Source: Coptis chinensis (taxonomy: Eukaryota; Streptophyta; Magnoliopsida; Ranunculales; Ranunculaceae). From it: DNA of 64,000 bases. A program made the translations under genes and the position numbers. Positions 1 to 64,000 of the stretch are shown here, one piece after another. The stretch spans positions 13,286,001 to 13,350,000 of the forward strand of contig CM027380.1 of NCBI GenBank assembly GCA_015680905.1. Direction: 5' to 3'. Numbering within the stretch: position 1 is the stretch's first letter; the number at the start of each line of letters is the position of its first letter. Under the pieces are notes generated by a model. It was not told where the DNA came from, searched no databases, and saw only the letters and a list, made by a program, of their open reading frames with translations.

Positions 1-282
1 CTACCGGATACTCAACGTCCATTTGAATCTTACAGGTTGTTTCCCTATGATGGCTCCATAGCTATTATGTTTTCCTTGTGGCCCGAGGGCAACACCTCTA
101 CTCAAATATTAGAACTGTGGGTTTTATAGCAGTACAAGAACATCCAATGGAGTGAACCCAGGAAGTTTATAGGGTTTAGGGATGCAAATTTCGTCGACCT
201 ACTGCCATCAGACATTGGGGTGTTCAGTTGGTACGACAAGATCATATGGTACAGTTTCATGGAGAAGAAGCTCCTACCATAA
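1..282 (+). pseudogene. Partial ORF, possibly F-box-associated domain remnant
   Basis: The frame starting at base 1 is open apart from one TAG at 127-129 and ends at TAA 280-282, so it is the broken 3' part of a gene cut by the window edge. Readable pieces include ESYRLFPYDGS, ILELWVL and, after the stop, EPRKFIGFRDANF. The pattern of a hydrophobic 'LELWVL' strand followed by a Trp-containing segment resembles the F-box-associated repeat of plant F-box proteins, but the match is weak. An overlapping frame (228-413) continues with YNPSKWHSLHIP, which would fit the same domain after a frameshift. I infer a decayed copy. It could also be an unrelated transposon-encoded protein. Confidence 0.25.
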
Positions 283-1460
283 CATATAATCCCAGCAAAT
301 GGCATTCACTCCATATTCCCATTCATGTCAGACTTTGCCGAAACCTAATTGAACTAGTCGTTTATATATATAATTATTTCTTTCCTGTTAGTCAGCACGT
401 TTTAATAGACTAGGTACTTATTATGTATCAACTGCAAGAAGCAATGTATTGTGTTATGGTTATGTTAAATTACTACTTATTAAACATGTTATGTCCTTTC
501 CTCAATGGTTAAATATACGACAACATAACTATGTATGACGACAACACAGTGTATCTCTAATAGAGTAACATACATAATCCGGAAACACCTGTATTTTTCT
601 AATTGTCCCTTTATTGAGTTCTTGTTTTTTTACGAACTTTTGTAATTTTGTATAAGTTTCCCATTATGTTTAAGCTGAATTCATGTTTCTTGAATCATTG
701 CCCATTATCATTTCACAGTTAAAATACATCCATTACATCATTTTATAGTTAAAATACATCCAAAATGTTCACTTATTTCAACGTACTTATGCTATCAGTA
801 GATCCATTACAGTTCAATCGGCAAACCCTAAAGACTTAACAAGTGCTGAAATATCTAGGTTTTAATTTACGCTTATTAGCTAGTTTGTGGCTAGCTTTTA
901 TATATATGACACTACATAAGCTGTGTAAGACACTATATAACATGTCCATAAACAGAAAGTCAGTTTAACAGAAAGCCTGGTGTTTGAGCCCATATCTTCT
1001 GTTGCAGTATATTTGAACGGATATTTGAAACACACTTACACAAGAGTGCAATTAGATAAAGGTGTCAGCAAAATAGCCAAGTACATAGCACAGCATGCAA
1101 ATCAACCTAGTACGTACATACATGGTGAAATACATATACATAAGCAACCCAACAAAATATCCATATACATAGTTTCTGCACCTACAACAAGAAAATCAAC
1201 CTAACCATTAGAGCAATAAGAACAACAAGTAGGCCAATAATGACGAGAACCATGTTCCTAAGTAAAACTGATTGGCTGTTGTGCTCGGTTTACACGCAAG
1301 TCTCCCCTGTAGTAGTACTGACCGTGGGTATGAGTGGTACAGTTGTCTCTTCTAATGTCTGATTGAACTCATTGTAGTAATTGTTGATTCCTTTCTTTGT
1401 AAGCAGTAACTCCGCCTCTTCGATAGAATTACATTCAATGTAGTCTTGGCCAACTAATCT
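283..1460. other. AT-rich intergenic stretch, no gene seen
   Basis: No ORF here reads like a protein on either strand. A short phrase, AGTTAAAATACATCCA, occurs twice near 717-735 and 749-767. Nothing else repeats obviously. Confidence 0.5.
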
Positions 1461-1673
1461 GTGTACCTGTTCATGAAATGGTTCACAGCCCGTGTACTAA
1501 GGGATTTAGAAAATAAACGGAATTATGAGAATCCAGTTCGAAAAACATTGGAGGGAGAGAATTTGCCATTCGGTCCCCGCAGCCTACTCCAAAGTGCCCT
1601 CAGATATACAGGGTTGCCACCTTCTAATGACCGCATAGCAGAACTTTGCCATAAGAATGATTTAGTTGTGTAG
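1461..1673 (+). pseudogene. Unrecognised coding remnant (70 codons)
   Basis: This short frame has a protein-like composition (charged and proline residues spread evenly), with pieces such as GENLPFGPRSLLQ and YTGLPPSNDRIAEL. It ends at a TAG with no exon border that I can justify. The surroundings are non-coding AT-rich DNA. I do not recognise the family. It may be one exon of a decayed gene or chance. Confidence 0.2.
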
Positions 1674-2230
1674 AATGAAGTTCGAGTATGAAGGATTTTA
1701 TTTAGTTGGGTGACAGTGAAGTGTCATAGGACATTCACTCACAGCTCTAATAATAATTATTATTATAATAATTAAACAAAATAATAATGAAAAGTACAAA
1801 GATAAACATCTCGAACAACTAAACACTCTCTCTCTCTCTACATTCTTCACCATTTTCACTGTTTTTCTCTATCATCAACATTTTCCCCAAACTTAACCTA
1901 AAACGTAAGGAAATAATTGAAAAGTTGGACATGATAGAGTTTGCTCTCCGATGGATGTTTTGTTATAATGATCTATCCTCTCAAATTGAAAAGTTTTTTC
2001 AATTTGAGAAGAAAAACCAATACAACAAAACAAGCACCGTATAGCCAACTCTATCATAACGTTCTTTCCAAATATTTTCATACCTTTTCGGTTATTGGTG
2101 GGTCACATGGAACATGGAGCCGTCTGCAGAGTGGATAACACCCGAATTTTAAACAGAAGAATAGTGACAAAGGCTTCACCTATGTAGACTTCTCAAGAGT
2201 GATTAACAATTGATGTTCTCCAGGAGTGGG

Positions 2231-2304
2231 AGAGAGTTATTGGTTTGGGTGGCGGTCCGTTTCTAAATTGGTGGGCTTGTACCGCCACCCCAAACCCAAT
2301 AACC
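2231..2304. repeat. Imperfect hairpin with about 22-bp arms
   Basis: The left arm reads GTTATTGGTTTGGGTGGCGG and the right arm reads ACCGCCACCCCAAACCCAAT followed by AAC. They pair with two single-base bulges around a loop of about 26 bases. The block is far more GC-rich than its surroundings. No target duplication was found. It may be a very short MITE remnant or a hairpin RNA source. Confidence 0.4.
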
Positions 2305-3177
2305 CTTTCCCAACCGTTCATAATATTAATTGTGAAACTGAGAAGATCACAAGTAAAGCATGTGGCACTGATCAAGTTGCCTTTAGGTTACCTAAATTGG
2401 ACCGATTGCAGAGACCGTGTATTTGTCTACACCTAAACGACCACATAATGACCCTTTCTCTCGCATTATTATAAAAATCTACCTAAACTGACCGGCAAGA
2501 TTTTAGTTATGAAATCTAAGCAAATGTTGCCAAAAGTAGTATTTGGGACATGTTTTGAATAGTTGGTTTAATTTGTTCATGGTTAGTTGTCTGTCATTGC
2601 TATATGTTATAAACCAGCGTTATAAAAAAAGTGTGCAACGGTGTCATATCATTCTTGTGCCATGTGGATAACAATATGAATCAACAATACATTATACAAG
2701 CCCAGTAAATCACTATATAAGTATATGCTATTAACCACGTCAAGAACATCAATTGTGTCATATACATTCCATTATATGTATCATACTTTGTTTTCCGCAT
2801 TTCTTGAACGAGGATGTCAGTTATTAAGTTAAATTTTCAACAAAATGTGGACATTCACTTCAAATATCAGTTACAAAATGTTTTGGACTAAATTTATGGC
2901 TACAAAATTAGTAATACGTTTGGTAAAGTGGTTAAAAAACAATAAAATTTAGCTTGCCATAAAAAATGAATTTTTTACCAAAATTTCGGGAGATCCGGAC
3001 ACGTTGTTCTCCTAAATAGCCGCTACCTTAATCAGTTAGCAACCTCTTCTTCTCTTACTTTAGGACCAAAGGTTTGTTTTTACCGAATTCTTCTCACCCT
3101 CTCTCGCTACTATATGGATCTACACCGAAAGTAAATGAGATATGAGGTTGTGAGGTGAAGGCAATGTTAGGTCTGAG

Positions 3178-3772
3178 GTTGTTTTTATATGGTCTGAGGT
3201 TGGCTTAAACACAACGGAGCCCTAATAACTATAGATTTGTGATTAGGGTTGTCAACAGGTCGGACCTGAACAGGACACACCTAGGTCTAGGCCCAACCCA
3301 AATCATATTTGATATTTTGAGCCCAAGCCCGGCTTAGGTCCTATTGGGCAAGTTCGGATTCGGGCCAGGCCTAGGTCCATTAGCAATACATGGGAATTGT
3401 TATTTTTGTCTAAAATATAATCAAATTTGTAAGTGGCAAGAATCAAACCCACAACTCTGTGTGGCAAGCACAATACTAACCAATATGGCTTCCAATTTTC
3501 TATGTCAACTTTCAGTAAATATAATAGATATATTAATAATATTAAATATAAAACACATAAACTATTATAGATTTCAGGCCGGGCCATTATCGGATCGGAC
3601 ATAGGTATGTCCAGACCTGGCCCAATAATCTTATCGGGCTAAATTTAAAGTCTAAGTCCTTATCTTATCGGTTCGGATTCAATCGGGCTTCGGGCTTGTC
3701 CCGACCCATTAACAGCCCTATTTGTGATTTGTTTTTAGTTGTTTTTATATGGTCTGAGGTTGACTTAAACAC
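3178..3772 (+). repeat. Direct repeat of about 35 bp flanking the MITE
   Basis: The phrase GTTTTTATATGGTCTGAGGT followed by TG(G/A)CTTAAACAC is present at about 3181-3212 and again at 3739-3772, on either side of the MITE. The stretch GGTCTGAGGTTG also occurs once more just before the first copy. I read this as a small pre-existing tandem duplication into which the MITE inserted. Confidence 0.5.
3244..3720. mobile_element. hAT-type MITE with 8-bp target duplication
   Basis: The left end begins TAGGGTTGTCAACAGGTCGG. The reverse complement of the right end begins TAGGGCTGTTAATGGGTCGG. The termini are flanked by a perfect 8-bp direct repeat TTTGTGAT (3236-3243 and 3721-3728). Inverted TAGGG ends with 8-bp duplications are the hallmark of hAT non-autonomous elements. 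At 477 bp it has no transposase. The same family, with nearly the same ends, is present at 57632-58088. Confidence 0.9.
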
Positions 3773-4249
3773 TGTTGAGTATTATTGGGATACTCATTTT
3801 GTTACGGTTAGATTACATGATGATATGTTTTATTCAACTTTTGATAGTCCTCGACAATGGTGTGATCGATGATAGATTTGTTCATTCTAAGAAAATGATC
3901 AATACTTATTTTTTATTAACCATCCTAAGACAGTGTATCAACCTGATAGAACATTATAATGGTCTAGGAGATTCAACATTTGTGGTGTCTACTTGTAAGA
4001 TTCCGTTCATCACAAAAATACTACAACACATGATCAAAGATGATCTAGTAAATACAAAATAACACATACCACAACACATGGATAAACTAATAACCCTTGA
4101 CATATACAGAAAAAGTTGTCTAACTTAGTAAAACGATCTAGAACAACAGAACAAAGACGCATATACACATAGCAAAACAAAATAAGAAACGGCAAAGAAG
4201 CCACAACTAAACTGAAATGCTTTCATCTAAATGGCACACACAAGGGCAC

Positions 4250-4544
4250 CTAGGAGTCCATGGGCATGGGTTCAAACTCCTGAGCCAGCATATACCGCAA
4301 ATGTTTCAACTTGAATTTCTCATACCTAAGATTTTCCATCTCTTGGTTTGCTTCTTTCTCCTGTTCCATCTGCGCCTTAGTTTCCATCAAGTGTTTCATG
4401 ACCTCACCAATGATTAAACGCTCTCTACGCTTGTTGTCGATGATCGAACAACTTCATTATGTGCTTGTCTTTAGGAGAGAAAGGGCTGCCTGGCCTCAGA
4501 AAAGCTTTGACGTCGGTGCTTTCCATCAAGGAAGGGGGAGACAT
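4250..4544 (-). pseudogene. Coiled-coil coding remnant, transposon-like
   Basis: On the minus strand a 63-codon frame (4441-4250, ending TAG) reads with strong heptad character: MKHLMETKAQMEQEKEANQE, then YEKFKLKHLRYMLAQEF. A second frame just upstream (from ATG at 4544) contains FLRPGSPFSPKDKHIMKLF, so the two parts are out of frame. Charged coiled-coil tails of this kind end many plant transposase-accessory proteins (MYB/SANT or NAM-associated types), but I see no DNA-binding domain that would settle it. I infer a decayed transposon ORF. Confidence 0.35.
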
Positions 4545-7500
4545 AGTCTAGATAGAATTTTGCTTGTGCTGAAAGCAGAAGATTGTGAAAATGGAGCTGT
4601 GGTTGAGATATTATCCCAGACGTCTGAGGAGATGTTTTATGAAGAAAGCTTGTTGTTATATTAGCAATAAATATGTATTTAATATTAAGTGACTAGGTGT
4701 TGCTTTCACTGGTTTCAAAGCCAGCAACTTGAAACTTCCCTTTGACTATCACCTTACCTGAATTAATTGCACACAGTCAAAGCTTAGAGCTTGAAGTGAC
4801 CAATGTTTAGATCAAATTTACCAAATAATAAGCAAATTTCAACATAATTAATTATCAAGTACCTAAGATGAAGAAAGAAAGTCACTTTAGACACATAAAA
4901 AACGTACATCATGGAAAAAATTATTCATGTTGTTGACATGTTATATATACACTAGAAAATTGCCGTTTAATTTGGTAATCTAAGTTGGTATCTCATTTAA
5001 ATTTTAAATTATGAGAGGGGTTCTATAGACATGTATTAGCAACCTCTCGTAAACAAACTCATGATTTTGAAGGTATTTCTAAGTTTTAGATTTGGCTACT
5101 TTTTTTGAACATATGATCTCCCAACTACTATAAACATTATCACACAAATGGCTAATTGTGGACTGTTCATTTTCACCATTTATAAACTATGTTATTCGCA
5201 AGTTATATTCAACTTTTTTATTTTTTAGATTAGTTGTGGCAATGTTTAAAATAGTTAGGAGATAATATCTACAAAAACTTGGCCTAATCTAAAACTTCTA
5301 AATACCTTAAATTTTTTGAGTTTGTTACATGTTTTCTTAATATATGTCCCTATAACCCGTAAAATAAATTTTAACTTACACATACTTGGTAATTTAATAG
5401 ATTTGATGTACGATTCCAATTAAAATTATTTTCGCTTCTTGCAGTTGCTTTGTTCAAATGATTGTCTTCAATTTGAAATTTTTCAACAAAACATTGCATA
5501 ATTGTCAATAATGTATGTTTTAATTATCTAATAAAATTCATATTTGTATAGCTACAAATGATCATGTGATTTTGTTGTTCAATTGCAATTGTGCTTGGGT
5601 CCGATTGTTTATTGGGATTGCCTTGTTTTTTTGAGTTTTTTATGTGTGTTCGAAAGAACCAATTGACCATAAAGAGCTTCGTGCATGTGCTTCCTAAAAC
5701 ACAACCCGTGCATTAGCTCCTCGGTATTACTCTACTTTAGCTCATATCTCACAAATTTTATAAAAATTGTATTTACCTTTGATATTTTAGGTTAAATTGT
5801 TAATAAAACTCCATATTACCTAAAATATTCATAAAATCAATCAATTTGCACAGTTTATGTGAATTACGACAGTATCTGAGTAAGGGCTCTTATGTGAAAC
5901 TGTAAATTATGTATCGAACACGGATTTTTTTTTCCTTAATAGTTGCAACTTCCTGAGCACAATCGTATGACCATTATTAAATATGAGTTTGTATCCTCTA
6001 TAAACTCTGATTGCTTGATCCCATTTTGAATCCCCGTATTTTAGAGTCCTAAATTTTTTGTATACATATCTCCAGACATTAAATTAGATCTAAGCCACAA
6101 GTTAAGTTTGGAAGTTTCAATTATATTAGGACCACTACTTAACACCAATTCCTCGAGATCAGTCTTCTCTATTATATTAGATTGATGTTCAAGATGAACT
6201 ATCTGATGAATCTATCAGAATACATTTTAGTTATTTTAATTAGCGTCTATACTTAAGAATACACTCATACGCTAGTTCCAATTTATTGCCTGGGTTATTT
6301 CCCTTTTAGAAAATGATATCGGTTTTGCAGACAAATAAATTGTGCTTGCCTTAGAGAATATTGTAAATACCCTCCATTCTACATTCATACCACTACAACA
6401 CACGTGTCCACAACCCAGGTCGTATCTCCACCAACTAGTACCACACCACCAGGACATAACAACGACCCAGACTCAGGTTGTCCTAATTATCGAGCGCAAC
6501 CATATGTGGAAGCAAATGATCCATCATGATCCTGGAGCTCAGTCAACACACCAATCAAGGAGTCATTTACTTTGTAACATCAAAAGTAATGGTGAATCAT
6601 CAAGATAGCACAAAAGGTGGATCTATACTTAATAACGGTCTGGAGCAAATTAGAAAAGTCAGCTCAAACATTTATAAGTAAAGAGAGATGAACTACGTAA
6701 GGCTTGATTCAAGTTTACCTAAGAAACTTGATACGTAAGCAACTTTTGTCCCAAGTAAGAGTGCAACCATTCCCTATTAACAACAACATCAAGTTGTAGA
6801 CACAAAATCTTACACCTCTACAAATATCTAAGCCCTCGACTCCCAGAGGACCCACTTCTGTTATCAACTTACTTATGGACAGCATAAAGTCCCAAAAAAT
6901 ACTGACAAACAAATTTGGTGAAGGGGATGACACGGATGTACAATATGAGAATAATGTTTTAGGGAACCTAAACTTCCTGCTGAGGCATCGCAAAACCAGT
7001 ATACGACAATCTATATCTGAAGTTTGTAATCCGGAGACAGCCAAGTGAATATTCCTTTAAAATATGATAACAGTAAATAGGACAATGTCTATTATAACCT
7101 AGTCCGGATTGGGTAAATATTTGCTCATATATTTGCTAAGTTTACATGTGAAATCACCAAACTGTCCTCATGTCTAATCCATGCAATTAATGCAAAAGCT
7201 TGCCAACTCTCATGTACGGAGCTAATAAGCACCTTTGCCCAACATCAATTTCAAAGCAATTTTGATCTCTTCCCAATAAAACACTGTGTGAAATTTGCTA
7301 GATATTTCTTCTTCTTCTGCTTCATGCTTGAAACAAATTTCCAAACCAAATTTTGAAGTTGTCATTGCTCAATTATAGAAAAAGGTATGTAAACATTACC
7401 CTAATTATTATATTATACTGTTTTAACTAAATATGCTCTAATGTTTGTGTTGGTGTATGTGTGGAAGTTAGTGCTACCACCCTCCATTTGTGTTCAAAGT

Positions 7501-8940
7501 TGCATCTTTAATTTGATGTAAAAGCTTGCCACTTTAAACATGGAACGTCAAATAAGCAAACAAGGACAATAAATTGGGGTTGTACAATATATATTCAATG
7601 TTATTATGAGTGTAAAGTTGAATCATCACACAACCCAAGCAAGACATTAAATGTGCGTATAATGGCAGTTGATACAATAAAGCTCGCATCTTGATACTGT
7701 TGAATGAAAGAAACCCATGAAAGAAAACCCGCATTTTTTAGGGTATATATTTGGCGGCTATATTTGCACTCATTGACACTGAAATTCAAAAAATCAAGTC
7801 GATATTATATTGTCTGAGAAGAGTGTAAATAAAATGAATAACTTACTTGTATCATGTCTTGTACGTACATGATATATAATGTCTTACTATGACAAGCTGG
7901 ATTATGTTGAAGCTGAACCCGAACAGTTCGATATCGAGCGAATACCACTTCAATACCGGCCGATTATTCCTGAGTTACAAAATGGTGTAATATTTGAAAG
8001 AATTTTGCATGCAACTCAACTTCTCACTAATAAAATTATGTGCAACTATCACACTCAGGTGAGGCTTTGCATCAAATTTTCCAAATTATATTGTGGGTCC
8101 TCAAGAGTAGATTGAAAGATGGTACATCTCGTTCATTAACACGACATGGCAATTGCCTAGGCGAATGCAACCATTCAATAAAAGCAAACAAAAAGGTACA
8201 GAAGTATCTTATGCAATTCCAACCCAATGCAAAACACAAGTGCTCAAACAATTTTTACAAACATGTTTGTCGAATACAACACATGGTTCCAAGATAAATT
8301 TTCATCGATGCCCTAGTTTTAAAGTATCATTATAGTTTTCTTGACATTATGCAATCATTGGAAAAAAATTTCCTGAAATTTCTTAACCAACACAAAAAAT
8401 GACAATCAATATACTTTCAAATGACAGAAATAACGTGATAGATAATTAATATATTTTGCACCCCGACTTTTGAATAAGTAATGACTTAAACAACTTCACT
8501 AGAAAAAAACCACAATGATATATACTCATAGAGAAAAAGGGATGCATATACAGATACACAGAGAAAAACCACAACGATATATACTCAAACAGTTGATGGA
8601 ATTTATAACTGAGTTAAACGACTTGAAACAACACAAAATTCAAGAATGGGGATCACAGAATTTCATAATCAAAAAATAAAAAATAAATAGGATAATTATA
8701 AAATAATGATTGAGTGAAGACTGAAGAAGAATTTATAAGCGAGGAAAAATCCACAAACCAAGAAACTAAAATCACGAACTCCAACACCCACATATAGAAC
8801 ACGCAACATATGAAAATAAAAATAAAAATTTTCCATTGAAGAATACAAGATATCAAAATAAAAATCATACCTTTGGCTATAAATGAAGCAACTATAGCAC
8901 CGAAACTAATTTTAGATGTAGATTAAACACCTAGTAGTGT
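4545..8940. other. Long AT-rich stretch, nothing supportable
   Basis: Several short ORFs lie here (for example at 6342, 7879 and minus 7044), but none shows a recognisable motif or credible exon borders. The frame at 7879-8115 has an acidic, protein-like start (MSYYDKLDYVEAEPEQFDIE) and is the best candidate for a real fragment. A short repeat, AAAACCACAA(C/T)GATATATACTCA, occurs near 8507 and 8565. Confidence 0.4.
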
Positions 8941-8949
8941 GAAAAAAAG

Positions 8950-9375
8950 CAAAAGAGTAGAAATTAGATGGTAATAATTATGAAAGCATAGAAGAGGAAG
9001 GCGAAGCAAGGGAAAACTACCTGATGGACGTGGCGCGGCAGCGACAGAATTGTTGATTAGGTTGTGCAAGAGAGAGGATAAGAGGAGATGAAAAATATAA
9101 TTTTGGTTTTAAGTTTTAGAGAGGAGAAGAGAAGAGCCCTTTTCATTTTTTCCCTCTCGCCCAAAATTCTTATTTTGGTTTTTACTTTTTTATTTATATT
9201 ATCTTACACTTAACTTTTTATAGTCCTTCACGGTTCCTAGTTAAAACAAAACTTTTAATGTAACACTTTATTTGCAATTTTAACGCCCAAAAAATGTTAG
9301 GAATGTAGTTACACCTAAAAAACGTTAGGAACCAAAAAAAAATGTGCATTACTAATATCTTGTTTTGGTGTAGTG
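8950..9375. mobile_element. CACTA element, right terminal region
   Basis: Reading the minus strand from 9375, the terminus is CACTACACCAAAACAAGATA, a typical CACTA inverted repeat. Repeated ACGTTAGGAACC-like motifs (9293-9335) fit the subterminal repeats of this superfamily. Further in on the minus strand, a leader-like stretch rich in CT and a possible splice donor (near 9020) look like the element's 5' untranslated exon. The opposite terminus was not found upstream, so the left limit given is only the point to which the terminal features extend. The duplicated host triplet would be TTA (9376-9378). Confidence 0.6.
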
Positions 9376-9423
9376 TTAATTGTGATATCAATTATTTAAT
9401 CATCAACTAGTATATTTTCTTTC
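9376..9423 (+). repeat. Repeat block B, copy 1
   Basis: The block begins TTAATTGTGATATCAATTAT and matches 16481-16530. In copy 1 it starts exactly at the CACTA terminus, and block A lies after it. In copy 2 the order is A then B with no gap. Confidence 0.6.
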
Positions 9424-9468
9424 TCCTTCATAGCCCACATAATTGTTTATAAAACTCAAATGTATCCT

Positions 9469-9742
9469 GGAGTCCAGTTAGTGTTGAGCTGTCATTTTAA
9501 TGAGAGTAGCCTGGTCTTGATTGTTCAACCCTTCTTTTGTATTTTTTTAGGGACTAGGTACTAACGATATTATTATCTGTTCTAACCTTCTCCATTTGAA
9601 ATCTGTAAATGATGCACTCTTCTATATATAATATTTACTTGTGGTCATTCCTCTATAATTTCAACTGTTTTCAAGTCTTTGATTAAATTCCATAAATATG
9701 ATTAAAACTTATCTTAGGCATGCGTTGCTGTTTGAAGTGAAA
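9469..9742 (+). repeat. Repeat block A, copy 1 (about 274 bp)
   Basis: This matches 16207-16480 at about 95 per cent by eye, starting GGAGTCC(A/G)GTTAGT and ending TTTGAAGTGAAA. It lies directly before the palindrome-array element. It has no coding frame. It may be part of an older dispersed repeat or a segmental duplication. Confidence 0.85.
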
Positions 9743-10094
9743 CGGCTTGGGTACATGAAATGTCAAGTATACCCACTACACTATTTTTTGCAATCAGAAA
9801 CGGTCATAAATTGTGTTTGGAACGGATTACAAGTGTTCTTGGACTGGAACACTAAATCTAAAATACTATAATAATCACGACTCTCATCTACAGTAGGGCA
9901 ATAGTAAAATATTATTATTTTATGTACTTCTTGGTCTCTTCGTCATTTTTTGTCTGATTTAATATAAAATTTACCTTTATACCTTTGCATATTTACAATT
10001 TAGTCATGTTTACTTTTTGGGTTAGTCAACTATTTGGGCTGAACAGCATCATGTGCGAACCGCACATGCATCATGCTAGTACCTTTAAATAAAA

Positions 10095-10178
10095 TAAACT
10101 CGTATTTTGTTTTGGGTGAGATTCGAACACCGAACCTCATACCTAGAATTAACAGTTAACCAAGTGAGCTAAACGCTT
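10095..10178 (-). mobile_element. tRNA-related SINE-like segment
   Basis: On the minus strand the segment holds an A-box-like TTAGCTCACTTGGTTAAC and a B-box-like GGTGTTCGAATCTCACC that folds as a T-arm. The acceptor and D stems do not pair, so it is not a working tRNA. The boxes and spacing fit a tRNA-derived SINE head. It lies inside the CACTA element. Confidence 0.5.
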
Positions 10179-10768
10179 TTGATACTAAATGAAGCAACCA
10201 TAAAATTAAGACTAGTGTAGCGGGAATTAAGACTTTAAGCAATCATAAAAGGTTTTAAGTTTTTTCATTTTTCATTTTCGTTCTAAACACAAGGGTTTCA
10301 ACTCAGGCTCCAACTTTTCTTCTGGAGGCATCCTCATTTCTCGATCAGGTAATATTATTTCTATCGAATCTCACTCTTTATTAATTTGATTAATTTCGAA
10401 TCAAATTAACTCAAATCACGAATTAACTGTTTCTTCAATTCATGAATCAAAATTGTTTATGCTCTATATTTTGAATTGGATGAAATCTTTTTTAGCAATG
10501 TTTCTGCTCTATATTTTGAATCGGAATTAACTGAGGTTTTTAACGCTCTTTGAATTTTCGTTAATATGAAATCAAATGTGTTTGTTGTTGATTAATGTGA
10601 TATCCTTATTTGCTTGACCTGATATTTGAATACTTTGTGCTTCATTATATAGAAAGAGAGAGAAAAAGGCAACGATGCTTGTATGTAGGTGGTACAAAAA
10701 TAGGTTATGGTTACAAATTAGTCTTTTTTATTATTTCGTGCTTTCTAATTTCAAGTTCCATTTTCAGA

Positions 10769-11117
10769 ATGTCAGCCCTGCTTGACAAATCATGGATGTC
10801 CAAACCTAGGGGCAGTGATGAGTATATAAAAGGAGTAGAATTGTTTATGGCGGTCAGATCCTCCTACTTTTATGACCGTCAGATCAGTGATAGTATACAG
10901 GTATGAATTTTCTTCCACTTTAAACAAACTGCAAGGAAATGATAATAACTTATTTGTTATAATTTAAGATCGATAAGAAATATGCATAATTTGTTTTCTG
11001 TTGGGTGTTCTTTGTTTGCTATATAATGTACTGGTGGAATTTTTCTTCCAGGTAGATTGGGGAGAAGCAACTATGAATCTAGCAGAGCGTGATTACGCTT
11101 GGGAAGGCATTAAATGA
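10769..11117 (+). pseudogene. CACTA transposase N-terminal exon (Transpos_assoc type)
   Basis: Exon one (10769-10900, ATG start, donor GTATGA) encodes 44 residues with the pattern DKSWMSKPRGSDEYIKGVEL. This is the conserved beginning of plant En/Spm-type transposases ('RSW(M)Y..R....Y..GV..F', the transposase-associated domain). A second exon (11052-11117) reads VDWGEATMNLAERDYAWEGI and then stops at TGA. The catalytic transposase region is missing. The short ORF is probably a relic left by internal deletion of a longer element. Family assignment is fairly safe. Whether the short product is made is unknown. Confidence 0.65.
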
Positions 11118-12801
11118 CTCCCATAATCATCGGTTTGTATTTTTATCAGACAGATGAGCTTTACTCTTTGTAATGGCTGGTACAGATCATATGTGTTATG
11201 CATGATGTATCTTGATCCATTTCTTTCGTCTATGGAAATTTTTTACTTTTTACTAGAATTAATGTTTTGGTAATCAAGTGATACGAATTTATGCTTTTGT
11301 CTCTTATCGAGCTGGACCAAGCTTCGTAACTTTATGATTCTAATTAGTCACTGCAAGAAAATTTGTTTTAATAGTAGCTCCATCATCATATCTTTATCAG
11401 AAATGTGTGGAATTAATCACTGCAAATGGTGTCCCGATTAAGTCGACCCCTACCATACCATGTATTAATGAAAGCTTCTCCTACATGTCCTGTACAAGAT
11501 AACTTATTGACCCTCGATCCTGGTTGGTACCTGTGATCGCAATGGGAGTTGAAAATGTGCCCATTCTAGCTGTCTATTTTGTCCTAAATTAGGTAATGGA
11601 TTTGATGTATATAGAATACCAGAATGAGCTAGGTCTGGATTATCTAATCACACAATACATGCATACTGGTACAGTTCAATGCATATGTATTACTCATTCA
11701 TTCAAGTAGCTTATGTTATTGTGTAACCTCATTGCAGCTGCATACCATTGTATAACTTCAGCTATACTTACGATTATATCATGTCAACATCAAGCAGTTT
11801 CGTTGACAGGTGAGTGAAATGGTCCTTTTGCTCAATGGCACTATATTATAATCAATGGATAATTTGGTTCCATGTTTATTTGTGTTTTAAAATGTAATAG
11901 TCCCAATCAATGGAGTAGAGAAATACGTTCTACTTGATAATTGTCAATCATCCATATTTGTTGAATCTGTTTTTAAAGTCCACATGGTAAGTACTATCGA
12001 GTAAGATTTCAGACTGAAATGCTAAATACTTTTGTATAAACTCGCGTTTTCAAATATAGAGGTTCTAACTTTGCTTTAGCTTATTAGTTTCAATTAGGCT
12101 CAATGCTGCGCCTTTGCAGCCTCGTAAAGTTCTGTGGTCGAGAATCGAGGCTACCAGCCTAGTGTCATGTTCTTGTTCAACAAGTTTCTAATGATTCTCA
12201 ATGGGGCTCCTATTTAAACTACATGTCGCATTTGTCGATAGCTGAATTATTAAGTTTTCACAAAGCTCGGTATTTATTTCCAACTCATGTATTCAGGTAC
12301 ATACATACAAATGGATGGCGATGGTGGAAGAAAAAATATTCGATAAAACGGCTTAGAAAAAGCGTCGGCGGCGCAATGGTCGATTTGGGACTTCTTTGGC
12401 TTCAGTTGGATCTCAAGGGGATCAGTCTGTCAATCTAATTTAAACTAACGGTAGTTTAAAACGCCGGTAGTTTATCTTTGGCTGAAATAAATGAGACCCA
12501 AAATATTTCTCACATTGGAATGTAGTCCAAAAGTACCACTCTTCCTCTTTTTGGCGTTCTCAAATTCAGGAAAGTAATCGGAGTTTACATCCAATGTAAA
12601 TGAATCAAACAGACATCAGATTTTCTTACGCTAAAAATGTTATATAAAAGTCCAAAAAATGCGTTACTTATTTGAGTTCTTTCTTATTATCAAACTCATA
12701 TCTCGACCTCGTGTTATAATCAATTAATGTTTTTTCCTCTGCATCTGCTTCATTTCAATGGTCAGGAGAAACCAAAGAACCCCAGCTATGTTTAATTTTC
12801 T

Positions 12802-13035
12802 GTGGAGACATATGCACATCTGACTGGATTGGAGGATGAAATCAATACACTTAATGATCATGTAAAGGCATTGAATGAAGAAGTTGATATATTGAATGAA
12901 AAACTATTGTCTGCTCATTCTGAGATAGATGCTATTAAGGAAACTGTTGTAAAGCAGCACACAAAAGTTGTTGAAGAAGCTGTTTTAGGAACATGCTTTT
13001 GTAGCATGTGTTTTGTTTGTAATTACTTTGGATAA
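12802..13035 (+). pseudogene. Coiled-coil exon of CACTA second protein
   Basis: This frame shows strong heptads over about 50 residues (LEDEINTLNDHVKALNEEVD, then ILNEKLLSAHSEIDAIKE). CACTA elements encode a second, DNA-binding protein (TnpA/TNP1 type) whose C-terminal part often has coiled coils for dimer formation. The position near the right end of the element fits that role. No DNA-binding part is visible, so it is likely a remnant exon. The last residues (after VVEEAVL) look like read-through into non-coding sequence. Confidence 0.4.
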
Positions 13036-13336
13036 ATAACTCAATATAGTTAGGATTTATGTGTTTTCTTTCAATTTATCTCTTTTGGTAAGGTTATGCT
13101 TTGTGCTAATGTTGGGTTTTTTTGTAACATTTGTCTGAGTAACACAGGTATCATAGTTTGGCATTGAGTGCAATTTGGAACGTTTCTAAAACCCACCCAG
13201 GCACTCAACAAACACTTTTTTTTTTTAGTTTGAATGCTCCATCTCGAACGCATAAAAAGTGTTCAAAAATTTTCATTTGAACGCAGCTTAAAGTGTTCCA
13301 CCCTTTAAATTTTGAAACAAATTGTGGTATGTCGGG

Positions 13337-13508
13337 AGAGCTTTGTAACAAGTGCAGTCCGTTCCAAGACTTTAAACATGAACACACCAAATGTGTTCAA
13401 TCATTTTAGGAATGCAGTAAACAGAGCTTTGTAACAAGTGCAGTCCGTTCCAAGACTTTAAACATGAACGCACCAAATGTGTTCAATCATTTTAGGAATG
13501 CATTAAAC
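13337..13508 (+). repeat. Two 86-bp subterminal tandem repeats
   Basis: The unit starts AGAGCTTTGTAACAAGTGCA and is repeated once with few changes (13337-13422 and 13423-13508). The motif GTTCCAAGACTTTAAACATG lies inside each unit. Subterminal repeats near the ends of CACTA elements bind the element's own protein, which is the probable role here. Confidence 0.7.
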
Positions 13509-13588
13509 ATAAACGCGTAGCATCTGTTCCAAATCTGTTCAGGAACAGATTACATCCGTTCCAGATCAGAAAAAATGGTGTAGTGACC

Positions 13589-14880
13589 CCTGGTACGAAA
13601 TAATAAACGGCCCGGCCCAACCGAAACGACCTGGTGTATATAGTATGAGCAATGATTGTTCATATCTATTTAGAATATGAACAATCACTGTTCATACATT
13701 AACATGAGCTATGAACACTCATTGTTCATATGAACAATCATTGTTCATACCTATATTGGGGTATGATCAATCAGTGTTCATACCTCAACATAATGTATGA
13801 TCAATAAAAACATCTATTGGAGTATGAGCAATCATTGTTTATACCTCAACATGAGCTATGAACAATCATTGTTCATACCTATTTGGGGTATGAACAATCA
13901 ATGTTCATACCTCAACATAATGTATGATCAATAAGAACATTTATTGGGGTATAAACAATCATTGTTCATGCCTATTTGGGGTATGAACAATTATTGTTCA
14001 TACATCAACATGAGCTATGAACAATCATTGTTCATACCTCAACATAATGTATGATCACTAAGAACACTTATTGGAGTATGAACAATCATTGTTCATCATT
14101 GTTCAAATGAACAATTATTGTTCATACCTATTTGGGATATGAACAATCAATGTTCATACCTAAACATAATGTATGATCAATAAGAACTCTTACTGGAGTA
14201 TGAACAATAATTGTTCATATATGAAAAATAATTGTTCATACCTATTTTGGGTATGAACAATCATTGTTCATACATCAACATGAGCTATGAACAGTCATTG
14301 TTCACATATATTAATTAGGGTATGAACAATCAATGTTCATATAAACAATAATTGTTCGTACCTATTTGGGGTATGAACAATTAATATTCATACATAATTA
14401 AATATAATGTATGATCAATAAGAACACTTATTGAAGTATAAACAATCATTGTTCATACCTATTTAAGGTATGAACAATCAATGTTCATACCTTAACATAA
14501 TGTATGATCAGTAAGAACACCTATTGGAGTATGAACAATCATTGTTTATACCTCAACATGATCTATGAATAATCATTGTTCATACATCAATATATTGTAT
14601 AAGATACGTTCACCTATTTGGATATGAACAATCATTATTCATACATCAGCAGAAGGTATGAACACTCATTGTTCATAATAAAATGACATAAAGAGTAAAA
14701 TCGGAAAATATTTATTTCAAATCTGGGCCATTTGTCATTAAGGGTTATTTTCATGCAAAAATTGGTTTTCAGGATTATTTTCACCTGAAATTTGTCTTTG
14801 TGAGTGATTATAAAAAAACTTTGTCCTCTAAAATTGTTTTGAATCGAAATTGGGGCTTGAGATTATTTCTTTGTACAAAC
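13589..14880 (+). repeat. Palindrome-array element, copy 1 (main part)
   Basis: A left flank (CTGGTACGAAATAATAAACG and a GGCCCGGCCC motif) leads into an array from about 13640 to 14675 with roughly 25 copies of a palindrome close to ATGAACAATCATTGTTCAT. The palindromes are separated by spacers such as ACCTCAACATGAGCT and ACCTATTTGGGGT. A right flank with GACATAAAGAGTAAAATCGG follows. The same flanks and core recur at 35433-36575. The first 31 bases of this copy (9743-9773) are cut off by the CACTA element. No protein is encoded. The type of element is unknown to me. Confidence 0.8.
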
Positions 14881-15494
14881 TTTGTCCTCTATAAATGTAT
14901 AGAATTATTTTCAAGTTTATGTCCTGCTGTTGAGTTGCCAAAGTTAACTTTTCCAAAGTTTCAATAAAAAATCAAATAGAATATGGTTTTTTGGCCGTTT
15001 CTCTTTAAGTCTCTATACATTTTCTCTCCTCAGACAAAAATTGTGTGCGGCGCAGATTGCGCACTAATGTTTGCCACTATGGTGGATTGACATCTATCTC
15101 ACAAAACAGGGAGGAATGGGAGGACAGATTCCACGTCATAAGGTGATACGTGGTCGACACACCCTCTAACTATAGCCACTCAAAACTCATGGAGGGTGAA
15201 TTAAAAAGCTTTTATGGGGTGAGTTAAACAGTTTTTCTCACCTCACCCACCCCCACACAAAAAATTCAACATTGGACAAAATTTTTATGGGTTGAATCTT
15301 TTATGGGCTTAGAACCATGAGCATGGGCTCAATTAAAAAAAAATGGTAATAGTGGGGTAGGCATCCAAAAATCAGCCAAAAGGTTGGGTTTATAAACTGT
15401 TTGGTTTATAAATCAGCCAAATGGTACTGCACAATTGGTTGACCCAATTGATGTTATTGGGCTTATGGATAATGGGCCAACAATTGGGTTGGTC
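14881..15494. other. Intergenic stretch, no gene seen
   Basis: AT-rich sequence with two TTTATGGG(G/C)T-type phrases near 15210 and 15285-15305. No coding pattern or element end could be supported. Confidence 0.4.
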
Positions 15495-15715
15495 TTGTGC
15501 CGCGATGAGTTGTTTTACCAAGACGACATACACCTTGGCCGGCGTGACGAAGTTTTTTGCCGGCGGAGAATGGCTTTGTGCCGAAGGCGCGATGTATTGT
15601 TTCGCGAAGGAAGGCACGTTTCAAGACGATACTCGCTTTCGCGCCCGAAAGAACGAAGTTGTTGGGGTAGCGCGACAGGCGCGTTGAGGTCTCACGGGCC
15701 GTAGGCACGGGCATA
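15495..15715. other. CpG-rich block in AT-rich DNA
   Basis: This short block is dense in CG dinucleotides (GCCGGCGTGACGAAG, GCCGGCGGAGAATGG, GGCGCGATG, TTTCGCGCCCGAAAG). All three plus frames and the minus strand stay open for 80 or more codons, which is expected of GC-rich DNA and not evidence for a gene. No protein motif is seen. In a methylated plant repeat landscape CG would be lost with time, so the block is either young or under some constraint. Confidence 0.45.
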
Positions 15716-15839
15716 CCCTAGTGTCTAACAAATTAACCAAATTGAACTTGTTAATGTATTATTATCCAAGCCCGGGCCAATGAAGTGCCGTGCCAGATGG
15801 CAGTGGTGCAGCACGTCCTAAAAATAGAAAAGGCCCAAA

Positions 15840-15955
15840 CTCCGCCCACATAACTCCACAGACACCCTAAACACAAACAGCTCTCTCCTCTCTCTCTCTC
15901 TTGGGTTTCTCACTTCTCCTCAATCTCTGTCATCTTTTATCAGGTAACCCATCTT
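15840..15955 (+). promoter_or_regulatory. Possible 5' untranslated exon with leader intron donor
   Basis: A CT-rich run (CTCTCTCCTCTCTCTCTCTC) precedes TTTTATCAG and GTAACCC, the usual layout of a plant 5' leader exon followed by an intron with its donor. A similar leader-like end, TCTCGATCAG then GTAATA, occurs at about 10340-10352. No matching coding exon follows on the plus strand, so the gene, if any, has been lost. Confidence 0.3.
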
Positions 15956-16206
15956 TTTTGACTCCCTAAAAGCTAGTATTCAACTTGTTAGATTAAAGTT
16001 AGTATTTTTAAGTTGATGATTGGGTTTTTGTTTATTTTATTGATTTATATGTAGATGTTGTTTTTTAAGTGTTTGATTCATGGGTTGTTTTTCTATAAAT
16101 TGAGCTTGTAAAAGTTGATGTGCATTTTGAGATTTTTCTTTCATAGAAATCTAAGTTGCAAAACAATTTGCTTAACAGATTATTTTTTGTTAAGTTTGCC
16201 GGCTTT

Positions 16207-16530
16207 GGAGTCCGGTTAGTATTGAGCTGTCATTTTAATGAGAGTAGCCTGGTCCTGATTGTTCAACCCTTCTATTGTGTTTTTTTAGGGACCAGGTAGT
16301 GACGATATTATTATCTGTTCTAACCTTCTCCATTTGAAATCTGTAAATGATGCGCTCTTCTATATATAATATTTACTTGTGGTCATTCCTCTATAATTTC
16401 AACTGTTTTCAAGTCTTTGATTAAATTCCAGAAATATGATTAAAACTTATATTAGGCATGTGTTGCAGTTTGAAGTGAAATTAATTGTGACATCAGTGAT
16501 TTAATCATCAACCACATATTTTGTTTCTAA
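16207..16530 (+). repeat. Repeat blocks A and B, copy 2
   Basis: Block A (16207-16480) is followed with no gap by block B (16481-16530, beginning TTAATTGTGACATCAGTGAT). Because A and B are joined here, this is probably the less disturbed arrangement. The copy at 9376-9742 shows B before A. Confidence 0.8.
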
Positions 16531-16697
16531 AACTCTCTAAACCCACCCATAGGTGCTAACATCATAATTGAACTGCACACACATAAAATAGGTTATCAAT
16601 GTACAATGTCGTTGTAAATTACTTCAGTAAATACCTTTGACTTTGATTATTAAAAAAAAAGAGAACAGGTATATCAAAAACCAACTTCAGCACTTAC

Positions 16698-17420
16698 AGG
16701 CAACACCTTCACCGAGTACTTTGTTATATTAGGATCAGCAATTCTTCCCTGGTTAGCAACCTGTAACAAGTCAAAATCCATTTAAGAAAGCTCAAAAGTG
16801 CATTATAGCAATTTAACTCAAAATATCGTTGTATCACCAGATTTATATTTAGAGCTTATTTTACATATTTTTTTATTTTTTACTTTTTTTTATTGGTAAA
16901 AACTTGAAGCTCATTAGACCTGAGCCTTAAGAATGTACACAGCTAAAATATGCAACACCGACGAATAACAGTTAATTGTGAATGACATTTCTAATTGCCA
17001 TCCATTAAATACTCTTACTTGTTCAAAAACAACATTTAAGTATGCTTCCAGAGTTCCAGCATTAGCAGAACAATTAGAATGCAACTACTCATTAACCACA
17101 AACGCCATTCAACACTTATTATAAGTGAATTTTAAGAACTCAGGCACCCTAAGCTTAGGGCTTAGGGTACAATTAGAATGAAGGGTATGTAAGCATCAGT
17201 GCATCACCATATGATAAAATCTGAAACCCATTCACCAAAAAGTGACCTTGAAAACCAAATTAGAGGCATTGCAATTTAAGAATATAATCAAAAGTACATT
17301 GGGGTGGGGGGGGGGAGGCAAGAACAAACTTACATGCTCTGGACTATGAAATATTTCAATGAATGGATAGTCTTTCTTCTGTCGCGTTATACAGAATCCA
17401 GGATATTTTGGGCATTCAGC
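16698..17420 (-). pseudogene. 3' exons of a conserved small-protein gene
   Basis: Two clean minus-strand exons are seen. The first is 17420-17334 (29 codons), between acceptor TATCCAG and donor GTAAGT, with the motif AECPKYPGFCITRQ. The second is 16760-16698 (21 codons), between TTACAG and GTAAGT, reading VANQGRIADPNITKYSVKVL. Both are in phase 0 and share the phase at their junction. I think they belong to the same gene as the exons at 21707-21767 and 26287-26341. The following exon is not found, and repeat A2 lies beyond, so the 3' end seems lost. I do not know the function. The Cys-rich start may suggest a metal- or thiol-related protein, but that is a guess. Confidence 0.5.
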
Positions 17421-17571
17421 CTGGATAAAAACAAAGAAATAAGAGACCTTAATGAGGAAAAGTTTAAGGATTCTCTTACTCGGTAACAAAAAAAAGGACT
17501 CTGGACAGCCTTTCAATAATGCTCATCTCCTTCACAAAATATTACAGTTTTCTTCAAATATATGCTTCGGC

Positions 17572-17968
17572 TTATTCTATTTCTAAATTAGGAAGCATAA
17601 ACTCGGCAAATACTGGATAGTGAGACGACAGATAAAACCCATCAATGTTATCATTCACCACCTCACAGGACACAGGAACCAGAGATCGACCTCTGTAAAG
17701 AACCCAATCCCGTGTAGATCCTGAGTCTGACGATCCCAGCAGAGGCAAAGAGCTCTAAATATTAACTTGAGGAATTCAAGCGTTCCTTGTTTATCACCTG
17801 GAGCACCAGTTAAGGACTTAAAGTAGGCAATATTGGAACACCATCAAACGAAGTAGTGTAGGAAAAGTCATACCTTTAAAGCCATGGAAGGTGCGGATAA
17901 GCGATACATTTTTCCTAACTCGAGCATTGGGCCATGCATCCCTCATATCGCCTACAACACCATGCTCT
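17572..17968 (-). pseudogene. Endonuclease/exonuclease/phosphatase family fragment
   Basis: Two minus-strand exons join in phase. Exon 17968-17874 has EHGVVGDMRDAWPNARVRKN and RTFHGFK, with donor GTATGA. Exon 17797-17572 starts GDKQGTLEFLKLIFR and ends at TAA 17574-17572. The end reads GRSLVPVSCEVVNDNIDGFY and SSHYPVFAEF, the C-terminal signature of plant endonuclease/exonuclease/phosphatase proteins (the His of the HYP motif is a catalytic position in that fold). The last part is readable only after a frame change near 17708-17712, where one base seems missing after the DLH motif. The 5' exons, including the metal-binding core, are absent. I call it a truncated, frameshifted copy. A sequencing error could explain the shift but not the missing exons. 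Confidence 0.65.
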
Positions 17969-18204
17969 CTGTGGTCAAACAATCAAATGAGCCGGTAACA
18001 ATCAAGTCAGTAACTCGGTATCCACCTAAAAATGTTATTCACAAAAACAAATTGAAGCATTGTAAGGGTATACGTATTGCTTTTCAATCACAAAGTCTTT
18101 AGTTTCATCCAATCTAAGAAAGGAAGAAAATTTTGAAACAAATAATCTACCCGTTGGCCATTATACCAGCAATCAATATGTATCGATAATATAGACAATT
18201 GAAG

Positions 18205-18310
18205 GTGTCCAGTGTTCTCCTGGTTAAAACTTGGGAGGTTGGGCCCTATGAAGGTCATAGGTTCAATTCCCACCTCCCGGGGGCAAATGGATTTTAGGGG
18301 ATTAGAAAAT
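18205..18310 (+). mobile_element. tRNA-related SINE-like segment
   Basis: The segment has an A-box-like CTCCTGGTTAAAACTTGGGA and a B-box-like GGTTCAATTCCCACC about 35 bases later, in the spacing of a tRNA-derived SINE head. The arms do not form a full cloverleaf. Ends and target duplication were not determined. Confidence 0.4.
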
Positions 18311-18494
18311 ATAGGCCCTAACAATCAAAAAATATATACATCATAGAACAAAGTTAGTACACAAATTTGCAGGTGTTGACATCATATCTTAAAGAACAAA
18401 ATAGCGATGCATCCTTGAAGATGTACTATAATTTTTGCAGACATGGAACGTGTCCATGTAAACCAATAATCATTACGCACACCTCTCCAACTAC

Positions 18495-19262
18495 TACACA
18501 TTAAGGCGCATCACTCTGCATCACTCTCCTTGTGCCTTAGGCGCGAGGCTCGCCTTATTGAAGCGAGGCACGTAGTAATTAAAAAAAATAAATAAATGAA
18601 AAAAGAAATAAATAAAATAAAATATGACATGAATTTTCATTGATTTGCATGGCTAAACAATAAAATCAATTCTATAGGATTGTAAACTTGTCAACTATTG
18701 AGTAACATCCGTAAAAATCACGAATCGTTTAGGTAGTAATCGATCACTTAAAAGAAAAAAAAAACGTAAGCAACAATTAAATAGCAAAATGAAAATTGTA
18801 TCTCTCAAAACAATCTAGCTCAACTTCAATAAACTAAAAGAGCAAACAAATTGAACTGAGCCAAAGAGACTACACAAAATAGAACACATGATTCAAATTT
18901 TAGAAACTCATAAAACTTCATTGAATTCATCTTTGTGCCTCTCTCTCTCTTTCAATTCATCTTAACAAAAACTTGTAAGAATACAAGTTTATAGTGTACC
19001 CTAATATAAAACTTATAAAAATTGTATGATTTATTGTACCATACAACTATTGGATTGAGTGTGGACGAGTCACATATAGCCAAAAGTGTACAAAAATCAA
19101 GAAAAACTGCAAATGATGATAAGGAGCACGCTTTGTGCACCTTGCGCCTCAACAAAAGACACAAAAAGCCACCAAAGGCATGCGTCTTATGTGTGCACCC
19201 GCGCTTTGGTTGAGGCGAGCCACTAAAGTGCGCCTCACACGCCTTTTTGCGCCTTGACTACA
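18495..19262. mobile_element. Possible MITE with GGCGC-rich inverted ends
   Basis: The left side has AAGGCGCATCACTC and GCGAGGCTCGCCTT. The right side has GAGGCGAGCCACTAAAGTGC and GCGCCTTGACTACATTGG, the inverse of the left pattern. The inside is AT-rich. The ends are diverged and no perfect target duplication was found, so type and borders are uncertain. The right end runs directly into the SINE at 19256. Confidence 0.4.
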
Positions 19263-19374
19263 TTGGTAAAAACCTTTGGGTGATGATACCAAAAGTATGG
19301 GGCTCGAACCCCACCAACATCAAAGAGTTACTGATCTCATTTAAAACAGGCTTGCCAATCTAAAAAAAAAAAGA
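19256..19374 (+). mobile_element. tRNA-derived SINE, single unit
   Basis: The unit contains an A-box-like TTGGTAAAAACCTTTGGGTG and a B-box-like GGGGCTCGAACCCCACC, then CAAAGAGTTACTGATCTCAT, CAGGCTTGCCAATC and a short A-rich tail. The same family makes up the two-unit insertion at 28148-28400 in the opposite direction. It has no coding capacity and depends on LINE proteins for copying. Confidence 0.7.
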
Positions 19375-20041
19375 AAAATTGTCAAATAGAGGTATGAATT
19401 ACTCTCTCGTCTTGAAAAGATACCACAAGGATGTTAATACTCCTCTGAAAAAAATTGAAGGTGCAAGAACTTGACTTAAATCAACCGGAACTCACATTTG
19501 TCCATATTTTCCTTCTAAACACTCGAGATTGAAGGGACATTAATGAGCCGTAAACCCTAAAAGATTCCACTGCAACCAAAAATGGCAACTACACGCATGG
19601 TAATACAATAGTAGTCACACCTGTTTTGCGAGGAACATAAAACCCCCTTGCTTCTCTAAGACTCTAACTACCGTTATACAACTGGGCATCTGATTAGGAA
19701 CCTTAGCCAAAACAACAGCAGCAGCATTTCAATAAACCAGACATTTGTACAACTTGGCTAATTAGTGATCCTTGGCTAGCAACGCACATCAAGATGTTGC
19801 TCATGTGTCTTCATGGAGTGACCGTGATATCTTTGTTTCCCCCCTTCTTATCCACAATATTATATTCCATTGAAAAGGATCACAAGGAACAATTTAACCA
19901 ATAGAGTTAGTCAAGGCCATGCACCCATGCGGCCATGCCTTTCCCTCTTTACCTACCTTAGCAAGGCACTAAGGATAGGTATACAACCTAGATCCAATTA
20001 ACGCACCAACCCATTACAACGGTTATCTCAATTGCAAAAGA

Positions 20042-20188
20042 AGTACTGAAATTCCACCTCCTAAACATGAATTCCAGGTCGCCAGAGAAGAGGCAGAGAA
20101 GGATCTGCCCTCACAGGAGTGGAACTCAGAGGATGCTCTCATTGAGCGAGACAGTATCTATAGTTATGCTACTGTCAGTCAAGAATAG
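20042..20188 (+). pseudogene. Unrecognised exon-like fragment
   Basis: This frame ends at TAG 20186-20188 and reads well as protein, with VAREEAEKDLPSQEW and NSEDALIERDSIYSYATVSQ. An internal CAG border at 20078 could be a splice acceptor. The surroundings are non-coding. I cannot place the family. It may be a decayed exon of a host gene or a retroelement. Confidence 0.3.
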
Positions 20189-20353
20189 CTATACCATCTC
20201 TTCAGCCAAGCTCCTACAAATCACAAGGACAATCCTAACTACCCCTAGCTGTGAGTGCTCTAGTGCAAAAAAAATTCCTTAACATTAAGAAGAATATGAC
20301 AGAGGTCCCTTTGCTCTTGCATGAGCAACCTCCAATTTCTCCCAATCCATAAT

Positions 20354-20720
20354 CTATGATGCACATATATTCCTAAAATGTCATTGCACCCATATCGGTC
20401 GGGTACGATACCGATACGGGTATTGGATACTTCTAGGGTACTAGAATCCTTGAAATAGACCTGATCCGATAGTTCTACTCCATTGAAATGTAAATTGTTC
20501 CTAAGGCTTCAAGCTGTATTGACTTTGACATGTGTTATAATAGTTTTTCACATGTTCCTGACTAACTTTACTCAAAGAACTACTAACATAATTTTCAAAA
20601 TACACATATTTTAAAATATTCATATTAATTAGTCGTACCCATAGGCCATACCCGTATCCTAATATTTCAAAAAAGCCGTATTGTACCCCGTACCGGTGTT
20701 GCCGTATCCGTGCATCATAG
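20354..20720. mobile_element. hAT-type MITE with 8-bp target duplication
   Basis: The terminal inverted repeat CTATGATGCAC is perfect over 11 bp (20354-20364 and 20710-20720). It is flanked by a perfect 8-bp direct repeat TCCATAAT (20346-20353 and 20721-20728). The inside has CGGTACGGG-type runs near both ends. At 367 bp it encodes nothing. The end sequence differs from the TAGGG family at 3244 and 57632. Confidence 0.85.
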
Positions 20721-21706
20721 TCCATAATACACATACAACTGCTTTTGGAATGTCCTCCTCTAACCACTTAGCTTTAGTAGAAAGTGCGCATGCAATAATA
20801 AACTGGACGTGTTACATAGGAAAGAGTTGGTGTGTGTGTGGGAGGGGGGATGTATCTCAGGAATAAGCTTAAGTGGAGGGAATGCATGCATGGATAGACA
20901 CAGACAGAGTTGTAAATTTTACCATAACAAAATCAAACAAACTTTCATTGCAAACCTAAGAATGAACTCGCCAACCTGATAATGAAGTGGAAATCAAATT
21001 TATTAAAAGAAATGGTTCTTAAAACAGTAGGCATTTAAAAACAAAATTCTGGTACAGACACAAGTTAGGCCGCATATACTGATACTCAGACACAAATTAA
21101 GCTCAATCTAAGTAACTTACAAACTAGTAAGCTGTTAAAGGTAAGAGTTTCTTATAGCAATAAAAAAAAATGGTGTATGCAATACAGCTTTTTGTAACTA
21201 ATAGAAGAGTCAGAGATGATTACATATAAACACAGCTTATTCCAAGTTTGAAAAGGTACAGAACAAAAACAACTTTCTTGCTTCAAGATAGTCAGAGATT
21301 TGGAGAGTTGTCACGTTTACATCTTGATTTCAAATTGCACATCTTAAAGTTGATATACGTGACAATTGGAGGTCAGTTTACAAACTACAAAGGTGGCATT
21401 TACTACCTATCCTACCCAGATTTGCAAATATATGACTAGCATGGATAACATTTTGTACTGAAAATTTTAATTATTTGACAATGGAACTATCATTGTAATT
21501 TTAAGGAACCCAGGACATAAACTTCACCACTATAATTTTAAGAATCAATAGAATAAATATGAGAAAATAAAAATTTCAGAAGATATGGGAGAAAAAGAGA
21601 CAAAAAATAAAAGATAAAAAGAGCATACTCTTAATTATATGAACTACCAAAAAGATACTCTTGCTAAAAAATGCACGCTTGGTAAATGAATAAGGCAATC
21701 GGTTAC

Positions 21707-21767
21707 CTTGACCTCCCCAGTAAAAACCTTCCTGTTGTTGATTCCTTTTGTGTGTTAAATCCTCCAC
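21707..21767 (-). pseudogene. Internal exon of the copia-split gene
   Basis: On the minus strand this stretch reads VEDLTHKRNQQQEGFYWGGQ and ends at a splice donor (GGTCAAG, then GTAACC). Its upstream side runs into the decayed copia element. The exon on the far side of that element (26341-26287) ends in ...KWRSA plus one base, and the two would join in frame as A-V-E if the copia sequence were absent. The phase at the donor does not match the exon at 17420, so at least one small exon lies between them that I did not find. Confidence 0.45.
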
Positions 21768-21797
21768 AGTATATAACAGGCAAGCTAGGAGATAAGG

Positions 21798-22543
21798 ATG
21801 CTATGTGAGCAAGGCACTTCACCTCCTAGCACGAGGACTAAACTCATCCATGTTCGTATTCACGATTTGGAAGGAGAAGGTTCTTCAATGTTTGAGCATC
21901 TTAACGAAATACAGAATACCATCAATCAGATGCATTTGATGAAGATTAATTTGGGAGACGAAGTTGAGGTTTTGTTTCTATTAGGCTCTCTACTCGAAAG
22001 TTGGGAGACGTTAGCAGTCTCTCTACACGGATCAACCAAGGATGGAATCGTTTCCATAGAGATGGCTACCGCATTTTTGTTGAATTGAATGAGGAGATTA
22101 GAAGGAGTTCAAAAAACAGTTCTTCTCACACAGAAATCCTTGTCACAGAAAAACGGGGGAGAGGTAGAAGCAGAAAACCATCTCATTCTAGAGGTGATGA
22201 CAGAAACAAATCTAGGGGTGAAACTAGAACTCCTAAGGCAGAGAGACAATGCTACTATTATGCCACCAAAAGCCACTTCAGATATGAGTGCAGAACACTG
22301 AAGAGGGATGAGAAGAATAACTGTGTACATGAAGACATAGTAAAGAGGAATGGAAACTCAGGCAGAGATACTACCGCACTAGTCGATGATGGTCTAGTGG
22401 GAATTATGTCAGATTGTGGTCAGTGTTGTTTTAGTACCTCATGCCAGGATATAGAGTGGGTGATAGATACAGGAGCATCCTATCACGTCACACCACACAT
22501 GAGATTCCTCACTACCTACAGCTATGGTGAATATAGTGACTGA
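21798..22543 (+). pseudogene. copia gag and protease region (broken)
   Basis: The gag part includes FEHLNEIQNTINQM and LLGSLLESWETLAVSL, the usual copia gag (UBN2) motifs. A frame change near 22085 leads into a basic region and a zinc knuckle (22245-22290) that reads CYYYATKSHFRYEC, in which the second Cys of the CCHC pattern is replaced by Tyr. The aspartic protease motif WVIDTGASYHVTP follows at about 22456-22495. A TGA ends the frame at 22541-22543. The knuckle change and breaks mean no working product. Confidence 0.8.
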
Positions 22544-22545
22544 AG

Positions 22546-23760
22546 ATGGGCAACAATGGAGTCTCGAAGATTGCAGGGATTGGGGATGTTCACATAGAAA
22601 CCAATGTCGGATACACCTTGACACTCAAGGATGTAAGACATGTCTCTGACATTCGGCTAAGCCTAATTTTCGCTGGGAAGTTAGATGATGATGGCTTTGT
22701 AAACTCGTTTGGCAACGGGGTATGGAAACTAAGCAGAGGTTCCATTGTAGCAGCCAAAGGGAAGAAAACTTACTCTCTTTACAAAACACAAGCTAGTTTG
22801 TGTAAAGCAGAAGTGAATGCGGCAGAAGAAGAAGCTTTCTCCGAACTGTGGCACAAGAGACTGTGTCATATTGGCTAAAAAAGGATGGAAGTTCTTGCTA
22901 AGCAAAAGGCCTTTCCAGACATCAAAGGTACACATTTAAATAGATGTACTCACTGTTTGGTTGGAAAGCAACACAGGGTGTCTTTTCAAAGATTCCCGTC
23001 TCACAGAAAGGACAATGTCCTTGAACTAGTGCACACAAACTTATGTGGTCTTATAAAAGTGAAGTCCCATGGGGGAGCTTTGTACTTCGTGACCTTCATT
23101 GATGATGCGTCAAGAAAGGTATGGGCATATAGTTTGAAGACCAAGGATGAAGTACTTGGTGTGTTTGAGAAATTCCATAGCATGGTGGATAGAGAGACTG
23201 GGAAGTTGTTGAAGTGTATTCGCTCAGATAATGGGGGCGAGTACATTGGGCCTTTTGAAGAGTATTACCAGAGTCATGGGATTCGTCATAAGCAGATCGT
23301 TCCCAAGACACCACAATAGAATGGAACAGCCAAGGAAATGAACCATACCATTGTAGAGAGGATGAGATGCATGCTATCTCACTCTAAGCTACTTAGAAGC
23401 TACTGGGTAGAAACAATGCATACAGCCGTGCATGTGATCAACCTATCGCCATCAAAGCCTCTAAATAGTGATTATCTAGAGAGAGTATGGTCAAGCAAAG
23501 ATGTTGATTATGGATACTTGAGGGTATTTGGGTGGAGGACATTTGTGCATATTTCGAAAGATGAGAGATCCAAGCTTGATGACAAAGCCTAGCATTGCAT
23601 TTTTCTGGGTTATGGAGATGAAAAATTTGATTACAAACTCTATGATCCGATTAACAAGAAGGTAATCCGAAGTCGAGATGTTGTGTTCTTGGATGACCAA
23701 ACCATAGCAGACTTTGAGGAGGGTGAGAAGCTACAGGCTTTAACTAATGATCTTGTTGAT
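22546..23760 (+). pseudogene. copia integrase region (broken)
   Basis: The GAG-pre-integrase motif (ELWHKRLCHIG) is followed by a stop at 22876-22878. A zinc-binding CTHCLVGK element then leads into the integrase core, with YFVTFIDDASRKVW (first Asp) and IRSDNGGEY (second Asp). The third catalytic residue, in the NGTAKEMNHT segment, is preceded by an in-frame TAG where the family normally has Gln. Another TAG interrupts the frame at 23590-23592. The stops show that the copy is dead. Confidence 0.85.
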
Positions 23761-23895
23761 TTAAAACCAGAAGTTCCTACTGTGGAATGTGCATAAGGCA
23801 TTGAAATTGCAAAGAACCATGAGTTTGAAGCACATGATGAGAATCCTATTACTCATGATGGGATAGAACCTATTGGTATAGAAAATGCAGATGAA

Positions 23896-25580
23896 GTGCA
23901 TGAACCACCACCTGAGCAAGCAGAAGTGCATCCTCCTGAGGCACCAGCAGATTGCACAAGGAGGTCAGACAGAGAGAGACAAGCTTCAACCAAGTATCCA
24001 CCACATACATATGTTCTACTATCGGATGGTGGAGAACCTATGTACTATCAAGAGGCTCTTGAAGGTACATACAAAGAGAAGTCGTTGAAGGTGATGCATG
24101 ATGAGATAGATTTTTTGCATAAGAATCACACTTATGAATTAGTTAAGAAACCGGAAAGAAAAAAAATTCTCAAGAATAAGTGGATCTACAAAGTCAAGCA
24201 TGAGGAAAATAATCAACACCCAAGGCACAAAGCTCGCTTTGTTGTGAAGGGATTTGGTCAAAGGAAAGGGATTGACTTTGATGAGATTTTCTCTCCTGTA
24301 GTGAAGATGACTTCTATCTGGGTGGTATTGGGTATGACTGCAAGTATGAACCTAGAGGTTGAGCAACTAGATGTTAAGACAACTTTTCTTCATAGAGACC
24401 TTGAAGAAGATGTCTACATGGACCAGCCAGAGGGGTTTGAGGTCAAAGGCAAGGAGCACCTAGTTTGCAAGCTGATAAAGAGCTTGTATAGGTTGAAGCA
24501 AGTACCGAGACAGTGGTACATAAAGTTTGATTCATTTATGGCGAAGCAAGGATGCAAGAAGTCTTCTTCCGATCATTGTGTGTTTATTCAGAAATTTCTA
24601 GACAGGGATTTCATAGTGCTCTTGTTGTATGTGGATGATATGTTGATGTTTGCCCAAACATCAACAAGATATCCAAGCTGAAGAAAGACTTGAGTAAGTC
24701 CTTTGAGATGAAGGATTTGGGTCAAGCAAAGCAGATATTTGGGATGCGGATCACTCATGACAGAAAGAGTGGGAAGTTATGGCTTTCTCAAGAAAGCTAC
24801 ATTGAGAAGGTGTTAAAGAGATTCAACATGGATCAAGCGAAGCCAGTCAGTTGTCCGCTTGGTGGCCAGTTTCGCATGACCAAAGAGATGTGTCCAAAGG
24901 GTGAGCATGAGCAGTCAGATATCCACAGTGGGCAGCTTGATGTATGCAATGGTGTCTACAAAACCGGATATTGCTTTCGGCGTTGGTGTTATAAGCCGAT
25001 TTCTGTCAAATCTGGGTAAAGAGCATTGGGAAGGTGTTAAGTGGATATTGAGATATCTCAAGGGCACTTCCAAATCGTGTTTGTGTTTTGGTGGAAGTAA
25101 GCCCTTACTTGAAGGCTACACTAATGCAGACATAGCGGGTGATGTTGACTAGATAAAGTCCACCTTCGGTTATCTGGTTACTTTTGCAGGGGAGCCGTTT
25201 CTTGGCAATCTAAGTTGCAAAAGTATGTTGCCCTCTCTACTACAGAAGCCGAGTATATTGCAGCCACTGAGTGTTGCAAAGAGATGTTATGGATGAAGAG
25301 GTTCTTCGACGAACTAAGGCTAAAGCAGAAATAGTTTGTAGTTCTATGTGATAGTCATAGCGCCATCCATTTGAGCAAGAATCTGAGTTTTCATTCTAGA
25401 TCCAAGCACATACATGTGCGTTATCATTGGATTAGAGAAGTACTCGAAGACAAGCATTTGTGTATCGAGAAGATCCATACCGACAAGAACGGGTCAGATA
25501 TGATGACCAAAGTCTTACTGAAAGGTAAGTTTGATGTTTATCGTGCTACTGCCGAAGTGGTAGTAGACTCCTCCTGTTGA
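23896..25580 (+). pseudogene. copia reverse transcriptase and RNase H (broken)
   Basis: The reverse transcriptase begins at about 24175 (NKWIYKVKHE) and carries ARFVVKGFGQ, SPVVKMTSI and the catalytic YVDDML (about 24630). Frameshifts near 24660, 24930 and 25190 and a TAG near 25150 break the frame. The RNase H part includes NADIAGD and ALSTTEAEYIA, and ends MMTKVLLKGKF near 25530. All major motifs survive in order, so decay is moderate. Family knowledge fixes the role. Loss of function is inferred from the breaks. Confidence 0.85.
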
Positions 25581-25630
25581 TTTGGTAATTGCATGGAGGT
25601 ATCCCCCTTCACTGTTCGGGAGGGGGAGAT

Positions 25631-26286
25631 TGTTGGAGTTATACCTCATATGAAGAGAAAAGGAGTTCAGTTTGCGTGGAGAAGCTTAAGCGCGCACGCG
25701 CTCCTATTGGTCTTGCTCCAGGTGCGCCCGCGCCCATGCCGTGAACAACCTCCAGTGTTTTTAGAGGCCTTGGCGCTTCGACTTTGCCTTGGCGTGCCAG
25801 CGCCAGCCTATTTTGGTCGGGGATTTCTTTTTTGCGAAACCGCGAGTTTGCAATATAAGGTTTGGGTTTTTGGCAAAACCTAACACATGCAAGACACGAA
25901 AAAGACACAACACATAGAGAGGAAACCCAATCTTGAAAGCAATCAAGATTGAGAGAGAACCTTTACATAGAAACAACCCTGTAAAGAAAGAGGAGTGATC
26001 TAGTAAGGTGAGAGACTAAAAGGAGTGATTGTAATCTTTCTTCCTACTTTATAAAAGGATTAGCTCTTATGGAAGTAGGCACCATTGGCCGAACCACGGT
26101 ATATTTTTGTGTTATGGTATGTTTTTACTGCTTTATATTATTATATGTTGTTAATAGTTGTTTAGCGAGTTGGGAATGTTAGTTTGGTTGTAGGGAATAT
26201 TTAGATTGTTATATGGAATTGTTATTGTTCAAATACAAGTTATTTGTGTAGTGGGGATCGATTGGTATCGGTGTTAAACCTCAACA
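25631..26286 (+). repeat. copia 3' LTR
   Basis: It begins TGTTGGAG and ends CCTCAACA, the TG...CA ends with a short inverted repeat expected of an LTR, and directly follows a purine tract ending GGGGGAGAT. A TATA-like TTTATAAAAGG lies near 26048. A small stem, CAATCTT paired with AAGATTG, lies at 25928-25951. No second copy exists in the window. Confidence 0.85.
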
Positions 26287-26341
26287 CTGCAGACCTCCAT
26301 TTTCTGTTCAATAGAGTGCGCAACATTTTTGTTGTCTCCAT
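26287..26341 (-). pseudogene. First coding exon of the copia-split gene
   Basis: The minus strand has ATG at 26341-26339 followed by 17 more codons (METTKMLRTLLNRKWRSA) and one base, right up to the copia LTR. A longer in-frame start exists at 26440, but the short one gives a basic, mitochondrion-like N-terminus and fits the following exon. The rest of the gene lies at 21767-21707, 17420-17334 and 16760-16698. The insertion probably destroyed the gene at this locus. Confidence 0.4.
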
Positions 26342-26441
26342 TGATGACTGGATTATGGGGAACAATGACAAACTTTGTAGTAGCTTACGTGATAATTCTG
26401 CACCGAAGTAGTCACCTAAGGCACTATAGGCTCTAAACATT

Positions 26442-27416
26442 AAAGCATGAGAGTGATGAAAAAAATGGAAACATTCGTACGTATTAGAGAGGAGAGAGAA
26501 AATATAAGGAAGGTTCTTGGAAGGGGGGGGGGGGGTTTGTTTTGGGCATGAGCTGTCTGATTAATTACCTAAAATGACCAAATTATAGTCGTTATCGAAG
26601 TTGTCAGATTAGAGAGTTGTAGGACCAAATTTTTCTTGAAAACGAAGTGACTAAAAGGTGATTGTGGTTTATGATGCTTGAGCTTGACTAAATTCCTATA
26701 CCTTTGGAGTGTCGAAATGTTAATTTGGTTGATACCCCAAGGATTCGTCGCTTTCTCTTCTGGGAAAGGTTGTTCAAAAGAGAAAACTCAACTATTGGGG
26801 GAGATAAAGGTGATGAGGATACCGTGCTCCCCACAACAAGTTAGAAAGGTGCATCCGGTTTTATCTGATCTAGATCGAGTTTAAAATTAGTTGGGTTGGG
26901 CCGGTTTGAGTGTTAAAAAGTTTGGGATGGTTTGATTTGTCATCAGTGGGCTTTAGTTAACTTTTGGGCTTAGGCCTTTGATTTGGTGCATGCGCTACTT
27001 ACGTGGAGACTGAGTAGCCATGTGTACGCATTATGTTGCCAAATCATCAAATGTGTATGCCAAATCATCAAATACATATACATACTTCACAGAATACATA
27101 GACGGTACCCATTTTAGCAATATTTCTAATCTACGGTACCCCATTTAGCAAAAATAGTAATACATTACCCATAATGTAAAATCCACTATAGTTCAGTACC
27201 CATATTAATAATTTTTTCAATTACCAATTAAATGAGAGCGGGCAGCTAGTTCGACTGTTTTGGGCAGATTCCACCTCACGTATAGATTATAGTTGCTTTG
27301 GTGATTTGTTATTGTTTGATTCAACATACAGGAGCAATCAATACAAGATTATGATTGTAGTGTTTGCTAGCTGGGATCAACAACCATCGACAGACAGTAA
27401 TTTTTTATTTTGCATT
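26442..27416. other. Intergenic stretch with a poly-G run
   Basis: A run of 13 G residues lies at 26523-26535. Short phrases (GGTACCC, CCAAATCATCAAAT) repeat near 27040-27140. No gene is seen. Confidence 0.4.
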
Positions 27417-28055
27417 GATGACAAGCTAGTATGTATCATCCCAAAAAATGGATGCTACATAGTATATATCATCCTTACTTTGGCAGATCAAAACTTCCAG
27501 TAAGAATGGTGATAACCAAGTGATAATGGTGCTCAACATGATGCTATATAGTATGTATCATCCCAAAAAAGGGATGCTACATAGTATATGTATCATCCTT
27601 ACTTTGGCAGATCAAAACTTCCAGTAAGAATGGTGAGAACCAAGTGATAATGGTGCTCAGCAGGATGCTATATAGTATGTATCATCCCAAAAAATGGATG
27701 CTACATAGTATGATTCATCCATACTTTGGCAGATCAAAACTTCCAATAAGAATGGTGAGAACCAAGTGATAATGGTGCTCAACAGGATGCGATATAATAT
27801 GTATCATCCCAAAAAATGGATACTATATAGTATGTATCATCCTTACTTTGGCAGATCAAAACTTCCAGTAAGAATGGTGAGAACCAAGTGATAACGGTGC
27901 TCAACAGGATGTTATATAATATGTATCATCCAAACAACTGTATGCTACATAGTATGTATCATGCTTACTTTGGCAGATCAAAATTTTTAGTAAGAATGGG
28001 GAGAACCAAGTGATAACGGTGTTCAACTGGATGCTACATAGTATGTATCATCCCA
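27417..28055 (+). repeat. About 121-bp tandem repeat, five to six copies
   Basis: Units start near 27417, 27538, 27664, 27785, 27907 and 28027 with GATGCTATATAGTATGTATC. Each includes CTTTGGCAGATCAAAACTTC and AGAATGGTGAGAACCAAGTG. Copies differ by a few bases, so the array is fairly young. The unit does not code. Confidence 0.85.
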
Positions 28056-28147
28056 ATAACAATATAACACAACACAAATGCAGCATAAAATTAACCAAAA
28101 TCTAGACATCTTATTTTATTCGAAATAAATAAATAGACCAATTTGTT

Positions 28148-28400
28148 TTGTTTTTTTTATTGGCAAGCCTGCTTTAAATGAGTTCAGTAACGCTTTGATG
28201 CTGGCGAGGTTTGATCCACAAACCTCTGGTATCATCACCCAAAGGTTTTACCAACTTTGCTAGTCAGGACCTCCATAAAATGAGTAGGCAAGCATATTCT
28301 TAAAGAGATCAGTAACTCAATTGTGTGTAGCGGGGTTCGAACCCCAGACCTATGGTGTTATCACCCAAAGGTTTTATCAACTAAGCTAGAAGGCACTTAC
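28148..28400 (-). mobile_element. Two-unit SINE with 16-bp target duplication
   Basis: Two tRNA-derived units of the family seen at 19256 lie head to tail on the minus strand (about 28150-28268 and 28282-28396). Each has a GGTTCGAACCCC-type B box (altered to GTTTGATCC in one) and an ACCTTTGGGTGAT-like A-box side. A poly-T run at 28150-28159 is the A tail of the minus-strand copy. The whole 253-bp block, not each unit, is flanked by the perfect 16-bp direct repeat AATAGACCAATTTGTT (28132-28147 and 28401-28416). It therefore inserted as one piece by target-primed reverse transcription. Confidence 0.85.
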
Positions 28401-28419
28401 AATAGACCAATTTGTTGCT

Positions 28420-30850
28420 CTTTATTATATTCAAAAGCTACACGGAATGTATATTGGTAAAAAGAAACATTATAACCTCATAGATTTTGGATAGATTGAA
28501 TATCTAGCTGAAATGAGTTGTTTACCTATCTGGACAAATTGTTTGAATATTTAATTCTGTTGTATAGAACTTGTCAATCAACAAAAATCTCAAAAACTGC
28601 AAAATAATCATTTTCATGAGGTGAAAATGGTAAGAAAATACGGGGGTTTCCTTCCATTCTTGATAGCACAATTTATTCCATGAGCTCTCACTTATTGATT
28701 CTTTAAATAGCCATCTTCAGCTCATAGGCTCGGGCTTTGATTAGACTCTGACCAAGATATTTATTTCCTACAAAAATAAAAACTTTCTAATTCTAATTCT
28801 GCAAGTAATATCTCTCCAATTCATAACATAGAGAAAAAAAATGGAATCAATCAATGAAAAATAAACAAAAATAAAAAAACTTGAACTTGAACCCAAAACC
28901 ATATTTGAAAATTTGAATTTTCTTTCTCATGATTTACCATTTGTAAATTGATTATTTTCCACAGCATGATAAAATGAAGATGGGAGCGAAGATCTATGGT
29001 ACAAAACAATAAAATATAAACTAAAAGAATTCTAAATTAATACAAGGATGAATGATGCATCTTCTCTAAAATTCAAAAGTTAAATTTGAACTCTTGATAT
29101 TTGCCCAATGTTCAAACTTGAATATTTAAATTGATGTTGAACTCATAAGTTTTTTATCTCCCAAATTCCTACAAAAGTTAAAAGAAAATATAAACAAAAT
29201 TCAAAAATATTAGAGTTAGTCTTGAAATTGTGCGGATTTGAGTCAACGGCTTTTGATACGGTATGGGTCGGGCGGCTTGACGGGTCGGGTTTGAGCATAT
29301 AACCTACACCCATAGCCCGACCACGTAGAAATAATGGTGGGGCAGGTCTGTTTTTGGGTCGATGCGAGTTTGGGTGGCGGGTGAAGACCGGGTGCCCTAC
29401 CGGGTGATCGGTCAATGGTTTTTTTTACACTCCTAACTGTGGGCGTTGAAAATCTATCATTAGGGAGTTAAATACAAACGCACGGTTGTGAAAGTGGATA
29501 GGGAGTTAAAACAATTATCAAGTGGCCTGTTTTAGGGGATCCCGACTCTTAAAAAAAAACACAAATATAAGTTCACGCGTTTGTATGCAAGTGTAATCGT
29601 TCGTACAAAGCAAGCAAGGGCTGCAAACCATCTCGAGATTTGCGCTAAGTGACAGCTAGTCTCTAAGAAATCCATTTTGTGAGGTTTTGCATTTCATTTC
29701 GGAAAATAAGTTGGTAAAGATGTTGAAGAGGATGAGTTGCCAAGTATATTGAGGTACTAATTGTTTTTGTTCATATAGTTTTTTTTTTGGGGTAACTCAT
29801 ATACTTAAGTTTGATGGTAACTCATTTTACAAAACATAACCATATCTTCAAAGGTGCTACTTTTTCTAAAGTTTGTATTTTTCATTCTCAATATACTTGA
29901 AAATTGTATAGTTTGAGTTTATGAGTGTTTTGTATAAGGATGATTGTGTTTTGATCTGCAGCAAATTAATATATGGTGCACAATGGTATGGCTTTGTTCA
30001 GATCCGCCCAAGCATAGAAATGTCATCTTTGTTTTGGTGACAGTAGTTAAGGTTATTCCATAAAGTTTGTGTTTTTATTTATCATGACAGTGGTCGTCTA
30101 GTCTACTTTGGTGTTAGAGTGTTTTAAGTAGAATAGGTACTAATTGGATGATATGTTCCTTTTGGTTTGATTTGAGAAGAATAAAAGAGTAGTTTTTTGT
30201 GGATTTTCAGGTAGTTATTAGTTTTGAAGAAATTTGAGCAGTAGAGGAATTGAGTGATGATAAATCTTAATTTTTTGTTTTTTTTGAAAGACAAGTAGGG
30301 AAAAATCTTAACTTTTTTAGATTAACCCATTTATTTCGATATTGGCTCCTGAAAAAAAAACACACTATAGCTTGCATCTTTATTAGTATGTATCATGATA
30401 GAGGCCATTTATTGTCAGAACAATTAGCATATAAGTTGCAATTAATGTATAAGCATATCTCCGGTGGTTTTGAGTTTACCACCAAACTAGTTAGATTAAT
30501 GCTAATGCCAAACTAATTATTATGTGGCTCATTTTGTAAAATTTTGTATGTTATGTAGCTTAATGTCAGACGGATGATACAAATTACATATCATCGTTCT
30601 GACATGAGGTTATAACGTATATAACATCCATTTTTATCAGAGAATGTTCTTGGACTCTTTATTGAGATGTTATATATTATAATGCATCCTGTCACAAGGA
30701 GGATATATAAAATGTAGCATCCATCATCTGGAAACTCGAATGTTTCTGGTACACTCCACCAGAATGCTACATGCAATGTAGCATCTTACAAGTTAGTGAA
30801 CATGATAACTATTTACACTTTATGCTTATGCTTTATTATTTGTTTGCTTA
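28420..30850. other. Long stretch, no gene supported
   Basis: Mostly AT-rich. A GC-richer block (29229-29430) has repeated GGGTCGG and CCGGGTG motifs, and its right end, TTACACTCCTA, resembles a MITE terminus, but no left partner was found. Around 30560-30790 several ATGTAGCATCC-type phrases resemble the 27417 array. Confidence 0.35.
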
Positions 30851-30851
30851 G

Positions 30852-30929
30852 GTGCTGTATATGCATACTTTGTTGCGTGCTCTTGGTGATGTTAATTACA
30901 CAATGGGAAGTTCTATGACAGGCCAATGG
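30852..30929 (+). pseudogene. Isolated exon-like segment
   Basis: Between TTGCTTAG and GTAAAA, 26 codons stay open in phase 0 and include MHTLLRALGDVNYTMGSS. Splice borders and composition fit an exon, but no partner exons or family could be found. Confidence 0.25.
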
Positions 30930-33900
30930 GTAAAACGTTTAATTTAAGATTTATTAGAGATCTTTATAATTTCCACTTATTTAAGAACTTTCCTGAGTAT
31001 TGAGACTAATCATATAAGGTTGAAGTGAATGAAATTGGTCTGCCACTCCAAATTGCCCAAAGGATTACATTTTAAGAGAAAGTAACTGAACGAAATAAGT
31101 TTCACCTACAAGAGTTGGTCAACAAGAAGTAAGAACCATCGAAACCTGAAAGCACCATTGCATGACTAGTGAAATTATAGTCAGTGACATTATGTCTACA
31201 GACTATAATTGATAATTTGATACTTTCATATATTTGAATTTTCTTTCATTTGTATTATTATTATTTTTATTTTATGTGCCTATTCTTTTTTCTACTCTTA
31301 TAAAAAAAAATCAAACTCCTTATCTATCATATTCTTTATCATCGGTTTTTACCATTTCTTTTACATATCATACGTTTTAAACCCGTTTTACCGTTTTAAA
31401 TCCGTTTTTTATGCCCCACGTTTTTTTACGTTTTTTCCCATTTTTTTCCAAGACGTTCCGTTTAAAACACGAACTAAGTTTTTTTCAAATACGCCGTTTT
31501 AAACCCGTACCGTACTTGGTGACAATGGTCTAGGTAACTGAAGCCTAAATTTGACTCAAACTATGTCAAAAGTGAACTCAAAATCAGACCAGTGCAGCTT
31601 CCTATGGTAGACTACAACACGTGTGTTCAACCTTCTAACAATCATACAAGTAGAATGAACGTCCAAAGACGTAAAGAAAGCAAGAAAAGATCAAACCATT
31701 CCATGGTAGTGATAAGATTACAATAAATGTGTAAGAGGTGCACGAAATTGAGTTGGAACAGTCAATCTTTCAAAACACAACTCCTAGCTCAGTTATCCAA
31801 ATACAGTGAAACTGGAACCGTTAGAAACTAGACACAGAGAACTAACTTTTCTACCTAGGTCAATGAAACCTAACTCCAACTCTAACTACGACAAAATCTA
31901 GCGCGAAGTCAGTCCAGCACATCTTCCCTGGGCAGACTGGCACAAGTATTCTTAAACCTCTAGTCTACAATATGGAAGCAATGACTAAACATAGTAGAAT
32001 TTCTACTTATCTGTTGTTTGAACTACCAACTTAGTGAATTTATTAAAAACCATACAAGAGATTGTTAGGATATTACCACCATCAAGACTGAACTTCGACA
32101 ATTTCACCCACCACCACTAAAGTGCACTTATTTGGATTCATTGTCACACGTAGTGGTACTTTGACTTACCTTGTATCTTGTATGCATATATATACTGTGG
32201 AGATTGGAATCACATGACTTGGTGTCGTCCTTTTCCCACCAAGCTAGCTTAAGGTCCTGATCTCCTTTTGATTCACCAAGCTAGAAAGTATAATGATCAA
32301 TTAAAAGAAATGCCACTCCAAAACTAAAGCAATGATATCCGTCCCTTTTTCTTTCCTCAATTGAATATTGAAATCTCCACACCATCAAACATATCAATTA
32401 AATGTTCAAATTCAATCTTTTTAACCACCTTGAACGATCCATATACCCAACCCTTAAACTAGTGAGAAACCATCTTTTATCAGCACTAAAATAAGGAGAA
32501 TTAGAGTTCTCTTTTTTCGTCTTTCTGTACAAGCTTAGCTTCCTCCATATCTCGTTTCTTGTTGTTTCATTTTCTAGTCGTCCTTATCTCTTTTCTTTTT
32601 CCTACCTCTAACAATATATGGCTTTTAAGCTCCCTTACCAAAGTGCTACTTACCTGATTCCATTCCAGCTCCTCTTTCTATTAGTAACTAGCAGGAGACG
32701 TTGAGTTCATGGTTGTAGCCTTCCAAGCTTATAATGGTGATAATTCATTTTAGGTCAGGTGAAGAGGCGTCCCTTTTCTCACTTTTAGCTAATTTATATG
32801 ATAAGCTCTTGTGCCTTTCCGAAGGAGGTGCCCCCACAAATAACTAAGATGAGCCAAAGCAATAAAGTGGTGAACCGCACCAACTCTTAATTAAACTCAA
32901 GTAGGAGGTGTTTACATGCTGTACTCAGCAACCATGCAATGGAATGTAGACTAATGACCAACTCTTCATATTCTTTGTCACAGTCAACCACTCAACCGTT
33001 ACCTACAACTAATAATACTCTAAATACATATGCATATGATTTAACTAATTATATTGGTATATAGTGCTCCCAAGTTCATATATAGTAAATTGCACCCATG
33101 AAATTAACCAAAATTGTTAAATTAAATCCTATTAATTGTTATAAAACTAGATGAATTGGTAATTGGTAGTACTGCCATAGTATATATATGTGTTTAATGA
33201 AACAATTGACTCGCTCTCAATCTAGTAAATAATATCAAGGACACAAATTCACTAACCAATACTCAAAATTAAATCATTTTAAGGACCAAGCTCACAATAA
33301 CACTGACTCCACTAGCATCACTTAATATGGTACGTTAAATTTACCGAAATATCATTGTGTAAAAATTCAAGGTATTACATATTCATTCTAAAACCATCAT
33401 TTATGGTCACTACAACACTTGTTATAAAACAAGAAAAGACAGGACTTCAGACGTACTCATGATCAAATCAGGCAAACAATACATAAGACATGATAAAACA
33501 AAGGACAACATGGATTATTCAATGAAAGAACTCTGCAATATGCATATGGTCATTTAGAAACATATAGAATTATCCATCCCTGCATTCATATATCAACTTG
33601 AAAGCATTTGCACCCTCCCCAGTGTTGAAAACAGTTGAGCCTATTTCTAGAACATGGAATATGTGAGCAATATAAAGCTATCAAATTACTGCTTCCTAGT
33701 TCTATCACGCACATTTCTTGCAACATAGTTTATAAAAGCTTCAACCAAAGCATACAACAAAGAATACACCGTACTGATACAACATTAATAGTAACCACAA
33801 GCAATACAAAAAATAGTATTGACATACATGAAAGCAAAGTATGGCAACATAAAGAGAAAACATACACTACTTTGCAACTCCAAATCACAAAAGACCAACA

Positions 33901-35380
33901 TGCACTTGATTCTCCACGTCTCAAAAGAAAATTAATTTTTTTTTTCATTTGAAATTACTGTCTAAAATCCTAAAACAATCCTGTCCATAAATTATAAAAC
34001 TCGGTTGGATATTTCAGAATACAAATTTTAACCCAAACGAATCAATTTTGTAAAAAGTTTTCAATTTTATGAAATTTTTGGACATCATCTACCTCGTGCT
34101 ATCAAAACCATCACCAACAACAAAAAAAAAACAAACCTTGTCGGTAAAATTAACCAGTTTGTTCTTCCCCAACATTCTCCTCGAGATGGTTGAGTCGGAA
34201 CAGAACCCAAAACGAATCCAATAGGACTGGTTAGGTCTTGAAAGTGCAAGACAAATCGGATTCAAAAGAAAACTACTTTAGACCAAAAATTGTGTAATCA
34301 GAAAAGTCTAACACGGACAACAATAATAAATGAAATTATTTTCATAACCCAAGCCAAACGAGAGATGGGGAAAAAACGCACCTGTGAGGAAGTGAGATGA
34401 GCTAAAGAAGTGAGGGAGTAAGTTGAGACAACCGCTCTTCTCTTCGAGTCTGTGTGGTGGTGTTCAGAAAGAGAGGGGGGAAGAAAACCCGAAGAGAGAG
34501 AGAGAGAGAGAGAGAAAGAGAAAGAGAAAGATGGTTACTGGGGTTTTTTTTTTCCTGATAAAAAAAGGATTTTGAATTAACAATAAAGATGGTTATCGTA
34601 ATTCTAGGTAGAATATTTCGTTGTCTAACTTTTCATTTTGCGCTCCTTACTTTTCATTTCGTGCTCCTTTACTTTTCAAGAGATCTAACGGATATAAAAG
34701 CACCGGTCAATATCTACAGTTCATAGAGAAAGAAACATGACCGTGGCCAAAAACCAAAACCTAAACTGAAAACACACGGATATTGCCCACAGCTCCCAAA
34801 GGTTGTACTGTTGTAGTAGTGCCCATCTCAGAGTTTAATTAGTACAACCTTGGTGTTGACTTTTGCGTAGATGCCTTCTTTGAATTCTGAATCTCATGGT
34901 ATAAAATATGTAAAATGTGGAGATTAGCTAAGCTGTATTTCTCTGGAGATGGAGATGCTCTCAAATGTCAAATCAAATACAATAACTCACATTACATACA
35001 CAGAACTGGTGTTGCTGTTAACAATCAATAGTCACGCCTCAACAATCACTTGTAAATAGAAGAATCATAACTACTTAGCTTAATTTTGATCCCTGCCTAT
35101 TAGGTGAGTAGGCAACTTTTACCACTTTTGAAGCCGCGACTATATATGTTTTACCCAAACACCTCAATTACATTCAACATTACACTCATTCAAATAAACT
35201 GGTCAATTGTTGTAATCTTAATTTCATTCTACTTTACTAAGCTTACTGGCTTAGCAATTACAATACTTGAAACTATTGATAAGCACACTATCTCCTATTA
35301 GTTGCATTTGTTACAGGGAGTGACTCTTAAGACAGATCGGGGGGGAAAAGTAACTCTAGAGGACATATTTTTTTAATCAC
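30930..35380. other. Long stretch, no gene supported
   Basis: No convincing coding sequence. Around 31370-31510 the phrase CGTTTTAAACCCGT recurs in diverged form. A GA microsatellite lies at 34490-34532, beside a purine-rich stretch that could be a leader of a lost minus-strand gene. A CACTACAACACTTG phrase at 33412 looks like a CACTA start but has no partner. Confidence 0.4.
34490..34532 (+). repeat. GA microsatellite
   Basis: About twelve GA units followed by GAAAGA units. Such runs are common in plant 5' leader regions, but no coding exon follows here. Confidence 0.85.
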
Positions 35381-35706
35381 TCACAAGGACCAGGTAGATG
35401 AAAGGTCAAGTATCTATTGACAGGAAATTAAAAACGGCTCGGGTAGATGAAAGGTCAAATGTACCCCTGGTACGAAATAATAAACGGCCCGGCCCAATCG
35501 AAATGACCCAGTGTATAACAATCACTATTTATACCTTACATTAGCTATGGACACTAATTGTTCATATCTATTTGGAGTATAAACAATCATTGTTCATACC
35601 TTAACATAATGTATGATTAATAAAAATACTTATTGGAGTATGAACAATCACTGTTTATACCTCAACAATAGCTATAAACAATCATTATTCATACATTGCA
35701 TATTAG

Positions 35707-35869
35707 CTATTTGGGGTAGTTCATTGTTCATACATCAACATGAGCTATGAACAATCATTATTCATACCTATTTGGGGTATGAACAATCAATGTTCATACC
35801 CCAAATAGGTATGAATAATGATTGTTCATAGCTCATGTTGATGTATGAACAATGAACTACCCCAAATAG
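35707..35869. repeat. Perfect inverted repeat, 79-bp arms
   Basis: Arms 35707-35785 and 35791-35869 are exact reverse complements around a 5-base loop (ATCAA). Each arm contains smaller palindromes, so the segment could form a long, branched hairpin. Perfect identity implies very recent origin by inversion or template switching, or an assembly or library artefact. Confidence 0.9.
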
Positions 35870-35967
35870 GTATGAACATTGATTGTTCATACCTTAATAT
35901 AATGTATGATTAATAAGAACACTTATTAGAGTATGAACAATTATTGTTTATACCTCAACATGAGCTA

Positions 35968-36285
35968 AGGGCTGGAAATAGAGCGGATTCGGGTCGGATT
36001 TTCACTCAAAACTCTTTACCATATTTGGATCCATCCGGATTCGGGTCGGATTTTGGATATCCATATCCATTAAAAAACAACAAAAAATACACTATTTTAA
36101 TGATTTTCATATATAAATGTAAGATATAAATTAATTGTTAAGCATCAAAATATAAATCTTGTTAAAATGATTCGGGTTTTCTGATATTCTGGTTGGTTTC
36201 TAGTCACAAATATAGAAACCATATCCGTTAAAATTGATTCGGATATGGTCGGATTCGGGTCGCATCCCGTACCATTTCTAGCCCT
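35968..36285. mobile_element. MITE with TA target duplication (Tc1/mariner-like)
   Basis: The ends are AGGGCTGGAAATAG and, in reverse complement, AGGGCTAGAAATGG. TA flanks both sides (35966-35967 and 36286-36287). The array unit elsewhere reads GAGCTATGAAC without interruption, so the empty site is known and the TA duplication is clear. CGGATTCGGGTCGGATT-type repeats lie inside near both ends. No coding capacity. Confidence 0.75.
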
Positions 36286-38950
36286 TATGAACAATCATTG
36301 TTCATACATCAATATATTGTATGAGGTACGTTCACCTATTTGGGTATGAACAATCATTGCTTATACATCAATATAAGGTATGAACACTCATTGTTCATAA
36401 AAACGACATAAAGGGTAAAATTGGAAAATATTTATTTCAAATTCGGGCCATTTTTCCTTAAGGGTTATTTTCACTCGAAAATTAGTTTTTCGAGTTATTT
36501 TCACCCGAAATTTGTCCTCGAGAGTGATTAAAAAAAATCGCTACTTTTGAAAGTGATTTTCACTCGAAAATGGGCCTTGGGACCAATTTATTATATTTGT
36601 TAATGCTTACAAATAAACAATGGTAACGCATGTTCCACATATGGAAAGTGTTCGAGTCTACTGATGGGTGGTTATGTAACCTGAGTTGACCCTTGTGCCA
36701 AATGTGAAATGTTTGGTGTGAGCTAGATCTTGTAAACGATATTACTTATTGTTATAATATAACGAGACAATTGTGACGAGCAAAGATGACTGATCAATCT
36801 AAGAAGGTATTGCTTATCTCAGTTTGTGAAGTGATAATTCTACTTGGATTGTTTTTGAGATTTTGAGGATGTTGTCATTAAACATCGGGTGGATTTTGTT
36901 GGATGTTTTTTTCATGTGTCATCTTAATTTTGGATTATGAATTTGGAAATATATGTACTCACATTTTTCATACTTGAGTATTTTCTTTTGAACCAAATGA
37001 AATATTTGATTTGCATATAAAAAATTGCTTGCTCGTTGCAATGACAACTCCATTACCACTATTTGGTTACATCACCATGTTGAGATTCTTCATCTCTTCA
37101 ATCTATCACTACTACAGATAAGCACATTAGCCACGGTTGATAAAATGGTATATACCACTATTTTGCCAAAAACAGTGGCTAATAGGCACTTACTACGGTA
37201 AAGATGGCTGGTCTAATTTCGGTATAAGCATATACCACTAGTATTGCGAAACAGTGGTATATATTATGCCATATACCACGGAACAAGCTAATATAGTTAA
37301 GTTTTGGTTTTGATATTCGTATACCCCACCATTTTTCAAAAAAAAAGTGGCTAATATTTTGCCCAAAAGAAGTATTATGTGGATAAAGCCGACATACCAT
37401 AACCCCACTCGCTAAAAAAAAAATCATAAAAAGGGGAAAAAATCGTCTCGCACTGAAACTCACTCTTTTCAACTTCAAGATCTCTTTTCTAACTTTTATC
37501 GGTCTCTTTTCAATTAGCTAGGGTTTATCAAGTATTGATATCTCTCTCCCCAATTTTGGCTCAAAGGTATTTGGTATTCTTTTTTTCTTCCATCTATCTA
37601 TCTGGTTTCGGCTTTAATTTTTTTTTGTTTTTGCTTTGTGTTTGTTATATCGTTGGTAGATACTGATTGTTTCCACCTCTTGTTTGCATGATTTTGGATG
37701 AAAGAGATCGAAGACCATCAGGTTTCTCTCCATCCCCCTTCCCTTTTGCCTTTTTTTTTGCCAAAGTAAACATATTACTCGTATTAGGCTAGCTAGACAA
37801 AGATATAGATCGATGAACTAAAGATTCTCAATTTAAATAATTGACTAGATTAAGCAAAGAAGGAAATAGAAATCCGTCAAAGATTTATGATCAGTACTTA
37901 GTAGGCCTTAAATAGGTGCAGTGAGACAATATTTAAATTCATCTTTTCTCTTTGCCTGAGCATGCTTTTTTGTTAATTCAATTTCACTGTTTTTGTTTAA
38001 GGTATTGGGTAGTTTTCAATTAAGTGACCAATAGTTAGCACTTTTTTTTTTTGATAGTGACCAATAGTTAGTATCCAATTTCGTTGTTTAGTTAGTACCA
38101 ATAGTTAAAGCTACGTTTCAATTTCAAGGTAAAGGTACGGTTTTCAGGTTTCTCACCTCTTGTTTTTAGTTAGTACTAGGTTTTCAATTTCATTGTTTAG
38201 TAACATGGGAACTAAGCATGGCCAAAGTTAAGATTATTTGAGTATACATAGTTTGCACAAGGTAAAGGCTATTACAGATGATTCATTTATATGGACCAAC
38301 CATATCTTGTAATATTGATTAGTTTAATTTACTCCTTTTGGTGTGAGGGTTCCTATTGTAACCTTTCGATAACCCAGGTGTTTTTATGAACTATTTAATG
38401 GTGATTTTGTGATGGTCCTTATGTATCACGGGATGCGAAACGAGTTACGAGTGCAAGTGGAAAAGTTAGTAAAGCTTAACAGTTGCTAAAAATTTGATTT
38501 GCTAAATCTCTAATCTTGAGTAATTTTCTGAAACTTTTCGGTCTCAAGGTCTCTCTTCCACCATTAACGAGATTAAAAATGAAGTTTACTTGATATCGAA
38601 TTGTTCATAGGTGATCAAGTTGTTTTATGATTTTAGATAGGCCTATAAAAATAAAATAGTTTTCCTTGTTACCAAACAATTGGAAATCAAATTTTGAATC
38701 AAGTAGTTTCCATGAATGCACTTTCTTGTCGAAAGAGATATCTGCAAACCAAAAGTAGCCGCAGTGATTTTCGTTGGTGAGAATTTTGATAAAAAAAAGT
38801 TGTTTCTTGTTTTCTGTTAGTCCCGAACGAACTAAGTCTTGCCACAATGAGGGGTTAAACCCGCTTTTTCCATTTGTTCGCTAAAACAAGGCTACTTGTT
38901 GGTAGTTGCTACTACTTCTAGGTAATCCTCTACTTATATCCTTCATGCAT

Positions 38951-39122
38951 GTTTGTTTGTTTGTTTGTTTGTTTGTTTGTTTGTTTTTTTGTTTTTTTGT
39001 TTTTTGTGGGTTCTTTATCCCCTATTCTATAATTTCTATTAGATATTTCTTATTTCAGAAGAATAGAGTTAGATGTATGGTTCTTGTTTTCTGTAGTATA
39101 ATTTATTATTATTATTATTATT
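38951..39122 (+). repeat. GTTT and ATT microsatellites
   Basis: About eight GTTT units lie at 38951-38984 and an ATT run at 39104-39122, inside the CACTA element. Confidence 0.85.
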
Positions 39123-39581
39123 AGAAAATAAATATGTTGATCTCATCATGTTTATAAATTATGAGAATTTGGGCGTTTGATCTATTTGTTATGGATGCAT
39201 GAACTGTCGGTAGTTAGTGGATTGAATCACCTCTTGGTTCTTATTAGGCCCTCTACGGGCGTTTAACTTACCATTTATGACCCTTATTAAATAGATACAC
39301 TAGACTTGTCATTTTATTTTAAGTGTATCAAGAATTCATCCCTTGACACAAACACACACATATATTACCCTTTGTCATCGTATAGTGGAGCACTCAAGGC
39401 AAGTAATGCAGCTACTTTTGTTTCATTGCATAGATGTTGTTTTGGTGGTATACACGAGGTTAGAAGATCTGCAAAATTTTATTGTTGGTGTTATCATACA
39501 ATATATTACATATTCATCTTTAGTTTTAGTAATATCGACTGTTTTTTTTCTTCCTTATAGGATTCTTTTTGACAAATTTGT

Positions 39582-41288
39582 TTGGTCGGGGGATCCTTCG
39601 GTTGGGAAAGGTATTACTCTTAAATGGGAAAAGGTTTGCAAACCTCTAAAGGAAGGAGGGCTAGGGCTCAGGAAACTTCACGAGCTGAATCTATCCCTAC
39701 TCATGAAACTTGCTTGGATTTTTCTCACTGGGAAAAGTGAATGGAGCTTGTATATGCAGGCTAAATTCACCATGGTTTCAGGAGAATGGCTTTCTTATTG
39801 CAAAAGTTCCTCAGTATGGCCTGGTATTAGATGGGCCCTTAGAGAGATGTCTCCGCATCTGGGGTGGCTTGTGGGTCAGGGACAGGGAATTAGGTTGTGG
39901 TAGGAGAATTGGGCTGGAATTTCTCTAGTAGATCAGGTTCAAGGCATCAACTGGAAGCACCTCAAAGCTAAGGTATCCGACATCATTTCTGTGGGCGATT
40001 GGTCTATCCCTGATCAAGTGAAGCAAGTCTTTGCAAGAGGCGGTATTGATCTTAATTTGTTCTGACCACCTCACGGGAGAAAATGAAGATGTTAGAATCT
40101 GGAAACCTGCGAAAGATGGCAGATTCACTGTAAAAGAGGCTTTTGAGACCGTCAGGAGCAAGGAACAAGCTGTGGGGTGGCACCGTATGGTATGGAATAA
40201 ATACTTGCACCCTAAGACCGCAAGTACCGTTTGGAAGCTTATTCACAAGGCTGTCCCTACTGATGATAGGGTCAGGAAGAAAGGAATTCACGTGGTATCG
40301 AGATGTCGTCTTTGCAAACAAGAGGAGGAGACAGCCAGCCATAACCTATGGGATTGCCCTATCACTAAGGAGTTATGGGATTGGCTATTTGGAGTCCACA
40401 ATGTAAAGCCAGCCATAACTCTTCAAGGTATTCTTGTTGCCCCCTGAACTCTTATCCCAATCAGGAAAGAGTTATGGAATTCTGCAGCTACCCACCTGAT
40501 GTCTCAAATTTGGAAGACGAGGAATCGCATATTCTTCGAGGACAGGAAATTAAGCAAGTCACATATCAAAAATGAAGTCATAAAGGGAGTTTCGGCTTCG
40601 GGTAAGGTAGCTTCAGGTTACATGTTCAATATTCTAGAGGACTTAGCCGTGCTGCATGCCTTCAAAATTAAGGGGAGACCGCGTCCAAGCCGCATACAAG
40701 AGGTAAGTTGGATTCCTCTAGAATTGGGTACTATGAAAGTGAACATCGATGGCTCCTCCATTAGGAATCCAGGGATTGGTGGCGCGGGCATTGTCTTTCG
40801 GAACCATGAGGCCCAAGTACTAGGAGTTCAAGCCTACGGTCTGGGGGTTACCACCAATTTTGAAGTAGCAAACCTTTCAGTTCAAGCGGAAGTAGCAATT
40901 GGCAAAGGATGGCTACACTTATGGATTGAGAGCGATTCAGTAGCAGCGATTAAGGTGTTCAATGGAGGCAACATGCCATGGTTTCTTAAAGCTCGTTGGG
41001 TTAGAGCAACACAAAAGCTTGTGCACTAGCACTTGTCCCATACCTTCAGGGAGGCCAACTTTGGCGCCGATGCTGTTGCAAAGAGAGGATCTTCTCTGAT
41101 CCAGGATGAGACTCTTTGGAGCTCGACCAGACTGAGTTACATCAAGGCCATCGAAAACCCATATAGGCCTTATTACCGGTTTAGCTAGGCTGGATGCATT
41201 AACTTAGTATCTCTCTAGCTGTATTCCTTCTCTCGATGTAACATTCTTTTTATAAGTAATAAAATATCCCTACTTGCATGCAAAAAAA
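39582..41288 (+). mobile_element. 5'-truncated LINE (L1 type) with 12-bp duplication
   Basis: The element starts inside the reverse-transcriptase C-terminal region (GGLGLRKLHELNLSLLMKL at about 39655) and ends in AATAAAATATCC and a short A run (41282-41288). The perfect 12-bp duplication TGACAAATTTGT lies at 39570-39581 and 41289-41300. Severe 5' truncation, an A tail and a duplication of this size are typical of LINE insertion. Frames are broken in several places. Confidence 0.85.
39590..41190 (+). pseudogene. LINE ORF2 C-terminus: zf-RVT and RNase H
   Basis: After the reverse-transcriptase tail, a zf-RVT domain (about 40085-40440) is seen with FTVKEAFETVRS, VWKLIHKAVPTDDRVRKKGI and CRLCKQEEETASHNLWDCP, the Cys/His zinc-binding pattern. 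An RNase H domain (about 40730-41130) has MKVNIDGSSIRNPG, IESDSVAAIK and, after a TAG at 41027-41029, REANFGADAVAKRG, which supply the Asp residues of the family. Plant L1-type LINEs have this order. The stop near 39902, another near 40445 and frame changes show that it is dead. Confidence 0.85.
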
Positions 41289-42552
41289 TGACAAATTTGT
41301 GAGTTGTCATGATGTTGTCGGATTTGTAAACCCTTTATCCTTCACAGGAGCTAATGGGCATGAGAATTATTGTAGAGAGCTTGTAGAATACAAGTGGAAA
41401 GAGAGTTTTTATTATCCCCTTTACAATCCAAGGTATGTATATCGTCTGATGTTTTTCTTACTACCCATGTTGTTTAGTCCTTTTAATTGGAATGCATATT
41501 GGAGTTTTAGTGTCTAATATCTATTTTTAACTATCCATGCCCGATCAATCTTCTTGCAATGGACATTAAGTTTTGATTGTCATTAATTTATTGCGGATGA
41601 CTTTTAATTGGTTGAATTTGATGCATCATCTACCATCTAATAATGACTCACGTGTGTATGTATATGAAATAATTCGTTACATGCTCAAAGATATTACATT
41701 ACCTCTTGATTACTTAAAAATAATGACTTTTTCTATTACTCTTCATTATTTAGATATTACATTACCTCTTGATATTTGATCATGTAGATGACAAATTTAA
41801 CCCTCAAAGATACATACACAGATGATGTTCGACTTCAAATTGTTAAGTTCATCCAGCATAATGGAGCGTTCGAGCCAGCCACTTCTTATCTAGGTTTCGA
41901 CCTATTCCAGTTAAGGTTTGATGTTTTGGTCTCACCATTATTTTGATGTTTTAGATGGAACAAGAAGATTGCTCTTTTGATTGATGGAACAAAGTTAGTC
42001 ATTATTTTGATGTTTCAGATGGATTGGATGGTTCTTTGTGATTGATGACTCGAAAAGTTATAAAATTCTTTTAGCATTTCAATCTTGCGTGTTGGATGTC
42101 TAAAGTTATTTCTTTTGTTTGTTGCATGGATGAATTATTTACATTGAGCAATGTGTTTTTAAATCTAGTGTGGATATGGTGAAAATGGGCAAGTTGCAGG
42201 TTCAATGAATAGGATGAATGAATATGGTGGAAATCGAATAATTAGGGGCTATTTTCTCTTTTAAAAAAAAATAACTATAGACCACGGTTTGAATCGGACA
42301 GTGGTAAATATCATCACTATTTCCCACGGTTTCAATATCAAGTAGACCAAACCGTATAAACTATTAACCATGGTTTTAGCATTAAAATACCACAGTTATA
42401 TAACGAACCGTGGTAAATACAAGGTACTTATTGCCACGGTTTTATTAGAAGTATTTGTCACGGTGGTTGTTACCACGGTTTTAAAACAGTGGTTAAAACC
42501 CTTTTACCACTGTATATAATAGTGATATATGAGATTTTCTGTAGTAGTGTAT

Positions 42553-44824
42553 ATAATCACCAACAAAACCTTGAGTACGAACATTTTTATTCTCCCTCTA
42601 CAATTCTACATACACATACATGATAATGCACTAACAATCCATCGCTCTCTTTCCTTAGATCGTATGACAATTTCCAATATGATGAAATTTGACCAAATTA
42701 TATTGCTAATATGATGCAATTGATATGTTAAAATAAGTGTAATAATAAAATCAATGAATGTATAAATACTAATATAATCACATATTTGAAAGAAAACCTA
42801 CTGGCTGTAATGATAAACCTATATACCACGCCACCACCACAAAATAATTATTAGGCTGAAGAGCCTCAATCATCTTTGGTTTCGGATGCAATGAGAAGGC
42901 AAGATCCACCTTCATGAGCCTCCAAACTTCTATTGGTAAGGGATTAGTCGGTGAATCTTTCTATTAGACACCTTATAAGAACATAACATAATGCTAATTC
43001 ATTGATGATGACTCGGCCTGTTCACTTGTTAACTCAGTTTCATGCTAGGTTATAATTGGACGAGAATTTTATGAGGAAGGAAGAATCAATGGAAAGTAAA
43101 GAGTTCTCACTGAACGGGATAAACCCCAATTGAAAAGTATCTCGATACAAATCATATTAAAATGAATACTACATCTAAACACAAATCATTATGTTCAAAA
43201 TTTAATTTTGACATAGCCTTCTTTGTATTTTTAACGTTTTTTACGTGTGAAACCTTGTCATAATGCATTCTCAGCTAAATCCAATCATTTTCCAATAAAT
43301 CCAACAAAAGCAAAGAAACCATAAGAGCTTACCATACAATCTATCGAGTGTGGTACCTTCATGTACTCAAATAAGTCAACCTCCATAGATTACATAAAAG
43401 AAGATCACATTGTTCTATTACATATAGAAACTACACGAAAGGCTGTAGTGCTATACGTAGCGGCAATCTGTTCCACTATTAGATGTATACGATATAAAGA
43501 ATATAAAGAACATAATATACCAAAATCCATTCATAAAACATGATTCAAATGGATAAATTTTATTTCTTATTAAATTAAATCATATACAAACGCATTCCCC
43601 TCGCATTTAACTAATTAACATGTGAAGGTAAAAGATACACACTAAGCGAGTTCATCTTCTGTATCATCTTACTCAAGGTAGTCCTGGAATTCACAAATTA
43701 ATAAAGAAAGATTAGTGCAGTAAAAAATGTGGAAAAACACAAATATATGCAAATGCCAACTTTAAAGTTAAAGTGTAGCAAATATATGAAAATTTTAAAT
43801 TCTTGGATAATGAGCTTAGCACATTTTTAAAACACAAGTAAAATTCAAGTTCATGCAAACACCAAAAGAGAATTGAAGTAAAAAACCAAACCAGTTATTC
43901 CACTAGCAACAAACTCAACCATACTAACATGCAGTTTTAATTTCATCAGACATGCGTGATCTTATCGCGGCTTAAACAGTGAAGAACTACAAATGGTTGA
44001 GAATGGTAACAAAGAAATACTTGGGAACTAAAATTCAAAACCCATGGTCAGTGTGCATTTTAAGTTGTACGTATATCTATAAAAACTATATATAAAAAAT
44101 GTGTCACTACTTAGCAGCAGTCTTAATAGTTAATACAAATTGTCCACCCTCAAACTTATCCACAAATAGTTTCAAACCTCCCATTAGTTAGTTTCAAACT
44201 TATCCACAAAAAAAATTTCATAATAACCTGTACAATGTAACAAAAACTCTTCAAAGTGTCCCAAAGATTGTAGTGTGAAGCACCATTGACTAGATAAACA
44301 GGTAGAAATGAACAAGCACATAAACAACATTGACTAAATAAATGGAGAACAAAGAGGAGCAAATAAAATTTTGAAGCTTACCTATACTAACACCATTTAT
44401 TGTCTACCAAACCTTTCACTACAAATACACCAACATATATGGTCAATATATGGACTAATAGAAATTCAAGGACTTTCGTCAAAAAAAAAAAAATTACAAC
44501 TCTTTTGGATATTCTAACCCTTGTTCCTTTTTGACAATGTGTTAGTTAAAATTATCAATAATACTCCCTAGCTCACAATAATTACTGACTTGAAGGTACA
44601 AGGGCACCACCATTACATGAGCACTATCTCAGATGACTATAGCATTGAACTTTCTACAATATAATGGCATAGCCAAGACTCAGATATGAACTTCCACTTT
44701 ACTTCGAGATTATTGATAACTTTTGAATGAATGCAAACTGAAAAAATAAGTAAAAGGTAAAATTAATATCCACTATTAAATTTTATGAATTCAAACTTAG
44801 TTATCAAGTACACTTACCCTGCAT
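42553..44824. other. AT-rich intergenic stretch
   Basis: No coding pattern is seen on either strand. The stretch has many A-runs and short ORFs without motifs. The left terminus of the CACTA element whose end lies at 48282 would be expected here or before, but I could not find it. Confidence 0.4.
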
Positions 44825-45517
44825 TTAGTTGTCATATTCTACCACACCAGTAATGAATTCAATAACCCGATTTTGTATTTCATAACCAACTAGCGCACCT
44901 ACACCAGCACTTGCAACAGCACACAAGATGTTTGCTCCGGCACCCTTGAAGAGAGACTTGACCCCTTCATTCTTGATAATATGTGAGAATGCATCGAAAG
45001 AGCTCTAATACTTAAGAACTTCTTCTGAGGTCATCATCCTCCTCCTTCGCACAGTATCAATTGGGTAGGACACATGCCATGCTCCTATTGTGATTCCCCA
45101 TCCCAACTAAAAACTTGCTGGAAAAATATCCTGTGATTACCAAACCTAAGAAGCAAACAATGAGTAATTGCCATAAACAACTGATTTTAACGAATCGTAC
45201 AGTCAAAAGTACGTACCACGGTACACGATAATCCCAATACAGGAGATGCCAAACCCACAATAAAGTCCTGCAATGCCATCAGATTTGAGGGTCTTCCTGT
45301 AAAACATCTATTAGACCGTTGAACTACCTTTCACCACCCTTTTAAGCAGCCTTAGTGTCATTGACTGGATGTGTTCGAGCATAATCCAATGGATAGACAA
45401 ATAGAAGAGATGAAGCACCAGCTGCACCTCCTGATGCCACGTTACCAGCAAACCATTTCCAGTAGCCATCTCTATCTTTCTTGAAGTTGAATAGTCTTTT
45501 AAAGTAAAATTTAAGGC
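44825..45517 (-). pseudogene. ADP/ATP carrier (adenine nucleotide translocator) pseudogene
   Basis: The minus strand from 45517 reads [50 protein letters not shown] and then [23 protein letters not shown] and FKGAGANIL. These are unmistakable parts of mitochondrial ADP/ATP carriers: PxD signatures and the nucleotide-binding RRRMMM motif, here changed to RRRRMM. Working carriers exchange ADP and ATP across the inner mitochondrial membrane. This copy lacks its first third, has TAG stops (including one where KYKSS should stand), frameshifts and a small insertion. The two former exons are almost directly joined near 45130-45145. It may have been picked up by the neighbouring CACTA element. Confidence 0.85.
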
Positions 45518-45644
45518 CTGGTAATATACATTCAGGGTTAAATATTTAAAAGAAAACCTCGAAAATGCTTAAATAATTTGAAACTCCAAACCATATAGTT
45601 TTCACTACAAACTTCTGAGAGGACACTGAATTAAAATAGTTTAC

Positions 45645-45732
45645 CTTGGAAGGCTATTTGGGAAAAGCAAAGTTGTAATCGGGTTATGATGAAACTCCAG
45701 CCCATATCTCTTCATTTGGAGTGCCCATAATT
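45645..45732 (-). pseudogene. CDKA-type cyclin-dependent kinase exon fragment
   Basis: On the minus strand this exon, bordered by TTCCAAG and GTAAAC, reads RIMGTPNEEIWAGVSS, a stop, PDYNFAFPK, a stop and PSK. 'GTPNEE.W.GV..LPDY...FPKW' is the conserved segment after the T-loop region of plant CDKA (cdc2) kinases. Two substitutions turn conserved codons (Leu and Trp positions) into stops. No other kinase exon is found nearby. It lies next to the carrier pseudogene on the same strand, which suggests joint capture. Confidence 0.7.
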
Positions 45733-47008
45733 CTTGGAAGAGAAAACCATAATAAGTAGAAGGTAAGTACAATAGATATTACATAATATAAAGAAGCTAA
45801 ACGGTAATTAACTACAACACCTAAAAAATCTTGAACAATGATAAGGCGATAAAAACACACAAGAATTTAACTTTAAACATCCTTTTAATTAGGGATAGCC
45901 TTTCTCTCCTTTCCATTTGCCAAATAAAATTTCATTCAGTAGATAACAATCACTTGACTGAATTTTGTATATAAAACCCAAGAACATTGAACTAGTTTTC
46001 ACCCAATTCTTTTACTCTCAGTTCCATTAGCGCCTACTTTTGATTCAAGAGAAACTATGAGAATCATAAAAGATTAAGAACATAACTAAGGTTTGTGTAA
46101 CCAGAAAATGGCAGGCAAGTTAGAACGATACATACTAAAAGTTGTCTAAAAGCTCAAAAACTATGAGATTACACTCCTGATGACAAGTCAATACAATTTT
46201 ATGAAAAATAACTCACTAGAAACCGATGATAAACATAAACAAATCATTACATAAACACCCATTCTTTTTCCTATACTTGTTTGTTAAGAATTTGAGATGT
46301 AAATGTTAAACTTACTCAATCTTGGGATAAGTAAGTTAAGCTACAAATTCATTTCACAAAAAAGCGAAAAACAGACCATGTGAAACTTCCATACTCATCT
46401 AACACTATGTGATTTTCAAACCATATAAACAAACAATCACAAATATCAAAAGTGCGTCACTTAGAGAATTTCATAATATAGAAGCCATAGTCGTAACATC
46501 CTATACAATAAACAACCAATAAACTTCATATTTATGAAATCCATATAGAGGGTGAAACAATTCCAAAACTACATGGGTCTTACCCTTTTTCCATTATCCA
46601 AATATCTCTCTTATACTCTTATATTCTTACAAGATTTAATTTCTATCAATCATGGGGCAAATTAACTCTATAAAAAAACTTGGAAACCATTTACCAACCT
46701 TTCCCTTTCAGCTATTCCTTCGAATTGTTCAAGAGGTTGGAACCACAGCTTTAAATTCAACCTGAGCTTCTCCTTTGCTTTCGCTTTCCTTGTCCTCCCG
46801 GCCAGATCTGGGTTTTAGCTTAACGTTTCACTTGCATGCAACTCAATGACAGTTTCCACATGACCGGGATTGGATGGCGATCGGTACCCTGATTGCAGAT
46901 AACAGTTGATTGTAAACATTCAATAAATTTAAATTCTAAACTACCCAACTTTAAGATTATGAAACTAGAAATTCAACTTCGAACAATTAGCAAAAAACGT
47001 AGCATTAC

Positions 47009-47400
47009 CTGCTTATAATCAACGATAGGTGGTTCCAAAGTGTCCAGTTGCTTTGATCTTGGAAGGAGCTTTATCTTAGGCCGTTTGACTACTTCTGCAA
47101 GTATCGCAGGTTGCATTTGTGACCCACCCAATTTACATTCAACAGAAGCTGGACGAATCACCTTGCGGTTGAATGATAAATTTGGCTCTTTAGCTTCAGT
47201 GTATAGTACATTTGGGGCATCACCCCTTCTTGATAATACACATTCCCCAACGCTCAAATTTTCATCCTCAACTACCCCGACCCTTCTCCTCATACCTCCC
47301 CCTCATTCCATTAAAATCAACCCTCTCATTCTCCACTCCACTAAACGAATTCGACCGAAAATCAGTATCATCCGAGAGCCTAATAACTTCAACACCAGTG
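47009..47400 (-). pseudogene. Unrecognised captured coding fragment
   Basis: The minus-strand frame 47293-47009 is open and ends at a donor (GATTATAAGCAG, then GTAATG). It includes EAKEPNLSFNRKVIRPASVE and KRPKIKLLPRSKQLD. Upstream, a different frame reads VIRLSDDTDFRSNSFSG, so a frameshift lies near 47290. Basic 'RPK(I/L)KLLPRS' motifs occur in plant RNA-binding or translation-factor-like proteins, but I cannot name the gene. Like the CDKA and carrier pieces, it is on the minus strand. Confidence 0.4.
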
Positions 47401-47929
47401 ATTTACAAACCATATAAACAAACATTCACAAACTATAGCTATATTCACAAATTATATTCTACCCAATCTAGAGTTAATGCAAAACTAGGTAAAAAAAATT
47501 GACTTTATCAAACAACCTCATGCTTAGAATGAGAAACCCACAGAAATCCAAATAAGGAAAAAAAAAACACGAACCTTGATGTGAGAATGCACACAAAACC
47601 TGTTCACATCAATTTTAAAAATATAATGAATAAAGTTACTTCATTTGAGCTTAATAGCTAAACCCATAGAAAAAACATATTATCTTTAAAATCAAAATTG
47701 AGAATGAGCTAGAGTGGAAAGAGATACATGAGTTAAAAGAAGAAAAATTACCTTTGATTAATGGCGTTGAAAAGAGAGACACAATTTGGAGAGAATATAT
47801 GCGTTGAATTTCCTGAAAAAGAGCAAAAATTTGGGAGTGAGATATTTTTAAGAGAAAATTAGTTTAAGGAGTGAGCTGAGGGATCGGAGATGACCTTGCC
47901 TCCCTCTTGCTGCAGTTGTGTGAGTGACC

Positions 47930-48282
47930 TAAAAATTTTAGACTACGTAATTTTCTTTTGGGGGAACTAAAACATTTTTGGCACTGGTGAGAGTTTTCCA
48001 GGGTCCATTTCGGACCGACGGTTGCCAAATCTCAGAAACAATCGGCATACAAGAAATATCCGTCAAAGGTGTACAACAGTTATTAACCATCAGATATATC
48101 GATGGCCTAAAACAGTGGGATGTCTGTCGAGTAAGAATATTTTTTAACAAAATGGAAAATAACTAATCCGACGGGCATTTTTTGGAGGCCAACTAGCTAG
48201 AACTGTCAGAAACAATCAACAGATAATAGCCGTCGGCGTACCTCTATTAGGTCTGTCGAGTAAACTCAAATTTTTGGTAGTG
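47930..48282 (-). mobile_element. CACTA terminus with subterminal repeats
   Basis: The minus strand from 48282 begins CACTACCAAAAATTTGAG. Subterminal motifs include GTCTGTCGAGTAA (twice, near 48122 and 48250) and CAGAAACAATC (twice). The host triplet beyond the end is AAT (48283-48285). Fragments of at least three genes lie further along the minus strand, so the element may be of the gene-capturing (Pack) kind. The other terminus was not found, so extent is unknown. Confidence 0.55.
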
Positions 48283-48332
48283 AATGACATTATAATATAT
48301 GTTTTAATCACAAAATACTTATGTGTGCGTAC

Positions 48333-48429
48333 CTTAAGTGGATGAGATTTGTAAAGAAGGCTTTGGAAACTACAAACACTCCATCCTCAAACTCTTTGGC
48401 CTTCGCCAGTTCAGCTACACTCTCCTTCA
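48333..48429 (-). pseudogene. Isolated minus-strand exon
   Basis: Between acceptor AATACAG and donor GTACGC, 32 codons stay open and include VKESVAELAKAKEFEDGVF and SKAFFTNLIHL. The borders are good and the composition is protein-like. It lies just outside the CACTA end, so it may be an exon of the host gene into whose intron the element inserted. The family is not recognised. Confidence 0.4.
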
Positions 48430-49500
48430 CCTGTATTCATATCGTGTTTGGCCTTAACAAGAAATTAGATTTTGTTTTGAGAAACAAAATGGCTCGGGCA
48501 ACATTTTAGTGAGAATTATTGAGCATAATATGGTGAAATGAACTGACAATTTCGATAAACACACTCATAAGTCATAAATCTCAAAGATTGATGACCCAAC
48601 AATAACCCACCATCAATAACCTCATCCATATAATAATCTTTTAACATATTTCCAATCTAAACCACTCAATTCTATATTTTCAGATCCATGAACATAAAAC
48701 CCTAAAAGAAATAACTAAAACTACCAAGTAAGCACTCCAAACCCTACAACGCCAATTTTCAAGCAATGATTTATGCAACTTGGGTCGTTCGTGCAAAACC
48801 ATTAGGATGTACCACGAAATTCATAATCAGGGAATCTAATGTTACCTGCAACCCAAAATGTCACGCCATTTTTTTTAATGAATATAATGTTAGCTTATTT
48901 AAAAAATGATATTAGCAATAATTTGTAGCTAAAACTAACACAAACTAGGTACACATTTTTTTTTAATATAAATGAACATAAGCTTTCCATACTATTATGA
49001 AGTCAGTTAAAACAAACAAAGAATCATTTGAGTAGCCCACTTCCTCAGAGACATCAATTAGAACTTGATGTGTTAGTAGCAAAGTCTAATGAGCTACCTA
49101 TTTAAAAACTCAGGGGCAAATTCAAGTTAAGTTCATTTATTTGAGATAACAAATGCAACTTGTCTCATTAGCCTGCAAATAATTCAATCGAGAACTATGT
49201 AATAATGAATTGGGCAGTGGAAATGAATCCTTCGGAACAAATTGATACAAGAAGGCACACAGAGGCATGAACACCATGAAAACAACCTACAATGCAAGTG
49301 GAAATGGGCTGGCACCACATTAGCACGGCACACCTATAAGTATGTATCTTGAGTGTCTCTAAGAACAGGACACTTATGACTTCAGAAATAGGAAGAAGAA
49401 GATGCAAGAATTTGAAAGCTTGGTAAAGTGATACGGTAGGCAAAGTTGATTGTCATTTGCTTTCATTTGCATAAGAAGGAAAAGAGACAAAGTTTGGTGG
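48430..49500. other. AT-rich stretch, no gene seen
   Basis: No motif or splice-bounded frame could be supported here. Confidence 0.4.
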
Positions 49501-49740
49501 AGCAAGGTTATTTGGCTCAAGCACTCATGGATGGTTCAGCACGAAAATGGCTTCACAAGGCAGTTTCTACTAAAGATGGAATACAAAAAATCGGGATTCT
49601 TGCTACAAAAGTACTAGATGCCTGTTTTGCGAAAATTAAGCTAAAACTTCTAAATTCATGTGGTGCTACCCAAGATAAATGGAACAGAGGGAGTGGCTGC
49701 ATAATCTCTTCAACTTCAGATGTTATTGATACAATTTGAA
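49500..49740 (+). pseudogene. Probable LINE zf-RVT remnant
   Basis: The frame contains RKWLHKAVSTKDGIQKIGIL, which follows the zf-RVT pattern (W..lh.a..T.d..qk.Gi) found also in the LINE at 40225-40300. The zinc-binding residues that should follow are mostly lost. It is too short and decayed for a firm call. Confidence 0.35.
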
Positions 49741-50859
49741 AGACATTCTTCATGCATCAAGGAGAGCAAGCTCAATTGTTAAAAAGACTATGGCCGGCAG
49801 GTGTAAGTCGTCTAATGGTTGAAAATTGGAAAACAGGATTAAAAATAGATTAAAGATAAGCATATAAGCATATATTCATTCCCAAGTTCAATTTGCAGTG
49901 AGGAATGAAATATCATATTCAAGTAAACTTGTGACTGGGACTATGTATAATACACCTCAGGACCTCAATACTTTAACAAGGCTGGGAATTAGCCTGAAAA
50001 ATACAATATTGATTTCTCTTGTGTATGTCACGAAAGAAGAAGAAAAGGTGAAGGGGGGAGGCCAACTCATGAAGTAGACAAGAGCATGTAGGTTGTTTCA
50101 ATTTCAATTTATTAGCAGAGGACAAACTTAGTCTACTTAAATTATCAAAGGCACCAAGTTGGGATTGTCCTTACCCTATCAACAACTACAACTACTGAAC
50201 TACAATAACAATTATAAGTTGGGATTCTCTTATTATTTTTTTCAATTATAAGTAAATACATAAAATCTAGGGTAAACTTTCATTTTTCAGAACAAGATTC
50301 AGAACTGCCATCTTCAGCTATGTTGTAGAAGTTTTTGGGAGTGAAAATGTACTATCTACAACATGTAAAAGAACTTGAGTCAAAACAAGTATACATGAAC
50401 ACACTACACCCGTAAAAGATGTGTGGTCTTCAAGGTTGCACAACCTCAAGAAGCTTCTCATAGATTTCTCTGGCAGGCGAGTCCTCTCTACCTTTTTATT
50501 TTGATTGGCAATCCTCTACTTGATTCAAGCAAAAGAATATCATTGGACATATTTAGATCATGTGGTGACTCTAATGAGAACTTGTTCAAGATTTTTCATA
50601 AAAGGTCTGAATACAAGACTAACATTATACTTAGATTTAAAAAAACAAATGAGTGCACGTTGTCTAATAAGCTCTCAAAAGCCATAAGCAATTAGATATA
50701 GGTATTTCTCAACTTGAATAATAGTGATATAGTATGTTTAACATATTGTGACAGGAGCAAAGCATGTTGGGAGGCTTCTTGAAAATGTTAGTCATTCAGC
50801 GAACACATGGTAATATTAGCTAAGCATATTTTTTCAGGATAATAGTATCAGGCAGAATG

Positions 50860-51261
50860 AGTATTTGATCAGTTTCTTTTGGTTTCTACATTACTACGTC
50901 CACCTAGCTGGTATTATGAAAGGATCCGTTATGAAATAAACGAGCACGAGCCGAGTGATTTCCAGACGAGGTATTTTCCCTTAACAGACGTTCGTGCTTC
51001 ACTACGTGGTCAAATTAAATGTAAAGAGATCCTCAAGGCTAGGGAGACAGCCAAGGATATTGCCATAACTGATCCAAATAGGCTGATGATATCCACCGTG
51101 TTAGCAGGCTTTTCTGTCTTCGTGCTTTCCTGATCATCTTAGCTAGTTTTTGAGTTTTTATCAAGTCTTATGCAGGAAGTCTATGTAATGGAGAACTTAG
51201 AAGATGGGAAGTAGATCTTCATCCTAACCTACAAGACCCTGATTCAACTGCAGTTGATATG
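50860..51261 (+). pseudogene. Two exon-like fragments of an unrecognised gene
   Basis: A frame at 50879-51130 includes PPSWYYERIRYEINEHEPSD, FQTRYFPLTDVRASLRGQIK and KARETAKDIAI. It reads as real protein without gaps. Downstream, 51176-51261 (acceptor TATGCAG, donor GTAATA) reads SLCNGELRRWEVDLHPNLQD, then PDSTAVDM. The two are near each other and on the same strand and could belong to one gene. I do not recognise the family. Nothing convincing follows on the 3' side. Confidence 0.35.
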
Positions 51262-52322
51262 GTAATACCAATGCTTCTTCTTCACTATTAATTACTTTTT
51301 AATTAATGCACTACGCTTTTGGAGTTGGGGTTGCACATCGAAGAAAAATACACTATGCTTACTGTGAGTGTTCCAGGTGGTGGTGCTGATGCGGTGCGAG
51401 GTGCTGATTTGGAACTAAAGTCTGTTCGTGGGAACACTATTTCCAAATTTTAAATTGCAGCAACTGCTCGTTTATAATGGGAAAATGCAATCAAGGTACA
51501 TGATTTAAAATGACTTCCAAGTTACTCTAAGTTATCATCTAAATGTGGGTTGAAAAGTTGCTATTTTTGAGGGATGTTATATGCCTGCTGTGACACATCA
51601 TAGCTGCTTGCTGACTTCTTTCGTTTTTTGAGTAGGATGCTACTAAGACCTCTATTGTGGATATGATCATGGGGTGGACTTGCTGAGAATGGGGTGGAAG
51701 TTTTGACTTGCATGCCTGCTTAGCAGTGAAGAAATATTAAAAATTCATAGTGGTTGATTGAGTAGATGGACAAACTAATTACGTGGTACTAGATTTTGTT
51801 TGTTTTTAGTAGCTGCTGGACTGTATTTAATTACTTTATTTGAGTATAGTTAGAACATTACCTAGAGCAAGATAATATATGCTCCCACTCAGACTGCATG
51901 TCTTCTTTGAAAAATATAGATAGATCTCTGTTGCCCAGGAGACATAATTATCCATACTAAGACTACAAAAACTTGCTTTGCGAAATCATACGTGTTATTA
52001 GATAATAGTAGATCTCTGATGACTTTGATTATATTTGCATTGTAAAAATTACATATTTCTGTGACATTTATTGAAGTTGTTCATGTGGTGCGTCATGGAT
52101 TTGTTTGTTTATTTTGGTGTACTTTAAATTTGGAAAGCGTCGTATTTTCTAAAACCTATCAACTTCTATCAACTTTAAATTGGGTTCTCACTTTCGACAG
52201 ATTAAAACTATCAACTTCTACCATATAATTTTCTAAAACCTATCAATACAAGTATTCACTTTCATCACAACAAAAGGGCCATATAAAACAAGTTTGAAAC
52301 TCCAAAACTTTCCTCATACAAA

Positions 52323-53271
52323 TTACTCCAAATCACCATATTCGTCTTCGTCGTAGAAGTCAGTTTCAAGAGATCCACATGGCAACGTATATGTGATGCA
52401 TGGATCCTTTGGCTTAGCAGGCACATAGCACTTACAACCACTTCCACCCATTCCTAGTCGTGCTCGTTTTGAGAGTAGATACGCCTTCCATTCAATGTCC
52501 TCAGAAGTTGTCATAGCCTCGTCGTATTTTCTTTTCAACTATACACAAGATTTGAACTTAAATTTATTGCACATAACATACAACATAAACAAACGACAAC
52601 AACTTTTCCTTTCCTTATATATCAAATACTATTATATATTTCAAAACCATATTTATTACCTTTTTTCCTTGGCTATCCACTTATACTTGGCATGGTAGTG
52701 GAAATGGCAGTGCTTCCGGGCGTGGTGGTTTTTCTGAAACATCATAGTCTTTTGTACTTTCGAATTCTCCTAGGAACTTAAGTGCATAAACCACGCTTGG
52801 GTATAGAATAAACCTAATTTCTTTGGCCTTTTTTGCATTGCTGTAAAACCAATCTCATATAGATACCTAGCCATGAAGTTTACATCGAAACACCAATTCC
52901 TGAGCAAGTCTATGTCAGAAACTAATTTATGAAATTCTCGTTTCACTACCGCCTCCATATTGAGCTCGAAGTTGTACATCTTGTTAATTGTCACTACGAA
53001 AATCTCCATTAAATGGGCCAAGGTCTCTAGATCCGGACAGTGAGGGGTCTGGGGATGATAACTATGGAAATGAAGGTATCCATTATTGTTACATATAGCC
53101 ACAACTGCTTCTGGTCTCTTACCAATAATCAAGTACTCATCAAATGTGCCCATCTCGACACGACTTTTCCACCAATAGTGGGCTTTCTTTTTACAATAAT
53201 TCCTCTCTATAGTCTTTTCAAAATCACCATCATGGTATAATTCCTCTGGACTTTGATATGCTTTAGTGACC
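52323..53271 (-). pseudogene. Unrecognised two-exon gene with frameshift and stop
   Basis: Exon 1 (from ATG 53271, or 53312 if the longer start is used, to 52660) reads AYQSPEELYHDGDFEKTIER, AHYWWKSRVEMGTFDEYLII and NWCFDVNFMARYLYEIGF. Near 52835 an A-run (CAAAAAAGG) marks a frame change. The other frame continues as EIRFILYPSVVYALKFLGEF and PPRPEALPFPLPCQV, then meets TAA before donor GTAATA. Exon 2 (52538-52323) follows in phase and ends YDEDEYGDLE, with KRARLGMGGSGCKCY and KDPCITYTLPCGS. Two lesions suggest a pseudogene, although the A-run shift could be a sequencing error. No known domain is seen. Confidence 0.5.
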
Positions 53272-53304
53272 ATGGCTGAAACAAAAACCCAAAACACTTC
53301 TATA

Positions 53305-53925
53305 TAATTCACTTTAGAGAGCGTACTACAGTTTAATTGAACTAAACATGATCTTATTAAGACATCTTATCTCCCACCTAGGACACTATATAAGTCCACC
53401 TTAGACACCTTACTACAGTTTACCTGAACTGAACAAGATCATATTACAACATCTTATATATCTCCATGGTACGACACTATATTAGAACATTTTAGGCACC
53501 GTACTACTGTTTACCTGAATTGAACTTGATCAAGACATCCTATCTCTCAAGTACGAAACTATATTAGTCCACTTTAGACAGCATACTACTATTTACCTGA
53601 ACTGAGCTTGACCATCTCAAGACATCTTATCTCCTAAAGTCACGACACTATATATGTCCACTTTTAGGCAGTACTCACGGATTACTCCGAACTGAACATG
53701 ATCATATTAAGACATCTTATCTCCTAAGTACAACACTATATCAGTTCACTTTTGGGAGTTTACTACAGTTTACCTGAACTAAACATGATCATATTAAGAC
53801 ATCTTATCTCATATGTACTCCACTATATAAGTTCACTTTAGAGAGCGTACTACAGTTTAACTAAAATGAATATGATCATAGTAAGATATCTTATCTCAAA
53901 TGTACAACAATATGTAGTGCTATAA
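53305..53925. repeat. About 87-bp tandem repeat, seven copies
   Basis: Each unit contains TACTACAGTTTACCTGAACT, then ATGATCATATTAAGACATCT and TATCTCC. Units start near 53322, 53409, 53497, 53581, 53670, 53758 and 53846. Copies differ by 10-20 per cent. The array lies directly upstream of the minus-strand gene at 52323-53271 and covers its promoter position. Confidence 0.85.
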
Positions 53926-54231
53926 AATTCGAATTTAGATAACCTGAAAATACAAGGTTAATACGGCTTTCATCCCTATTTTACTTTACTTTTACAACAT
54001 GTGGAATGAATCTAATGATCAAAGTGACTTGGGACATTTAGGATGTTGCTATTAAACCGACATTTAACTTGAATGTAACAGAAACATTTATAAGTGTAAT
54101 CAACTTAAATGTAAACAATTAATTTTAGCCTATTATCAAGCACACAGTTACCTGCAGTGCTTCTCCAAATGATTTTCTTAGATGAAGAACTCTATAATGA
54201 AAGATAAAGTATCTTATCATAGTAGAAATGG

Positions 54232-54247
54232 AGGGGGGGGGGGGGGG
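54232..54247 (+). repeat. Poly-G run of 16
   Basis: A 16-base G run followed by AAAGGGGGGAAGG. Such runs could form G-quadruplexes and are often miscounted in assemblies. Confidence 0.8.
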
Positions 54248-54969
54248 AAAGGGGGGAAGGAAATTGGACGGGAAGAAATGAAGTTTTCATTGGATTGTGG
54301 TGCTTTCGGGGAGTGAATGTTGTTGAGAGAGAAGAAGAGACGAGAGGTGACTTGAGGGTGGGAGATGTTCAAGGGTTTATATGTAAATTCCTATTATGTT
54401 AATTTCATTTTTTTCAAATAAAAATAACTAATATGTGGAAGGGTATTATGGGTACTACACACTATCTTCTAGTGGGGGCCACGTCCACAGTGGAATGAAA
54501 CTTGTCTGGCAGATTCAACGGGCTATTCTGTCCTCATTTCTCAGTCAACGTCCAATCCAGGCATTTTCCGTTTTTTAAATTAAATGGCAATCCGGTATCT
54601 ATACTTTCTATAGTCTAGTCTGTGTGGTGCAGAACTGCTTGGGAGGTTGGCAAGCGCTTGGGAACTATACAAGCTCAAACTAGTTTAAAGGCAACAACAA
54701 TTTCCATCCATTCAAACAATTTAAAGAAATAAACAAATTTCACCAAAATTCCATTCCAATGAAAATAACTTTGTAGAGGTATTCAAGTTCAAACCTAGCG
54801 AGTGTATTTTCCCTGGTGGAGATGACTAGACTCAATTGTTCAGCTTTTTTTTTTCCAAGGAGATAGAGAAGGATGAACTCATAACTTGTTTACCTTCCAG
54901 AATATCGAAAGGGAAAGTAAAATGAACTACCATCAAAAGGCCACTTCGGCATTTCTTCCTCCATACAGT

Positions 54970-55205
54970 GCGCAATAGTTGGTCAGGGCTCTTGGGTATT
55001 CCTTCCTCCCTATAGCACATCATAGTTGGTCAGGGCTCTAGGAATCCCCTTTCTCCCTTGTTCCTTGTAGCACAGGATAGTTTGGCAGGGCTCTTTAGGA
55101 ATCCCCTTTCTTGCTATATATTATAGCGTGTGATAATTGGTCAGGCCCCTTAGAAATCCCCTTCCCTCTATAGCGCATGATAGTTTGGTCAGTCTCACGA
55201 GTAAC
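54970..55205 (+). repeat. About 55-bp tandem repeat, five copies
   Basis: The unit core AGTTGGTCAGGGCTCT(A)GGAA is found near 54977, 55024, 55079, 55136 and 55190, with CCCCTTTC and TATAGC(A/G)CATGATAG between. Copies are diverged. Confidence 0.75.
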
Positions 55206-56377
55206 AGAATCTCTCACGAAGGTAAATCATGTTATATACCATCAAGCCGTTCAGCTATTATGTGCTTTAACAATCTTGCTGTTTCGCTGATTTTTCTGTA
55301 AGTTTGTGAAGGTGATAGTGACATCACTGTCTTAACAAGGCATTTAAACATGCGAACTCATTAGAAAAGTTCACAATTACCATACTTATTTTCTTAAATT
55401 CTAGTACTGAGGAGTATAACTTCACAACTTCAGAAGAAAATTTTGTTCAGATGTAAGCATCGTTATTGAAAACAAAAGATGTAATTCACTGTTTCAGACA
55501 TTCAGTAGCATCCGTTCATGATAATTTCTCATCTCTGTCATCTCTGTCATCCTAGTGATCACATAAGACACAATTAACACAATAACACGAACATGTATAC
55601 ATCTTTCACTGCTGTTTTACTTCTCTGAGAAAATTCAATACTAATGAGTAATGACTATATCCACAACAAGCCCTCATTACACATTCTGTCCCTATGTGAT
55701 GCTTAGAAATGCAAATGGAGTCAACAGTAAGGTACAGATCAAAACCTTGACAACTGATATGGTGCTGTCATTCTCCACAATGCGGTTTAAGATTCACCAG
55801 GAAAGATGTATTACCCACGAAAAATAATTTCCTACAAAGATCCAGGAACACTTGAATTAGAAATTTAGAATAGTTGAGAAAAAGTATAAGTATCACCTAA
55901 AATCAGATGCATAGACACTTCTCTGAAGAAGATAATGTGGGAACACATGGACTTTATGTCAAAATAAGACCATTAAGGCATGAGAGCGACACCTATACCA
56001 TAGTGATATGTTTCCATAGACCCAATCCTGTTACGGTACTTAGCAATTTTCATGGTAACCAGAAGATCAACGTATCTATAAGTTTTCCTATCCTATGACT
56101 GAGTGAGAATGTATATCCGACTAGGGACTGCCTGTAAATAAAATGCGAGTCAGCAGATAGAATGTCGGGATTGTAGTCTTATTTGCAAACGGAGTACAAT
56201 TACAAGTTCTTCTGCCGTGTAGGTAATCCAAATATTTATCTCTCTCTATAAATGCAGGTCAATAGACCGAATACAAAACAAATGAAAAACAACAAACAAG
56301 TGTAGAATTAGTATAGATATATGAATAGCAAGCAATATAAGATTTACGATGATTCACCTACTTGTTGATTATAGACT

Positions 56378-57524
56378 TTAAATTTCCTTGGTATTGTCTG
56401 ATCTTCTTTCTTCACTATTACTCTCAGCTGATTTTTCTCCAAGACTGATACCATCTTTTGATTGCCCTTTCAGAATCCGGTTACTGAATGCCAATCGAAC
56501 TGGTTTTCCCATCAATTCCTGCAGCAGATTTTTCAAAACTCCATATCATAAAACAAACATTTCACAGGAAATCATCACAAACTAAATGTCAAAAATTCAA
56601 AGCAGAAACTACATTTCCTTGGAAATCCCTGATTGCTTCCTCAGCTTTCTCCATGGACCGAAAAGAAACAAATCCATAACCAGTAGGCTTTCTAGTCGGG
56701 GTCATCTGGTATGTAACTTCTGCCGAAACAACGTCACTATTCATTGGCTTAAAGAACTCAATGAGATCTTTAGACTTAACTTTCCATGACAAATTAGCCA
56801 CAAACAAATCATACTTTGGTGTCGATTCTGTTATTACACGCGGTTTCGTTTTTCGCACCTTAGCATAAGCAACACTTACAGAACGACCGTCAATTTCCTA
56901 AAACAAAACCACAGAGACTCATTCAACACAAATATAGAAAATTAAGAGATACCCCAATAAAGATTTAAGCCCAATATTCTTACACATGTTCCAAGATTGT
57001 TTAAAGCTTCAAGAGCTTCTTCTTCAGAGCCCATTGTAATAAATGCCAACCCTCTGTTTCTATCCTTATTATACATTGAAAGCTAACAAATTGACAATAC
57101 CCAAGTTCAGAAAACTTCACAAAATATAAACTTTAACAGAAACAAACAATACAAAGATTCAAAAAAAAAATCTCACCTCAACATTTGTAACATTTCCATG
57201 TTTCTGAAACAGGTTTTTAATGTCTTCAGCTGTAGAGTTCCAAGGAATGTTCTGTGCAATCAATCTTGTTTTGGGTTCTTGTTCTGATACTGTTGTTGGG
57301 CTTTCAACAAGTGTGTGTTCTGTCGTTGAGGGAGTTTGAAAGACAAGAAGGTTTGTTTTTCTTTTAGTTGTTGAGAAAAGAGAGAGAGAAGAAGAAGTGG
57401 AAAAAGAGGAAGGAGATGAAGAAGAAGAAGAGAGTTGTGTCTTTGAAGGTTTGTGAAGTGAGAGAATGGTTTGTTTTAGTTCAGTAGAGAATGTTGAGGG
57501 GAAGCTTAGAAAACGAAGCGCCAT
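56378..57524 (-). CDS. CP33C: Chloroplast RNA-binding protein with two RRM domains
   Basis: Four exons: 57524-57177, 57082-56984, 56897-56613 and 56518-56378. All borders are GT-AG and all are in phase 0, giving 290 residues. Residues 1 to about 75 are Ser/Thr-rich and basic, with few acidic residues, as in chloroplast transit peptides. RRM1 (about 86-165) has RNP2-like LIAQNIPW and RNP1-like RGLAFITM. RRM2 (about 185-262) has DLFVANLSW and YGFVSFRS. The layout is that of chloroplast ribonucleoproteins, which bind plastid transcripts and aid editing, processing and stability. The RRM1 phrases (LIAQN.PW.ST, RNRGL.FI.M) match what I recall of Arabidopsis CP33C, and I am fairly but not fully sure of that name. 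The first ATG with a transit-like tail sets the start. A hAT MITE sits 107 bp upstream. Confidence 0.85.
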
Positions 57525-57631
57525 GATCAGTGGAAAGCTTGTTTCGTGATTTTTGGAACTTTGGATAAGGAGTTGGTTCTAAGCATTCGGGTGTTAACCG
57601 TCCGGTTCTGGTCCGGTCTAGTGTAGCCATC

Positions 57632-58088
57632 TAGGGCTGTCAATGGATCGGTTTGGGTCAGGTTTTGGAAAATCCGAACCCGAACCGATAAGAAAATTGG
57701 GAACCCGAAACCAAACCGAACAGATAATATTATGTTTAATCCGAAACCAAACCGAACCGATAAGATACATTGCAAAGTGAATCCGAACCGACTCGAACCG
57801 AAAACTATAAAATCAATTAAATTTTAAATTAAATTAATTAATTTTAACCACACAATTGATAAACATATACAAAATTAATTATAAAATATTACTAAGATGC
57901 TATCTTATCGGTTCGGGTTCATATCAATTCGGTGGAGGGCAAACCCAAACCAAATCAAAATTTTATCGGTTCGGTTCGGTTCGGTTTCAGGTCGGTAGAG
58001 GGCAAACTAAATTATCAAAACCTAAACCATTTTTTATCGGTTTGGTTTGGATCGGTTATCGGGTTATCGAGACCCATTGACAGCCCTA
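57632..58088. mobile_element. hAT-type MITE in the promoter of the RRM gene
   Basis: Both ends are TAGGGCTGTCAATGG (the right end inverted), flanked by a perfect 8-bp duplication TAGCCATC (57624-57631 and 58089-58096). The inside repeats CCGAACCGATAAGA and its inverse, so the whole could fold on itself. The element lies 107 bp upstream of the start codon of the RRM gene and belongs to the same family as 3244-3720. Confidence 0.92.
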
Positions 58089-58189
58089 TAGCCATCTAAT
58101 TTAATGGTTCCGGTTGCCAGCGGTTCCGAGTCCCGTTCTTAAAATTGTGGAACCATATATATTTTTTAGTCCGAATTTGTGGACACAAA

Positions 58190-58290
58190 CAGCACAATTC
58201 TATTGGTTAACAGTTTTTTCGGTCAGTTTAACAGTTTTTTCGGGCAGTAGGCACAGTTTTTTTGGGCAGCCACTCCACCAATAAGAAGCT
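58190..58290 (+). repeat. Short tandem phrase ACAGTTTTTTCGG
   Basis: ACAGTTTTTTCGG(T/G)CAG occurs three times with small changes. The GGGCAG phrase recurs at 58253 and 58264. Confidence 0.6.
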
Positions 58291-58439
58291 GAGGTCTTGT
58301 GGACAGTAAACAGTTGTTTGTCCACAAATTTATTCTGTATATTTTTTCTGATTATTTTTGTGTGGTACTTGGAACAGTTCAAGACCAACCTTAGAATGAC
58401 ATTGTAATAACGAAAAAGAGAAGATTAAGAGTCCTGTAT

Positions 58440-58869
58440 TGGGAGCCACTAAAATTAGATCGGGCAGCCTCCAGTCCAAGCCTAAACAACAAAGCCCCAA
58501 ACAAAAGCCCAATACACCCCCCAGCAAATCGCGAAACCGGGAAAATCTACCCTAACCGGTCATCTCTTTCGCACAAACCCTTCGTAACCCTAACGAAAAA
58601 ACCCCAAATTCGAATTTCAATTCGAGTGCAAACCTTGGAGTGCCCGATTGAATTACCACAAATCTCCAACAATTCGAGTTTCTCACCGTTAAAAAACCCC
58701 AAATTGAAAGTTGAAAGTTGCCATTGAAAACTAGATTCGAGTTTCTCACCGTTCGAGTTTAGCAAAATTGAAAGTTGGGAATTTCACCATTGAAGCAAAA
58801 AATGGGCGCCCGATTCTTAATTGTTGTCATCCTGCTCTTTACTTCATTTCTCTAATCTATCTTTACCAG
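58440..58869 (+). promoter_or_regulatory. Possible 5' leader exon, no gene follows
   Basis: A CA-rich region (CCCAAAC, ACCCTAAC) leads to ATG at 58802 and a short hydrophobic frame (MGARFLIVVILLFTSFL), then TTTACCAG and GTATAT, a fair splice donor. AAATTGAAAGTTG(A/G)-type phrases repeat near 58700 and 58765. The frame stops before the donor, so this is at best a non-coding leader. No downstream exon was found. Confidence 0.25.
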
Positions 58870-61800
58870 GTATATATATATACTCTTTCTTTTATATGTT
58901 TCATAGTATTAATAGTTATGCATGTGAACTGTGAAGTGAATTTATGCCGTTTTAATGGGATGAGGCTATGAGGGTGGTTTATTACATATGTAATACTAGG
59001 ATTGACAAATGGAATAGTTCATTGTATGCATTTGAAGCATATGTATGTCATCTGTATTTAGTGGAGTTGAATAGCAAATATAGTAGTTGATCAATGGACT
59101 TCAATAGTATTTTTAAACATTTTACACTATAACAATGACGATGAATGAGGATGAATACCAGGGGATACAGGCATATAGTAGATTTTTATTCATGTCTGAT
59201 TATGATATGTGTCAAGCGTCAACTGTCAAGTGGGCAGATAGTCATATACTTGTATCAATACGTTTGAGTTTGTAGTGTAATGAAGCAAAGTATTGTGCAC
59301 CATAAATGTGTGATTGTTTCATAGGTTTTGTTTTGTCAGAATTAAATTTAAAGCTTTGTTAAGCCTCTCTTCATTGTTAATTTCAAGGTTCATGAGGTTT
59401 ATATCGTGAGATTGCGGAAGAAATTACAACATGAGATGCGCTATCTAGCTTCTGAACAAGGGTTCTCAATTAGAAAACAATTGTAGTAGGGAGATTAACT
59501 TGAGTCTAACACTTTTTTGATGTTGTAGAAATGTGCGAGCTTGGTCAATTAGAAATTGACAAATTTCTCTTTTCAACTTTGTCTTTGTTCGAATTGAATG
59601 GTATGCACTCAATAATATTCATGTGTCCCTCAAAACCCTTATTTTAGAACTGAATTAAAGACTAGAATATCAAAGAAAAAATTAATTACTATTATTATTA
59701 TAAAAAAAATAGGTACTCTTGGGGTAGTGAAATGGTCTTCAGGTCGTATTCAACTTGGGTTTTTGTGTTAAGTTACCATAAATTCAAAGGTAAAAAAAAA
59801 ATTTCTTTTTGTTCTTCCCATATAAATTTTGCAAATTGGTTTTATTGTTTTGATTTGAAGACTTGAATATCCTTGTTAGTTTTGTTTATATTCTTATGAG
59901 CCTAAAGTTTGTTTTAAACCTTCGTTCATTTATAAACCCAGCAACAGGTTAGTTCTTCGCGAAATTTGATTTAGTTCTTCATCTTCTGCACCTGCATAAT
60001 GAATGCATACACCAATGTCACAACCAAACTCACAATTAGTTTTTCTTTACTTTTCTAGTAAGTTGTGAGATGTCCAGGTACACAATTACAGATATGAGAA
60101 ATTTATTTATGTGAATTCAAGTTGATACTAGGACAACAAAGGCTGACACAATAATGTGAAATCATTAGGAAAAGACAAACACGTCTAAGAAATATCAATC
60201 TGCTATTTTTTGTTCTTTTTCTTGTTTGGTAATCAGATTTTTTTGGGGAAATGTGGGTATTTGTGGAAAGCATTTTTTACTCTTTAAGATTCTTGTGTGT
60301 GGAATGGAAGGGTTGAGTTAATTGTAGGGAACCTTTTTCTGTAAAAGGAGGTAATTTTACTATCAAACTTTGGGTGGTCATTTCATTTGTTGTTTTTGTC
60401 TCTATTAGACCATCAAACTTTTCTTCTTTACTTTTCCTGTTTTTTCATTCTTGGAGGGGGAATGGAAGAAAGGGGAGGGAGATTGGGATTGAGAAAGGAA
60501 AGTCTATGGGCATCCTCGGTGCAACTCTTCTCGGCAGTCTATCTTCATAATTGATAGACCAAGACAAAAACTTTCTGCAATGCACCCCTGATATGGCCTT
60601 TTTTTCAATCATCCTTGAGAATGTCCTGAATATTTGGAGTTCATCTCAATGGATAAGTGTCAAAAATATTCTCCGGGTTCCTTTCTCAGTACTAATTAAT
60701 CAGTACTTTTTTATCACTAAGAAGTTTGTGCCGGAGTTTATTAGACCTCCTGTTACTTTTAGTCTAGAAACAGCAGCCATATTTTGAGTCATGCAAGTTG
60801 TCATTGGGTCCTCACTTTAGAGGATTTCAATATTTGTTTACATTATATTATTGTAATTATGCTAGTATAGTTAATAAGAGTACAGAAGCTAGTTGATATG
60901 ACTAATACTTGTGATGTTGCTGTTGTAAGCTAATGCTCCCATTGTAGAATTTTATTAGAATCCAGTTTTGGATGGATGATATCATTTGGACAGACCTTAG
61001 AAGAGTGGAATGGAACTATGGATGTAAACCCCTCAGTAGACTTTTGCATCTCCTTGTCATTGGTCCATGCATCAATTGTCCCTCTTTCAGTACAAGTTCA
61101 CCTATTGAAATGGCAGATGCCATTGAACTCTCTGAATCTATGTTATTCTTGTATCAGATAACCCGACCTTGCTTCTCCAGATGATGATGTACCTTCAGAA
61201 TCGCTTGTGGTGGTTGCCAACCTTTTTTGGTTCCTTTTTCTTGAACTGTGAAATGTCAATTGGTGCATTTGCAACCACTCTTAATATTTCTAGACCCTTA
61301 AGGAGGTCATTTTTCTTATGTTTTCTTGAGGGCGGGATTAACACAATGGTAGGAGGTCATTATGTTTGTGTGAATCTTTTTATAAATGTCAAGAGAATTG
61401 TCATAGTGGTGGCTTGGTCAAGTCATGGCGGTTGAAATTATTGTATATATAGGATAGCCAAGGTCTAAAATTGATTCTTTCATGTGAAGACCAAGCCAAG
61501 TGAACAAGGAGTAAATACTAATTTTGTTGGGTTGTGTAATGCTTAAATAGTTTAAATCAGCTGGTGATGACACTAAAACAATATGTGACGTTGGGTTTTT
61601 AACTCTTTATTCAATTTGGAAATTATGTGATGGTGTTGCAAAAGAAGGGAGATTGAGAAAGTCTTTTCTGGGAGCACACATTTTGACTCGCACCCCGGGG
61701 TTGTCAGGAGGACTTGTGGAAATTTTATACGTAAACAAACTCATGACTCATGATCCTAGGCACATGCATGTAAATATTTTGTAATTTCTAACCATACAAG

Positions 61801-63127
61801 ATGTGGTCACCAATTATATTTAGAGGTCACCAATTATATTTAGAGTACTCTTTATGTTTAACAACTTCTAAAAGGGGTAGAGGTATGCAACTTGGTTGAG
61901 GTATGCAATTTGATTTATCATAGATTCTACTTAGGAGATCATGCCTACAAAAACCAGCCGTATCTATGCTTTTCTAATGGGACCAATTCAACGACAATGA
62001 GTTTGTTTATATGTCAACCTTCCACTAGCACTGGGAACTCTTCCCTGAGTCCTTGATGACAAAAAAGTCTTGTGTTTCGAGCTATTAAGAAAATCTCTCT
62101 TTCAAGTTTGGAGGACTGAAAATCAACTCATATTTTGTTGATTTATTGTTAAGTTCTTGAAAGTTTATTGTTAAGTTCTAGTATTTTGTTTTTGTACATT
62201 CTGTTACTCACCTTTCATACTGCTTAAGTTCTTGAGTCTTGACTAATGAGTAATGACCTTGATCACATGCAGCTTTTACGAGTACTTGCATAAGGTCCGG
62301 ATCTGAGGGGGAACAAACTGCTGCGGTAAAGCATTATAGGTGAGAAGCTCTTTCTTTGGTTATCAAACTTACTGAATGTATGTTATCAAGGTGGTTTTTT
62401 TGTGTGGTTTCCCTTATGCTTGACGAGGGACAGAGTCAAGTTTATTTTGTTGTAGAGAGAGTCTAGTTATTTTGTTGATGTACATAAATGACGGTTCATA
62501 CAGAAACAGTCTTGTATATATATACATTTTCATTGTCGTGTAAAAATTAGGTTATATGTACATATGGTTGTTCGATCTCACATGTCAGTAAAGAATCAGT
62601 TGTTCGATCAATGTATTCCTAATATTTACTCTTTGACATCTGTTAATAGTTTCTTGTAACTTGTAGTGGTTGTCCTTTCTTAATACTGTTAATATTGTTA
62701 ACAAGTTACAAGACATACAACCATGGTGTTTTGAAAGAACAAAAACTTTTCTTTTGGAAGTCTATCTTTTCCTTCTACTTGCGTCCACCTATTATGCGGC
62801 TAGAAATTGTATTATGGGTTGAATATTTCATAGGGTGTTATGTACATATGGTTGTTGGAAGGATGTCATTATTGATTTCCAGGTTATGACAGGTTTAAGT
62901 ATACGAAATGTTGACTAAACAAAGAAAACTCTGCCCAAAATTCGATAGAATTTGGATAGTGTAACGCCTCATTCTATTTCTTCATATATACTTGGAGTTA
63001 TCATAGCAAGCTTATAAGTATATTAGTTTTACATTTGGGATGATCTCTTTTTTTTTCTAGTGATTTTCTTTGTACATTGTTTATTTAAATATGGTTTACT
63101 AATACTTTTTTATTTTTCTTTGTAGCG
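58870..63127. other. Long stretch, no gene supported
   Basis: AT-rich with many short ORFs. The region 60970-61440 has several overlapping frames (for example SVDFCISLSLVHASIVPLSV) that may be a decayed exon, but I cannot place it. A duplicated phrase, GTCACCAATTATATTTAGAG, occurs at about 61805 and 61826. Confidence 0.35.
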
Positions 63128-64000
63128 ATGGGCCCTCGATCAAAGAATGTGAAGAATGTAGCGAAAACTACATTCAAGGGTGTTAAGAAATTGTTTGGTG
63201 GCGGTTCCTCTAGTGGTGGCGTAGTTGGAAAAAAGACAAAGCGGCGCATTAACCAAACGGCATCGCGTAGAGGGGACCATTTGGAAAAAGAGGTTCCTGA
63301 GGTTGATTCGTCTAGTGAAGATAGTGTAGATAGTATAGATAGTGATACTAATATAGGTTTATATGTAAATATGGACAAAGGGAAGAGTATAGTAGAAGAG
63401 GAGAGTGAGGAGAGTGAGGAAAGTGAGGAGGAGGGTGAGGAGAGGGATGAGGAGGAGGATGAGTAGGATGATGATGTGGAAGAATATGTGGTAGAAGACG
63501 TACCACCAGTGGAAGAAGTACCTCCGGTATTGGATTTCATAAGAAAATCCAATGATGATTTGGAGTTTCAAAGAGGTGTGTATGGGGGAGGCCCGTATGA
63601 GTCAGAGTTGTTGTATGACTATGCGGTGCATGTCGCTTGGGATGTTTGGGAGAGAAGGGTAATATTTTGTTTTTCTTGTGTACTTTGATTTTCTTTTACA
63701 AAATCTCTTGTTTATGTTCATATATATCTAATACGTGCTCGGTTGTTTCAGGAGGATCGCGGAGCGTTGAAGTGTGTTTCACACTTAGCGAAGTTATCCC
63801 AATGGGATTTCAAAAATGAATGTGAAAGGTCTCCGAGATTTGCCGTGCAGTTGAGAAGGACTGGGTTGTTTGATCTCGTGGAAGGTTATCACGAGCATAT
63901 GGATCCACCATTGACCTCTGCATTTGTGGAGAGATGGCATCCGGAGACCAACACCTTCCATATGCCAGTTGGGGAGATAACTGTGACTTTGGACGATGTT
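63128..64000 (+). pseudogene. Plant mobile domain protein, 5' part, in-frame TAG
   Basis: Exon 1 (63128-63658) starts MGPRSKNVKNVAKTTFKGVK, then has a Gly/Ser linker, a Lys/Arg stretch (KKTKRRINQTASRRG, a likely nuclear signal) and a long acidic run of SEESEESEEEGEE-type repeats. TAG at 63464-63466 interrupts the frame, which continues in phase with DDDVEEYVVEDVPPVEEVPP and GGPYESELLYDYAVHVAWDV. After intron 63659-63751, exon 2 reads DRGALKCVSHLAKLS, LTSAFVERWHPETNTFHMPV and GEITVTLDDV at the window end. 'L..A.VERW.PET.TFH.P.GE.T.TL.DV' is the hallmark of the plant mobile domain found in MAIN/MAIL proteins and many transposon-like copies. It could be a pseudogene, or a working gene with one sequence error. 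Confidence 0.75.

Follow-up and report, generated by a model that had tools for sequence, protein, structure and literature searches.

Arrays of a short palindrome form the interior of a dispersed, probably Mutator-like DNA transposon family

The window, the whole 64-kb stretch of DNA that was analysed, holds two arrays of a short palindrome. A forward-strand scan for the 19-base palindrome ATGAACAATCATTGTTCAT, allowing up to 4 mismatches, gave 27 matches at 13645-14676 (copy 1), 12 matches at 35547-36398 (copy 2), and none in the rest of the 64 kb. When both strands were scanned with up to 3 mismatches, 78 matches were obtained, in comparison to a mean of 0.08 and a maximum of 2 in 100 dinucleotide shuffles; the roughly 25 palindromes that the initial annotation had assigned to copy 1 are thus real, with 27 counted and almost none in shuffled sequence. 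The same annotation had described conserved spacers and flanks, and both were recovered. The spacers recur as three types (13, 11, and 40 bases), and three flank segments align between copy 1 and copy 2: 13587-13640 with 35464-35517 (92.6%), 14680-14862 with 36400-36582 (81%), and 9740-9774 with 35432-35466 (85.7%). No tRNA was found in the window, and Rfam structured RNAs gave 0 matches at gathering score in the 64 kb. The features of the two copies are as follows.

9743-9773, forward strand: copy 1, surviving stub of the left part, aligning with 35432-35466
9774-13585, unstranded: nested CACTA-type transposon, foreign to the palindrome element, with ends CACTACACTATTTTTT and AAAAAATGGTGTAGTG
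13589-13643, forward strand: copy 1, conserved left flank of the array, 92.6% to 35464-35517
13644-14677, forward strand: copy 1, array of 27 palindromes TATGAACAATCATTGTTCATA, spacers mostly 13, 11, and 40 bases
14678-14873, forward strand: copy 1, conserved right end, where the element stops at base 14872 or 14873
35305-35313, forward strand: copy 2, left target-site duplication CATTTGTTA
35314-35545, forward strand: copy 2, left end CAGGGAGT..., a weak inverted repeat, together with the array's left flank
35546-36399, forward strand: copy 2, array of 12 recognisable palindromes, broken by the insert at 35968-36285
35707-35869, forward strand: copy 2, inverted duplication with perfect 79-bp arms around a loop of 5 bases (35786-35790)
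35968-36285, unstranded: nested 318-base insert, foreign to the element, with ends AGGGCTGGAAAT and ATTTCTAGCCCT and a TA duplication
36400-36593, forward strand: copy 2, conserved right end ...GGGCCTTGGGACCAATTTATTA
36594-36602, forward strand: copy 2, right target-site duplication TATTTGTTA, 8/9 match to the left one

The interval 9743-14880 had been read as one element, a reading that we abandon: bases 9774-13585 are a CACTA-type insertion with the 3-base target duplication ACC (9771-9773 and 13586-13588). The interval is not one unit because copy 1 has both lost its left end and acquired this nested element. Copy 1 lacks roughly the first 118 bases, the full left end being present in other loci, and the upstream segment 9468-9742 recurs at 16206-16480 without the element. 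The left flank of the copy 1 array was matched by all 40 genome places scored. The second copy had been placed at 35433-36575; the recurrence itself stands, but its true span is 35314-36593, bounded by the duplication matching at 8 of 9 positions, and its left flank includes one decayed palindrome at 35514. For annotation, these assignments explain two puzzling stretches of the window and keep the CACTA insertion from being taken for element sequence.

A genome search for the flanks had been named beforehand as the test that could refute spread as a unit, and in 936 Mb it revealed both further copies and shared ends. The right-end 18-mer was found with at most 1 mismatch at 549 places (280 + 269; reversed control, 0 + 1), the left-end 22-mer at 62 (29 + 33; control, 0), an inner-left marker at 112, and the exact 21-base palindrome at 3,620 (1843 + 1777; control, 0). 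On contig C1 below 27.2 Mb, where the lists were compared by eye, an exact palindrome lay within 1 kb, on the element side, at eight of nine exact right ends. The family is dispersed over all nine large contigs. The two left markers suggest approximately 200 copies with this left part and the right end suggests approximately 1,200; these counts disagree, so that the left parts are either frequently lost or more variable. Neither exact-pattern scans of viral and prokaryotic contigs nor a blastn search of phages and plasmids gave a match. A literature search with three unit and end sequences returned no publication, and within the open-licence papers reached by topic searches the element is undescribed. 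The host of the transposon is probably a plant.

Sixty loci were fetched as the best hits of two queries, a set biased to top scores; because each query held at least one palindrome, copies free of an array would be missed. Both ends were obtained for 36 loci, and 24 failed the thresholds. The common termini are CAGGGAGTAACTCTAGAGGACAAATC...GGGCCTTGGGACCAATTTCTTG, and element length ranges from 783 to 1704 bp with nested inserts included (e.g., the 318 bases in copy 2). All 36 two-ended copies carry an internal array of 8 to 34 palindromes, with 34, 32, 61, and 19 bases as the most common unit steps; the opening unit order (b a. b c a) is identical in 10 of these arrays, and the same a plus 38-base spacer lies near the right end in 13.

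Eight of the two-ended loci shared a flank with another locus and were dropped, leaving 28 distinct sites. Twenty-one of the 28 carry a target duplication of 9 bases in which 8 or 9 positions agree when the boundaries may shift by 1-2 bases, in comparison to 1.4% of mismatched pairs in which flanks of different loci were combined. Perfect boundary matches had a length of 9 at 11 sites, 10 at one, 7 at one, and 5 at two, and the remaining lengths from 5 to 13 were seen at none; this includes the 8 bases of a hAT duplication (0 of 28). The AT content of the duplications was 90%, and that of the flanks 65%. The fixed test failed at seven sites, among them L017, where a 3-base misplacement of the left boundary accounts for the failure. 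Spread as a unit with conserved flanks, as originally proposed, is supported by these results, both ends being common to 36 of the 60 loci and the duplications to 21 of the 28 sites. The same right flank does accompany copy 2 and eight further loci, and the same left flank L006, L015, and L025, as would be expected if the two window copies were a plain segmental duplication or satellite; with 28 distinct flanks around common element ends, 21 of them with 9-base duplications, that explanation has a negligible probability, and the target-duplication test refutes it for the family as a whole. We conclude that an old DNA transposon, dispersed through the genome and delimited by fixed ends and 9-base target duplications, has the arrays as its interior.

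Non-autonomous MULEs are dispersed elements with 9-base duplications, weakly similar inverted ends, and no transposase gene of their own. The present family resembles them in its 9-base duplications, weak inverted ends, and dispersal, and no transposase gene was shown in the copies read; it differs from the typical case in that its interior is one block of 21-base palindromes. The inverted similarity of the end consensus scored 82.7, with a maximum of 57.4 in 500 shuffles, and terminal inverted repeats are present in degenerate form only, next to a duplication of the length seen in MULEs. The arrays are very likely the interior of one non-autonomous Mutator-like (MULE) DNA transposon family. 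The superfamily assignment rests on the 9-base duplication and the weak ends because no transposase-bearing partner with these ends was established among the copies read.

The MULE domain is plentiful in the genome (150 of 4347 candidates were scored), and comparison of its places with the 62 left ends by eye gave one that is close to an end. This locus, L071, has both ends 8.6 kb apart, a FAR1/MULE frame, and LRR and kinase pieces. It was rejected as the autonomous partner after self-comparison, which placed the MULE gene in a different MULE (185-bp inverted repeats at 97.8%) nested within a hAT-like insert in the array. This insert accounts for the internal 7.2 kb and, by eye, has the 8-base duplication ATCAGTAT; its ends also match L045 and L058. 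A second place, on contig C5, has the same layout (hit at 77608294, left end at 77614310), and a candidate end pair of 6.9 kb lies on contig C2 (left end 6707855, right end 6714719). Ten copies with no nearby right end were read further, and four of these (L061, L062, L065, and L068) supplied ten long frames for a domain search; nine match domains of retrotransposon or LINE type (RT, RNase H-like, gag, protease, integrase, and DUF4283) and one matches nothing. The transposon seems unable to move on its own.

In the foldback plan, tandem repeats lie within long terminal inverted repeats. The 9-base duplications and the many palindromes would suit a classical foldback transposon whose repeats are its terminal inverted repeats, and a foldback-type element had been suggested, but here the array is one internal block approximately 200 bases from each end, and the ends are weak inverted repeats whose consensus holds a palindrome only at the inner edge, where the array begins. 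In this strict sense, we consider a foldback transposon highly improbable. Some Mutator-like elements do have foldback-like ends with internal repeats, such as Tm1 of the root-knot nematode, which shares with our family the 9-base duplications and short tandem repeats of variable number but has repeats of ∼14 bases that form its terminal inverted repeats (PMC3169594). Likewise, Tetris, a foldback element of Drosophila virilis that feeds a satellite, is a non-autonomous element with internal tandem repeats, although they are ∼220 bp long and lie within the inverted repeats, whereas the 21-base palindromes here are interior (PMC4079207). The short interrupted repeat cassettes (SIRC) of Arabidopsis are similar in their spaced short repeats, their link to MITEs, and some small palindromes; they differ in having 2-8 repeats with diverse DNA between, in place of conserved spacers and 8-34 units (PMC10342631).

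The arrays fold far better than shuffled sequence, with z -12.7 in a 361-nt stretch of copy 1 and z -24 over the 181 nt that surround the hairpin of copy 2. This folding and the perfect 79-bp stem of copy 2 would suit a source of hairpin small RNA that acts in silencing or regulation, whether the RNA came from single units or from extended inverted stretches. The stems of single units are 9 bp, however, and paired positions lack covariation. Over 614 units, no pair exceeded the maximum of 200 column shuffles, the loop-adjoining pair fell below them, and compensated changes made up 9 of 5,526 cells. Among the 27 distinct window units, none had changes on both sides, and 91.4% of positions were paired as compared to 92.2% after shuffling. 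These units do not show the stem pairing maintained by compensatory changes that marks a miRNA or siRNA hairpin gene. Moreover, the 79-bp hairpin is private to copy 2: in the 60 loci compared, the next longest perfect arm reaches 28 when loops of at most 12 are allowed. A source of hairpin small RNA had been suggested; covariation gives no support for such RNA as a maintained function or family trait, and we regard this source as very unlikely. A spacer sorter placed 31 of 578 spacers in inverted classes, but this number is not relied on, since in many cases the sorter had misread the usual last two spacers; the sole secure inverted segment is the copy 2 hairpin.

Change rates were computed over the same 614 units. 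Those of the whole palindrome (0.050 at A/T sites and 0.174 at C/G sites) are bracketed by the spacers (0.027-0.101 and 0.157-0.202) and lie close to the flanks (0.056 at A/T sites; 0.171 and 0.181 at C/G sites), so that the palindrome taken whole changes about as fast as its surroundings. At the A/T sites of the palindrome other than positions 8, 10, and 12, the rate is 0.025, less than half that of the flanks and a possible hint of constraint or homogenisation. In the flanks, C-to-T changes reached 17.1% at CG, 15.9% at CHG, and 9.0% at CHH, with A/T transitions at 2.4%, a pattern that fits methylated DNA.

These slower sites would also be expected if the array were a dense protein-binding platform, as motif arrays in the VANDAL elements of Arabidopsis are for the elements' own anti-silencing VANC proteins, or if it carried sites for the transposase or host factors. 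The array is kept in each of the 36 two-ended copies with regular unit steps, and the two arrays together contain the core CAATNATTG 18 times, in comparison to one occurrence in the remainder of the window. This core resembles the binding site of plant HD-Zip proteins, which has an HD-Zip I and an HD-Zip II form, and it is because of the core that such a site was considered. The HD-Zip I site is given in PMC3060862. Against a binding role, conservation of the full palindrome does not exceed that of the spacers and flanks, the A/T sites of spacer b are equally steady (0.027), and the core is intact in only 235 of 614 units, with its inner positions 8, 10, and 12 ranking among the most variable sites. 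A binding platform appears unlikely. VANDAL elements of Arabidopsis are described as having degenerate inverted repeats and non-coding short tandem motifs whose number varies between copies, the VANC21 motif YAGTATTAY being 9 bases long in elements that encode VANA and VANC (PMC5735166, PMC10398659). Our family, with 8-34 units in 36 loci, is similar in its short motif arrays of varying number, to which binding is only putative; its unit is a longer palindrome, and no VANA or VANC genes were seen in the copies read, no coding copy being among them. Also unlikely is a selected recognition array, in which a trans-acting protein would bind many units at once and the family would thereby have seeded the genome with thousands of copies of one palindromic site; the binder could be the transposase, a host HD-Zip factor, or an anti-silencing factor encoded by the element as in VANDALs. 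If such recognition did occur, hairpins like the 79-bp one in copy 2 could, through small RNA, set the array against the family that carries it.

Returning to the MULE assignment, the results are consistent with a course in which a MULE transposase encoded elsewhere would cut and paste the element by way of its ends, the founding copies already having had an array. The array would then expand and contract by slippage and unequal exchange, more in the middle than at the ends. Each unit is almost identical to its reverse complement, which allows inverted duplications to form between units, and template switching or recombination may have produced those such as the perfect hairpin of copy 2. After insertion, the array would mostly decay along with the rest of the element. 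The plan of the element is unusual, and little in its sequence suggests that the array is retained for any role of its own. The family illustrates how thousands of copies of one 21-base palindrome can be spread by a plain non-autonomous transposon, and the 549 right ends (at most 1 mismatch) are a natural set for following the growth, shrinkage, and inversion of palindromic minisatellites inside a mobile element. If a protein does bind the units, the family would add to the known Mutator-type elements with array-based recognition; if none does, it would be an example of an array that arose and decayed without clear selection.

The palindrome ATGAACAATCATTGTTCAT, 21 bases long when a flanking T and A are counted, had 27 matches at 13645-14676 and 12 matches at 35547-36398 on the forward strand, and none in the rest of the window on that strand (at most 4 mismatches). 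With at most 3 mismatches, 78 strand-counted matches were present, compared to a mean of 0.08 in the shuffled window. Three recurring kinds of spacer (CCTCAACATGAGC, CCTATTTGGGG, and a third of 40 bases) separate the units. The palindromes and spacers stand as initially annotated, but the extents of both copies needed correcting: the stretch 9743-14880, taken as a single element, contains a CACTA-type transposon inserted into copy 1, and copy 2, placed at 35433-36575, spans 35314-36593. The nested inserts are as follows.

9774-13585: CACTA-type transposon nested in copy 1, ends CACTACACTATTTTTT / AAAAAATGGTGTAGTG, duplication ACC
35968-36285: insert of 318 bases nested in copy 2, inverted ends AGGGCTGGAAAT, TA duplication

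Two 86-base tandem repeats (13337-13509) lie near the right end of the CACTA-type insert, and CGGATTCGGGTCGG motifs occur in the inner sequence of the 318-base insert. Copy 1 has lost approximately its first 118 bases. Its left neighbor, 9468-9742, was found again without the element at 16206-16480, forming a 275-base direct repeat (95.3% identity) that flanks 6.5 kb; the sequence that continues the second repeat (16481-16528) is similar to 9376-9424 (85.7%), a stretch lying upstream of the first repeat, and simple tandem duplication does not explain this order. Copy 2 is bounded by the target duplication pair CATTTGTTA/TATTTGTTA. Because copy 2 and eight other loci, together L031-L037, L039, and L040 of the fetched genome matches, have one right flank in common, we conclude that copy 2 is one old insertion that was also amplified inside a larger repeat. 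Elsewhere in the window, ∼21700-26300 resembles by eye a decayed Copia-type retrotransposon, and tandem arrays of a 122-base unit (5.1 repeats, 27427-28056) and an 87-base unit (6.9 repeats, 53300-53897) are of another kind than the palindrome arrays.

Alignment of 60 genome loci revealed common ends, CAGGGAGTAACTCTAGAGGACAAATCGGGGG on the left and GGGCCTTGGGACCAATTTCTTG on the right; under the set thresholds both were found in 36 loci, representing 28 distinct insertion sites. Allowing shifts of 1-2 bases, 9-base target duplications that agree at 8 or 9 positions were present at 21 of the 28 sites, compared to 1.4% when left and right flanks from different loci were paired. Direct comparison at both boundaries of these sites gave perfect 9-base matches at 11, a 10-base match at one, and 8-base matches at none. 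The duplicated targets were 90% AT versus 65% for the flanks. The two ends share inverted similarity of low identity (score 82.7 versus at most 57.4 for shuffles). Duplications of 9 bases and weakly similar inverted ends are marks of Mutator-like elements (MULEs), and by these features the family appears to be a MULE with a palindromic minisatellite as its interior. A foldback element does not fit, since the array here is internal, and neither does a SIRC, given the conserved spacers and many units. No transposase-bearing partner with the family's ends was established among the loci read. A separate MULE, apparently young, was seen at locus L071 (reverse complement 1637-7849), nested in a hAT-like insert; it has 185-bp inverted repeats at 97.8%, contains protein-kinase and LRR fragments besides a FAR1+MULE frame, and is perhaps a gene-capturing Jittery-like element.

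The genome, 936 Mb in 116 contigs and judged to be a plant's by its transposons and FAR1-type genes, was searched with a 174-base probe of the left flank and first units and a 203-base right-flank probe that starts with the 20 bases of the final palindrome, yielding 1991 and 1142 first-look candidates, respectively; all 40 places scored for each probe matched. Genome-wide, the right-end 18-mer with at most 1 mismatch occurred at 549 places and its reversed control at 1. Controls gave no match for the other three patterns: the left-end 22-mer (62 places), an inner left marker with at most 2 mismatches (112), and the exact 21-base palindrome (3,620). At the ∼10% divergence of copies from the consensus, the right-end count corresponds by arithmetic to roughly 1,200 copies, and the counts of both left markers to only ∼200. 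The family's right part and its array are therefore common, and the left part found in copies 1 and 2 is either frequently lost or just one of several variants. As 87 of 614 units are exact on either strand, the 3,620 exact palindromes suggest 1,000-2,000 copies.

Arrays of 8-34 units were present in all 36 two-ended loci, whose elements measure 783-1704 bp, nested inserts included. The starting unit order was identical in 10 arrays and a spacer pair near the right end in 13, the middle being the part that differs. At loci L006 and L015, which represent a single insertion site, the layouts are unlike, so arrays change once the element has inserted. A perfect inverted duplication of 79 bp around a 5-base loop lies in copy 2 (35707-35869; RNA folding z of -24); with loops of up to 12, the next longest perfect arm among the 60 loci is 28. 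The duplication probably arose later than copy 2 itself, since its arms are identical whereas the right flanks of copies 1 and 2 differ by 19%.

As a less likely alternative to a passenger role, the array might serve as a binding array, as in VANDAL elements, or as a source of small RNA. In the copies seen, most tests indicate that the palindrome is not kept. Its change rates over all positions of the 614 units (A/T, 0.050; C/G, 0.174) are close to those of the flanks (A/T, 0.056; C/G, 0.171 and 0.181) and spacers (A/T, 0.027-0.101; C/G, 0.157-0.202). Across these units, Watson-Crick pairs at paired positions showed no excess over shuffled columns, the pair adjoining the loop had fewer, and compensated changes numbered 9 in 5,526 cells, with none in 27 distinct units of the window; the core CAATNATTG was intact in 235. 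One result stands against this reading: without positions 8, 10, and 12, palindrome A/T sites changed at 0.025, less than half the flank rate, a figure lowered by choosing units for similarity (at most 5 mismatches); spacer b was as steady (0.027). These tests cover inserted copies, and selection on an active parent would be invisible to them. C-to-T changes in the flanks (CG, 17.1%; CHG, 15.9%; CHH, 9.0%) are elevated over A/T transitions (2.4%), and four palindrome C/G sites, all CHH, have 12.3%; this would fit DNA methylated like silenced transposons.

From the 9-base duplications we infer that a MULE transposase produced elsewhere most likely moves the element via its ends. Founding copies would already have carried the array as a passenger, slippage or unequal exchange may turn it over, and self-complementary units would permit inverted duplications. 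The nearest systems in working plan are the VANDAL target arrays (PMC5735166, PMC10398659), a likeness of working that does not imply membership, and Tm1, which has short repeats of varying number inside a Mutator-like element (PMC3169594). The element's unit and end sequences had no match in the papers searched.
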